Assembly: GCA_030141605.1 (NCBI GenBank)
Contig: JAQGDQ010000126.1
Location: 312,001-376,000, forward strand
Direction: 5' to 3'
Source: Tubiluchus corallicola
Lineage: Eukaryota; Priapulida; Priapulimorpha; Priapulimorphida; Tubiluchidae
Length of the DNA: 64,000 nucleotides
Position 1 is the stretch's first letter, and the number at the start of each line of letters is the position of its first letter. A model generated the notes under the pieces. The model worked only from the letters and a program-made list of their open reading frames with translations, had not been told where the DNA came from and made no database searches. Positions 1 to 64,000 of the stretch are shown in pieces. The position numbers were made by a program, and so were the translations under genes.

Positions 1-2
1 AA

Positions 3-222
3 GACCAGGAGGGCATTCCTGAAGAAGTGACAATTACATCGATAGATGACGTTACTATACCATTGATTGTAGAACTGAAAAACAACAATGTTTCGAAAGA
101 ACATCTTCCCTTTCTTCAGAAGTCATTACCAAGAGAATACATTAAACACAATGTAATGCCAGTTATTTTGGAGCAGTATATGGCAGAATATCCGGGAAAG
201 TTGTCCATAGGTGATACCAGTG
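3..222 (+). CDS. Partial exon of an unrecognised protein
   Basis: An open frame enters from the left edge at base 3 and runs to a stop at 231-233. A good donor (GTG|GTAAGC, GT at 223-224) lies just before that stop, so the exon probably ends at 222. The peptide is rich in charged and aliphatic residues and contains LPREYIKHNVMPVILEQY, which looks helical. I do not recognise the family. A very loose resemblance to the short Dpy-30-type dimerisation helix is noted but not relied on. Nothing downstream continues it before the next gene, so it may instead be the terminal exon ending at the stop. Confidence 0.45.
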
Positions 223-1056
223 GTAAGCTGTAATCAATTTCTTCGGGAGTATCACTATTATATGTGATTTTATGTAAGTGTTATATATCACATCATTGTT
301 GATTAGCGTGCTGATTCCTCACGGTAATGCATGCTACAGTGCAGAACGTTACAGTTTCGTAATGCTATTGCACGCATTATAGTGCCGAGCTTATTAATGT
401 CGTGCAACATAAAAAACAAAAAGTTTGTTACCCAATGTTAATTAAATTTAGAGACTATTATTTTCCATGTTTTCTAGTCAAGCGTCTCAAAATTTTTACA
501 GTTTTAAAAGCTAGCAACTGACGAAAAATAAATACTTTTGGTACTAGAAATGAGTTTCCAGATACAATGTTCCTTGCTGTGAGTTATTTTGCTACTACCA
601 TACCTGCAATAATTAATTCACCTAGATTTCATCGAAAACATGTACTGATGCCAGACACCCGCGTGCAGCTTGGCTAATATTGCGCTGCAGACACGCTACA
701 TGAATATCTTAAATTTGCAATCTTTTTGAGATTTAACCAGGTGTGGTTTCTTGTGCAGTATCTCTCAGGTGTGCCATTTGAAGTGACTGGTACATTACCA
801 AAATCTAAGTGTTAAATAAACCACTCACCGAGGCACCAGTAACCTTGATCTAACCTTAGGTCCATTACAACCTTACAATGAACGCTGCGAAAATTAAGTT
901 AAGAAGTTGCAATTCTCGAAGCCGTACTACTTTTATACAGTTATTATATCTTATGTAATGAATTGAGAAATCAATCTGTTGGTCTTTTCAAATGATTAAA
1001 TACATGCAGTTATTTAGCAAAGTGAAGGTTTAGGTTAGATTAGCAACCACGTGCTG
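223..1056. other. Non-coding stretch before the fusion gene
   Basis: AT-rich sequence without a convincing exon, repeat or RNA gene. It is either the continuation of the intron or 3' flank of the first exon, or intergenic and promoter DNA for the gene starting at 1319. Confidence 0.4.
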
Positions 1057-1066
1057 CATCATCATT

Positions 1067-1164
<98 letters not shown>
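1057..1164. repeat. (CAT)n microsatellite
   Basis: About 35 nearly perfect CAT repeats with a single early interruption. The apparent poly-histidine reading frame is a by-product of the repeat. It ends about 155 bp upstream of the start codon of the pentraxin-receptor gene, in its probable promoter or 5' UTR. Confidence 0.97.
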
Positions 1165-1318
1165 TCTGGATTTTCCTTCATTCAAGCAAAGAAACATCTG
1201 TACGTTACACTGTTAAAGGGAATCCATTTGTCACAACGAATGCAGGCTTTTTATAATTTCGGATTGAAATGTACTTTAGTAAACACTGAAGGGAAACGTT
1301 AACACATTTTTCGAGAAT

Positions 1319-1647
1319 ATGCTAATGTGCACCATTTTCAGAAAACACGTTGGCGCAATAGCTGCATTCATTGTTTTGCCACGTTTAGCGTTTCCAGCTA
1401 TCACGTTCGACTTACAATTTCCGGGCAAGTGGGATACGGATTATGCGATGCTTCAGAGCCAAGATGGTTTGCCCGAACTAGCCGAGTTTACAATCTGCTT
1501 TCGTATACGAACTGAAGACCAGCAGACAGAAATGGCTATTCTCACTTACCACACTGACATGGAGTGCGCTGACTGTGAAGAATTGCAGATATATTTAGCA
1601 AACGAAAATTTGTTTCTGATTGTTAAAGGAACTGGCGCAAGGCATTT
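1319..1647 (+). CDS. Exon 1: signal peptide and pentraxin N-half
   Basis: Starts at ATG 1319 (or 1325). A hydrophobic leader (AIAAFIVLPRLAFPA) precedes ITFDLQFPGKW. The segment ELAEFTICFRIRTE followed by AILTYHT is the usual start of a pentraxin fold (FTVCLRVRT...ILSYAT). It ends in phase 2 before GTAAGT (1648). The split codon TT|A gives Leu110. Confidence 0.9.
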
Positions 1648-4600
1648 GTAAGTAGGTCTCAAATCGGGCATTTTCAAGTATGCTTCAGTTGTTATTTTGG
1701 CTATATTGTCTATATTAAAGTGAATTTTTTGGCGAATTTTTGTTTTTCTTGTTTACTTGCTTATTTACCTGTATTGTCTGCAAAATGTAGGAAACTTTGC
1801 GGAAGGCTGTCCCGTGCGTCCACTTTTTTATAAATCGCGGCAAATCAAGGCAAGACACAACAGCAAAAATGTGAAAAAGTCAACCTCGTTAAAACACCCC
1901 ATTTATAAGGCCAACTTTTAGCAACTTTTGGCGAAAGTCTATATTTGCACAGACATGTATGTAGTATACCTTGTTATAATACCAAACTCGTTGAATGTAC
2001 AATATTTAATGCTAACTTTTTTGCCGTCCCAAAGGTACAAAGGACATATCCATACAGATAGTCCAGAAGAATAGAATTTTTATGATAATTTGTTAAGTAA
2101 CTAGTAAGACGTACTTGTAGCGTCCAAGAATTTGTGTTTAAACATTTTGCTTATAGGTTATTTGTATGCAAGAGAAGACAACTGTAGTAATGGTCATAAA
2201 TCATGGATAATTTCATTAAAATTATTTAGTGCAAGCAATGAAAAACAGATGATTACAATTTAAACTTCAAGGCAAAATTAGCGTTGTAGATGTGTAAAAT
2301 ATTATTCTGCAATTGATATAAAGTTCTAAATGCTGATTGTACAAAATGGAAATGGAAAATGAGTGTACAATTTCATTTCAGAGATGGCGGCGCAGTAAGT
2401 TTTGGTCCAGAATATCGGAACGGTGAGTGGCATGCAGTATGTGCTACGTGGTGGAATCTAGATGGAGGTTGGTCAGTGTTTGTGGACGGCGTTGAAATTG
2501 GGAACGGCACCAGTCTAAGGCCCGGGAAGTACATCAAAAGTGGAGGTTTTCTGATAATCGGACAGGATGTAGATCCTATCGAAGGAAGCCTCAACTTTGA
2601 AGCATTTCAAAGCTTTACTGGAGTTCTGAGCGATTTGCAGATATTCAGCTATGCGATGATTTTGGAAGAGCTTTTACCAATTCAAACAAAATGCAAACAT
2701 GTACAAGGTGACATAATTTCCTGGCAGCATGTTCAGGGGTCAAGGTGGCTAAAATTGGGTGGCCTGAAGATGGTTAGACCAACTTCATCTTGCAGAAAAA
2801 AGGTGAAAGGTAGGGATATTACACAAGATTTGCAATTACGCTCGAAAAGAATTAGAAATGCAACATATATAATGACACTCTGTTGCGGTAGTAAATACAC
2901 AGTTAAATCTTGTAGTTTATAAAAATAGTAATATATTTTTTTTAATTTTGTGAACTTTTTATCAGTTTCAAAATCTTAGATTGGCATATTAAACGCGTTC
3001 AAATGAGACAATAATCTCTGTAGGATGATACATTTCACCCCATGTGAAGCAGCTGTCACAATAATTGTTGTCAATTAGCAGTTTGGGACTTTTAAATTAG
3101 TAATTTTAAATATTTGACATTCTTGGCCTATTGCAGGAAAAGTATTACGACCTTATTGGTTAGTGGAGCCACCTGGACCATATGCTGTTGGCGTCACTAT
3201 GGTAACCGATGTTTTAAAACACCACCTTAGAAAATGTAGTTTTTTGCTGTCAACACTGTACTGTGAAACAGTCATAAGATAATATTGGCTGTTTTTTCTA
3301 CTTCTTAAATATATTTTTAATTCCAATTATACCAATTATAGAAACAATTATGTATTTGCTATTGTTCAATAAAAGTACTCACGTTACCACGTATGAGTAT
3401 ACCAATTTGATTTGGCATTCCAAATTCGTAATTATTCTAAGTAATTTAAGTAATAAAAGAAACGGTACGCCATCACTTTTCTTATCCAGAACTTTAAAGT
3501 TCAGGTTCATCATCGCCATTCAACGTACGCTTTGACTAATGCTGTTGAAGTAGCTCAATTTTTTGGTTCTAAACATAATATTTTCATTTGACTGCAGCAA
3601 CAACCGTTTCTAATGGTTAATGACGTCAATTTGGTTGGCTTCACTGTTGATTTGATGGATGCTATCAGTATGGGTGGTCAATATTTTACTTACAAATTCG
3701 TTATATTTGACCATCTAGGACGAAATCAAACAGGTGCTTTGTGCAAACTTTCACTCGGAGTGAGTATTGACTTTTAATTAATTTGCGTAGGAGAGGGGTA
3801 ACCGTTGCCAAACTAACAGCAAATGCTGTTTTAGATCGCTGTCGTAATGATTTTAACAATATTGCAAGTAATCAAAATTTAAGCAATGAAATGAAAATTC
3901 AGAACACTCGGAAACTAAATAATGAGATAAAATAAAGTTTAAATCTCAGTTAAAACTTATTAGACGCCGGCCGAGATTATTTCTTTGCGGGGCGGGTGGC
4001 AAATTGAAAAGCTATGGTGAAGCAGGATAATCTTTGTCAAATCTTTGTGGTTTTAAATGAAATCACAGTCATCGGTTGTGCCTGCATAATTGACTATAAA
4101 AAGTAACATTAGCTTACCCACTTTACCGTACACATTGGGAGAATCGTTAAATTTTTACTTTAAAACATGAAATTCATTTTGTAATTATCAGTTGAAGAAA
4201 ATATTTGTAAAGATACATCTGTACAGTCTTCACGAAATGTGAAATGAAACATAAAATTGGTAAATCTAGTGCGCCAATTGACCATAAGCAATTTGATTTA
4301 TCCTTTAAATCCAGTGAGCAAATTGCTTCTGACATTCAATACATTGAGGTGTTACTAATCTAGTTTGTTTGCTACATAAAGGTTATAGACATACTAGCTG
4401 CTCCCACTACAATGACAAAGGAACGTCGAGAAGTGGTGACTTTCACACGCAAGTATATGACGTTCGGACTAACAATGATTATAAAAATACCAGGAGAACA
4501 GCACAGTATCTCCACAGTCGGTCACCTTGCAGCTGCTTTTCCTTGGCTCACTTGGCTTCTTACTATTGGCTCATTTATTCTCATGGCAGTTACAATGTGC

Positions 4601-7600
4601 ATCATTAACAGGTTTGTCTGTTCGTGCCATTTTAAATTTATGTGAGTAGCAATAAGTAATAAGTTGGTAGCCTGCAGCTCATAGTCTTATTGGCTATGTA
4701 GTACTGAGCCAAGGCGATTAGCAACTCGCAGGAGTATAATTACATTGTTCTATTCATCATTGTCGGAAGCGCCAGCGATATACGTAGCAAAATAATCTTT
4801 GTTGTTAACCAAACTTAGAAAAATAGTTAACAAAATAAATTAACAAAACGTACTTAGAAAGATAATTAACAAAATAAATTAAAAAGAGCGAAGCCTCTAG
4901 AAGACGTAATTAAACTACCTCTATAAAACCGTTTTTCTGTTTTTCTAGTTAAAATGATAGTTAAATCCTTTATTAAACATTTTAGTTTGATCAATGTAAA
5001 TTGTAAAGTTGCAAAAAATTCACGCGTTTTCCTTATTGGCAACAAGTAGATGTATAATTTTCAGTATTTTCAGTAAGCCCTTCAACATGCAGTTTATCTG
5101 TTGCTGCGGCAGGGAACGTGGAAATAATTAAAAGAAACGTGGCACATTCCGTTGGTAAATTACGACGTTAATTTTTCTATTATTTCACACAGAATGGATC
5201 CCTATGAAAGACGTCTACAATTCAAACGGGAGGGAAAGGGTACAGAGATGGACTTGGTAGAGTTTGGCGCCGAGGGATCAATGTATTGGCTATCAAGCAT
5301 GATTCTTCAACAAGGTATGAAACATTACATCAAAATCACCTTTTAGGAAAAGCTTAATTTGGTAACTAAAAAAACCGCATTTAGATTTTCACCGCAAAAA
5401 TGCAAATTAATTAAAATGTCCGTACAACTTAATTATAGCTGACAAATGTTTGAGAACATTTCGTGAACATTCAACTACTGATTATTATTTTTGTTTTCGT
5501 TATTATCTTTTACTTCCATTATTATAATTTGTCATAACAACCAATATTTGAAAAGAGCCATGAAATTAAAAATTTATGAATTCTTAGATAATAGATATAA
5601 TGCTTTCAAATAAAAAAATAATCAGAGTGAAGTACATTTCAAAGTTTCAAACATTATTTTTCTAGCGTCAATGTTCAATAATATTAGGAGCTTACAGCCA
5701 GAGAGACACTCACTGCAATGTATGTTCACTTAAAGTAAAAAAATCTACGTAAGAGTTTGATATTCGTACTTTGTTACAGAAACAACGGTGCTCAGATCAC
5801 AGTGGATTTTTTTGTCAATTTCTCTCTATTTAATTCAGTCTACACAATTTCTTAAAGTTAACATTAAAGTTAACACTTAGACCGAGTCGTCGGGATCAAA
5901 ATCGAGCTTAGAACCAGACGTACGTTTTTTCTAGCAACATTGTTTACTCACCTATTTTAAAATGCACACGATTTTTTTATCTCTTGGCAGGTTATAACGC
6001 TGAACCAGTATCAAGAGCTGGTCGTGTGTTATTGGTCACTTGGTGGATATTCTCACTCTTCATGCTGCTCTCGTATGCTGTCAATCTCATATCTAACAAT
6101 CTCAACGTCCATGGTAACGCGGATGGCATACTCTCTAGGATACATTCTATTGAGGATCTTCTTAAACAAGACGACCTAGAATTTGGCTGTGTGGAAGGTT
6201 ACGCTACTGAAGAGTTTTTTAGAGCCTCTGAAAATATTTACGTTAAGAAGGCTTACGAAAAAATGCAGAACTGGCATTCGATGGTAAGAGACTAATACAG
6301 GTGTCTGTGCGCGACGGGCGCTAAAATATGAGTGCAACAATTTCTTAGATGTAGTTAATAGTTTTTATTGTTCAAAATGGTATTTTAGTCATTGTCGCCA
6401 CAAACCATAATCATCATTACATCTTGACAGATTTGACTGACTGACATTATATCATCTACGACTGGTCTTCATTTTCTCTGAAGAAAACAAAACAATTTGT
6501 GCTAAACAAAGCATCAAAACTTAATGATAATGGAATACGTTGAAATTAAATCTACATCTTTGACCATCTTTGATTGCAAATGAGAATTCGTCTGACAGAA
6601 ATTTTAACAGAAAACGACTTGACATACTGGACAAATGACTCCTTTACTACCTTGCCTCGAAATGAGACCAATCTATTCCAGCAAAACCTGTCTACGAACA
6701 GGTCTAATTTTAGAAAGCAAACACTGGGAAGCACCACATGTTTATATCCAAAAAAGTGTCTCAAAAGTCAGTACTGATTTGCAGTTTTCTCTTCCAAATT
6801 TTCTCAAATTTCGGCAAACTCTAATATGAATGAAATGGGGTCTTTGACGATTCTTTTTGCTTAAATTTTGACTGACTTTCCGTTACTATGGAAACGGTCC
6901 TAACGTTAGAGATATGATGCAAGAACTCAAACCGGCAAGAGGCTTTTCGATCACTGGAGTGCAGCGGTTTGTGGACACTACGCTCTCGCTATTTATAACG
7001 CAGTTTTTAACAAAGTGGAACCCGTCCTCACTACTCGCAGCTGTGAGTGACTTTCTCAAAGCAAGATAACCCGACTTGACACTGGATGGGTCATTGAGGT
7101 TTTTTGCCTGGAAATTTGTGACTTGACAGATTTGACAGCCAGCAGGACACCCTGTTTACTTGAACAAATCTCCTCTTACTTAAGTCTTCAAAAATTGACG
7201 TCAGAAAAATTCTCGTCAGCACCACAAGTAAAGCATTATTCAGCAACTACATTTATGCAGAACTAATTCTTGATTCTATTTTATAAGCATTTTTTACAAA
7301 TTCATTGTACAGACAAAATCAATTGATGAAGGATATAACAGAGTAAAACAAGGCGGATATGTTTTCTTCTTGGAGTCCGTCTACGCAGAGTACTTGGCAA
7401 ATAAAGACTGTTCGATTATAATTCTCGGAGACCCTATCAACGAGGAAAGCTTTGGGCTTGCAACACCTGAGCTCAGCCTAGAAAATACTCTTCTCAGTGT
7501 TAGACTGGAACATTTGCTAATGGATGGTACCATACAAAATCTGTAAGTAAGATACCGGCAGTAGGGAGAGCCTACATTTAATAGTATACACAGTTGCAAA

Positions 7601-10600
7601 AATTGCAGATCTTTCATCTAAACCTTTTACAAATTCTCATCTATAGGCAATTTAAGAGTTTCAAGCCAAATACAGTCTTAACTATGTTCAGCGACAATTG
7701 TCAAGAATCCCGCACCTCATGTTAATTTTTATTGCTCAGTGGTTTTGAGGTCTTGTGAGTCTGGAGCTCAAAAAATGGGTGACACTTGTGACGGACCACT
7801 TATATGTGCTGTTTATTTTTGTCATGATCGTGAACCTATTTATCTAGTTTGGCTCGAAAGTGCACCTCACAAAAGAAATTGGTTCTTATTAACCATCAAA
7901 TTAAAGATGTGTTGAGCCGAAACACGGATTTTCCTGGAACACTTATATGTGTTGATTATTTTTGTCATGATCGTGAACCTATTTATTTAGTTTGGCTCGA
8001 AAGTGCACCTCACAAAAGAAATTGGTTCTTATTAACCATCAAATTAAAGATGTGTCGAGCCGAAACACGGATTTTCCTAAAGCACGTGCTGTGAGTTTTG
8101 TTTTATTTCCCTAACGTGTACCGTCGTTACTATTGCAATATAATATTTAGGAAAACTAGTGGACGTTTTTGCTGGGCCAAAAACTGTGGTAAGATTCTGC
8201 TTCTGTGATTGGAGATGCTTTATGTGACAGCCTTTCAAAAGAATTTTTTTTGTAGTTGACATTTTACATGTAAGTACTGTTGTGCTTGACATTAAAAGCT
8301 TCAGTGAAATCAGAACTTGTCACTTTTTCACTAGTGGTCCATAACTCAAGGCTGTGATGGGCATAATTGCGAATCCATTGAATTCGCCATGCTTGATTAC
8401 TTAGGAACTCGATTTCGTTTTAGTAAAATCATTCGATACTATACTTTCTTGACAAGTGACTAATCACCAGCCTAATTCTGAGCAGTTCCTGTGTTGCTTT
8501 TCTTAGCAACGAAACACACAACGTAGCCACACAAGTATTTCCTTTCCTAGTTATCAGTGAGTGTCAGAAAATTGCAAAGTAATTAATTTCACTAGCATTT
8601 TAACGTTAACACATGTAACTAACATGTAATTAACTAATGTAACTAACGGAAAAAGTTCTGCCATGCCCTCTATGACCTTTTACCTGAGGGTAACGGGTTG
8701 CACAAAAACATAAATTCCCCTACCTATGCCGTGTGCCTTGTGAGTTTTGTAAACCTAGCCAGTACGTGTGCGAGTTATTAAACAGAAAGGCATAAATAAA
8801 TAAAGAAATCATAAAAACCGGGAGTAAATCAAGGAGATTCTGCTGCAATCTTACGGCAATCTCAGTTAATCCAAATAAGCTAGGTATTAAATTCAAATGC
8901 TTTATTTCATCACGCGTATGAAAACTGAGCTCAGGTTATTTTAAAACAAAGTGTACCGGTACCGGTTTACCACGTCAGAGCTCCAGTCTTGGTGTTCACA
9001 GCTTCTCCGTTCCATAATCATCGTTTTATCATTCCATACTGCAAAACAGAGCTACATCATTCCATTCTCATGTCCTATGGTTCCATGCCATACCATCCGT
9101 CATACGATCCTGTATTAAGTTCCGACAACTGCCAGCTCACTTCACGGATCGCCACCTCTTCGCCTCACCGCTCGTATTGTAGCTTCCTCGTTACACGTCA
9201 GTCTAGCTTGCCTGACTCCGCTCACCAACTTGCTAGGAGTTTCACCAATGCAAGTTTAGATTAGGTTCCGTTTTCCCTAGACCAATTAACAAGCCATTTT
9301 GTCTCTAGCTATATCGTTTGAAGAAGTTTCACAATAATATTTATCAAAGCGTCCCATTAACATCGTCAAATAAACGTTCAAACTGAGTAGTATAGACAGA
9401 CTTTAGACGTGCCTGCCATACCTTCAATATGCTCAGTAACCAAACCTCAACTGTGTAGAAAGATCGAGAAATTCACTTCTTCTCGACGACTTACATGAAT
9501 CACCCGTTGTATTTAGGCATTTTTAAAATAAACAATGAGGAAAGTATTCATTAAACATAACTATGTTACTTGTACTAATTTCACAACTGTACATATGCAA
9601 AAGTAAACTGCTTCATCTCGTACAGAAGTGTTTTAAGTTCAAATAATCTCAACACTATAGCGAGCAACATATAAGAAATTAATCTAATTAATAAAGATAT
9701 AAATTGTCGGACGTCCGATAGGGTACGAAAATAATGCACTTTTACAAACAACTTTCAGGGTCTTTTGAAGGTCAATCGATATTATTTTAAGAAAAACGGG
9801 GATAAGGGTGATTTAAATCATTCCACTTGGTACTGAAATTTTAAAGAAAGGCACGTTAAGTTACCAAAAATATGTCAGAGCTTATTTTCATATCAAGGTC
9901 AAGGTTTTTGCGATGTATCATTAAAAGAAAATCAATTTATTTCAGAAAAAAAGTATAGTTTGGAGTATAAGTTGGCAATTTGCACGTGATTCACTCAAAA
10001 TCTTAAGCCTAAGTTTCATGCTGCTGTGTTGATTTCGTGATGCCTTTTTAAGCAAAGCGTCTTACTGGGTTGCCCTCATGTTACCTTGGTGCTCCTGTAT
10101 TATACAGTTGTCCAGCTAGTAATCTACCCTGGGATATAGATTGTACATGAATGGAAATATTTTGCTAAGCAGAGGTTTAAATTGTAAGTGTGAGGATTTT
10201 TCCTGAATTTCAAACACCAGGTGGCAGCAGTTAAAGTTAAAAGGGGGGACTGTAGATACTGACGTGGCAAGGCTTAATGTATGAATCGAGGAGCTAATTT
10301 TTGTTATTGTGTTTGCCAAATATTTGTATTTTTTATTGTCTTAGTGCTACATGCATTTCATCTTTGAGCCAACTATATGCTGCTATATGATGTAAGTAAT
10401 TAAGAGAGTTACATCCCCCTTTCTTGAATTTCTAAATCTGTATTCACACATCAGAAAACGTACTATAAGATTTTAGGCTACAATTTTACTTTTTAATTAG
10501 CTATACTTTGGATTTGAGCGTCTTGCGCTAAGCCGTATACTTATTTTACTCAAACATTTGGCGTGCTTTTCTTAATTTGCAGATTAAACGATAATACTAC

Positions 10601-11299
10601 AAAAAAGTAGTTACCGTAAGTGTCCTGCAAATACGTAAACGGAGCAAAGATATACTCTTTATCTTTTCATGTACACGTTGTATATGATTATACGATTATA
10701 CCATAATTGTTGGAGACACGTACGCTGGCGAATATCTGTTTTAGTTGTCTTGTATAACGCAATCACTCAAATCAGACAGGCAAAAAGTTGTTTTGTTTAT
10801 CTGCAGTTTTTAGAATACGTGTTTTGCCTAAAGTATTTTACAGTATTGTTGTTGTTGTTGTCATCATCATCATCATCATCCTCTTCCTCCTCCTCTTACT
10901 CATCATAGTCATCATCATTATCAGCATCATCACCATCCATTAGTCGTCATTATCGTCGTCGTCACAGTCGCCATCATTTTAAAAAAATTAAAAAAATTGC
11001 AGGCAATATGATTTCCTGCTCTTCTCATATAACTTTAATACATTCACAGGCAATTTAATAAGCTCGTTTAGTTTTGTTTACTTAATTATTGTACTACTGA
11101 TGACTATGATTTTTGCAGGAAAGATAAATGGTTTGGTAGGCGAGATTGTCCTGGTGACGACGCATGCGCCGGTAGAGACAGAAATGTGATGGATACTAAG
11201 AAAACCATGTTGGCGTTCATAATTCTGCTTGTTGGATGGGGACTAAGCATCGTAGTTTTAATAATAGAAATCAAAGTCTATAAAAAATTACATTCGTAA
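1319..11299 (+). CDS. Pentraxin-ionotropic glutamate receptor fusion, 9 exons
   Basis: Predicted ligand-gated cation channel subunit. Exons: 1319-1647, 2382-2809, 3137-3201, 3598-3759, 4382-4611, 5193-5314, 5991-6283, 7313-7542, 11119-11299. They total 2040 nt (679 codons plus stop); every phase matches and each border is GT..AG. Residues 1-27 are a signal peptide (a second ATG at 1325 would also serve). Residues 30 to about 225 are a pentraxin domain. S1 starts near 270. APTTMTKER (335-343) matches the GluA2 APLTITLVR agonist loop. M1 is about 380-404, the pore loop ends MILQQG (441-446), M3 is about 457-480, S2 contains GYATEEFFRAS and FFLES, and M4 is about 650-672. The usual amino-terminal LIVBP-like domain is absent. 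Family roles are established knowledge; the fusion is inferred from phase-consistent exons. The main alternative is two genes or isoforms separated by intronic polyadenylation. Confidence 0.88.
2382..2809 (+). CDS. Exon 2: pentraxin C-half
   Basis: The acceptor is atttcag at 2381. It contains EWHAVCATWWNLDGGWSVFV, then GGFLIIGQDVDPIEG and NFEAFQSFTGVLSDLQIF, which match the pentraxin core. D172, D174, E183 and Q186 fall where acidic or Gln calcium ligands of C-reactive protein lie (E138, D140, E147, Q150), while Q139 is replaced by Val. The classical HxCxSW signature has one extra residue (HAVCATW). The donor is GAAAG|GTAGGG (GT at 2810), phase 1. Reading through the donor reaches a stop at 2920-2922. 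Confidence 0.9.
3137..3201 (+). CDS. Exon 3: pentraxin-to-S1 linker
   Basis: A 65-nt exon. The acceptor is ctattgcag (AG 3135-3136) and the donor ATG|GTAACC. In phase 1 it reads KVLRPYWLVEPPGPYAVGVTM. The other phase that could follow exon 2 (phase 0) hits a stop after nine codons. The last residues, VGVTM, followed by QQPF of exon 4, align with the start of S1 in AMPA and NMDA receptors (VTTILE-P, VTIHQEPF). Confidence 0.82.
3598..3759 (+). CDS. Exon 4: S1, first part
   Basis: Phase 0 at both ends. It reads QQPFLMVNDVNLVGFTVDLM, then GGQYFTYKFVIFDHLG and TGALCKLSLG. This follows the iGluR S1 pattern EPFVM..GYCIDL..FTYK..NGMVGEL..G. The donor is CGGA|GTGAGT (GT 3760). Confidence 0.88.
4382..4611 (+). 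CDS. Exon 5: S1 agonist loop and M1
   Basis: Begins VIDILAAPTTMTKERREV. P336, T338 and R343 match GluA2 P478, T480 and R485, the residues that hold the amino-acid backbone of the ligand. TRKYMTFGLTMIIK follows the SKPFMxLGISIL consensus. The hydrophobic stretch FPWLTWLLTIGSFILMAVTM is M1. The donor is AACAG|GTTTGT (GT 4612), phase 2. Confidence 0.92.
5193..5314 (+). CDS. Exon 6: M1-M2 linker and pore loop
   Basis: The acceptor is tttcacacag. The first codon completes AG|A (Arg), giving RMDPYERRL, equivalent to the RFSPYEW motif. The pore helix and loop read FGAEGSMYWLSSMILQQ, with Gln444 at the AMPA/kainate Q/R site. The donor is CAAG|GTATGA, phase 1. Confidence 0.92.
5991..6283 (+). CDS. 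Exon 7: M3 gate and S2, first part
   Basis: Follows acceptor ctcttggcag. VSRAGRVLLVTWWIFSLFML leads into M3. The near-invariant SYTANLAAF is SYAVNLISN here. S2 starts with IHSIEDLLKQDDLEFGCVEG and has ATEEFFRAS at the GSTKEFF position. GluA2 S654 is Ala here and T655 is kept as T518. The donor is ATG|GTAAGA, phase 0. Confidence 0.92.
7313..7542 (+). CDS. Exon 8: S2, main part
   Basis: Phase 0 start after ttgtacag. It reads IDEGYNRVKQGGYVFFLES. E564 in FFLES aligns with GluA2 E705, the ligand amino-group anchor of glutamate-type sites. Cys576 in NKDCS is the first member of the conserved S2 disulfide. SFGLATP matches GYGIATP. The donor is CT|GTAAGT (GT 7543), phase 2. Confidence 0.92.
7797..8082. 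repeat. Two-copy 143-bp tandem duplication
   Basis: The block beginning cacttatatgtg at 7797 recurs at 7940 with only a few differences. Each unit includes gtttggctcgaaagtgcacc and ends near aacacggattttcct. It is a recent local duplication inside intron 8. Confidence 0.95.
10848..10975. repeat. (TTG)n/(TCA)n microsatellites
   Basis: Short TTG repeats followed by TCA, TCC and TCG runs in the last intron of the fusion gene, about 140 bp before exon 9. Confidence 0.9.
11119..11299 (+). CDS. Exon 9: end of S2, M4 and C-terminus
   Basis: Acceptor tttttgcag at 11118. The split codon CT|G gives Leu620, followed by KDKWFGRRDCPGDDAC, equivalent to KNKWWYDKGEC; Cys630 or Cys635 pairs with Cys576. 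MLAFIILLVGWGLSIVVLII is M4. The tail is only about nine residues (EIKVYKKLHS) before TAA at 11297-11299, far shorter than vertebrate receptor tails. Confidence 0.9.
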
Positions 11300-11842
11300 C
11301 GTTGGTATGCAAAATTGAAATTTTAGCAATTCCAAAAAATAATACAAAGGGTGATTAAATCGATCCATTTGTTGTTTATGTTGAAGATGAATTTTGCTAT
11401 TTCGCCAGAGTAAAAACTGATTGAATTTCAAGTTTTGAAAGCTGTCAAATTAAAAATGGTCAGTTCTCTCTGCACCGCTGGTATAAAAGACGTTTTTGTC
11501 GCTTTATTTTTTGGCAGCTAATATCGTTACCAAAAAAGCTATAACGGCCATCTAAAGTATTACAGTTTTAGTGAAGACTTGTATCAATCTGTTTGAATGT
11601 TTCTGCATCATTTGCAAAACACTAAGCCTTATAACATGCCTTATAACACAGACCGAAACATTTAAATTAATTGACACTTCAATGACGCTTTCAGTGGTCG
11701 TTGTGGCAATTTTCTTGCTGAAATTTATAATTTCCAGATGATTGATCTCCAACTGATATTTATGCTGTTAACACGACTGTGTTTGTGGTAGGGCATTATA
11801 AGCTCATACAGCTAGTAAAATTAAGTGATGCGTCGTTTAATA
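11300..11842. other. 3' flank of the fusion gene
   Basis: No exon or element is recognised. No canonical AATAAA is close behind the stop codon, so the transcript end is not visible. Confidence 0.4.
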
Positions 11843-11957
11843 GCGCGTTTAGACGTAGAGACTTCTCTGGCAACTTGTTGCGCAACTTCTCTCTGAGCTG
11901 CTAAGCCATTCACACGTTGCAACAAGTTGCGAGAAATGTCTCTACGTCTGAACGCGC
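11843..11957. mobile_element. Short fold-back MITE-like element
   Basis: Inverted termini of about 40 bp: gcgcgtttagacgtagagac on the left and gtctctacgtctgaacgcgc on the right, continuing inward with caacttgttgc on one arm and gcaacaagttg on the other. The whole is 115 bp with a short loop and no coding capacity. The superfamily and target duplication are not resolved. Confidence 0.75.
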
Positions 11958-13828
11958 CATAAAATTTGCAACAGGTATTTTAAAATCGATAAGTTTGCGA
12001 AGACTTTCTAAATGGTGTTGATAAAGTTATTAAATATAAAACTATTCAGAAGCGTTTGGCAAATTCCATTCATTTTTAAAACAGTACACTAAAAGTGTCC
12101 TGATTTTTAGATAGACCAATTATCACTGAAACAATTTTACTTGAAACTAGCAGGCACAAATTAAAAAAAAATCAAAATTATTTTTTTCTAAATTGCTTTC
12201 GGAAACAGTGTATTGGTAGGCTTCCTGAAGCTGTGGATCATCTACTAGTTTTACGCTAAGTCTTGACAAAAAGCTTTTATATTGCAAAAAAATAAATACT
12301 AATAATTACTCGAGTAGAAAGTTCGCGTGATTTTTTTGGTATTAGTTATTGATACGAACAGTAGACCATAATTAATCGCGTATTGACACAGCATATTCAT
12401 AATAATTCAATTCAGCACGTAAGTAGTTTATATTTAATTTAACGTCGATTATGAGAAATAACGTCGATTATGTGACAGAAGTGCTAATGGACAAATTGAT
12501 GCCACTCGACGGTTGATGTGAAAATCTGAAAGTGAAGCGAAACGCATTACTCGCTGAGGGGTACGAAGTTCATCGCCATTAGTCGCCAGAAAAAGAAGAG
12601 TTTGACAATTAAGTTTATAAGCTCACATTTTAATTTCTGCAATATTTATTTAGGGAACGTTATTAAAATGTCAATGAAATAATTATTTTCATGGTGCAGC
12701 AAAATGCTCATGTCTCAATATTAAAGTTTATCTTTTAAATAAAATAAACTAGCCAAGGTTCGTGTAACGTATTAAACAAATGAAGATCAAATCTTGATTG
12801 GGCTAGGATCACGCAAAAGAAGCAAAAAAAAAAATTAATTTTAACAAGAACGGTTCATAGGCCGCAACTCATTATTTTCTTGAATTGTAACTGTTTCCAA
12901 GACAGTTTTGGTTTTAATTGTGGCTGATCTGTTGTCATATGGACAAGAACATACTATATTTTTGAGTCATAATGAAAAGTTGATGTGCAAAATGACCACT
13001 TGTGCAAATAAGATAACTATATTATGTGACACACTACGCTTGCACCTCAACTGGGACTCCAACCCAAGTCCTGCTTTCTGGGCAGCTAGGTTAACTGTTG
13101 ATATTAGCACCATAGAGAGGTTCACTGACTTACAAAGGTAGGTTATGGGCCACTAGAGGTAACTAACCAATAATTGATAGTCAATTTGGTTGCCAGTTAG
13201 AGGCGAGGAGAATAACTGAGTGGCAGCCGAGCGAAGTTAAGGAACGCTGGGCCTTGGATAAAGGCATAGAGAACTTATCGTGAAAACAGCTTCTAAAGGT
13301 ACATCAGAACAAGATCCAAAAACCACTATAGAATAAACATACCCAGCCTGCCATAACCAAGTACATTATTAGGCCGTGTCGGTAAATGCTGCATCCTGTC
13401 TTGGTATTCACTAAACCTTGTAAAAATGCTGCTGCTGTGACGAGTGTATATTACATGTAAAAACGACTATTAAATTCAAGTTTATTAAATAGTTGTAAAT
13501 ATTTCAGATTTTCAGTTGTGCAACTATAAAGTCTAACAGTGTAATGGTCAGTAAATGTTAAGTACTTTGTGAATTATTTAAAGCTCAAGAATTTGAGTTA
13601 GTTGGACACATTACATCCGTTGAAACACATCTCCAGGCGCGAGAACAATGAGACCGTCAAAAAGTTGTATTTTAAAAAAATGTCGTGTGTCGTCAGCGGC
13701 GCCTGCAGTCATCACTTGGTATTGGTATAATTCACCTGGAGTTGGTATAATTTACTCGTAATGAGCATTAAACAATTTTCGGTTTAGCGGGAACAGGTCT
13801 TCTCTTGTTTGTTTGTTTGTTCGTTCAT
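11958..13828. other. Intergenic stretch with nothing recognised
   Basis: AT-rich DNA. Open frames (for example near 12908-13141) are short and lack protein-like composition or splice context. Confidence 0.4.
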
Positions 13829-13905
13829 TCGTGTGTGTGTGTGTGTGCGTGCGGGCGTGTACGTGTACGTGTGCGTGTTCGCGCGTGCGCGAGGTGTGCG
13901 CACGC
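13829..13905. repeat. (GT)n/(GCGT)n repeat
   Basis: A GT run passing into GC/GT-rich purine-pyrimidine alternation; potential Z-DNA-forming sequence. Confidence 0.85.
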
Positions 13906-14479
13906 TGTCATCTTTTCATGCTTCAATTCTGTAACTATTGTTTGCAAAATCTTCAGTTTCTCCCTACGTCGGAAACATTGTAGTCAAATGTTAGTTTACA
14001 AACTCACTTAACCCTTAACCACCATGGCTACAAGTGAACGTAATTTTCAAACGGCAGAAACATTCCATGAGAGCTTTGCATGTGATTGTTAAAGCGGAAT
14101 TTGAAGTACAGCACTATTATACACTGTAGACCGCTCGTGATTTAAACCAACTCGGCAAATTTTAAATTTAAACATTTAGATTCCAAGATTGTCGGTATGC
14201 CAGCATGCGTTTTCACGACGTATCTAAATGTAGCAAATGCAGTAAAGGGCTGTTTTTCTGAGTGACAAAATACCAGCAATTAACCAATGATGTTAATGAC
14301 TTTATGGTCAGCCTGGGACAAAAAGCAGCCGGCTATTGATTGTTGCCTATACAGAAATATGGTTGGGTTGAAGGGATGACGAGCATAAAAGCTGCTTACA
14401 GCACCAGGCCCTTTTTAAGAAAGAAGTTCACGTGGCAAAACTTGACATGCTTAATGATAGACACATCAGTTCTACAATT

Positions 14480-14514
14480 TCTACAATCCAGTGTTATATA
14501 TATATATATATATT
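14480..14514. repeat. (TA)n microsatellite
   Basis: Short perfect TA run within non-coding sequence. Confidence 0.85.
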
Positions 14515-14689
14515 TTGAAAACTGTATTACTTACTTCACGCTATTTACTTAGCCCGTATATTTGCTTAATTTAAGACATTGACTTAGTCACTTCACGCAT
14601 TCTGTACAATGCCTGGGTATCTAGAAAAGTTAAATTGAACACGAATTACGTTCATTTTACACTTTGTCAAAAGTATAGATGGTACATTA

Positions 14690-14895
14690 TACAAAATGTC
14701 TAAAAAAGTATGAAACTGTCACACAAAATGCCTAAGAAAAGTGTGAGAGTAGCTAACAAAATGTTCAGGGAATGTGTGAATGTGTCATGCAAAATGCCTA
14801 AGAAACGTGTGAAAGCGTCATGCAAAATGCCTAAGAAACGTGTGAAAGCGTCATACAAAATGTCTAGGAAAAGTGTGAAAGTGTCACATTAAAAA
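14690..14895. repeat. 33-bp minisatellite, about six units
   Basis: The repeated unit is based on caaaatgcctaagaaacgtg followed by tgaaagcgtcatg. The 33-bp period is a multiple of three, so one frame reads repeated KMPKKRVKAS blocks. No upstream coding context supports translation. Confidence 0.9.
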
Positions 14896-15091
14896 ATGTT
14901 TCACACTTTGCCTGAAATGTGCAAGCAATATATAAAATGACATTTTTCATTATTTTACTAGGTGTTTTATAAAGCTCCACATTTTGCGCATTGTCCATCC
15001 TAGGAAACGTAGTTGTTATCTGGCATTCGGGCATCACAGTTACACAATCTAAAGAAGTTGAAAAATTTCAAGAAAGGATGCAAAATAATAT

Positions 15092-15095
<4 letters not shown>

Positions 15096-15172
<77 letters not shown>
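15096..15172. repeat. (AAT)n microsatellite
   Basis: About 25 AAT/ATA units; the poly-Asn reading frame is not a gene. Confidence 0.97.
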
Positions 15173-15544
15173 GAACATACCAAAACTCACTTATCGATTT
15201 AAAACTTTAGTTACTGGAAAAGCGGCGAACTAAACTGTGTTTCAAATTTTGACGCAAATTAACCAAGGGGTTTTTATTTTACGATAAAGACCGAGCGACG
15301 TAACAAATTATTCCATGAAAGTTTTGCTAAAATGTGTTGCTAACGGGACAGAATGACCAAATGGCAATCGCGATGCTCCTGGTAGTACAATAACCAAGTT
15401 CTCCGGGCCGCAACAAGTTGGCATAGATATATGAGGGCACCAAAGACAAAAACATGTGTTCCAGCATATTGTTTATGTGTGGCTTATCAAGTCTAGTGAC
15501 AATTCTTCTAATAGGTTAATAAAAGGTTCCCTGTTTAATTTTTA

Positions 15545-15840
15545 GACATTCACATCAACCAGACGGCAAAACGTCGGCTTCCCATCTGAGAGATCGTGAG
15601 TTCGATACCGCAGCTGAGTCACGCCAAAGACTTTAAAAAATGGTACCTGCTGCTACCCTGCCTGGCGCGTGGAATTTAGGGTAAAAGTGGGGTAATAATA
15701 GTCTCTGTTATGTTGTTGTAGTTTGTTATTTGCAGAGCAATAATAGCTCTTTGAGCTAATGCTAATTGTTCATCCAAAAGCCGACATGCCGACGTTAAAT
15801 ATTCTTGTTGTTGTTGTTGTTGTTATTGTTATTGTTTCGT
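15545..15840 (+). mobile_element. tRNA-derived SINE-like element
   Basis: The head resembles a tRNA: cgtcggcttcccatctgaga followed by gatcgtgagttcgataccgc, a box-B-like GTTCGA motif. Then comes a unique body (caaagactttaaaaaatggt) and a tail of TTG/TTA repeats at about 15805-15838. The layout of tRNA-like head, body and simple-repeat tail is that of SINEs. Box A is degenerate, and no second copy is seen in this window. Confidence 0.6.
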
Positions 15841-16420
15841 CTCAGTTGTCAAGGTAAACATAAGGTGCTGCCAGAAAGAAAAATACTGCTATGTGTTCTC
15901 CAAACTTTTTCCTACATAAAAGACAAGAGGGTAATAATACCCCACATAAGGTACTATCTGGCACTCGTGCTTTGTAAAAAAAGCATGAATAGTAGTTTTC
16001 AACAAAACCAAGGTATGGTTGCATAACAAACTGAAAAATATTTAATCATCCCCATTTTGAAAATTTTTCGTTGTATGCATCAATATAAAAAATGTGAGCA
16101 AACATGCTGGGCTAATGTTGGCTAAGGGTTAAAAATTCAAAACACGATAATTTTAGCTTTCAATTAGTTTGCGTATTTAGTTAGACTATTGCACGGTAAA
16201 GATCAGAGAAAATCAAACGAAATGTTTGGTGGTTGGTTTGTATTACTCGTATTTGTTCATAACATATGATATTTTTAGATAAATGTATTTTTGTGTAAAT
16301 TGCGTGGATAATTAAATTTGCTTAGTAAATTATTTGTGGCTTCTTAAATTTCAAATTATTTTTTGCTATTTTAGCAAGCTGCACAGTAATTTGGTTTTAA
16401 CTGTAATGTTTGTTTTAATA

Positions 16421-16622
16421 AACTTACTTCTTACTTACTTATTTACTTACTCACTCACTCACTTACTAATTAACTTACTTACTCCCTACCTACCTCCCTC
16501 CCTCCCTCCCTCCCTCTCTATCCTCACTCACTCACTCATTCGCTCGCTCGCACGCACGCACGCACTCACACTCACTCACTCACTCACTCACTCACCCCTC
16601 TCTCCCCCGTCCTTTCTCACCC
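16421..16622. repeat. Compound (TTAC)n/(CCCT)n/(ACTC)n repeat
   Basis: A run of tetranucleotides changing from ttac to cccт-type (CCCT) to actc and cgca. It is strongly pyrimidine-rich on the plus strand and has no coding signal. Confidence 0.9.
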
Positions 16623-17408
16623 CCCTCTTCTCGAATATAAATATGGTGCATATAGCAAACTCAGCGGTTTTACATACATATTGTACAAAGCCAGCAGGAA
16701 ATACAGAAACAGTACAGAAAATTGCAATCGTTCCTGGATAGCTGCACCGCTAACGCTGTAACAATTACCGTGTTCATGAAACCCGTCTTGATTACTCTGG
16801 CTTCATTTGATGTAGGAGTCACACAGTGCAAGTCGCTTTACAGCAAAGTGGTTTTAGCTTGTGCTCACTTCTCGCGTAACAGAAATACAATCAGGTAAAG
16901 GCGTTGAGTCTCAGAAAATTTAATCGTAGAACAAATTTTCGAAAGTGTTTGTACCTTACGTAGTAACATTCGTTTTTGAGTATGTGTTACAAACTTGATT
17001 ATTTCATTTGTGAAGGTTTGCTACATAATTATATCTGAAGTGCGATATAATATCATGTATACCAAATCCACTTCAGTTTGCCGTCTATGTCTTGAAAAAT
17101 TGTTCATTCTAACCGAAACAAAAAAAAATTCACTATGTCCGCTTATTCAGTTTGGCAATACAAAAATAAAGTGAAATTAACCTATTTATTCTGTTATTAT
17201 GTTCAGATGGAATCAGCTAGATAGGAAGTGAGAAAATCCGGAAAATCCGTGCGTAAGTTGACATTTTGCAGGGCAGAGCTCCTGGTTTCTGATAATAAGA
17301 TTTTGCACTGATTATACAATGCGAAGGTATGCTATTTAAGTTTTTGAGACACTGTACTGTGTGACTAAGTGACAGCAATGACTACATAATGAGGAGGTGA
17401 ATGTGAAC
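16623..17408. other. Upstream region of the amine receptor
   Basis: No exon is recognised. It should contain the promoter and 5' UTR of the receptor starting at 17409; no clear TATA box is singled out. Confidence 0.4.
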
Positions 17409-19016
17409 ATGGCAAATTGTTCAGTGGAAGTCAACATAACGTCGCTGTGTTACACTCATTCAGTTACCACAACGGTTGAATTTGGTTACGACGATGTTCT
17501 GATAATTGCAGCTTGTTGCCTCCTGATCATTTGTGCATTAGTGGGAAACTTGCTGGTCATTGTCGCTGTCGCCACTAATCGTCGCCTACGGTCAGTGACA
17601 AATTGCTTCGTGGTTTCTCTGGCGGCTGCTGATGCTTTGGTGGCAGTTCTCGTGATGCCCATGGCTACTGCAGAAGAAGTTACCAATACGTGGGTGTTTG
17701 GTCGGTTTATGTGTGACGTCTACACATCAATGGATGTAATGATGTGCACTGCATCAATACTTAATCTGTGTTGCATTAGCGTTGATAGATATCTGGCAAT
17801 AACAAGACCATTAATGTATGTAACGAAGCGTACTAAGAAGCTTGCGTTGATTATGGTAACAGTGGCTTGGCTACTGTCTGCTGTTATAATACTTCCTGCT
17901 GTTGTGGGATGGAAGGACAAGGAGTATGGTTTAGACGATACAGTGTGTTATATACCACGTGCACCTGGTTTCGTGGTTTACTCTGCTTGTGGCTCATTTT
18001 TCATTCCAATGGTTATCATGCTTTATATGTATTACAGAATATTTCGTGTTGCAAATAATCGCGAGAAGTACCTCACATCATACACCCGCCACTTGTCTGG
18101 AAAATATGGCTCTAATTCTGGCAATGAAGATGCCAGTTTAAGTGACATCAGTGCTAGTAACAAAAATCTTAACGAAGATAAGGGCAGTGGCTCACGGGGT
18201 ATAACAATGGAGAAATCAAAATTCAGTTTTTACCGTTTCCAACCAAAGCGACTGTGTGAAGTGTACCTATTGCGGGCTGTTAGTGCAAAATGTTCCACCA
18301 AATGTGAATCCATTCCGCTTGGCAAAGATTCTGTAGAATTAAACATTTGTGCCCAATCTCCAAAATCTTGCAGGACTGGAGAAAGTTCTTTGACGGTCAG
18401 AAACATGCATGTACAACATTCCACGTCTTGCCCCGGTTCATTTAATAGGCCAATCAGTCAACGAAGTGGCAATTTAATTTCACTTGAACGTGATGTTCCG
18501 TGGAAAGAATCACCTCAAAATACCAACCCGAGTCAATCTGTGGAAGACGACCGTGACACTGAAAAAACAAAAGCCAAAGAACAAGCAATTTTTAAAAAGG
18601 AGCACAAGGCAGCAAAAACGCTTGCTATAGTAGTTGGAGCGTTCACAGTGTGTTGGATGCCTTTCTTTGCACTGTACGTAGTTAAACCTTTCTGTCAGTG
18701 CGACATTCCACACGCTTGGCTTCGATTCACTGTTTGGTTGGGTTATTTAAACTCAGCCGTCAATCCACTAATTTACGCATTTCATAGTGCAGAGTTTCGA
18801 CACACGTTCTGGTCTCTCACGTGTGCCCTAATTTGCAAACTTTGCAGTTCGAATGCCCCAGAATCGAGCCAACCGACTGTGGTAGGAACAATAGAAAGGA
18901 AAATGGTTTTGCAAACTGCAGAATCTTCTAAATTACACAAGAAAGGCGAAGCACAATATGGCAGTAGGCAACTTAGTAGTGGCGGAAATGCATTGGTAAT
19001 ACCTAATCTTGTCTAA
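17409..19016 (+). CDS. Biogenic-amine GPCR (alpha1-adrenergic/octopamine/dopamine-like)
   Basis: Single-exon class A receptor, 535 aa from ATG 17409 (the frame is open slightly upstream but has no earlier ATG). Seven membrane segments are visible. Hallmarks: GNLLV in TM1 (N47), SLAAADALV in TM2 (D75), DVMMCTASILNLC in TM3 with Asp109 at 3.32 for the amine, DRY 126-128, Cys102-Cys180, YSACGSFF in TM5 (Ser at 5.42 and 5.46, Ala at 5.43), CWMPFF in TM6 (415-420), WLGYLNSAVNPLIY in TM7. The N-terminus has NCS and NIT glycosylation sites. The TM5 SAxGSF pattern and the TM6/TM7 wording are closest to alpha1-adrenergic and octopamine receptors, but dopamine or tyramine cannot be excluded. The third intracellular loop is long (about 185 aa), which is often associated with Gi or Gq coupling; the G protein cannot be read from sequence. 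Confidence 0.93.
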   Translation: MANCSVEVNITSLCYTHSVTTTVEFGYDDVLIIAACCLLIICALVGNLLVIVAVATNRRLRSVTNCFVVSLAAADALVAVLVMPMATAEEVTNTWVFGRFMCDVYTSMDVMMCTASILNLCCISVDRYLAITRPLMYVTKRTKKLALIMVTVAWLLSAVIILPAVVGWKDKEYGLDDTVCYIPRAPGFVVYSACGSFFIPMVIMLYMYYRIFRVANNREKYLTSYTRHLSGKYGSNSGNEDASLSDISASNKNLNEDKGSGSRGITMEKSKFSFYRFQPKRLCEVYLLRAVSAKCSTKCESIPLGKDSVELNICAQSPKSCRTGESSLTVRNMHVQHSTSCPGSFNRPISQRSGNLISLERDVPWKESPQNTNPSQSVEDDRDTEKTKAKEQAIFKKEHKAAKTLAIVVGAFTVCWMPFFALYVVKPFCQCDIPHAWLRFTVWLGYLNSAVNPLIYAFHSAEFRHTFWSLTCALICKLCSSNAPESSQPTVVGTIERKMVLQTAESSKLHKKGEAQYGSRQLSSGGNALVIPNLV

Positions 19017-19166
19017 ATGTTTGTGAGAAAAGCAAATATTCTAATGTTTGCTACTTTATCAGTCAGCACAGAGATGTTTAAAATAGAAGTTGAATAACAG
19101 TCTAAAATTCTGTCTAACTGTCAGAGTTAAATTTAGTCCAACTAACCAACATACATTATTCCGTGT

Positions 19167-19172
19167 AATAAA
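19167..19172 (+). promoter_or_regulatory. Candidate polyadenylation signal
   Basis: AATAAA 151 nt after the amine-receptor stop codon, in the right strand and position for its 3' end. Confidence 0.5.
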
Positions 19173-19221
19173 AAAGTAAAAGTCTAATTTCTACATTTGG
19201 TAGGTTCGTATTGATAAGGTT

Positions 19222-20290
19222 TAGAAAAAGTTTGAGTTAGTTTACTCTGTCGAACGCTTTTGGTGCGTCAATAAACAGAATGTGTACAGTGCTTTGTTGA
19301 TTAACGTAATAGTCAAGCACCTCTTTTAAAATATGGATGCACGTCTCTGTGCCAAAGTTTTCAACAAAACCAAACTGGTTTGGCGTGGTACTCAAACAAG
19401 AACTGTAACGATCGAGAAGCAGTATTTCTATAACTTTGCTTCCTACAGATGAAAGAGCGATAGGCCTATAGTTGTTTTTGTCTGTAATATTATCCCCACT
19501 TTTGTCTTTAACGAGAGGCGTACTACCACAGATAACATTAGCGAATGCGGCAGGTAACCGTGTGTTACACAGGACGTGAATAGCAGCGCCAACATGATTG
19601 GCAGCAAATGGGATGAAATACGGAAATGTTCACCTTTAAGTCCGTCTGGACCAGCTGATTTATGTAACGAAAGCTTAGCAATTGCCTCTTGCACTTCAAA
19701 AACTGTAAATGCATTAATGGGTGTTATACGATGGCTCAGAACATATTTTCTGCGCGCGTTGAGAACTGTATTGTCAACTGAATTTAACGAATTTTTTATC
19801 ATGATTACACCACATTGCACATATGTCTTTTTCCCCATTTCTTTCACCAACTTATGGAGAAAGGGGAAGTTTTTGAATTTGTTTCTTTTTTATAGATGTC
19901 CAAAACTCATAATGCATAAGTTTATTAGCCAACTTATCAGCAATAATACGTCTCTCATTACGTTTACACACACGCAAAGCGCGTTTAAACAATGCACGAG
20001 AACGGCGCATTTCGTCAGCTAAGTAGCCATTACGTGGCTTACCATTTATACGCCATGCAAGGAAACACGGGCGAGAATATTTATGACTGTCTGCAACGTA
20101 GTTATTCCAGCCAGGTATCCTCTTATCCAGCAGATATTAGATCCAATTTGCTTCCGTAGAATACTGATAGTGGCTGAAACTTTTAGTACGTTAATATTTT
20201 CATACAGATTAGACAGGTCATTTTGGTGTTGTTCGTTTTCACAGTGCACATTATTACAAAGTAGACTGACTGACTGACTGACTGACTGAC
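19222..20290 (-). mobile_element. Decayed non-LTR retrotransposon RT fragment
   Basis: Minus-strand remnant of a LINE ORF2. In order it shows an IPGWNNYVADS segment, the RT-leading helix region (KPRNGYLADEMRRSRALFKR), the RT entry motif EVQEAIAKLSLHKSAGPDGL near 19660, and FIDAPKAFDRVN near 19230-19260, just before truncation. Several frameshifts (for example near 19500 and 20120) show it is dead. The catalytic YADD part is missing. The element ends close behind the amine-receptor gene on the opposite strand. Confidence 0.88.
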
Positions 20291-20332
20291 TACTGTCTGA
20301 CACTGGCTGATTGACTGAGTGACTGACTGATT
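20263..20332. repeat. (GACT)n microsatellite
   Basis: Perfect then degenerate GACT repeats. Confidence 0.93.
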
Positions 20333-22357
20333 ACAAGATTAGTAAATGAATTGTTGAATAGCTGTAAATGAACGAACTTGCAAATGAATGAACGATAATA
20401 AAACGAAAAAATGCACGACTAAATAAATGCATAAGAAAAGGGTATATCTTATTTATACAACAAGCTCTTACTCGTGGTTAGTGAGATAAAAATTTTTATA
20501 AATGTGCGTAATCCAAGTAGTTTTATGAACTTAAATTACTGCACTAACACTTGTGTTAAGTATTCGAATGAACTTCCCATTTCTTTCCGTTCAGCAGCAT
20601 CATTACTGTTGTTTAAAAAGAGTGCTAAAGAATCATCCTTGTTTTAATCGTTAAACGACTATTAGCTATTCATCTTTCGCGAATGCATATTGATTTCAGC
20701 CAGTTAAAATATGATTTATTTATTAAAGAATGTAAAAACGCAGATGGATCTTTTTGTATCGCCAAATTGTAAATTCTGTTAATATTATATTCTTCTATCT
20801 TTTTAATGGACATCAACACTTAGATTATAAAATATAATTTATTATTATAATGTGATTATCTATAATTATATATATATATAATTAATATATAATTATAATA
20901 TAATATAAATTACATAATTTTTGATCGTGCACATTCTTTTATGAATGTTTCTTGCCTGTTCAAACCATTAACTAATATTTAAACTAATAAGAAAAGTGAA
21001 ACGATGTAATTACACAGAGTCCTTGCGTATTTCCATTCATTTCACTTTATTTATTTACTTATTCAGTCAAATAGGGCAACTTAAATTTTAACAAAGGAAA
21101 ATCAATTGTAAAAATACAGTAATATGGACAATGAGAATGATATATAATATTATGAAAATAGTGGTTTAAGAGTACTTATATAGAGTGCAAACCACGTAAT
21201 ACACTGTCCCAATATATCATAATTAACAGACAATACACTTGGAACTAACAGAAATCAGTATCTCATTGCCAATTCTGCATACGATGTATTGCGCATTTGT
21301 CTTTCCTACTCTCTTTTATTACAGTGTCATCTGACAGGACCTTTTGCAGTTGAAAGCCACGTGCCTTGACAGTTTCTGCTTCTCTGGTGAGTGATGAATA
21401 CGTGGTTGATTACATGTGAACGTCTTAATTAGTAACAATCATAAGCTACATTCACACAGAGTCTTTCAGCTGAGCGAACTTTTCGCTAGATAACACACCG
21501 ATGTGCAGGTTTCAGTCTCGTCACTCAGATAAAGGCGTGTGCACATTCAAGCGATCAAGAAAAAAGGCTATGCGATAAAGCCAACACTAATGCGAGGTGC
21601 ACACGCTTATATGAAAACCAAATCGAAAAACCAAAACAATGTCTTCACTGATGTACTTATGGCGCCGTGTACGTGGCTCTCACCGCATTACTGTTTCAAT
21701 TTTCAAATCAATTAATTTATTTCGCAAACAAATAAATAAATAACGTGCATAATAAGTGACATACAAGATTAATACAACTAACAATTTCAACACGCATATA
21801 TATATATATAATATTTCAACACATGGCGTTTGTGAGTTAAGAAGGAAACTTAAAATGCTTTTAGTAGTGAATATCACATTAATAACATATTATTAACAGT
21901 TAGAAAGAGTTACGTACTTGGTAGTAAGAATTTAATAATGCAATTTATGATGTTTATTTTATTTATTTATTTTAGATTTAAATCAACACATAAAGTACTA
22001 TATTTTTATTCATTCTTCACATACACTCAAAACTACGTACAACACAGTACAAAAATACTTATTTCATCTAAAAATTTAGCATAAAAACAAAATTATACAT
22101 TACTCGAGATGATTATAAAAATTGCATTTTAAAAATTTTATGCATGACTATAGAAAGTGAAAATTCCACTAGGCCCAGGCAGCCGACAGAGGAACTAGTA
22201 CATCATTGGTCAGAATTATGTTAAAATACAAAAATTACTCAAGTTGAAACTATATAATCTACGACTGAAACTTTTACAATTATTACTGTTTACTATATCG
22301 TCTGTTAATGAATTCCATATCCTCACAATACAATTTTCAAAAGGAAATTTACATATA
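20333..22357. other. AT-rich intergenic stretch
   Basis: No gene is recognised. It contains a very AT-rich palindromic block around 20830-20915 (tataattatatatatatata) and a small TA run near 21795-21810. Confidence 0.4.
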
Positions 22358-22667
22358 TTAAAACAACACAACTTTTATGAAAAACTAATTTACAACTGTT
22401 TAAAAACATGTCCAGACGTTTTGGCAATATTTTTTTTATATCTTGATAAAATTCTTTCTAAAAAATCACTCAAAAATTTCTTATTTGGCTTCCTTGTTAT
22501 ACATAATTAGTGCATAATTTTCTCTACTGTAGGCTCTCCTATATGTAAACTGGTTATTTTTTGTATAGTTTACCATTGGTGTGACAGTAGACTGCTGTCG
22601 AAACGTCTGGACATGTTTTTCAGACAGTTGTGAATTAAAGCTTTAATAAAAGTTGTGTTGTTTTAAC
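22358..22667. repeat. Inverted pair of element ends
   Basis: About 70-bp arms. The left arm 22358-22428 contains aaacaacacaacttttatga and aacatgtccagacgtttt. The right arm 22593-22667 contains aaacgtctggacatgttttt and aaaagttgtgttgtttta. The spacer is about 165 bp. The right arm ends with an AATAAAAG-like 3' end, so these look like two 3' ends of one retroelement family in opposite orientation. Confidence 0.8.
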
Positions 22668-24480
22668 AAATGTTTAAAGTGCCTGCAAAAAACTAAAATT
22701 TACATAGTTAAGCGGTCGTTAAAGTCGTTAAACTACAAAGTTGCATATTTTATATACCCTTTTTAGTAAAAATAACTCCTCTCTTCTAACGATTGCAGTT
22801 TTAGATATGATAATCTTGTTATATAATTTAATCCGTATTTAGTATATAGACATTTAGAAAGAACATATAAAACAAACTAAAGACGCAGAATATAAAACCA
22901 TATACATAAAGTAGTTTTATTTTACGTATCATATGTTTAACCTGGTTGCGAAAAGACACCATCACCGTCCCGCAACTGCGTATGTTTATTCGGTTGGTAG
23001 ACTTGGGCGCGTTTTTGCCATTAATGTTAATGTGTAATTACTGGTTATTGATTGTGCCCTTAATTAAACAGTAAAATAATTTCAATATGCACTTGGCTAA
23101 TAAAAACCTAATAACATTATCTCAGTTGGAAAGTACATTACTTTTTCAATTTTATTTTGGTTGTTTACCTGCATTTAGATACTAATAATTTAAAGGTGCG
23201 AATGACCGAAATGGATTCGTTACCCGCTTGACTATTAGCCTAAAGTGAAATTTCCGTGAAGATTCACTGAGTTTGTCGAACTTTTATGACATTTTAATTA
23301 CCAACGTTACTACAAGTCCCATACGTCACACCTGCAGCACTGATGGCAAAGGGAAAGTCTATGCCGTATAGCTGCTTGCTACGCTAAGACTTCCTGAGAG
23401 TTGTCATCACATCATAAAGCTCCCATTATGTCGTCATACTACATACAAAGGTAATGTACCTAAGTTTTTAACGTTGAATTTGAATTTTACAGGAAATATG
23501 AATTTACGCGCGTAAGCAATATCCAAAAGCCAGACGTGCAATTCGCTGGTGTCTGCGTCACTTGTTTTAATTACTTCACATATAAAGGTGAAAAACAGCA
23601 ATTATCTTGTTAGAAATCATGAACTTTGGCGCACCAAATTGAATATTGTTGTGAACGGGGATTAATGATTAAATATTGTGTATTAATGGTTTTTTTTATT
23701 ATATTTAATGTAGTTATTATCTATAATAAGCAAGTATTAGTATACCTGCTGACAACAAGGAGTGGAAGTGCACTACCATTTGTTCGCAGAGTTTCCTCGG
23801 GTAGATTTTGGGATTACTCACTAACTTTGTTTGAAATAGGAAACTGTTTGATATGAAGCAGGCTGGAAAGGAGAATGAATTTTATTCATTGTCACTATTC
23901 TTGTTATTAACATTAATTTGTGTCGCAACAAAGCTATGTTTTCAAAGTCAAGGAGATCATGAATCTTCTCTGCTTTGTAACCATGTTTTGTCTTATTAAT
24001 ATAATAGTATTGCCATCCTTATAAAAACATATAACTATTTATCTTGAGACTATCGGTGTTGGCTAGAAAACGGTTCCGCATGGGAGGGAAGTAGAATTCT
24101 CGCCAGAGTGAGTATTCTACGCAGCAAACTGGGCGTGGAGTTATAAATTGCTGCTACATTTCTGCTACATAGTCCGGAGAACTGGCAGGCAGCCATCAAA
24201 AATAGTATGGACAAAGTTTATTTTGCTTAAATTTGTGTATCAGGCTATTTCTTTTAAGAATATTAATCAGGATCTTAAGGTACACATAACGAACAAACAA
24301 AAATTAAACAAAAATCTCGTCAATACTGTTTTTTATACTTACCTCAGATTATTGGGTTTGTCTACTGGACTAACAGTAGTGAATTACGATGAACTAAATC
24401 AAAGTGATACTTTGACATCGTATTGTTCAAAACAGTTTCTGCGATGCCAGAGGCTTAGAAGAGCTACTATTCCTAGACAC
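22668..24480. other. Intergenic stretch with nothing recognised
   Basis: AT-rich, with only short open frames lacking homologous motifs. Confidence 0.4.
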
Positions 24481-24484
24481 TTGA

Positions 24485-25062
24485 TGCATTTCTGTTCCCG
24501 ACCCCCGTTTTTCAGTTTTTGATCTTCCACTGGGGTCAGAGATCAACTTTTCATTGAAATACTACAAGCTACTTTTGTCGACCGCAGAAGGCATTTGTCT
24601 CCTCAACCTCTATTTTGCCCCTAAAATTGGGCCACAGGTTATCTATTCACATTGTAACCTATACCATTCGATTGGCTTCATCGAGATCTTTCATTTGGTA
24701 TGGTACATGGTGCTATTCCTAGACAATCGATGCATTTCTGTTTCCGACACCTATTTTTAAGTTTGTGCTCCCCCTACAGGGGTCAGAGATTAACTAATCA
24801 CTAAGCAATTATTACCATTCAATTTGCCTCATTGAAACCTTTGATTTGATGTGCTACAAGCTAGAGTTGAGAATGGAAAGCATTTGTCTCCCCGACCCCT
24901 ATTTTGCCCCCTAGCGGGGTCGCGGGTTAACTTATTGTAACCTACACAATTCGACCCGCCTCATTCAGACGTTTCGTTTGATATCCTACAAGGCACCATA
25001 GCTTAACTCTCAGTGTACTTCTGGTTCCGACCCCATTTTCGGTTTTTGCCCCTAGCGGAAGA
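24485..25062. repeat. Degenerate satellite, period about 140 bp
   Basis: The motif gcatttctgttcccgacccc or variants recurs near 24485, 24590, 24730, 24877 and 25015, each time followed by a block like attttgccccctagcggggt and then a caagct/tacaag segment. Spacing is about 105, 140, 147 and 138 bp. The units are strongly diverged, so the array is old. Confidence 0.75.
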
Positions 25063-25435
25063 TTTTGGGGGACCCCAAAATTTGCATTTTGGCCTCTCCC
25101 TCGGGCGTTTAAAACTTGCCAGCTTTTTAAAACCCCATGTGCACATCTACCTCAGTGTCCAAATACTTGTAAAAATAATTTGGAAAAAACCGAAAGCCCT
25201 AGGAGGAGAAGAAAATGGAACGAAAAACTGACCGACGCCATTGCCCTTCCGCCTTGACCAGTGGTCACTGGTCGCCATACTGTTGTTCGTCCAACGCCCA
25301 GGGCTACAATTCCTGTGTGTTTGGTGACCTTAGCTTGCAAGGCTTACGAGTTATTAAGCGTTAAAGTTGCGGAGAATGAATAAGAATGAATAGATAAATG
25401 TACGAAGAATAGAAAACAACTTCTCGTTTTAACCT

Positions 25436-25870
25436 GCAAGTTAGCACTGAACTTCGTAATTTTACCAGATAACTAACAGTTTCGTCAATGATACTAACAA
25501 AAAAATTACAAGTCTTGTATTTTGTTTATGATTGCACGTATTAACTCTGGCGTTGAGTTGTGTAGTTTAATTCGACCTAATGTATGCAAGGGGCCAATAC
25601 TCATTATTATTATTGCAAAGAAGTAAATATAGGTGCGTTATCGCTAGTATTATTCTAGTGATATAATTTAAAAGTTTAAAGTTGAAATTTGTAGTTCATA
25701 CATTAATTTCACAATTAGAACAATTTCACAATTTCAATTAGCACTTTTTGTCATGCTTGTAGTTATTGCAGTAACACAATATCTCACTGTCCATAATTGC
25801 TAAACGTTTTAAAAACTTGAAGAATAGTAAGAGTGCCGCGGTACCAAACAGAGGATTGTGCTTTCCCCTA
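25436..25870. repeat. Dispersed repeat, copy A
   Basis: Matches 33010-33420 over most of its length: shared blocks include gtatgcaaggggccaatact (diverged), tgtccataattgctaaa, gaagaatagtaagagt and cagaggattgt. Copy A has about 40 bp more near its left end. Copy B lies directly behind the galactosyltransferase gene. Confidence 0.85.
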
Positions 25871-25944
25871 CGCTCTTTTAAAGTCAAACGGGCGAATGTA
25901 TTAGCTGACAGGTTGAACAGATTGTGCAATGCTGTTAGGCGTCG

Positions 25945-26042
25945 AGTAAGCTGGCGTACATGGGCTAGCCTAAGTAGGACGCGTCGCACATGGGCTAGCC
26001 CAAGTAGGACGCGTCGTATATGGGCTGCCCAAATAGGACAAT
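25945..26042. repeat. 33-bp tandem repeat, three units
   Basis: Units built on acatgggctagcccaagtag followed by gacgcgtcg. The same catgggcta and aagtaggac words occur in reverse orientation at 27085-27140, linking it to the neighbouring dispersed repeat. Confidence 0.85.
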
Positions 26043-26249
26043 AGAGACAGGTCGCGAATTGAGTCGTTAAGCGTACTGGCACCGTCCGTTGTCCTTGTTT
26101 ATGTAATAATAATAAATAAAAAACGTCAATACATGTTGAATGATTTATTATACATATGATAAAATAAAAGAATTTTATTCTGAGGTAGAAGAATTAATAT
26201 TTGCCAATATTAATCTTCTTTGAAGTGAAATAAGCGCACTTTTTAGGCG

Positions 26250-27171
26250 ATTCAACATTTTCTTAAGGTATATCATTTTTTTATTTTGTCCTGCTTCACA
26301 GACAGGTGATCCGTTTCACTCTTTCTTGGACAAATAATTGTTTTCTACTAAATAAACGGGTTAGCGAGTTATGTGCCCTACATAGTTTCTCTCTCTAAAG
26401 CATTAGATAATTAGTTTAAATGTTATCTCTTATATGGGTGTTGTGGTGCAGTGTGGTGTGATGTGGTGGAGTCGTATGGTGTGGGTGGTGTGGTGTGGTG
26501 TGTGGGTGGTGCGGTGTGCTGCAGTGGTATGGTGTGGTGCGGTCGCCGCAAATGGTGCCGTCGTCTGGGCTGTAGCCTCGAATCTTATATATATATATAT
26601 ATACCAAGAATATTAATATAATAGTAGACTAGCCAAACCCCACAAAAAGAATTTTGTGCACAAATCAACACACAACCCACACCACACCACTCCACCTCAT
26701 CACACCACACTGCACCACACCATACCACTCCACCTCATCGCACCACACAATACCACCACACCACACCGCACCACACCATACCACCTACACACCACACCAC
26801 TCACACCATACCACTCCACCACATCACACCACACTGCACCACACCATACCACTGCACCACATCACACCGCACAGCACCACACCATACCACTCCACCACAT
26901 CACACCACATCGCACCACACCATACCACTGCAGCACACCGCACCACCCACACACCACACCACCCACACCAATGTGGTCAAGGACTATCCATCGTTATTAT
27001 AAAGTTATTTTTTCTAAAACAAATTTAGTTTTATATTTTATTATGTCATAAATCTCGATTCTCGATAGAAATCGCTAGTGTCCTACTTGGACACTGCTTT
27101 TCTGCAAATTTAGCCCATGCGTTTTAGCGGAAGTGTCCTACTTCGGCTGGTGGTTTACTCGGCGCCCTACA
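26250..27171. repeat. Dispersed repeat split by a satellite, copy 1
   Basis: The flanks 26250-26430 and 26979-27171 match 28051-28226 and 28288-28494 closely (for example gacaaataattgttttctac and caaatttagttttatatttt). In this copy the two halves are separated by about 550 bp of TGGTG/CACCA satellite (26434-26975); in the other copy only about 60 bp separates them. The original element was therefore expanded internally here. Confidence 0.85.
26434..26975. repeat. Inverted TGGTG/CACCA satellite around a TA run
   Basis: 26434-26556 is rich in ggtgtggtgtggtg words. 26670-26972 is the complement type, with caccacaccataccactcca words repeated many times. Between them lies atatatatatatata (about 26586-26602) and a short unique piece. 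The arms can pair, so the DNA could extrude a large hairpin. Poly-His/Thr open frames here are not genes. Confidence 0.88.
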
Positions 27172-28050
27172 TATGTGTTACCTTATTCAACTTTGAAACT
27201 GTATTGTAAAGTTTAATTGCGTTTGCTGTCAAATTATTATCGCTCTGTAATGGAAATCAGTTGCTTTCGCTCGCTTTTTGGAGGTTGTCAAATAAGATGC
27301 AATTTGGGCAAGGTAACTGTTAGCAGTGGTGTGCAGTCCGTAAATGCAACGCATGTACAGCATGCCTTCTAATTTCCAAAAAATAATTACGATGTAAAAA
27401 GCACTTGTAAATATTTCTAATAATTAACTATTATTGCTAGAATTTATTAACACTTTATACTTGTATTGTATTGTATTATAACGGCTATACGTTCTGTGAG
27501 ACCATTGCACTACGCATGCGTCACAGCTGTATGCATTCATGATTATTTTCCAATGTGAAGACACACTCGTTGCGATTTAGACAAGGCGCTTAATTAAAGG
27601 CGTGGCTTAATCGAAACGTGTCCACTCACAATTAGCTACTGCATTGTTTTTTATTCCAATCCTATTCCTGTGAGGTAACTTCACCATTGATTCAACTTGG
27701 GTTTTCATTGCATCACAGGGTTTGTTTGTGCCTTGCTTAATATGTACTATAGTTGATTGAGTTTTGCAGAGTGCTATATAATAACTTACGTTGCGTTTAC
27801 GTGTTTTATTTCAAATTGCTGTATTGTTTAAATCCTTTATTGTGTTAACAGCTTTGGTTCAAGGGACTGGCATCATTGAAATTGAATTACACTACCTAAT
27901 CATAGCCTAGTTCTGCATCAGTTGCAGTAAATACCAGACATTACAACTCTCCAGATTTGGAATTTTTAATTGAGATTTTAGTGATAGCCTTCCCTTTTCC
28001 TGATTTGCGGCCAGTTGTCTACCTCAACATAAAGTGCGATTGATAAGAGG
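27172..28050. other. Spacer between the two dispersed-repeat copies
   Basis: No gene or recognised element. Confidence 0.4.
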
Positions 28051-28494
28051 TTCAACATGTTCATAAGGTATATCATTTTTATTTTGTCTTGCTTCACAGA
28101 CAGGTGTTCCTTTTCGCTCCCTATTGGACAAATAATTATTTTCTACTAAGTAAACAGGTTAGCGAGTTATGTGCCATACATAGTTTTTCTCTTTAAAGCA
28201 ATAGATGCTTAGTTTAATGTTATGATGATATTAATGGAGCTAATAATAATGAAGATATTGTTGTAAAATTAGATTTGTAAATTGTCAAGGACTAGCTATC
28301 GCTATTATAAAGTTACTTTTTTCTAAAACAAATTTAGTTTTATGTTTTATTATGTCATAAATCTCGATTCTCAACAGAAATCGCCAGTGTCTTACCTGTG
28401 CTGCCCATTTACGACACTGCTTTTCCGCAAATTTAGCACATGCGTTTTACCGGAAGTGTCCTACTTCGGCTAGTGGATTACTCGGCGCCCTACA
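28051..28494. repeat. Dispersed repeat, copy 2
   Basis: Same orientation as copy 1 (26250-27171), with only a short taa-rich junction at 28227-28287. It ends ctcggcgccctaca, as copy 1 does, 57 bp before a pogo-like element. Confidence 0.87.
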
Positions 28495-28551
28495 ATGCCG
28501 CAAACGAAATCAGAATAATACTTCATCTCTCTAAGCCCCAGTTTATGGTTA

Positions 28552-29053
28552 CAGTGGCCGCCGCTTATTATGGACACGGTTATTGTGGACAGCCGGTTAT
28601 TGTGGACAACTCGCGAGGGACGGAATTTTCCCCTAATAAAATCCACCGGTTAATATGGACAACCGCCGCTTAATATGGACAGCGAACATTCTTGGCACGT
28701 GACCAGCCGTGCCAACTGCCAACCACGGCCTGCGCGCGTGACTGAAAAGAGCTTCCCGCTCTGCTGCCTGTGTGAGTCATTGCATCAGTCAGTTCGCAGT
28801 TTGCCGTGGCCTTGAGAGCTTCGAAACTGTGATAACTTCCTTCCGTTCAAGGTTGAGAGAAAAGTTTCCTGCCAAACAAACTCGTCTGACTTCTTTTTTT
28901 CAATAAAACAGGAGACGAGTTGATACAGACAGTTTTTTGCCTTTTTTAATGAAGGGGAAGGGTCTTCATGGGTCACTTCGCTTAATATGGACAGCCGCTT
29001 AATATGGACATACACTGCTGGCCCGACGTGTCCACAATAAGCGGCGGCCACTG
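28552..29053. mobile_element. pogo/Tigger-like non-autonomous DNA element
   Basis: 502 bp with about 27-bp terminal inverted repeats: left cagtggccgccgcttattat..., right ...ataagcggcggccactg. It is flanked by TA on both sides (28550-28551 and 29054-29055), the target duplication of the Tc1/mariner/pogo group. Inside each end are several ttaatatggacagc-type words (28580-28690 and 28975-29035), which could be extra transposase sites. There is no transposase frame. Confidence 0.88.
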
Positions 29054-29119
29054 TATTAATTCTGAAGACACTGAACCATTTTGTGTCGCCTCTGTTAAAA
29101 TCGAGTACACAAGGATTTA

Positions 29120-29875
29120 TGTAAGTTTTCATCATTTTTAGCCCAAAACGCAGATGCGCCTTATGTTGTAAAAAGAACTGTCTGGCAAAGTGCTATGAAA
29201 AACGCTATTCTCTATGGATGCGATATCTGGTGGAGATAAAAACCTATCATACGTTTCTCAGCCAGCTTTACAGACCTTGAAAGAAATGTTTGGCGTGCCT
29301 CAACAGACTTTTACTGACATAATTCATATTGAGAGTGATATTGCTTTGTGCAAAGCTGAGATTCGGGCACGGCAACCAAATTTTATAAACAGGTATAGAA
29401 CACCTGATTTTTATATAGGAAGCCTGTTACAGAAAGCGTTAGTTCTTACTGTCTGTAATTATACTGTCTAGATCCAAGGCACCGAAATCCCAGGACTGAC
29501 TTTCTAGAATTACGCAGACAGGCTATACGTTCTTCACTATAAACCAGGAGAAATACCTATTTAGCCGTGAATCCCTCGCTAACCACTCATGGCATTTACC
29601 AGACATAAGATGTACCCGAACACGAAAGAATAGCCAAACCATACTGCGTCTTGGAAATCATGATCTGCGAATCGAAACAGGGCACTGGGCAAGATTCCCC
29701 TCTCACCAACGTCTATGCATTTCTGGTCTTGTGCAAGACGAAGAACACATCGTGTGCCTTTGTAGTTACACTAGTGATCTAAGAACTGATGATGAAGCGG
29801 AGTTCATTAGATGCCTTTATAGACTCGACTCCACCCAAAATGCTCGCCACTATATGCAATAATTGTCTTTCTAGG
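29120..29875 (+). mobile_element. 3' part of a non-LTR retrotransposon ORF2
   Basis: Frames joined by frameshifts read VWQSAMKNAILYGCDIWW, then TLKEMFGVPQQTFTDIIHIE and CKAEIRARQPNF, then LRLGNHDLRIETGHWARFPS and VQDEEHIVCLC. These are the thumb and C-terminal segments of LINE RTs (ILYGCE-W, VR--T--D, FR-S-HKL-IE-GR, EDE-H-L--C). In-frame stops and shifts show it is a remnant. Confidence 0.85.
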
Positions 29876-30879
29876 GCAAAAGAGTTAAATAGGCAGCAAC
29901 GTTTATCATGTTTTTGCAGCTACAGTTAACACATTAGCACATTTAGACATTTTAGCCTGACATGCGAACTTTTTTGTTTTTGTGTGCGTTTTGTTTTAGT
30001 TTTTCTGCAGTAATGCTAAACAACTTGTTTTTCTGGACATAAGATGGATGTTCTTATTTTACTAGCAATATGTCTCACTCCGTGTAACAAGGTAATCTTT
30101 GTCAATAAATTACTACTAGTACTGCTATTAATAAATGACAATTAATAATTTTAACACAAATATTAAAAACGACTTTCATTCGCTTGAAACATTTGCTTGA
30201 TTACTCTTAAAGACCTAAGTTTATTTGGTGTATGCACCATTTCGTATGTAGTTCGGATAACTCGAGTATGCCTGGTAAAATCGATTTTGGACAGTTTCAA
30301 AACATGTTTTAAAGATTCTCACTACTACAAACTATATACACTATTTGCAAAACATTTACAATAAGAATCAGCTATATCTACACGAGCAGACAAATTTACT
30401 AAAAGACCACATCAATAATAAGTAATAAATCGGCAGTTAAAAATTTTAATGTACGAATATTTAAGGCTGACGCATTTCATATGAGGTAGAACTACTAGAA
30501 GCGTTTAGCACGAAATGTAAGGTCATTTACACATGTACACAATGGAAAATTTTACGGTTAACAACATAATTAAAGTAATCTTTTCCAAATAATAACAACT
30601 TCAATAGATCATTACTTCCTAGTACAACTATACTAAGGTTTGAGGCAACAGTATTTCCTTTACTTCATCATGCATAATAACTCTAATTTGTTGATACAAT
30701 TGACAACAATAAGTGCTCAGCAGCCTCAAACCAAAATCCACAGTTAAAATTCGGAAAAACTGGATAAATGTGATTATCTTTCCTGCCTGCAGAGAAAAGA
30801 TAATAGTTTAGCTGAGAAAACATTTTAGTTCTGATTACTGTAGTTTATACTTTATTTTACCAAATGTTTATTTCTGCAG
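29876..30879. other. Intergenic stretch upstream of the galactosyltransferase
   Basis: AT-rich, no exon or repeat recognised. Confidence 0.4.
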
Positions 30880-31155
30880 AAACGGGGTTCTCGATCTTTA
30901 GGTCTGCAAAAGGTCATATCTACAATTTTTGAAGAATTACAAGTTTGTACCACCCAAGCAAATTTTTCTGTCGAATTTGAATATAGTACTGGGAAGCAGC
31001 AGCGTGTCCTATTTCTTGAAGAAAATGAGTCTACGTTGATATTTAAATTTCAGGATTATACAAACATATGTAAAATATGGATTACATGGCTTGCTTTTTT
31101 TCTTTTGCAGGGTAGTGGTTCATGCAGAAGCTGTAGTGTTTTAGTGAGGTAAATA
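30880..31155 (+). other. ATG-less open frame before the galactosyltransferase
   Basis: After an acceptor-like gtttatttctgcag (AG 30878-30879) a frame stays open for about 90 codons to TAA near 31154. The middle reads LGLQKVISTIFEELQVCTT, then FSVEFEYSTGKQQRVLFLEE. It has no in-frame ATG, is not in frame with the downstream gene and matches no family I know. It could be an exon of an unknown gene, a 5' UTR exon or chance. A second strong acceptor (tttcttttgcag, AG 31109-31110) lies inside it. Confidence 0.3.
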
Positions 31156-31163
31156 GCAGCGCA

Positions 31164-32873
31164 ATGTCTAATTGTCAACGATGGTTAATATTTTCTACAA
31201 TTTACACAGTCATTTTTGCAAAAGGTTTTGAAACAAAATGTGAAAAAAACGAGGAGACGGCATTGATCATGATACCAATTCTTGCAAGAAACAAAGCGCA
31301 TACATTGCCGCATTATTTGGGCTATATCGATGAGTTGAATTATCCAAAGAGCAAGATTGCATTGTGGATAAGAACTGATCATAATATAGACAACACTTCG
31401 GCAATATTACTCGAGTGGATCAGTAAAGTTGAAGGGAAATACCACTCAATTGATTTCAATTCCGTTGAACACCCGAAATCATTTCCTGGCGAAGATTCTC
31501 CACTTTCTTGGTCCCAGTTTAGGTTCACACATATTATCAATCTCCGAGAGGGAGCCTTAACGGCAGCGCGAAAAATAAGAGCAGACTATGTATTTTTCAT
31601 TGATTGTGATAACTTCATTGAAAATAGCAAAACACTGAAGGTACTTATTAATGCCAATAAAACAGTTATAGCTCCTATGTTAGAATCACGATCTACTTAT
31701 TCGAACTTTTGGGGTGCACAAACTGCAAATGGGTATTACAAACGAAATGCAGAATATATAAAGATATATAAGAAGTTCAAACGTGGCTGTTTCCCAATTG
31801 CAGTTGTCCATTCCTCTTTTCTGATTGACCTCAAAAATTCTACATCAATGGCCTTAACATTTGATAATAAAAAACTTAAAAGCAATTATGATAAAGAACG
31901 TGATGACGTTCTCATTTTTGCTCACTCTGCACAGGCTGCTGGAATTCAGCAATTCGTCTGTAATTATGAGGATTTTGGTCTCCTTACCATTCCGCAAACA
32001 GACATGCAGGCTGATATCCAGGAAGTCACCAACTTAAAAATTGGAGCAATGGAAACATTTTCTACAGATGAGGTATGTTGGGAAATGAACAAAAGACGGT
32101 ACAATAAACAATTTTTGACATCACAATACATAACAGCATTAAGGCAGAAGAAAGACTCGTTGGGTTTTGACAGGGTGTTTGTAATAAACCTTCAACGACG
32201 ACCAGAAAGAAAGCAACGTATGACGGCGATGTTTGAGGCACTTGATATAGAAGTTGAATTCATTGATGCCTGGGATGGGCTTAAGTTGAACAAAAGTTGG
32301 CTAGCAGAAAATGGAATCAGAGAACTAGAAGGATATAGAGATCCGTTTCTTCACCGTTCAATAAAGTTAGGTGAAGTTGCAACAACAATGTCACATCACA
32401 AAACGTGGAAAGAGATTGTAGATAAAGGTTACAGAAGTGCACTCATATTTGAGGATGATGCTATGCTTGTTACCAACTACCGACAGAAGATACGTGAAGT
32501 CATGGACGAAGCAGAGAAACTTCATTGGGAGTTCATCAACTTCGGTGGCAAGTTTCTTGACAATTTCTGGAAATCTGCCAAGGACTCAAAGTTTTTTGTG
32601 ATCCCCGGTTACACCTACTTGCTGCATTCTTATGCCCTCACATTTTCTGGTGCCCAAAAATTGGTGCAAGGCAAGCCACTGGAAAAAATTGTGGCCGTTG
32701 ATGAGTATGTACCAATCATGTACAACAAACATCCTAATGCTGAATGGAGTTCAAAATTCACTCCAAAGTCTTTGCGTGCATTTGCTACAAAGGATTGGCT
32801 AGCCTATCCAAGCTTGGAGCTACATCATTATGTCAGTGACGGTTATAATTCTCCATTATTGAATGAAACGTGA
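31164..32873 (+). CDS. COLGALT: Procollagen galactosyltransferase (GLT25D/COLGALT family), intronless
   Basis: 569 aa in one exon. The family transfers galactose from UDP-galactose to hydroxylysine of collagens in the ER lumen. A hydrophobic leader (WLIFSTIYTVIFA) gives a signal peptide. The N-terminal glycosyltransferase half has YVFFIDCDNF (DxD at 147-149). The C-terminal GT25 half has VFVINLQRRPERKQRM (from 338), GEVATTMSHHKTW, ALIFEDDAM (426-434) and VDEYVPIMY (from 512). These correspond to the three acidic sites known in human COLGALT1. Length is slightly short of human (622 aa). The C-terminus ends LLNET; the RDEL-type ER-retention tail of the vertebrate enzymes is missing. A polypyrimidine acceptor at 31110 suggests a 5' UTR intron. 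Lack of coding introns could mean a retrocopy, but the frame is intact and likely functional. Confidence 0.93.
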   Translation: MSNCQRWLIFSTIYTVIFAKGFETKCEKNEETALIMIPILARNKAHTLPHYLGYIDELNYPKSKIALWIRTDHNIDNTSAILLEWISKVEGKYHSIDFNSVEHPKSFPGEDSPLSWSQFRFTHIINLREGALTAARKIRADYVFFIDCDNFIENSKTLKVLINANKTVIAPMLESRSTYSNFWGAQTANGYYKRNAEYIKIYKKFKRGCFPIAVVHSSFLIDLKNSTSMALTFDNKKLKSNYDKERDDVLIFAHSAQAAGIQQFVCNYEDFGLLTIPQTDMQADIQEVTNLKIGAMETFSTDEVCWEMNKRRYNKQFLTSQYITALRQKKDSLGFDRVFVINLQRRPERKQRMTAMFEALDIEVEFIDAWDGLKLNKSWLAENGIRELEGYRDPFLHRSIKLGEVATTMSHHKTWKEIVDKGYRSALIFEDDAMLVTNYRQKIREVMDEAEKLHWEFINFGGKFLDNFWKSAKDSKFFVIPGYTYLLHSYALTFSGAQKLVQGKPLEKIVAVDEYVPIMYNKHPNAEWSSKFTPKSLRAFATKDWLAYPSLELHHYVSDGYNSPLLNET

Positions 32874-33009
32874 TGGTCATACATAATTTTCGTAAGTAGA
32901 GATTATCGGGGAATGTTTCGTCCAGTTTATCCAAAATTAATGCACATAGTGTATTAATTTGGAACGATATGTATACATTGGTACAAGTTTGATTAACATG
33001 AATCAAATA

Positions 33010-33420
33010 ACGTGTAAGTTAACACTAAACTTTGTAATTCTGCCAGCTAATTAACTAACAGTTTTGTTTATGATTTACGTATCAGCTCTGATGCTGAGTT
33101 GTGTATAACGTTAACTTTAATTCTACCTAGTGTATGCAAAGGGCTAGTACTTATTATTATTATTATTGCAAACAAGTAATTGTATACTTTATCATTTGTA
33201 TAATTCTAGTGATATAATTTAAAAGTCAAACCTGAAATTTGTAGTTCATACATTAATTTCACAAATGGTACAATTAACATTTTTTACAGGGGGTTGTAGT
33301 TATTGCAGTGACACAATACCTCACTGTCCATAATTGCTAAAACGTTTTGAAGAATAGTAAGAGTACTACGGTACCATACAGAGGATTGTAATAGCTCACT
33401 ATCCCCTATGCTCTTTTAAA
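33010..33420. repeat. Dispersed repeat, copy B
   Basis: Partner of 25436-25870, in the same orientation. It starts about 140 bp after the galactosyltransferase stop codon, so part of it may be transcribed as 3' UTR. Confidence 0.85.
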
Positions 33421-34104
33421 TGCGTACTAAAAACTGTAGAACTTGCAAATAACCAATTTTCCTTTTCCAATTTTACTTTTAAAAATAGTAAATAATTTAG
33501 ATGTAAATAAAGCTGGCACATCAGACATATAATACAAATTATAATTTACAGAACACTAATTTTGCCCCATTATTTATATGCCTGCATACTGTTTGTGAAG
33601 AGAGAAAACTAGGTGAAAAGAGAGTCTTACATCAAATTAAATACACTTCAAAACTATGCTTTTCGATTAGTTAATGGTTATTTTTTGAAATAATCTCACA
33701 ATAAGTCATAAGTCATTTATTTCACCATACACATTTACAATGATTACATATACAATATCTAGTGAAAGGGCCTACAATGGATATAATACAAATAAGAAAT
33801 ACTGCGCAGAAAAGCCTCAAACACTGTTCCCTTATGCACGAAGGTAAATGTGTTGTGGGCAATCAAGAAGCAGGGCTTGTTAGATTGTCCCACACAGTGA
33901 TAGAAAAAAAATATGGAGATAATCTGAAAATTTAAAGTGTATCGTGATTAAAAAAAACGTTAGTGCTTAAAATGGAATGACGTAATGAATGAAGCTCATA
34001 TATGGGATGATATGAAAGATAGAAAGACTATTATTTTTTAATAGTATGTAAATTTAAAATAACTTGATTTAGCTAACACCACTGTTTGGCAACTACTGTG
34101 AGGA
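33421..34104. other. Gene-free spacer
   Basis: Nothing coding is recognised. It includes AATAAA at 33506-33511, a distant candidate polyadenylation signal for the galactosyltransferase, and the 3' UTR region of the LINE on the minus strand. Confidence 0.4.
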
Positions 34105-35330
34105 TGGATACTGATAGAAATTTTTATTACTCACTGATACTTACTTAAAATTTGATTTTTTAGCATTTTTTAAATCTAGTAATAGATCTGCTATCTTTTG
34201 CGGATTGACAAATCTCATTCCAGACTTTTGGTCCTTGATATATTATAAAATGTTTAGCTATGTTGGTTCTACAGAAAGGCACAATGTATTGATTAAATCT
34301 TGTATTATGTCTCTTAGATGTCAATTTGACAGGAATTGCAAAAAACTTAGGAAATAGTCTATTATTGCATTTATACATGAATACTGCAATATTAAATTTA
34401 ATTAAAACATCTAAATGCATAATTCTACATTCACGGTAATGAAGTAAAGGTACTTCACTACGTTTCTGTAGGCCATACATTAACCTTAAAAATTTTCAGG
34501 CATTTCAGTTTAGATGGATATGTGGGGCCCCAAATAATGCTGCAGTAATTGAGATAAGGTAAAACCAGACTATTATACAGGATTAGTAAGTGTTCTTTCG
34601 AAAGACTGTGTTTCATGTGAGTAATGATGCCTATATTTTTAGCAATTTTAAGTCGAATATAAGAGATATGTGATTGCCAGTCTAAGTGTTCATGTATGAC
34701 AATGCCTAAGAATTTAATCTGCTTTACTTGTTGAATATAACTATTTTCAATTTGTAATGTCAAATTTGGCATTCTCTTGTTTCTTGATCTAAAAACTACA
34801 AATTTAGTTTTGGAAGCATTTAGTGATAATTTATTACTCCTAAACCAGTTAGATATTTGCTGCAATTCATTGTTTATTTCAGCTTCATTAACAGTATTGT
34901 AATATTTAAATATTAAACTGGTGTCATCAGCAAACTGCAGGATTTTCCATTATTAGTACAATGTTTTATATGATTAATGTACACAAGAAACAAGAGTGGG
35001 CCAAGTATCGACCCTTGTGGAACACCACAAGATATTAATTTGCAACACCTCTTATTCCATAGTGGTATAATTTGTTAATTAAAATTTTATGATCAACAGT
35101 GTCAAAAGCTTTTGACAGATCACAAAAAATACTCACAGATAACTTATTATCTTCAATATCTCTGATTATGTTGGTCAGCATATCAATTAAAGCCATTTCT
35201 GTAGTACTGCCTTTACGAAATCCATACTGTGTGTCGTTTAATATGCTTTGTTTATGTAAATAATCTGTAAGTTGCAAAGACACAATAATTCTCAATGCTA
35301 CATTAGCTTGCATCTCAGTTAGTCGCATTA
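34105..35330 (-). mobile_element. CR1/jockey-like LINE ORF2 remnant
   Basis: Minus strand, from RT to C-terminus. It reads YGFRKGSTTEMALIDMLTNI, DLSKAFDTVDHKIL, then (after an internal deletion) [18 protein letters not shown] and FADDTSLIF near 34940, the thumb (WFRSNKLSLNASKTKFVVF), and a typical tail QGPKVWNEICQSAKDSRS. Frameshifts and the deletion between GIRGVAN and GVPQGS make it inactive. FADD is the RT catalytic box. Confidence 0.9.
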
Positions 35331-35828
35331 GAGCAGTCTGTTTCCAAAGGTGTAGCGCTTCAGATATTCCAAACTAGAAATCTCAGTTATGTCAGTCCCT
35401 CCGGTCAGTTTTATGAAAACTCGGCCATCACGGGTCCAGGTGGTGCATTTTTTCATTTTTGCCATCTCCCTTGTATGTTTATAGATGCGAGCACTTAAAC
35501 TCGACAAGTGTTCGTTAATGTAAATTCTGTTGTTGTTCTTGCTTGCACCAAAGTCACCGAAATTGTGCGCACTGCACGTCTTTAATTTACTTTTATTACG
35601 AAGCAGCTCACGTTTCTTCCTTTTACTATTAAATCTAACAATGATAGGAGAACACAGTTCCGGTCTGCTACTAGGTACTCGGTGAGCATTATTAATTTCG
35701 TACAGCTCCACTTTAACGCCAATATGGTTAGCTACTTCTGAAACTATATTGACTGCATCCTCAGCGTTTGTTTCTGGTATACCAATAATTTCAAGGCAGC
35801 CATTTCTCTGGTACCTTTCTAATTTGTT
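35331..35828 (-). mobile_element. LINE ORF1 C-terminal part
   Basis: Minus-strand ORF1-type RNA-binding protein of LINEs: LERYQRNGCLEIIGIPETNA, IGVKVELYEINNAHRVPS, IIVRFNSKRKKRELLRN and RIYINEHLS. This is the L1/CR1 ORF1 RRM-like pattern. It lies directly upstream, in transcript sense, of the ORF2 remnant, so both belong to one element. Its N-terminal half is found at 36206-36775 beyond an intervening segment that begins the tandem array. Confidence 0.85.
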
Positions 35829-36205
35829 ACCAACCAAAAAGTAAAAATCTACATGCACATATACGCTGATGAACGCTAATCATTGTTATATCCTTGCAAC
35901 GTCATTTTATTTATAAAAAAAAACAGTTTTTGAAATCGGCACGAAATGCAGAATCCTTACTTTTTAGTCTTTGCTGTTGTTGTTGGTGATGGTTTTATTG
36001 TCATATTTTTCTTTGAAGCTATCACAAGTCATAGCGTTTATCGCACAATTCATAGTATTTATCGTAGAAGGCTGAAATTTTACATAGTCTTTTGTACAGA
36101 CATCTCAGTAGAGCCCTCGATTGTGTCCGTTAAGTGGATCAGCTAGATGAAATATGCAGCTAAAAAAGTCACAAAACGTTAAAGGAGGCACAATTAAAAA
36201 GAAAT

Positions 36206-36775
36206 AACAATGATAGGAGAACACAGTTCCGGTCTGCTACTAGGTACTCGGTGAGCATTATTAATTTCGTACAGCTCCACTTTAACACCAATATGATTAG
36301 CTACTTCTGAAACTATATTGACTGCATCCTCAGCGTTTGTTTATGGTATACCAATAATTTCAGGGCAGTCATTTCTCTGGTACCTTTCTAATTTGTTCAT
36401 TTTTTCTTCCAATGTTGTAGTCAACTGCTTCAGCTTATTGAATCTGTCTTCCAAATCATCAAGAGCTGGTAATTTTGCATTTTCTGTTTCAACTCGACTT
36501 AGTCTCTTCTCATGATCGTTCAGCAGTTTTGTATTGGTATTAACAGAAGTCTGAACTGTCTGAACCACTGAGTTGATCTTAAGTTGTTCATCCTTTAACT
36601 CTCTTATATCGTTCATTATCATCTCAAGTGCAGTAAGTTGACTCAAAATTTTGTCCAATTTTTGGTCCTGAGTTGTTGATACTTCTGCGGTTTCAATATC
36701 TGAACTATTATTCATGCCTTCTGATTGTTTATTAGCTGACCGTAATGAGCTTCGTTTATCGTTTTGCTTTGGCAT
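36206..36775 (-). mobile_element. LINE ORF1 N-terminal fragment, unit 1
   Basis: Starts MPKQNDKRSSLRSANKQSEG, with a coiled-coil region (LDKILSQLTALEMIMNDIRE) and the beginning of the RRM-like domain. A GAA-to-TAA change in IPETNA (near 36350) interrupts unit 1. The part 36206-36400 duplicates 35640-35828. Confidence 0.87.
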
Positions 36776-36884
36776 TTCTAATATTATTCAGTACGAACGT
36801 ATCATCAGTACCAAAAGCGTAAACACTCATAATTAATAGCAATAGACATACATATTCTGCCACATCTTTAAGACATAGATTCTC

Positions 36885-37220
36885 ATGCTCTCCTGTTTCT
36901 CTATAAGTACATCAGCCAATATTAATTCTCGTTTCAAAAACAATAAGCTCCCTCTTTTTCAAAACCCTAGCATTAATAATAGAACACTAAATTTGAGAAA
37001 CTTTAGAATGAACAATTTCATGGAAAAAATTCCATTACTAAGCAAGCAATACAATTTTGGAATGCATTACCGACATCCCTGAAACAAAGCAGCTCTTTAT
37101 CAATATTCAAATCTAAATTAAAACAACGTTTAATGACTCGTTTTGAATATCCGACACACGAACATGATGATATTCACTCAAATCATGATTTCATTTATTT
37201 AGACCTTACTAGACTATAAA
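36885..37220 (+). mobile_element. LINE ORF2 3' end, unit 1
   Basis: Plus-strand C-terminal signature: after a frameshift it reads FWNALPTSLKQSSSLSIFKS, followed by KLKQRLMTRFEYP. This is the usual W-N-LP--IK-S-SL--FK tail of CR1/jockey-like RT proteins. It is followed by a 3' UTR with a GT repeat (37222-37300) and an AATAAAG (near 37540) running into the TAC/TGC tail. Confidence 0.82.
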
Positions 37221-37221
37221 A

Positions 37222-37222
37222 T

Positions 37223-37278
<56 letters not shown>

Positions 37279-37302
37279 TGCGTGCGTGCGTGCGTGCGTG
37301 TA
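37222..37302. repeat. (GT)n/(GCGT)n repeat, unit 1
   Basis: GT run followed by TGCG repeats; it recurs at 40012-40080 and 42732-42808 with different lengths. Confidence 0.95.
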
Positions 37303-37547
37303 GGTGGGTGGGTGCGTACGTTCGTGCGAGCAGACATGAAAGTGCGTGTATTAAAAGAAAGAGAGAAAAATAGTGTGTGTAGTTTTATCATAGTGCATTG
37401 TGTGTTTGTTGTTTATCTTTTATTTTTGAATTTCTGGTTGCACTTGTAGTTTAGTTTGGACCAGACGCATTTGTTTTTATTTGAACTAACACTGATTGTC
37501 TGTCTTTTTATAATGATGGTCAATGTTTCTAAAAAGGTAGAATAAAG

Positions 37548-37635
37548 ATTATACTACTACTACTGCTGCTGCTGCTGCTGGTGCTGCTGCTGGTGCTGCT
37601 GCTACTGCTACTGCTACTGTTACTGCTACTGCTGG

Positions 37636-37667
<32 letters not shown>

Positions 37668-37688
37668 CTGCTACTACTACTACTACTG

Positions 37689-37723
<35 letters not shown>

Positions 37724-37751
37724 ACTGCTACTGCTACTGCTACTGCTACTG

Positions 37752-37831
<80 letters not shown>

Positions 37832-37832
37832 G

Positions 37833-37863
<31 letters not shown>
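37548..37863. repeat. (TAC/TGC)n trinucleotide tract, unit 1
   Basis: About 316 bp of TAC and TGC triplets directly after gaataaagatta, the probable 3' end of the plus-strand LINE, so it looks like an expanded retrotransposon tail. Poly-Ser and poly-Leu frames here are not genes. Confidence 0.95.
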
Positions 37864-37865
<2 letters not shown>

Positions 37866-37876
37866 AAACGAATGTT

Positions 37877-37955
37877 ATTGGCTAGTTTAACCAAGTTTGA
37901 AGCTAGATCATTACGTCAGTGGCGGTTATAGTTCTCCACCAATGAATGAAACGTG
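37877..37955 (+). pseudogene. Galactosyltransferase 3'-end remnant, unit 1
   Basis: About 79 bp homologous to the last codons of the gene at 31164-32873 (matching 32794-32872). In frame it reads WLV, a stop (TAA where the gene has TAT), PSLKLDHYVSGGYSSPPMNE, T, W; the gene reads WLAYPSLELHHYVSDGYNSP. The original TGA stop is TGG here. It is evidence of an older, diverged copy of this gene. Confidence 0.88.
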
Positions 37956-38168
37956 GTGCTCTGTAAAATAAAATTCATTAAAGATTTATAAATTATTATA
38001 AATTATATCATTATTATATGTCTTACGTAAATTTCTTAAGTTTTGTAACCGAAAATTGCATTCTTGTTAAATTTAAAAGAGCACTTCATATAGTTAAACT
38101 TGCCTTTGTTAAACGTTAGTCATTGTATGGAACTGAAAAATTTGTTGCTTTTACTTTTTATTTTATAT

Positions 38169-38400
38169 TGTTACGGGGGTTAAATGCCATTTATTTTCGA
38201 CCCTCTCTACATTGTGATGGTTCGATCCATTATGAAGCCATTGCATATTAGCACTGCATAGCAGCACGACATAACAGCTATAAGTAGCTGGTATGGAATG
38301 GTCCCGTCGGTTTAGTCGACAGACGGACAGGTGCGTTTACCACCTAAGCACCTGTTCCTGTAGTTACGATCAGAATGAGGAACACAGGAAAAGATTCTGG
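38169..38400 (+). mobile_element. LTR-like segment, unit 1
   Basis: Begins tgttacgggggttaaatgcc and runs parallel to the solo LTR at 44723-45056 through tataagtagctggtatggaa and the caggtg...cacctg block, then diverges. The same segment occurs at 40889 and 43650. Confidence 0.75.
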
Positions 38401-38449
38401 CTAGTTTTCGTTTTAATTTTCTGTTTAAATTTTTGTATTTCTTCAACAT

Positions 38450-38515
38450 GGTTTGGCTGATCCAGATTTGAACCCTGATCGCCTCCCCAATAATAGGTTT
38501 GCGCAGCACAAATAA
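38450..38515 (-). mobile_element. tRNA-like (box B) fragment, unit 1
   Basis: On the minus strand it reads gatcagggttcaaatctgga, a box-B-like motif, near the end of the unit. It is either a SINE fragment or the primer-binding region behind the LTR-like segment. Box A is not visible. It recurs in units 2 and 3. Confidence 0.4.
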
Positions 38516-38978
38516 TGTAATGAATAAAAACAATTTTTTGTACAAGTAAAATAAATGTGGAGGACTTTCTGGGACTGTGCGCAGCTACTTATTAAGTACC
38601 AACCAAAAAGTAAAAATCTACATGCACATATACGTTGATGAATGCTAATCATTGTTATATCCTTGCAACGTCATTTTATTTATAAAAAAAACTGTTTTTG
38701 TAATCGGCACGAAATGCAGAATCCTTACTTTTTAGTCTTTGCTGTTGTTGTTGGTGATGGTTTTATTGTCATATTTTTCTTTGAAGCTATCACAAGTCAT
38801 AGCGTTTATCGCACAATTCATAGTATTTATCGTAGAAGGCTGAAATTTTACATAGTCTTTTGTACAGACTTCTCAGTAGAGCCCTCGATTGTGTCCGTTA
38901 AGTGGATCAGCTAGATGAAGTATGCAGCTAAAAAAGTCACAAAACGTTAAAGGAGGCACAATTAAAAAGAAATAACAA

Positions 38979-39543
38979 TGATAGGAGAACACAGTTCCGG
39001 TCTGCTACTAGGTACTCGGTGAGCATTATTAATTTCGTACAGCTCCACTTTAACACCAATATGGTTAGCTACTTCTGAAACTATATTGACTGCATCCTCA
39101 GCGTTTGTTTCTGGTATACCAATAATTTCAGGGCAGTCATTTCTCTGGTACCTTTCTAATTTGTTAATTTTTTCTTCCAATGTTGTATTCAACTGCTTCA
39201 GCTTATTGAATCTGTCTTCCAAATCATCAAGAGCTGGTAATTTTGCATTTTCTGTTTCAACTCGACTTAGTCTCTTCTCATGATCGTTCAGCAGTTTTGA
39301 ATTGGTATTAACAGAAGTCTGAACTGTCTGAACCACTGAGTTGATCTTAAGTTGTTCATCTTTTAACTCTCTTATATCGTTCATTATCATCTCAAGTGCA
39401 GTAAGTTGACTCAAAATTTTGTCCAATTTTTGGTCCTGAGTTGTTGATACTTCTACGGTTTCAATATCTGAACTATTATTCATGCCTTCTGATTGTTTAT
39501 TAGCTGACCGTAATGAGCTTCGTTTATCGTTTTGCTTTGGCAT
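38979..39543 (-). mobile_element. LINE ORF1 N-terminal fragment, unit 2
   Basis: Uninterrupted frame of about 190 codons, starting MPKQNDKRSS and truncated after RPELCSPIIV, where the unit sequence takes over (VISF then stop). No GAA-to-TAA change as in unit 1. Confidence 0.88.
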
Positions 39544-39673
39544 TTCTAATATTATTCAGTACGAACGTATCATCAGTACCAAAAGCGTAAACACTCATAA
39601 TTAATAGCAATAGACATACATATTCTGCCACATCTTTAAGAAAATCCCCGTATTGGAAGCCACATAGATTATC

Positions 39674-40010
39674 ATGCTCTCCTGTTTCTCTATAAGTACA
39701 TCAGCCAATATTAATTCTCGTTTCAAAAACAATAAGCTCCCTCTTTTTCAAAACCCTAGCATGAATAATAGAACACTAAATTTGAGAAACATTAGAATGA
39801 ACAATTTCATGGAAAAAATTCCATTACTAAGCAAGCAATACAATTTTGGAATGCATTACCGACATCCCTGAAACAAAGCAGCTCTTTATCAATATTCAAA
39901 TCTAAATTAAAACAACGTTTAATGACTCGTTTTGAATATCCGACACACGAACATGATGATATTCACTCAAATCATGATTTCATTTATTTAGACCTTACTA
40001 GACTATAAAA
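39674..40010 (+). mobile_element. LINE ORF2 3' end, unit 2
   Basis: Same as unit 1, with the ATTTTGGAATGCATTACCGA (WNALP) signature and GT repeat behind it. Confidence 0.82.
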
Positions 40011-40011
40011 T

Positions 40012-40069
<58 letters not shown>

Positions 40070-40080
40070 CGTGCGTGTAG
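40012..40080. repeat. (GT)n repeat, unit 2
   Basis: Shorter TGCG part than in units 1 and 3. Confidence 0.95.
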
Positions 40081-40328
40081 GTGGGTGGGTGCGTACGTTC
40101 GTGCGAGCGGACATGAAAGTGCGTGTATTAAAAGAAAGAGAGAAAAATAGTGTGTGTAGTTTTATCATAGTGCATTGTGTGTTTGTTGTTTATCTTTTAT
40201 TTTTGAATTTCTGGTTGCACTTGTAGTTTAGTTTGGACCAGACGCATTTGTTTTTATTTGAACTAACACTAATTGTCTGTCTTTTTATAATGATGGTCAA
40301 TGTTTCTAAAAAGGTAGAATAAAGATTA

Positions 40329-40585
<257 letters not shown>

Positions 40586-40596
40586 AAACGAATGTT

Positions 40597-40675
40597 ATTG
40601 GCTAGTTTAACCAAGTTTGAAGCTAGATCATTACGTCAGTGGCGGTTATAGTTCTCCACCAATGAATGAAACGTG
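40597..40675 (+). pseudogene. Galactosyltransferase 3'-end remnant, unit 2
   Basis: Same 79-bp remnant with the same TAA and TGG changes as in unit 1, so the damage precedes the amplification. Confidence 0.88.
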
Positions 40676-41697
40676 GTGCTCTATAAAATAAAATTTATTA
40701 AAGATTTATAAATTATTATAAATTATATCATTATTATATGTCTTACGTAAATTTCTTAAGTTTTGTAACCGAAAGTTGCATTCTTGTTAAATTTAAAAGA
40801 GCACTTCATATAGTTAAACTTGCCTTTGTTAAACGTTAGTCATTGTATGGAACTGAAAAATTTGTTGCTTTTACTTTTTATTTTATATTGTTACGGGGGT
40901 TAAATGCCATTTATTTTCGACCCTCTCTACATTGTGATGGTTCGATCCATTATGAAGCCATTGCATATTAGCACTGCATAGCAGCACGACATAACAGCTA
41001 TAAGTAGCTGGTATGGAATGGTCCCGTCGGTTTAGTCGACAGACGGACAGGTGCGTTTACCACCTAAGCACCTGTTCTGTAGTTACGATCAGAATGAGGA
41101 ACACAGGAAAAGATTCTGGCTAGTTTTCATATTAATTTTCTGTTTAAATTTTTGTATTTCTTCAACATGGTTTGGCTGATCCAGATTTGAACCCTGATCG
41201 CCTCCCCAATAATAGGTTTGCGCAGCACAAATAATGTAATGAATAAAAACAATTTTTTATACAAGTAAAATAAATGTGGAGGACTTTCTGGGGCTGTGCG
41301 CAGCTACTTATTAAGTACCAACCAAAAAGTAAAAATCTACATGCACATATACGCTGATGAACGCTAATCATTGTTATATCCTTGCAACGTCATTTTATTT
41401 ATAAAAAAAACTGTTTTTGTAATCGGCACGAAATGCAGAATCCTTACTTTTTAGTCTTTGCTGTTGTTGTTGGTGATGGTTTTATTGTCATATTTTTCTT
41501 TGAAGCTATCACAAGTCATAGCGTTTATCGCACAATTCATAGTATTTATCGTAGAAGGCTGAAATTTTACATAGTCTTTTGTACAGACTTCTCAGTAGAG
41601 CCCTCGATTGTGTCCGTTAAGTGGATCAGCTAGATGAAGTATGCAGCTAAAAAAGTCACAAAACGTTAAAGGAGGCACAATTAAAAAGAAATAACAA

Positions 41698-42262
41698 TGA
41701 TAGGAGAACACAGTTCCGGTCTGCTACTAGGTACTCGGTGAGCATTATTAATTTCGTACAGCTCCACTTTAACACCAATATGGTTAGCTACTTCTGAAAC
41801 TATATTGACTGCATCCTCAGCGTTTGTTTCTGGTATACCAATAATTTCAGGGCAGTCATTTCTCTGGTACCTTTCTAATTTGTTCATTTTTTCTTCCAAT
41901 GTTGTAGTCAACTGCTTCAGCTTATTGAATCTGTCTTCCAAATCATCAAGAGCTGGTAATTTTGCATTTTCTGTTTCAACTCGACTTAGTCTCTTCTCAT
42001 GATCGTTCAGCAGTTTTGTATTGGTATTAACAGAAGTCTGAACTGTCTGAACCACTGAGTTGATCTTAAGTTGTTCATCCTTTAACTCTCTTATATCGTT
42101 CATTATCATCTCAAGTGCAGTAAGTTGACTCAAAATTTTGTCCAATTTTTGGTCCTGAGTTGTTGATACTTCTACGGTTTCAATATCTAAACTATTATTC
42201 ATGCCTTCTGATTGTTTATTAGCTGACCGTAATGAGCTTCGTTTATCGTTTTGCTTTGGCAT
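41698..42262 (-). mobile_element. LINE ORF1 N-terminal fragment, unit 3
   Basis: Open frame as in unit 2, with Ser-to-Leu at NNSSD (NNSLD). Confidence 0.88.
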
Positions 42263-42392
42263 TTCTAATATTATTCAGTACGAACGTATCATCAGTACCA
42301 AAAGCGTAAACACTCATAATTAATAGCAATAGACATACATATTCTGCCACATCTTTAAGAAAATCCCCGTATTGGAAGCCACATAGATTATC

Positions 42393-42728
42393 ATGCTCTC
42401 CTGTTTCTCTATAAGTACATCAGCCAATATTAATTCTCGTTTCAAAAACAATAAGCTCCCTCTTTTTCAAAACCCTAGCATGAATAATAGAACACTAAAT
42501 TTGAGAGAACATTAGAATGAGCAATTTCATGGAAAAAATTCCATTACTAAGCAAGCAATACAATTTTGGAATGCATTACCGACAACCCTGAAACAAAGCA
42601 GCTCTTTATCAATATTCAAATCTAAATTAAAACAACGTTTAATGACTCGTTTTGAATATCCGACACACGAACATGATGATATTCACTCAAATCATGATTT
42701 CATTTATTTAGACCTTACTAGACTATAA
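42393..42728 (+). mobile_element. LINE ORF2 3' end, unit 3
   Basis: As in units 1 and 2, with an additional 1-bp shift near 42505 (ttgagagaacatt). Confidence 0.8.
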
Positions 42729-42731
42729 AAT

Positions 42732-42787
<56 letters not shown>

Positions 42788-42808
42788 TGCGTGCGTGCGT
42801 GCGTGTAG
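42732..42808. repeat. (GT)n repeat, unit 3
   Basis: GT then TGCG repeats. Confidence 0.95.
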
Positions 42809-43055
42809 GTGGGTGGGTGCGTACGTTCGTGCGAGCAGACATGAAAGTGCGTGTATTAAAAGAAAGAGAGAAAAATAGTGTGTGTAGTTTTATCATAGTG
42901 CATTGTGTGTTTGTTTTTTATCTTTTATTTTTGAATTTCTGGTTGCACTTGTAGTTTAGTTTGGACCAGACGCATTTGTTTTTATTTGAACTAACACTAA
43001 TTGTCTGTCTTTTTATAATGATGGTCAATGTTTCTAAAAAGGTAGAATAAAGATT

Positions 43056-43140
43056 ATACTACTACTACTGCTGCTGCTGCTGCTGGTGCTGCTGCTGCTG
43101 CTGCTGCTACTGCTACTGCTACTGCTACTGCTACTGCTGG

Positions 43141-43172
<32 letters not shown>

Positions 43173-43176
43173 CTAT

Positions 43177-43219
<43 letters not shown>

Positions 43220-43268
43220 GCTGCTGCTACTGCTACTGCTACTGCTACTGCTACTGCTACTGCTACTG

Positions 43269-43312
<44 letters not shown>

Positions 43313-43313
43313 G

Positions 43314-43344
<31 letters not shown>
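43056..43344. repeat. (TAC/TGC)n tract, unit 3
   Basis: About 289 bp; the order of TAC and TGC blocks differs from units 1 and 2, so the tract evolves faster than its surroundings. Confidence 0.95.
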
Positions 43345-43346
<2 letters not shown>

Positions 43347-43357
43347 AAACGAATGTT

Positions 43358-43436
43358 ATTGGCTAGTTTAACCAAGTTTGAAGCTAGATCATTACGTCAG
43401 TGGCGGTTATAGTTCTCCACCAATGAATGAAACGTG
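43358..43436 (+). pseudogene. Galactosyltransferase 3'-end remnant, unit 3
   Basis: Third copy of the same stop-containing remnant. Confidence 0.88.
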
Positions 43437-44432
43437 GTGCTCTATAAAATAAAATTCATTAAAGATTTATAAATTATTATAAATTATATCATTATTATAT
43501 GTCTTACGTAAATTTCTTAAGTTTCGTAACCGAAAATTGCATTCTTGTTAAATTTAAAAGAGCACTTCATATAGTTAAACTTGCCTTTGTTAAACGTTAG
43601 TCATTGTATGGAACTGAAAAATTTGTTGCTTTTACTTTTTATTTTATATTGTTACGGGGGTTAAATGCCATTTATTTTCGACCCTCTCTACATTGTGATG
43701 GCTCGATCCATTATGAAGCCATTGCATATTAGCACTGCATAGCAGCACGACATAACAGCTATAAGTAGCTGGTATGGAATGGTCCCGTCGGTTTAGTCGA
43801 CAGACGGACAGGTGCGTTTACCACCTAAGCACCTGTTCTGTAGTTACGATCAGAATGAGGAACACAGGAAAAGATTCTGGCTAGTTTTCATATTAATTTT
43901 CTGTTTAAATTTTTGTATTTCTTCAACATGGTTTGGCTGATCCAGATTTGAACGCTGATCGCCTCCCCAATAATAGGTTTGCGCATCACAAATAATGAAT
44001 AAAAACAATTTTTTATACAACTAAAATAAATGTGGAGGACTTTCTGGGGCTGTGCGCAGCTACTTATTAAGTACCAACCAAAAAGTAAAAATCTACATGC
44101 ACATATACGCTGATGAACGCTAATCATTGTTATATCCTTGCAACGTCATTTTATTTATAAAAAAACTGTTTTTGAAATCGGCACGAAATGCAGATTTGCT
44201 GTTGTTGTTGGTGATGGTTTTATTGTCATATTTTTCTTTGAAGCTATCACAAGTCATAATGTTTATCGCACAACTCATAGTATTTATCGTAGAAGGCTGA
44301 AATTTTACATAGTCTTTTGTACAGACTTCTCAGTAGAGCCCTCGATTGGGTCCGTTAAGTGGATCAGCTAGATGAAGTATCCTGCTAAAAAAGTCACAAA
44401 ACGTTAAAGGAGGCACAATTAAAAAGAAATAA

Positions 44433-44722
44433 CCAGAACAGTAACTCTAGCCAAAATTAGTAACATTTTTCTTACTCAACATTATGACTTTGTTATGGGT
44501 CACATTGTTACATTGATTGTGGTTTCATTCTAATGCAAGCTTAATAATGATCTGATGATGATCTACCCTATTTACAACATCACTTGTTAAAGAATCCCGT
44601 TTTTTTCAGTTACTTGCTTATGAGTAACTTCATAGAGTCGTTCATTTCGCCGGGTTGTTGTTCTCGTTCTCGTCCACACTTATATATCAAACTTATCAAG
44701 AGAACTTGAATCTTGTTAATAC
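44433..44722. other. Spacer between the array and the solo LTR
   Basis: No coding or repeat signal recognised. Confidence 0.4.
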
Positions 44723-45056
44723 TGTTACGGGGGCGAAATGCCATTTATTTTCGACCTCCGCCCACCACTACATTGTGATGATTCGATTCATTACGAAGCC
44801 ATTGTATATCAGCACTGCAAAGCAGCTATAAGTAGCTGGTATGGAATGACCTCGTTGGTTCAGTGGGCTGACCGGCAGGTGTGTTTTCCACTTCAGCACC
44901 TGCTCCGTAATGATAACCGGCATGGAGCACAATGGAGTAGATATCTGGCGAGTTACCTAATTCTATAATTATTAGTGCTTTTATTACTGCTTTTTTACGT
45001 ATCCTTCACAAGTACGCCGCGAACTAGCGTATCAGCATCAGTCGCTCTTCGTTACA
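44723..45056 (+). mobile_element. Solo LTR, 334 bp
   Basis: Starts tgttacgggggcgaaatgcc and ends ctcttcgttaca, giving TG...CA with TGTTACG/CGTTACA termini. It is flanked by ATAC on both sides (44719-44722 and 45057-45060). Its first about 220 bp are a diverged version of the LTR-like segment in each tandem unit. No internal retroelement sequence is next to it, as expected after LTR-LTR recombination. Confidence 0.78.
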
Positions 45057-45379
45057 ATACTAACATGTACTAACCTTCATAAAAACATTCTATATCACAA
45101 TGGTTTCTCACAAGTGTTTTAAAAAGGGAATAAATAGTACTAGCATGTAAATATTGATATTATTGTAATAATATTTATTGTTTTTTCATGATACACTAAC
45201 TGTATTTATACTAAAATTATATATAATTTATTATTTGTTATGTGTTTTTGCTACTATAGCTATAATGTAATAGCTCTGTTTTGTACTTTTGTATTTTGTT
45301 TTTGTTTTGCTGTACGTATGTCATTGTAATGTAATGTATATACAAATAAAATTCTAATTCTGTAATTCAAACCTTTCCT

Positions 45380-46549
45380 ATTGGCACAGCTGAATTAGTC
45401 CTTGCTTGTGCTGAAAGACACTGTAAACGCTTATCTTGATAGAGCACACCAGTTTACTGTTTTTTAATTGACTTTTCTAAAGCTTTCGTGCATGTAAATA
45501 TGTTAACGCTTTTTAAGAAACTTGAAAAACAGTGTTCTGTACTTTTGTCTGCTCTTCCCTTATGCTAAATGGATATCTAAATCAGCGCATATGTGCTATG
45601 TGGAACAAAACAAAATCATTCATCTTTTCTGCCACCAATGGAATAAAACAAGGCAGCGTTATCTCAGGTGTATTATTTGCAGTGTATTTTAATGATCTTA
45701 CAATCTCTCTAAAATATGCCAAAGTTGGGTGCGATTTAATAAACGTATTTACTGCGGTTTTAGGTTACGCTGATGACATTGCCCTTCTCGCCGCTACAGT
45801 TTTTGCCTTGAAAACAATGCTTAATGTGTGCCCAATACGCTATAGACCATGATATGCTTTTTAATGTACAAAAATCAAAATGTATTCTACTCCGTCGAAG
45901 TGAATCTGGACAGGTGCCCAAAATTGAAATTAATGGAATAGCGCTTAAATGGTATAATGAGATGTGTCATTTAGATCATAAAGTATCTTATGATTTAAAT
46001 CCAATTAATGATGCGTTACGGTGTCGTAATGATTTCATAGCTAGTGTTAATTCTATGCTTTGTTATTTTAAATCGATAACAAATAGACACGTTTTATTGA
46101 AATTGTTTCAATCATTTTGCTGCTCATTTTACGGTTGCTCGACTTTTAACTTATCTGACAAATGTATTAATGTTTTAAACGTTGAATTTAGAAAAGCTTT
46201 ACGTCGTGTTTTGTCGCTCCCGAAAAATTCTCACGTTAGCATGGCGCATTACATTGCTGAAATTAAACCTTTTATTAACCTAGCAACCAAACGGTCGCAA
46301 ACTTTGTATAGAAAGATTAATAATTTTGCAATCAGCTTACTTCATACTATATCCATTCTAAACCAGTATTCAAGTTTAACTACCCTTTGTAAAATTCGTA
46401 TTTTCTCTTGTGTAATGATTTGCGAACGTTATAGTGATCATGACATTGTTTCTTATGTATTATATCGGACTGCTCGTAGTGAATTTCTCATTCCCGGCTT
46501 TACAAACGAAGAAACAATATCAATGTTACTAACCATTTTAACTAACTAA
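45380..46549 (+). mobile_element. Non-LTR retrotransposon RT and C-terminus
   Basis: Frames joined by frameshifts (near 45540 and 45835) read FLIDFSKAFVHVNMLTLFKK, NGIKQGSVISGVLFAVYFND, LGYADDIALLAATVFALKTM, then FNVQKSKCILLRR and FRKALRRVLSLPKNSH. The RT box YADD is present. The last frame runs uninterrupted for about 240 codons to a stop at 46549. The family resembles that of the 19.2-20.3 kb remnant, which has the complementary front part. 5'-truncated and inactive. Confidence 0.9.
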
Positions 46550-49500
46550 TATTTTGTTATTGTTACATGTCATGATCTTATGCTTCCATTGATCTAATTG
46601 TGCATCAAATTATATGTGCGAATAAGCATAGTAAATATATATTACACTGCATATTATAGGAATTTTCAAAGCTGAGAATATCGACGACGACCACACAAAT
46701 AAGTTTGTGTACTATTTCTTGAAAAATAAGATTATTTTCTCTAATTCTCTAATTATTCGCGAGCAGACTCATGCAAGCCACTATAACGTATCTTTGCACA
46801 AAGTCACAAAAATTAACAATATCGGAAGAGCATTGAATACGTTTGAAAGAATATGCAGAGAGAAAGAGAGAGAAAGAGAGTGAGTGAGTGACAGAATTAA
46901 AGGACTACAGAAAATTGCAGCTTGACCGAAATGAGCCTGCGAGTGTAATTTTAAAAGGCCGTAGCTCAGCTCACAGAGCCGCTAGATTGTTGCCCGGATT
47001 AATAACATGTACCAGTGTAAATAATTCATTCGTAAACAATATCGCGGCAAGATGGTTCTGAAGATTTATTTAGAAATAATAGGATGATTATCCCGTAGCA
47101 GTGAACCCGTAAAATTAGAAATATTGTGTCTTTTTGTACTGCAACGTTAACGTTAACTGAAATTTTTTAAATGTTTTACTTGTTGACATTTTCATTCGAG
47201 CAAAATGTCAAAACACCATACTGCGCTGGCACTGTCGTATAGTAACCGTCAAAAGTAAACTGAGTTCTTGCTGTTTGACCAAGTTTCCATCTCTTGCTGA
47301 ATAACTTTGCGTGCATATATCATCGCAAAAATGTGAACCAAGAAAGTGTTTTCCTCAGCTTTTCCATAATCACACAATTTGTCCTTTATTTCTCAAAAGT
47401 CTTCGCCCTCGTTGGGCGTCCTGTTTGTTGTAAAACTAAAGCAAATCAAAAGTTAAAATGTAGAATTACCCTACGTAGAACAATATGCTTGGTATAATTG
47501 TGGAAATAAGAAAAAATTAAATACCCTAACATAATTACAAAATTACGTTAAAATAGAAGAAAATAATTGAAACAACAATTCGTCCACTCAGCCAATTAAG
47601 GCAAAAATTAAGAAGAAAAATCTAATAGCTAATCAGTCTATTATACACTGATGAAATGTATAATAAAACACACTAAATTTGGCAAATCTCACAAAAATGG
47701 TGTATATATATCGAAAAAAATGGTATTTGATGCCAAACAGCTTTAAAGGGAGAGAGAGAGCCCGTTCTTGTCGTGCACGGTAAACACTACTTTTAGGTAT
47801 AATTTATTGCAGTAAGAAAAGTTGCATTACGCTTAAGCCTTAGTTTGTATTGATTCAATTTGCTCTTACCTGTGACTTGTATTAATTGTGCTGTGAAAAT
47901 AAACTAGCCAAAGAATAATCATTAGACAAACAGTAATGAATTGTATAAAATGTGGCCACACTACTAATACAGTTTACTAACAAAAAGTCCAAATTTAACT
48001 ACTGCACTTTAAATCAGATTCAAATTAAATTAAATTTCAAATCATAACAAAAATAGTCACATAATCCACAGCACTTTAAATCAGTAATTTCACATAATTA
48101 TAGGCCTATATCTTTAACAAAAAAGGACCACCTGTTGTGGTACCTACTGATAGGTGGTCACCGATGAGTGGTGACGCTTCTTTTTTATAGGCAAGGTTAA
48201 CCAAACGCATGGTTACACATGCATGAAGCATACCATCTAAATAATATCGTAAGGCCGCCAATGAAGCCAGGCTTGATTTATATTTTATATTAGGAAAATT
48301 GCAAGAACTTTTGATCTGGGAACTATAGAGTTACGTTTTTGTAGATAACGACACTCGTTAGCTTAATGATCACTTATTTCCACTATCACCTGTACAGGAT
48401 TTTTCGGCCCTAGCTGCAAAACAATAAAGTCGTATGTCGTCATTTGTAAGCGCTACAAATTTCCACTTTATCTGTCAAAACCATAAGCTATGGATACCAA
48501 GGTAAACAATGTGACTAGGTTACATTGTGACTAGGAAGAGTGACACTGATTAATGGGGGTGGGGGTGGGTGCAGGTGGTGACCCGAGAAATTGTACAAAA
48601 AATACAGACTCCTAGAAGTGTGTTTCTATAAAGGTAAACTTTAGGTTTCAGACCCACCCTACCCAGCATTTGTTTGCGACACTATACCAGGTGAGAGGTT
48701 TAAGATCCTCCAGCTTTCACTAAAAGCTCGAGCCTGGGAGAAAGCGAATGTGTGAGTCATTGAATTCAATACGTAAGAGTAGAGCGTAACATCTTTGGCA
48801 TCCGTATTAAAATCATTTAAAAAGTTGTATGTAATTTTAGACCTTAAAAGCATGTGGATGTGCACTGTAAGAAAGAAACATTCTTATAGGAAAGGCATCA
48901 AGATAAGTTACATTTTTAAATTTACTTCAATCCATATGTAACAGTAAGAAGCCAGTATTATAAATTCAAGTCGAATCAAGCGCGATTAAACCGATTTCAG
49001 GTAACTAGTGTCACCTAGTAGTGGGTCCTGCAAATTCAAATAGCTCAACTGCTGCGAACTATAGTTGCGTTTTGTCTGCAGGTTTGAAAAGTGAAGAAGA
49101 AAAGTGTCTTGATGCTTGAGACTTTTTGTGGCCGAAGGTACCACTTGTGGTCGTGAATGTATTGCGCTTTTGCGCTCTTTTTCTTATCCAGACACAAAAT
49201 GATTGTAGCTGTACCGTAGTACTATCGCGAAACTTATTCGTTTTATCCTGCAGTAACTATAGCTCCAGCGCGGACACATCAAAATTTCCACTTGAAAGAA
49301 ATTGTGTAAATTATTAGTTTTACTTAGTTGTTTCTCTCTAAAAGTAAAAATTGATAAAATGGCTATAAGGAAGAATGGTAGCAACTGGACTCTATAAACT
49401 TTCAACTTTGCAAAGTTTAACTTTTAACCACCAAGAAATAAATATTTGACTAAAAACGCCGTCAGTTGAATAAAGTTCAAACAAATTCATCTCAGCAGTA

Positions 49501-50770
49501 ATAATCCCATCAAATAAATCCCATAAATAAAATTATTCGTCAAAATCGTTTCACTGTGTCACAAAAATCGGCACATTTCAATCACATTATTGCAAAAAGT
49601 TACATACTTTTACATACCAAAAACATGTTCCCGCTGTCGTACCTGATATTGTTATTTGATTCAACTTTAAACTATTTTTGCGTTTATTGCTACCTGTGTC
49701 GAAGCAGTTTACACATAAACTGAATTAGTGGTGAAAAAATGGACTCTACATTTACAATGAATTGTAGACGATGTGGAAAAATTTTTGGTTACTATAGTTC
49801 TGCTTAGTTTTCTTTCCACTCAAGCAGACACAGGTCTTAACTCTTAACTACACCACAAACAAAGGAAAATTTGCAAAGCTATAAACACTCGGAAGGCTGG
49901 TGAACACGGCGGTGACTCGAATGTTTCATGAGCACTCCACATAGAATTTCACTGTAGAGAGAAAGTATGGCATCATTATTAGCTATAAAAAGAAACTCGC
50001 ACGACTCCATGTCGTTCAGCACAGACGTTCTTATTCAATTACTCATATAATATTCCGTTTTTGCATGGCATTCGATTTACGGTTTAAAGCAGGGTATGGC
50101 ACAGTTTAAAAAAACTGCGAAAACAGACAAAATGCAGAGCGTACACTGCATTGTGTCCATTTGTAGCCCCCTCTGATACGTTTTATACATCACACAGGTA
50201 AGTTGTGTTTTACCTGTGTGAAACAGTCGGCTTGTGTTAGCCTTAGATCGGATCACCGTACTAAGTTATATGTAAGAAAAATAATCTATGCTTTCGTAAT
50301 AAGACAACTATGATCACTATGGTTCCGCGTAAAAAGGGATTATAATTAACAATACCCAAAATGTATGGTGCTTATAGTGCTTGGATATTATTTTTTGTTC
50401 TTAAGCTGATATAGTTAATTTACATAACACAAAGCTATCTTATAACTGAAAGTTACAGGCAGAATGTAATGGGTGACATAATAACATGATCTTTTTTGAG
50501 TACTTATGCAAAATTCAGTTAGGTTCCTCAAGAAAAGTGGGTTGTGCCTCCCGCGAAATCTAAACAGGTCTACTACTCTTACCGGATGAACTACCTAACC
50601 GTTACCTGTCTGACCTCTGTTGCGTTTTATTGTCTTAATATAAAGAAGGATAAATTTTTCGAGAAGACGAGCGAAAAACGCAAATTCATTGTATTTGATT
50701 TGACACATTTTACGAAATAATTATTGCATCGCCATCATTATTTTCATGAGCGTCGTCACTACTAGCATCG
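46550..50770. other. 4.2-kb gene-free stretch
   Basis: No supported exon. It contains a GA-rich run (46856-46890), a small imperfect hairpin at ccacctgttgtggtacc (about 48128-48145) and a G-rich tgggggtgggggtgggt run near 48554. Otherwise nothing is seen. Confidence 0.4.
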
Positions 50771-50784
50771 TTAATGTACTTACC

Positions 50785-50838
50785 ATCATCATCGTCGTCA
50801 TCATCATCGTCATCATCATCATCACCATCATCATCGGA
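50785..50838. repeat. (ATC)n microsatellite
   Basis: ATC/GTC triplets; poly-Asp on the minus strand is an artefact. Confidence 0.9.
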
Positions 50839-50874
50839 AAACATCTTAACACTATTTTTCAGTTTCAGTATTAA

Positions 50875-51487
50875 AGCCGAATCCAACCTTAAACTGTAGG
50901 TCAAAACAATCTACTCTTTAAAATATTGAAAGGAAACATATTATTTTTTAAAGAGTGACTTATATTTATGTGAAATAATTATTACAACGCAAACGTAGTT
51001 TCGCGTTCACGCCACTAGTTCCTCGATGTTACATACATTATGCCATTCTCTAGTTAGACGGGCACTAACGCCTGCATTTCGAAAACGTGTTGCACAAAAA
51101 CAGGTGTTCTACCTCTCAGTTCAGATGTGTTCGTTTGCGCCGTACTGCATAAGTTCGATAGCTTATACGTGAGCACAGCGGCAAATTTGAAATTGAGTTT
51201 TTATCTTAAAACTTGCCGAGTTTTAGTGTAAGACACCGAATCTCTTACAGTAGAACAGTACTTCAATCTTCGCTTTAACAAACACGTGCAATACGCCCGT
51301 GGAATATTTTTGCTGTTGCAAATTATGGTCGTTTGTGATGTCATCAATAGACATTTCAATCCATTATTTAACTATCCGGACCACTTTTCAAGTATTACGG
51401 GTGTTAAAATGTATACTTCTTACCCTGCATGAAAATAGAATAGTATATGAAAAATCACCCTGTCTTCCTTTAACATCTTAGGCAACG
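50875..51487. repeat. Duplicated 0.65-kb segment, copy 1
   Basis: Collinear with 59070-59757: shared words include tttcgcgttcacg, caccgaatctcttaca, caaacacgtgcaa and gggtgttaaaatgtatactt / tggtgttaaaatgtatactt. Clearly diverged. No coding content is recognised. Confidence 0.88.
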
Positions 51488-51849
51488 TATGTCACGTACT
51501 TCGCATTGTCTCGTTGCTAGCCTCAGTATGTAATTAGTCTTGTTATGCTGCGTGACTGAATCTAACAGAAATTCAATAGCTCGCCATTTTCGAAGTAGAG
51601 AGGCGTTTCGAGAAGAACAGCTTGATCTTTTGGTAGCTGTTCTTTTGTTTCAGGTTATCCAGCTGTTCCTCTGTTAACGGGAGTACACGTGTCAGCCACC
51701 CTTCAGCTAGACGCTGGGTGATGTCAAAACTCTCCCTCGCAATCTTGAAATCGAGTCTTGTACAACAGAAAAAGTGGCTATACATTATAGTTTAATATCT
51801 TAAGCAAACAGCAAATAATAATGAGATTACTCTTAGATTTGAAAAGTTT

Positions 51850-53035
51850 CTAACACTTGAGAGCAAATTTTCAATGCATGGTTGCTGTCCATAGTAGTAG
51901 TGCAGAAAAGTTCACACTAGCGTATTTTCTTCTAATTTCACTAGTCAAGTTACAGTTCGTTAATACATGTTTCTCTCCGCACGAGCATAGTCTTTTGTTT
52001 CTATCTTCACCATCCTAACTGGTCACAATTTTTAAGAAATGTGCTTGCAGCCTTAGCCGAGAGAAATCTATGCAATATTTTTCTATAGTATTCTCTGGTA
52101 TGTTTGGGATTTTCAAGTCCGGGTTATATTCCTTATAAACTATGCGGTTGGTAGAACTAGGGCTGAAAATTTTCTCCTTTAGTAAGTTGTATTGCTGTAC
52201 ACAGTACACTTTCTCATTGACTTCTTGTAAGTTGTATTGCTGTGCACAGTACACTTTTTCATTGACCTCTGGTAAGTTGTATTGCTGTGCACAGTACACT
52301 TTTTCATTGACCTCTGGTAAGTTGTATTGCTGTGCACAGTACACTTTCTCATTGACTTCTGGTAAATTTCTTAAACATTTTACTAAGTCACTATTACACT
52401 GACTCGCTACTTCGTATGCTTCGAATAATGTCTGATGCTTCGCAGGAGAGTCAGGATGCTTCTCAGGATGTTTCTCTTCCTACACAGACGCATTTGCCTA
52501 CATTTGGCCCATGTAGAGAAAGTTAGATAGCCAGTTTCCAACAGCACTAGATCATTGCATGTTGCCTGTTTTACAGATTTGATAAGTTTGACATTAGGCA
52601 TAAGGCTTTTCAAATCAATATTCCATGCTTCGGCACTATAAAAGACACCTGCTAATAATGCGCTGTCCAAAACCTTTTTCTTTATCCAGTACGGATAGTC
52701 ATTGTTCTTACTGATAAATGCGTGTAATTTTAATGTCGGAATTTTTATTCTCAAGATGTTTTGCAATAACTGTGCTCATCTTTGCATTTTCCTTTGTCAT
52801 AGCATCACGATATGTATATGTATTAGTGTGTTTTATCACAACATTGTCGACAGTTAGTGGTAATCTGTCTTGGTCACCACCACCTATAACCATGCTCATG
52901 CAACAGTTTTTGCAGAATTGTAATAACGTCTGCATCTTTTCGATATCTTTTCTTTCCGTTGATGCCACAATGGCCGTATCATCCATCACAATACATCCCA
53001 GTACGCTTTTCGCCAGTCTATACATTTGAGCGATA
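51850..53035 (-). mobile_element. Non-LTR RT fragment with in-frame repeats
   Basis: Minus strand: YRLAKSVLGCIVMDDTAIVA (a MDDT-type RT box known in some LINE families), then IEKMQTLLQFCKNCCMSM, WIKKKVLDSALLAGVFYSAE, VKQATCNDLVLLETGY, and after the repeats FSRLRLQAHFLKIV and a zinc-knuckle-like RLCSCGE-KHVLTNC near 51935-51990. Frameshifts near 52715 and 52020 show decay. A 45-bp repeat array (52182-52366) lies within the frame. Confidence 0.82.
52182..52366 (-). repeat. 45-bp tandem repeat, four units
   Basis: The unit gtaagttgtattgctgtgca plus cagtacactttttcattgac starts at 52182, 52227, 52272 and 52317. On the minus strand each unit encodes EVNEKVYCAQQYNLP, so frame is kept through all four units. 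Confidence 0.95.
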
Positions 53036-53297
53036 GCGTTAGTATTACGTATCTCGTAGCATTACATATTTACATTAATATTTATATATACAACAGTGCT
53101 AATTTGTTACTTTTGAAACCTTACGTCGTTGACGTCAACGTTCGAAATAATCTGAAATGAAAAAAGAGAAAATCTAAAGCCTATTTAAATAATTTTTTAT
53201 ACGATTTAGAAAGAAATATGCATGATGATACTTTTAACTCATTTGAAACTAGTTAGGGTTTCATTAATTTAAACTGCAAATAAAGCCAAAATTAATT

Positions 53298-54405
53298 GAC
53301 ATGGCTTTTATTCAGACACAACATTTGCAACGTTTCGACATACCCTATGCATATCATTTTATTCATACTTGTGGTACAATCACGTCAAGCAAACAAACAG
53401 ATCAACAAGTAGAATAACAGAATAACATTAATTAACAAGATTAGTAAGCAATGTGAATATATATACAATTAAGAGAGAGAGTAAGATGTGTTAGTATGGC
53501 ATACAATTCATTCCATGTCGAAACAATTACGTTGTAGAGCCCATATAACTTCTTCAATGAAATTTACTGTATTTGTATTTGTAGTTGTTCTTTACTAGCA
53601 TTACTTCTTACATCTAACGTACAGGAAAAAACTTCAGAACGAAAATTTTCATTTGCGTGAAAAGTTTTATACTCGTTACAAATAGATAACAAATTACAAC
53701 CATTATAGAAGAGGCATGAAATCGAGAACTATGTGCAAGGCAATTGGCTATTTGATTTTCATTATATAAGCAACTGTGGTAAAATTTAACAAATCGTTTT
53801 TGAAATTTGTTAAAGTGGAGGAAACAATATCATATCTAAAAGGAAGACAGTATCTGTGTGATCTAAACGGCAAATTCCTATGTCCTGATCACACGACAAC
53901 CCACCTAAATAAAAGATAAAAAAGAATAAAATTACAGTGAAAAAGATACAAAAATCAACATTATGACAAGCAAACAAGACAAATACTAAATTATAAACTT
54001 ATATATCGTGAGGTACAAATGAAAAAATATAAAGTTATGTTACTCCAGCACAATTCATTCTTTGATCAATGCGTGTGGGGCTTCACATCAAAAATCACGA
54101 ACAACATTGTAAACGGCAGAGAAGAAAGTTGATCAGAGCTTAGTGATCAACTTCCTTCTCTGCCCCTCGAATTATTTTTTGAGGTACACGTATTTATTTT
54201 TTTCTTTATAACTTTACGTTTTCTGTCATTTGGCCTTGCACCACACGATATGTAAGTTTGCAATTTTGTATTTGTCTTCTTTGCTTGTCATAATGTTGAT
54301 TTTTGAATCTTTTACACTGTACTTTTATTTAGGTGGGTTGTTGCGTGATTATGACATAGAGTATGTCGAAAAGTTGCAAATGTTGTGATTGAATAAAAGC
54401 CATGT
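53298..54405. repeat. Inverted pair of related element ends with central hairpin
   Basis: The right copy (54204-54405, minus sense) reads through acaacccacctaaataaaag and aaatcaacattatgacaagc. The left copy has the same words in plus sense at 53880-54045 plus its outer end acatggcttttattcagaca at 53298-53350, split by about 530 bp. Between the arms is a 19-bp near-perfect hairpin (54117-54135 with 54144-54162: cagagaagaaagttgatca / tgatcaacttccttctctg). No protein frame. Confidence 0.8.
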
Positions 54406-56611
54406 TTTTGCTTAAGTGTGTATCAGTAATCATTTTCATAGTGAGAATTCGTTTTCCTCATCACAAATAAGATTAAAAAAGAAGTTAATTTAATAATAAG
54501 CCATACCTAACAAAATTTTTATTTTATCACAGCAACATAATTTTGACTTATATAACATCATTTCACATATTACATTTACACATATTACATTTCACAAAAT
54601 AACAAAATACGTAAGCAAAAAGCTGTAGATTATGAACCTGACAAGTGCCAAATAGTCCTCGCGTACAGAACCGCTTAGCTTATATACGACCGGACAAACT
54701 TCAATCTGAACATAAAATTAGTAATTCAAATGAACGGAAATTCAACGATTTGCATGTCAACATTAACTTCTTATGATGAATTTTGCATGTAAGAAACGGA
54801 CAAGTCTACGTACAAAAAAACGGGAGTATAAATCAAACCTTACATAAACTTTATGAAGAAGAAGCGGCCAATGCATACGAAGTCAGGTGATCAGGCCAGC
54901 ATAAAGTCATGTAAAGAAACCACGTGGTAACCACAGATTGACCTGCATGAATTATTATTACAGAAAACACTAAGCAAATAAGTCTATTAAATGCATTTTT
55001 AAGTAAAAGAAAAAGATTTAGAATGAGTAAAACTGTATTGTTAATCAAAAAATATAAAAAATAAAAAAAAATTAGAAAAAGCTAGAATTCAATTCACGAT
55101 ATATGTGCCTTGACACCGGTTTCGTAACAGTACATAAATAAAAAATCCCACAGAATTTGTTTTTTATTGATTGTAACTATTCTTTGAGTTAATCTATAAA
55201 TTTGCATTATGTGTCCTCTCTGTTTCTCATTGTAGAATTTCTCATGTCAGTGGATTGACCTTTTAATAATATTAAAAATTTGTTCAATGTATTTTCTGCC
55301 ATACCAAATGGCAATAATAATTTTGTCTTTATAATGAGTAGTCAAGATGTCGAATTATGCAAGATTTTTGCAGCTTTTCGAACTAGTAACCAGTTATTGT
55401 CTTAATTAAAATCTAGATACAATTGTGGAAAGAATTATCAATACCGCTTTATGTAACACTGTTGTTATAACTATTTTTAACATTTGAATGAATGAATTGT
55501 TATTTTTTGTACGCTCGTGCCACAATATTCCTTTGTAAGGCGATTTTGTCTCTGTTAAACGTTTCTTTCAATGTTAATTAAATCTGTTTTGTTTATTTGT
55601 TTGTAATGCAATGTACTGTGGTTCAATAAGCAAACACACATATCATTAGTAATTTCAGTTTAGAAATTTAGATGGGGTGATTACAATTAGAAATTATTTT
55701 GAAAAGAGAGAAACAACTTTAGTGTGTTTTGTGTCTATAAACCTTCCCGACAGGTCAAAAGCTAAAAACTTCTAACAACGTTGTGGAAAAGTGATGGCAG
55801 GATTAAATGAAAGAAAACCATTTGTGTTTGGGGATTTCAACCTGGCCGTGATGTCTTGTGATAGCCGCTGCCCTATTGCTGATTTCATAGCTGCGAAATT
55901 TATTGTTCTCAGCCTGTGTAAGCGTATATCCATTTATTAACAAACCCGATTACTGCATATAATGCAACATTAAAATAAATAGTTATTACACAAATAATGC
56001 TCAGCTGAAAACTACGTACTACCTCTTCCAAACAGTCACAAAGATAGAATGATATTTATGATATGTCATTAAAATATTCCATAGAAATGAAAATTAATTC
56101 TTTTATAAATTTCGACATATTGCTATTGCAAATCTATTTTAGTCATTTAATAGTGATATCTGATTCGTGAAAGATCATTTTACAGTCTATTTCGCCTCTT
56201 TAATCGACTCTTACTGTTGTTGGAATACCGTGGGGGCAAACATGTCTATAAAACTTTACGTAAATTTAAAGAGATAATATAATCCTTATATAAAATTATA
56301 TAAAGTTATTTATCATGCAATATTAATTGTCAATTGCCGTACGAATAATTAAATTTTATATTAACGAGTGCGTGATGCCACAGATAATAAAACTGTTTAT
56401 TACACGTCTAGTTATTGAGCTCTGCCATTCCACACCTTTCTAATAAGTGGCAGCAGCTAACCTGCTTCAGCCAGATTCAACTGGTCATGCGCACTGGCTA
56501 CTCAGCAACACTCAGAGGTACAAGTTTCATTATTGTCTTGGCTTCTATCACCGTTAACAGCAACCAAGAGTAATTGTGTCCAAATGTGTTGTTAAAACAA
56601 AACTGAACACA
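54406..56611. other. Gene-free stretch upstream of the GPCR exon
   Basis: AT-rich; no exon or repeat is recognised. The last few hundred bases should include the promoter and 5' UTR of the gene starting at 56612. Confidence 0.4.
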
Positions 56612-56927
56612 ATGGATAATTGTACATACGTATATGACGGAAATCAAAGCGAAAACTGCATAACTAACAGCACTAGTCCCATGACAGAGATACCTTCTTA
56701 TATACCTATATGTACTACATTGTTTTACGCGCTAATTTTTGTAATTGGAATAGTTGGCAATGTGCTGGTGATATTCGTTGTTTGCGTCAATAAAGAGATG
56801 AAAAACTCCACAAATTTCTTTCTGGTGAACTTGAGCATCGCTGATTTACTGGTTATACTAGTTTGTGTTCCTTCTGCGTTGGTGGATGTTTACTCCAAAG
56901 AAGTGTGGTACTTGGGAAAAGCCATGT
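56612..56927 (+). CDS. First coding exon of a neuropeptide-type GPCR
   Basis: From ATG 56612: an N-terminus with glycosylation sites (NCT, NQS, NST), TM1 FYALIFVIGIVGNVLVIFVV, then MKNSTNFFLVNLSIADLLVI (TM2, Asp at 2.50) and WYLGKAMC with Cys 3.25. The NxFLVNLSxADLLV..CxPxALVD pattern is that of peptide receptors near the orexin/allatotropin/CCK group. The exon ends at ATG T|GTACGT (GT 56928) or TGTAC|GTATGA (GT 56932). No TM3-TM7 exon is found in the remaining 7 kb, so the rest lies beyond the window behind a long intron, or the gene is broken. Confidence 0.8.
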
Positions 56928-56932
56928 GTACG

Positions 56933-59069
56933 TATGATGATGTTTACTTTTATAATTATTGTTATTGTAGCAATTTGCTACAGGTGTCCCAATGTTCATT
57001 TTTTGTCGCCATGTTTTGTATCGTCATTTTAGCACTGCTTTTCTATTAACACACTTGTAATCTATTATCAATAAGTTATAACAGCACATATTATTTAGCA
57101 ATGTACAACCACAACGTTAAATTTGTGGGTATTAGTAATGGAGCGTCCAAATAATTAATAAATTTAGTAAGCACTATATGTGTATTTCTGAACTCTTGTT
57201 ATGATTAAGATATTGAATTTTCTTTTTTTATTATTCCATTATTGCTAATACTTTATTTTTCTCGACAGTTATAACTTTCTTCAAGAAAATTTCTTTATCA
57301 GTTCTGAGGAGAATTACAACTAAACTGTCAGCTGCAAATGACAAGTTATAAACGTTATTACGTTAAACCTGTACGAGGATTACTGGCATCTGGGTGATAC
57401 AAAGCATGTTTACGACAAAGATCATTATTCTGTTCTGAATATTGCTGATAATAACAATGATAGGCACGGGCAACATTGATTAACAAAGTTGACAATAACA
57501 ACACCGATAAGGACGATGGTGTTAAAAGCGGCCCTGGTACAATCGAAGTAATAATAATAAAACTGTAGAATGTGTAGCACAAACTGAGTAGAATGTGCCA
57601 ATCCTTCATCGGGCATCCTTCAAAACTCCAACCTAAGCCTTGAGCAAACATTTTAAATTTGTATACCAACGGGCATAGCAGCACCGAATGTCACCTTTTT
57701 TAACGATGAATTATTCAATGATTTTTTGGCAGGTTGCGCGATGTTTTTATGAAACTTCGTTTAGGTGTATATGTAAGCGAATATGAGTCACACGTCGTAT
57801 AGATAGGAACGTCGTATAGAAAACGCACCGTATAAATAGGTCTTAAGAATCTAAGGTACATGACAGCGTCTTGAGAACATTTTGAAAATGAACACAAACT
57901 GCGGAATACTGATGTAATCCTGTATTTGCAAGCAGGAAATAAACTTCAGATGTTCTCAGTACACCCGGATATGTTTAGACATTTGTGCGTTTATTTAACA
58001 TTGCAGTTCAGCGTTTATTAACAGTACGGATTAATGTTTAATTATACAGCATACGGTTTGTGTTTACATTTCTTATATGCGATTAATTAATTAATAGCTT
58101 TACTTAAAAGGAAATGGTTTATAAAATAATTGCGTTCAATTCTATTACTCAAACATTAATAAACATTCTACTGTATACAATCATACTCAATCACCAGACG
58201 TTCATTTACATAATCAGGAATTGAAACTTCAACTGCATGGGTTGATGGGCATAATAATCAAATGCCAATGGGTTGAAAGGTCGTTAAAGAAATTAATGAT
58301 CCATGGGCGAGAAAACATCAAACCTCATGTGCTGATATGACAAATTTCTTAAGAAAGATGATTGTACTGTACAGCATTTTAAAAATGCGTTAAGTATCGA
58401 GCTGACGATGTAATCATCATTACAACGTTGTTGAAATTTTCAAGCGGTAAATTATTGCTAGAATTTCGAGGCTTTTTTTGCTTTGGTCTTTGTCTGTTAA
58501 TTATAATAAAAGCGTTGGGTACATGAACAATCCATTTACTTTAGCAACTTAAACTGCAGCTATTCAATCAATTAGTAACAGTCGTGTATAGGAATGGCAT
58601 GTACAGCACATGCTAAAATGATTTAGTGCAATATTTAAGACGGTTGAAAATGGAGTCTTTTTGAGGTATAAATTTCCTTAAGCAGAGAGGATTAGTGATT
58701 ATTGTTGCTTCAAATGGACGGTCATGATCATAAGTGACTTAAAAAGCCTGCATTTTTCATAGCTTTTGATCATGGTATGTGACTAAAACATAAGCTGGGC
58801 AAACGAAATGCATGAATCTTGGTTTGCATTTTCAAATGTTGAACAACACATGATTTTGTTCTCGTTGTCTTATGCACATTACCATGTAGCTAAGTACTTT
58901 TTTGTGCATATGGGTTACCAAATTGCCAAAAAGTCAACAAGCAATTAGGTTAATGCACACAATAAAAACAGTATTAGAAAACTCTAACAATTTGTGTAGG
59001 ATACAAAATACCGGACTTGTTTTCTTTCCATATAGGTATGCTTCCCTTTCTTAAAGGAAAACCGGACCA
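56933..59069. other. Probable first intron of the GPCR
   Basis: No exon recognised; short open frames only. Confidence 0.4.
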
Positions 59070-59757
59070 GTCTTAAACTATAGCTCAAAACAATGTACTC
59101 TATAAAACATTGGAGGGGAACATACTATTTCTTAAAGAATGATTTACGTGAAAGAATTATTACCATACAAACGCAATTTCGCGTTCACGCGGCTAGTTTC
59201 TTCGCTGTTACGTGCATTTCGCGCCAAACATACATACATACACATAATCTTTATTTAAAGTCGGGTACACAGCGGAAGAACATCTAGCCATTCATTAGCT
59301 AGATGGATACTGGCGGCTGCATTTCGGAAATGCGTTTACAAGAAACAGGTACTGTCCCTCTCAGTTCTCAGGTGTTCGTTTGTGACATAGTTCACATATT
59401 TAAGTGCTCGTGTGTTAGTACAGAGGTAAATTTGAAATTTGAATTTTTATCTTAAAATTTTCCAGGTTTTAGTATATCACACCGAATCTCTTACAATAGC
59501 GCTGTACTTCAATTTCGCTTTCGCAAACACGTGCAACACTCTCATGGAATGTTTGTTTTGTGCTGTTGAAAATTATGTTCATTTGTCATCAGTATTTGGG
59601 CTCGCCCGCCTTTACTTGAGTTTTAAATCTAATATTCAATTATCAGAAACGCTTTTGCAGTATTACTGGTGTTAAAATGTATACTTTTTGCCGTACTTCA
59701 AAATGGGGTAGGATATAAAAATGATCCTGTTTTCCTTTAACATCATTTAGGAAGTCT
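59070..59757. repeat. Duplicated 0.65-kb segment, copy 2
   Basis: Same orientation as 50875-51487. It carries an extra insertion of about 75 bp (59228-59305, catacatacatacacataatc and following). It falls in the presumed intron of the GPCR. Confidence 0.88.
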
Positions 59758-62282
59758 TTTATACACGAGATAGGTGCCAGCTTCTTCATAAGCTCACAAG
59801 AAAACCATGTTAAAATAAAAAGCAGTAGACTACAGAATTAAAAGCCTAGTGTCTGAAGATGTTACGGTTATCAATATCAACTATGCAATCTATAGTTGGT
59901 GTCCAATATCTCTATATGACCAAGAACTTACAAATAATTCGTACTTATATTAGTACAACACATTATGCCTTTGCCTACGGACAAAACAGACCTAAAAGTA
60001 ATTTTACGGCGATAATACTACTATAGTCACTCATAGATCATAACGTGTTCCTGAAAGACCATTATAATCTAAATTAGACCTGATTCCCTATTCAGTATTT
60101 TATGGTAATATGAATGTCTGGTAATCACAACAGCCATGTTGGCCTACTTAAGCTCATCATAATTATACAGAAACACATGTTCCCAGTAATGAATGCTATA
60201 CCTTGTATTGTATTAGACAGGTAAAATCTCATAGTTAGATTTATATTCTATAATAATTGCATGCACTTTCTGATAGAATGATTCTTCTGGGCATTTCTGC
60301 TGCATGCTTACTATAATGAGACATCTGAGAGCCACAAACATGACTCGTTCTTAGAAATTCTAAGTAAAATCTGCTTTCCTATCCCACTCAGGCATTCATC
60401 AGCCTAGATGCTGATCTTTTACAGACTGATTAAAGTATTCAACAAGGAGAACGGTTTGCTTTAGTTCCGGCTTTCCACAATTTAACCAATTTTATGTAAT
60501 ATATATTTAAAATTTTGCCATTACTTTCAACGTTGATAATGCCTGCTTGGAAATATAATAGCAAAAAAACTTACCTCGCAAGATTATTGTGATGACCCTG
60601 ATCATGTACTTCCTATAGGGGAACCAAGGGCATGCTGCTTTAGTTTTACGTCTCAAAACGGAAGGGACCTAGTGTCATAGCCACTAATTGTGTGGATGTA
60701 GATTGGCCTAACTTCAAAAATGTTAAAAATATAGGGGACTAGGGTCTATTTGGCCCATTTACACTCTATACAATTTAATCATCATCAAATTCCATAATGA
60801 TTCACAACAATTTAAGTAAAAAGCTCAATAATGCCAAAATAACCATATTAACAAAGCTTGGGGTTAGTATAAACGTTTGCATAAACCTAAACGTGTTTTT
60901 AGGAACACGTTTCCTTTAAAGCGAACAGTTTGTAGAACGGTAAAATCTCTGCGTCTGAATTCAGTTGTCTCCAAAAATTACCAATTAGTCTTTACCCAGC
61001 TAGTAGAATCCAAGAAGAACACTAAGCTAGTATACGTGATGTTTACGTTATCATTGCGACATTAGTTACGATCGTAAGGAATGCAAAAAGTACCTGTTAC
61101 CACTATAATGGATGTGTTTCTGTAGTAGGTCGATCTCTGTCAGTCAGTAAGTAACTCAACTACTGCAGACTGCAAACCAGCGTCTCTGAAAAAACTGTTG
61201 ACGACCACAGGTTACACCAGTTAGACTTTCAGTGCATCACATGTACATTACACAAGATTTCTTGTGTGAAGCTTTTTATTACGGCCTTTCTCTTTGGATA
61301 ATATAACCTCACAGATTCGCAAAAAAGACCTGTTTCGTACTGTGTCAATTTGCCGTCTACATCCGAGCAATGTTAAACGAAGTTCACCGAGAAGCCTCTC
61401 GGTTAAACAGCAATAATTTTATTCACCTATATATATTTATATATTGGCGTTAGCCTTGACTTAGAGCATCGTAGTCATAGACGCGATCGGGCAGATAAGT
61501 GTAGGTCAGACGAAATGATTCAAAAGGGGGGTTTGTTAGTAGGTATCTACATCCCATCAAAATATGAATAATTGATCTATCACTGCCAGTAGCTAAGTAT
61601 CATACATATCAATTAAACATACAAGTTATTATTTCAATGTAAATGAAATCTTAAGATTGCATAAGTATAATGTGAGAACTACTAAATATAGGGCGAGACT
61701 TGACAATTGTATATTAAAGGCTAAAAACGCGCATGCAGAAACTACGGTGACTTGAAATCTGAAAAATGCTAACGATCCAGTAGGTTTGTTTGACGCCAAT
61801 GGTTGTAGAATGTGCATTGCGCACGACTTTACACACTATCATATTTTATTGGTTTTATATACCAATTAACTGCTTCAAATTTCGCACATCTAAGATTCGT
61901 CACCAAATAAACCACACTAGCTATCGCCGCACACTTTTGATGCATTGCGTACACCCTAAGTGGCCTTACAGTACGCACGTAGCCGTGCAAAGCGTTTATA
62001 ATTTTTCCCATTTTTAATATTTTTCATAGCAAAATTTGTGTCCTGTAAAATACGTAAATGTCTTTTCTTTCACTATTGAATAGAATTAATTTGTATAGGA
62101 GTATTGTATTGTGTGTGTTGAAAGTTTTGAACAGAAGAAAATGTAAAACAACTGTAATCGCTTAATACTAAAACTCTATGTTAATTTGAATATAATTATT
62201 TGCTAAAAACTATATCGGCTATAATCGCATCAGTGATGCACTTGGGCTTTAATCATTGTAGTATCATTTTATTATTACCATT
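59758..62282. other. Gene-free stretch
   Basis: AT-rich with short open frames on both strands; none shows recognisable motifs or codon pattern. Confidence 0.4.
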
Positions 62283-62283
62283 A

Positions 62284-62374
62284 TCATTATCATCACCATC
62301 ATCATCATCATCATCGTCGTCGTCGTCATCATCATCATCATTGTCATCATCATCATCATTATTATCATTATTTT
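62284..62374. repeat. (ATC/GTC)n microsatellite
   Basis: Interrupted ATC, GTC and ATT triplets. Confidence 0.9.
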
Positions 62375-62927
62375 ATTCGCATAGAAATTTTATACGGTAA
62401 TGCAGTTTTAGAATAACAAATAAGTTTTGTTAGTAATTTAAAAAACAAAAGACGATGAAATCCATATACACATCACATTGCATTATTAGCTTTTCTTGAT
62501 TGTTTTTAGTGGTTTCTATCCTCGTCGAACATTTAAAACTGTGCACAATTAGCCACAGTGACATGACTTACACTCACTCAGGCGAATCTAATTTACAATG
62601 ACAGTTAATATCAATAATTAGCTATGTGTGTTAAATGATGCCGCAATACAGTATCAACCTTGCGATTAATGCACTCATGCGCTCTACTTCATTATGCTCC
62701 CAGGAGATGTTCCTTACATTCGTGTGATTTGGTCATCATATACAAGAGTTTCTAGAAGCTTTTAGAGGGGATTCAACAAACATATTGTCATAGTATTTCT
62801 TTCATTCATTATTTCTTGCCGCTTTATTTATTTATTGAATTTGATCGGCACTGTCAGTATTATAACAAAAAACTTACCATCATCATCATGTCAAATCGAA
62901 TGTGACAGGGAAATGAGTGAGATGGAG

Positions 62928-63121
<194 letters not shown>

Positions 63122-63689
63122 ATAAAATTTATATAGCGCCACAAATATATAAAAATACTCAGGTGCGCTTTACAACCAAAGTTATTACAAAGTGAAGTTA
63201 CACTATTGCAGAGTTCCAGTGAATGTGCTTGCAGTACATGAGAAATAACATGACCACAAGTTTCACAGAGTAAAGGTGGTATTAATAGGAAAGCATTGTA
63301 CTTTTTGCTTCCTTTGCCGAGCTTCGCTATGCTTTTGGGCCAAATTAAGAGTTGCAGTTTTGCGTTTTTACGTTTTTCCATATTGTTCGATCTTGTGATA
63401 ATTCTTCCTACAAATTGATATAAATTTCAGCTGGCCAGTAGATGGATGGGTGACTATATACTGCATTTTCTGGACAGCACCAGTTATTTACCTTACCGTA
63501 GGACGGTGTAAGCCTAAATACATAATAATAATTAAAAATAATTTCGCAGGACATATTCCAGGGATAACACCATAAGTAACTCAATACTTATTTCCAAGGT
63601 GGTCGCATTTATTATTACCCATGTTACTTCGATAAGCCTACGTGATTGGTATAACAAACAGCGACACAATTTTTAAATCTTTAGTATGA

Positions 63690-63768
63690 CTCATTCGGGA
63701 GTGGAACCCGCGACCTCCAGAAAGGGGAGAAGCAAACACGCTACCGTTGAGCTATTTTCCTGCTCTAA
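63690..63768 (-). mobile_element. tRNA-derived SINE-like head
   Basis: Minus strand reads aatagctcaacggtagcgtg (box-A-like) and, 30 nt later, ggtcgcgggttccactccc (box-B-like). The D, anticodon and T stems do not fold well, so it is a tRNA-derived repeat or tRNA pseudogene, not a working tRNA. Confidence 0.55.
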
Positions 63769-64000
63769 GTGCGGCTAAGACATCTCTCCCAGTCTGTTTT
63801 CATTAATAGCTTTCCTTGAGCCAGTCTTTCTTTTAATGATAATTGCATATCTTAGTTATTACTGTGTTCACGACCACACAGTTTCAAACTAATTAACTCA
63901 GTCATTACGTTCCACTCATGCAAATGCCGTGCTCAATTTAATTTTCGTCACATTTTAATTTCTGAAGAAACGGCTATTGTTCATTTCTATCGTCAGACGT
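63769..64000. other. Right edge, nothing recognised
   Basis: No exon, RNA gene or repeat is seen. Confidence 0.4.

Follow-up and report, generated by a model that had tools for sequence, protein, structure and literature searches.

Pentraxins are normally secreted proteins that help to cluster receptors or bind microbes, and the neuronal pentraxins exert their effect on AMPA receptors externally, as binding partners of the amino-terminal domains. A locus in the priapulid Tubiluchus corallicola raises the question of whether a pentraxin can instead form part of a receptor chain. In the 64,000-nucleotide stretch of contig JAQGDQ010000126.1 analysed here (the window; assembly of 343.5 Mb in 2344 contigs), a series of exons appears to join a pentraxin domain to the core of an ionotropic glutamate receptor (iGluR), in the place of the LIVBP-like amino-terminal domain (ATD). 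Such a receptor would be a natural experiment on whether the ATD serves assembly, anchoring or gating, and would raise the further question of how a fold that often forms pentamers fits a channel that is tetrameric.

Rebuilding the gene from the sequence reproduced the original prediction: nine exons with GT..AG borders at 8/8 introns, phases 2, 1, 0, 0, 2, 1, 0, 2, and a product of 679 amino acids with zero in-frame stops. Exons and fusion junction are as follows.

Exon 1, 1319..1647, plus strand: start codon and signal peptide (residues ~1-27), then the N-terminal half of the pentraxin domain
Exon 2, 2382..2809, plus strand: second half of the pentraxin domain, opening at a phase-2 acceptor as in pentraxin paralogues
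Intron 2, the putative fusion junction, 2810..3136, plus strand: donor AAG/GTAGGG (slash marking the splice border); reading on meets a stop at 2920-2922
Exon 3, 3137..3201, plus strand: 65 nt; linker and first S1 strand (...GPYAVGVTM)
Exon 4, 3598..3759, plus strand: S1 (QQPFLM...)
Exon 5, 4382..4611, plus strand: remaining S1 and M1; R343 (GluA2 R485), with P336 (GluA2 P478) and T338 (GluA2 T480)
Exon 6, 5193..5314, plus strand: M1-M2 loop and pore up to QQ (Q444, the Q/R site)
Exon 7, 5991..6283, plus strand: end of the pore loop, M3 (SYAVNLISN) and start of S2, including Y516 (position 653) and T518 (T655)
Exon 8, 7313..7542, plus strand: S2, with E564 (E705), Y567 (M708), C576 and F590 (Y732)
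Exon 9, 11119..11299 (stop included), plus strand: end of S2, C630, M4 (651-669) and a short tail

Using a codon score with a small training set (two intronless frames of the window versus the introns of this gene model), all nine exons scored highest in their true frame. Intron 8 carries two 143-bp tandem copies, 96% alike (window 7793-8078).

The domain content of the protein agreed with the gene model. Pfam placed Pentaxin (PF00354) at residues 33-228 (7e-21; 75.2 bits versus a curated cut-off of 25), Lig_chan at 384-659 (1e-18), SBP_bac_3 at 270-626 (2.5e-11) and Lig_chan-Glu_bd at 270-365 (8.5e-9), with pentraxin and channel domains both exceeding the curated cut-offs. Hydropathy showed a single signal-peptide-like start (residues ~1-27) together with M1, M3 and M4. 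A split S1/S2 ligand-binding domain (LBD) with M1, re-entrant pore, M3 and M4 was present, so that Pfam and hydropathy together bore out the predicted series of signal peptide, pentraxin and complete S1-M1-pore-M3-S2-M4 core. The signal peptide abuts the pentraxin domain directly, the N-terminal coiled coils of neuronal pentraxins being absent, and a linker of ~18 residues separates the pentraxin from the iGluR core. A classical metazoan iGluR carries a LIVBP-like ATD (ANF_receptor, PF01094), whereas Pfam gave no match to this domain in the 679-aa protein. An Rfam search gave no match at gathering scores. A protein in which a pentraxin ectodomain replaces the ATD of an iGluR core is, as a prediction from the gene, well supported.

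When compared with solved structures, the pentraxin half best matched NPTX2 (9lad, 3e-21), NPTX1 and Limulus SAP (3flp), with further matches to CRP, PTX3 and the ADGRG4 domain (8b55, 1.6e-6). Identity to NPTX2 was 58/174 aligned residues, and C60 and C130 aligned with NPTX2 cysteines, at the place of the core disulfide (C36-C97 in CRP). At the site of the pentraxin family signature, HxCx[ST]Wx[ST], the protein reads AVCATWWN and does not match it. Of the loop positions of the Ca2+-coordinating CRP residues E138/D140/E147/Q150, 4/4 carry an acid or amide (D172, D174, E183, Q186) in an alignment made via NPTX2, not CRP. Exon 2 alone gave a mean pLDDT of 40 in single-sequence structure prediction, and this model was discarded. 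According to PMC12799932, NPTX2 is secreted and oligomerises via N-terminal coiled coils, whereas the pentraxin predicted here would be tethered to a channel and is without them.

Pentraxin exons are expanded in this genome. A search with exon 2 found at least 110 matches at E <= 10, 109 of them besides the fusion gene, and several contigs carry more than one (e.g. C2060, C1639, C1922, C1385 and C162). In all of the best 7 of the 109 (L002-L008; ~four independent cases, given close copies within two groups), the loop in which the matching exon begins is that of the fusion gene, and the acceptor is of phase 2, 13-18 residues ahead of the conserved tryptophan (15 in the fusion gene, read off the DNA). 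These paralogues, which with Limulus SAP belong to the CRP/SAP-type pentraxins, share the domain, the phase-2 intron and the C-terminal cysteine with the fusion gene. In 7/7 the gene then ends, with a stop codon 3-7 residues past the last cysteine. The fusion gene keeps the phase-2 acceptor and the cysteine (C247), and a splice donor stands in place of the stop: exon 2 ends five full codons and one base after C247, the donor falling in the sixth codon. A donor at the pentraxin end is not unique to the fusion gene, since the paralogue L004 has a similar donor-like site (AAG/GTAATT) just ahead of its stop.

Scored with approximate metazoan splice-site frequencies not trained on this genome, the exon 2 donor was the strongest of the gene and among the best-scoring 0.38% of all GTs across the window, the exon 3 acceptor was among the best-scoring 0.86% of AGs, exon 3 came first among 35 phase-compatible bridging exons (13.4 versus 7.9 for the runner-up), and an equally good bridge arose in 3/3000 random placements (window, both strands, two modules, same spacing). 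Read in its true frame, exon 3 also looked like coding sequence, at 0.248 bits per codon, a value based on only 21 codons. Its contribution to the S1 profile was +2.2 bits; as a means of recognising the exon, homology was set aside as non-discriminating, with decoys at 40.6, 40.6, 39.5 and 38.7 versus 40.7 for exon 3.

The stop at 2920-2922 admits a two-gene reading: the transcript of a secreted pentraxin would end in intron 2, and a separate iGluR would have an unseen 5' exon of its own. Consistent with this, the exon 2 frame runs on for 42 residues beyond C247 before the stop, poly-A-like hexamers occur at 2890, 2918 and 2988 (such hexamers being frequent in AT-rich DNA), and all seven pentraxin paralogues examined terminate by a stop. 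Their stops, however, lie 3-7 residues after the cysteine and not 42, the high-ranking exon 2 donor is in phase with exon 3, and a chance bridge of this quality is rare. A set of 27 single first exons of compatible phase was collected from window 1-3136, with a minimum of 15 codons and a donor score greater than 0. None supplied a different receptor signal peptide, the only such starts being shortened versions of the one in exon 1, whose donors are weak (1.4 and 1.8). On this evidence we consider two genes very unlikely.

In a different arrangement, the pentraxin would be nested or skipped and the N-terminus of the receptor would come from upstream exons. Window 1-233 holds the 3' part of a coding exon, which ends at a stop (231-233) or at a donor-like G/GTAAGC at 222. 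This donor scores 8.95 and, at phase 1, is compatible with exon 3, which makes the partial exon a candidate for such a beginning. The fragment, ending at 222 or 230, nevertheless has zero Pfam matches and only chance-level PDB matches, and exons 1-2 would require an end of their own. Inspection by eye revealed no ATD-like frame in the 20 kb upstream (frames of at least 75 aa), and although the genome has at least 122 ANF_receptor matches, none is listed on the fusion contig, C1740 (115/230 candidates scored). A nested or skipped pentraxin therefore seems extremely improbable. In line with the original prediction, Pfam found no LIVBP-like domain in the protein, and the 27 first exons included no different signal peptide.

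A further possibility is that a single gene has two products: transcripts that end in intron 2 would give a secreted pentraxin, and those with the intron removed would give the membrane receptor. The frame that runs open into intron 2 to the stop at 2920-2922, with poly-A-like hexamers close by, would allow this. Such hexamers are common here, however, and the 36-residue tail beyond the donor is without counterpart in the seven paralogues examined; we regard the second product as unlikely. This arrangement overlaps with the reading of the locus as one fused gene, as does that of a dead channel, considered below.

Introns of the receptor half, like those of the pentraxin half, recur in ordinary genes of the same genome. 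The intron before QQPFLM has the same position, with phase 0 acceptors, in three iGluR genes on contig C1776 that form one cluster and are non-independent, each acceptor sitting exactly before an E/T-x-P-Y-V/L-M motif matching QQPFLM. Donors matching GVTM follow RVTSIM in L029 (contig C716) and KVTTIL and RITTII in L036 (C1776 cluster); acceptors and donors in S1 were located by pattern, in a non-exhaustive search. The 3' end of exon 3 thus coincides with a phase 0 intron of this genome's ordinary iGluRs. Of the later introns, the one before DIxxAP is the same in 5/6 receptor loci clearly and in the sixth probably, and the one after QQG in 3/6, the remaining loci having an intron elsewhere; the 5' intron of exon 5 is among those that ordinary iGluRs share. 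Two very similar receptors, L027 and L028, run intronless through these sites, each with one uninterrupted open frame (919 and 923 aa); by their features they are IR25a-like, a type suggestive of a protostome.

The case for exon 3 rests on how its splice sites score, on its reading frame and coding score, and on the intron that follows it, which ordinary iGluRs share. The fusion layout as a whole is well supported, since this genome's ordinary pentraxin and iGluR genes have introns in common with it. Judged from the gene sequence, pentraxin and iGluR are very probably fused in one gene, and the predicted junction falls in an intron, with the place where pentraxins naturally end on one side and the beginning of S1 on the other. 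It would represent an unusually clean case of two intron-bearing genes fused at domain boundaries.

No second fusion was found in the genome when at least 110 pentraxin exon matches were compared with at least 25 receptor exon matches. Besides C1740, contigs with both exon types were C788 (121 kb apart), C2306 (~23 kb apart, in the wrong order) and C460 (414 kb apart). When the protein database was searched, 7866 candidates yielded no match to the full-length protein at E <= 0.001, and 55 candidates yielded none to the exon 2 frame at E <= 1. As a control, the collagen galactosyltransferase of the window matched 348 proteins (120 listed, animal-named), so that animals are represented in the database. 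The absence of the fusion from the database is weak evidence, because even ordinary iGluRs were missed and the word filter is insensitive to distant relatives. The original prediction had named no described receptor with this layout, and a literature search likewise found no description of a pentraxin-iGluR layout, most subscription papers and preprints being outside its reach; the passages of PMC9083331 that were searched describe no pentraxin-headed glutamate receptor.

The core shares the S1-M1-pore-M3-S2-M4 order of AMPA/kainate iGluRs such as GluA2, and a PDB search with the core returned 295 distinct structures, of which the 60 best were named AMPA subunits or "Glutamate receptor". The best solved match was GluA2 (4u1x), with 90 identities among the 295 aligned residues that were counted, and S1 alone also matched GluD1. 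In a core tree of 13 rows, several of them partial, the fusion gene adjoins L020, L026, L027 and L028 (support 0.763, branch 1.34), four receptors that are IR-like by our own reading; core identity to L027 and L028 is 22-23%. The fusion core is a long branch in this tree, and its class is not settled by the 13 rows. According to Croset 2010 (PMC2924276), ionotropic receptors (IRs) are mostly without an ATD, like the fusion protein. IRs are recognised by the lack of an ATD together with an N-terminus without known-domain homology; the fusion protein has no ATD, but it does have a pentraxin, a recognisable N-terminal domain, and unlike IRs it keeps the R/T/E ligand residues.

Comparison of the ligand pocket and gating elements with GluA2 showed both conservation and change. 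Kept were P478, T480, R485, T655, E705 and the Q at the Q/R site, as well as the S2 cysteine pair; G653Y, M708Y, Y732F and D590N were changed. The M3 motif SYTANLAAF has become SYAVNLISN, in which S, Y, N and L are kept and the others altered. GluA2 numbering, other than for P478 and T480, follows PMC12226733 and PMC6307864; in the latter, metazoan iGluRs are marked by R485 with an acidic residue at 705, a combination found here as R343 and E564. Of the positions associated with glutamate specificity (G/S/T653, T655 and Y732; PMC12226733), 1/3 agrees (T655), with Y653 and F732 at the others. Tyr at 653 was seen in the fusion gene alone among the 13 core rows compared. Ramos-Vicente et al. (PMC6307864) report Tyr653 in five Branchiostoma receptors, in one of which it was modelled as pocket-blocking, and Tyr653 probably fills the pocket of the fusion LBD. 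With this residue, which the original prediction does not mention, in the pocket, ordinary glutamate gating cannot be assumed.

These substitutions also raise the question of whether the fusion gene is real and its channel dead or decaying. Tyr653, the altered M3 motif and the long branch all point that way. Against it, the nine exons are open and, within the limits of the small training set, 9/9 score best in the true frame, and the S2 cysteine pair and M1/M3/M4 are present; we consider a dead channel improbable.

The intron positions support an origin in which pentraxin exons were joined to those iGluR exons that start at the first S1 strand, a splice donor having replaced the terminal pentraxin stop. 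The product would be a membrane channel subunit made of a signal peptide, one pentraxin domain and an ATD-less iGluR core. As the likeliest mechanism, the pentraxin domain may take over the work of the ATD: subunits would pair through it within the tetramer, and its Ca2+-coordinating loop, kept for the most part, could bind an extracellular partner, anchoring or clustering the channel. The LBD retains its clamps for the alpha groups of an amino acid. In PMC12799932, two Ca2+ are bound in the PTX domain of NPTX2, and a construct of NPTX2 that includes this domain bound the GluA4 ATD only when Ca2+ was present; for binding of the NPTX2 domain to GluA4 the value given is 13.6 uM. With Tyr653 probably filling the pocket, the fusion subunit would probably act as an anchoring or modulating partner in heteromers and not as an ordinary glutamate-gated homomer. 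We propose this anchoring mechanism tentatively, as a serious possibility that falls short of probable. Of the original prediction, the pentraxin in place of the ATD is well supported; the idea of a channel with its own clustering partner built in is an interpretation and, given Tyr653 in the pocket, one option only.

A pentraxin-like domain is also found outermost in a membrane receptor in the adhesion GPCR ADGRG4/GPR112, which, unlike the fusion channel, is a seven-helix receptor with a long stalk. As described in PMC10687090, the ADGRG4 domain dimerises without Ca2+ and the CRP-type Ca2+ carboxylates are not conserved in it. It is an imperfect model for the fusion protein, because its dimer needs no Ca2+ and the Ca2+ residues are missing. 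By analogy with it, a pentraxin dimer would suit a tetramer better than a pentamer would, sidestepping the five-to-four symmetry clash. It could also be imagined that a ligand of the pentraxin, and not glutamate, gates or primes the channel, with Tyr653 plugging the pocket; the controlling signal would then come from the pentraxin heads as they bind, in a Ca2+-dependent manner, an extracellular or microbial surface ligand. This seems doubtful to us; if true, an immune-type or synaptic recognition domain would have been converted directly into ion current.

Other features were seen in the window. At 17412-19010 a frame without introns encodes a 533-aa rhodopsin-type GPCR whose third loop is long (7tm_1, 1e-76) and which has an aminergic look by our own reading, and part of a second rhodopsin-type GPCR, probably its first exon, lies at 56615-57043 (7tm_1, 2e-16). 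The collagen galactosyltransferase-like frame (Glyco_transf_25) at 31161-32867 is intronless, with at most 43% identity to the 120 listed proteins, and formed a long branch of unsupported placement in a 34-row tree. From ~36000 to 44300 the window contains near-identical few-kb repeats, each with the same minus-strand coiled-coil-like frame and a long triplet array, and a reverse transcriptase fragment is located near them (34461-34949, minus strand).
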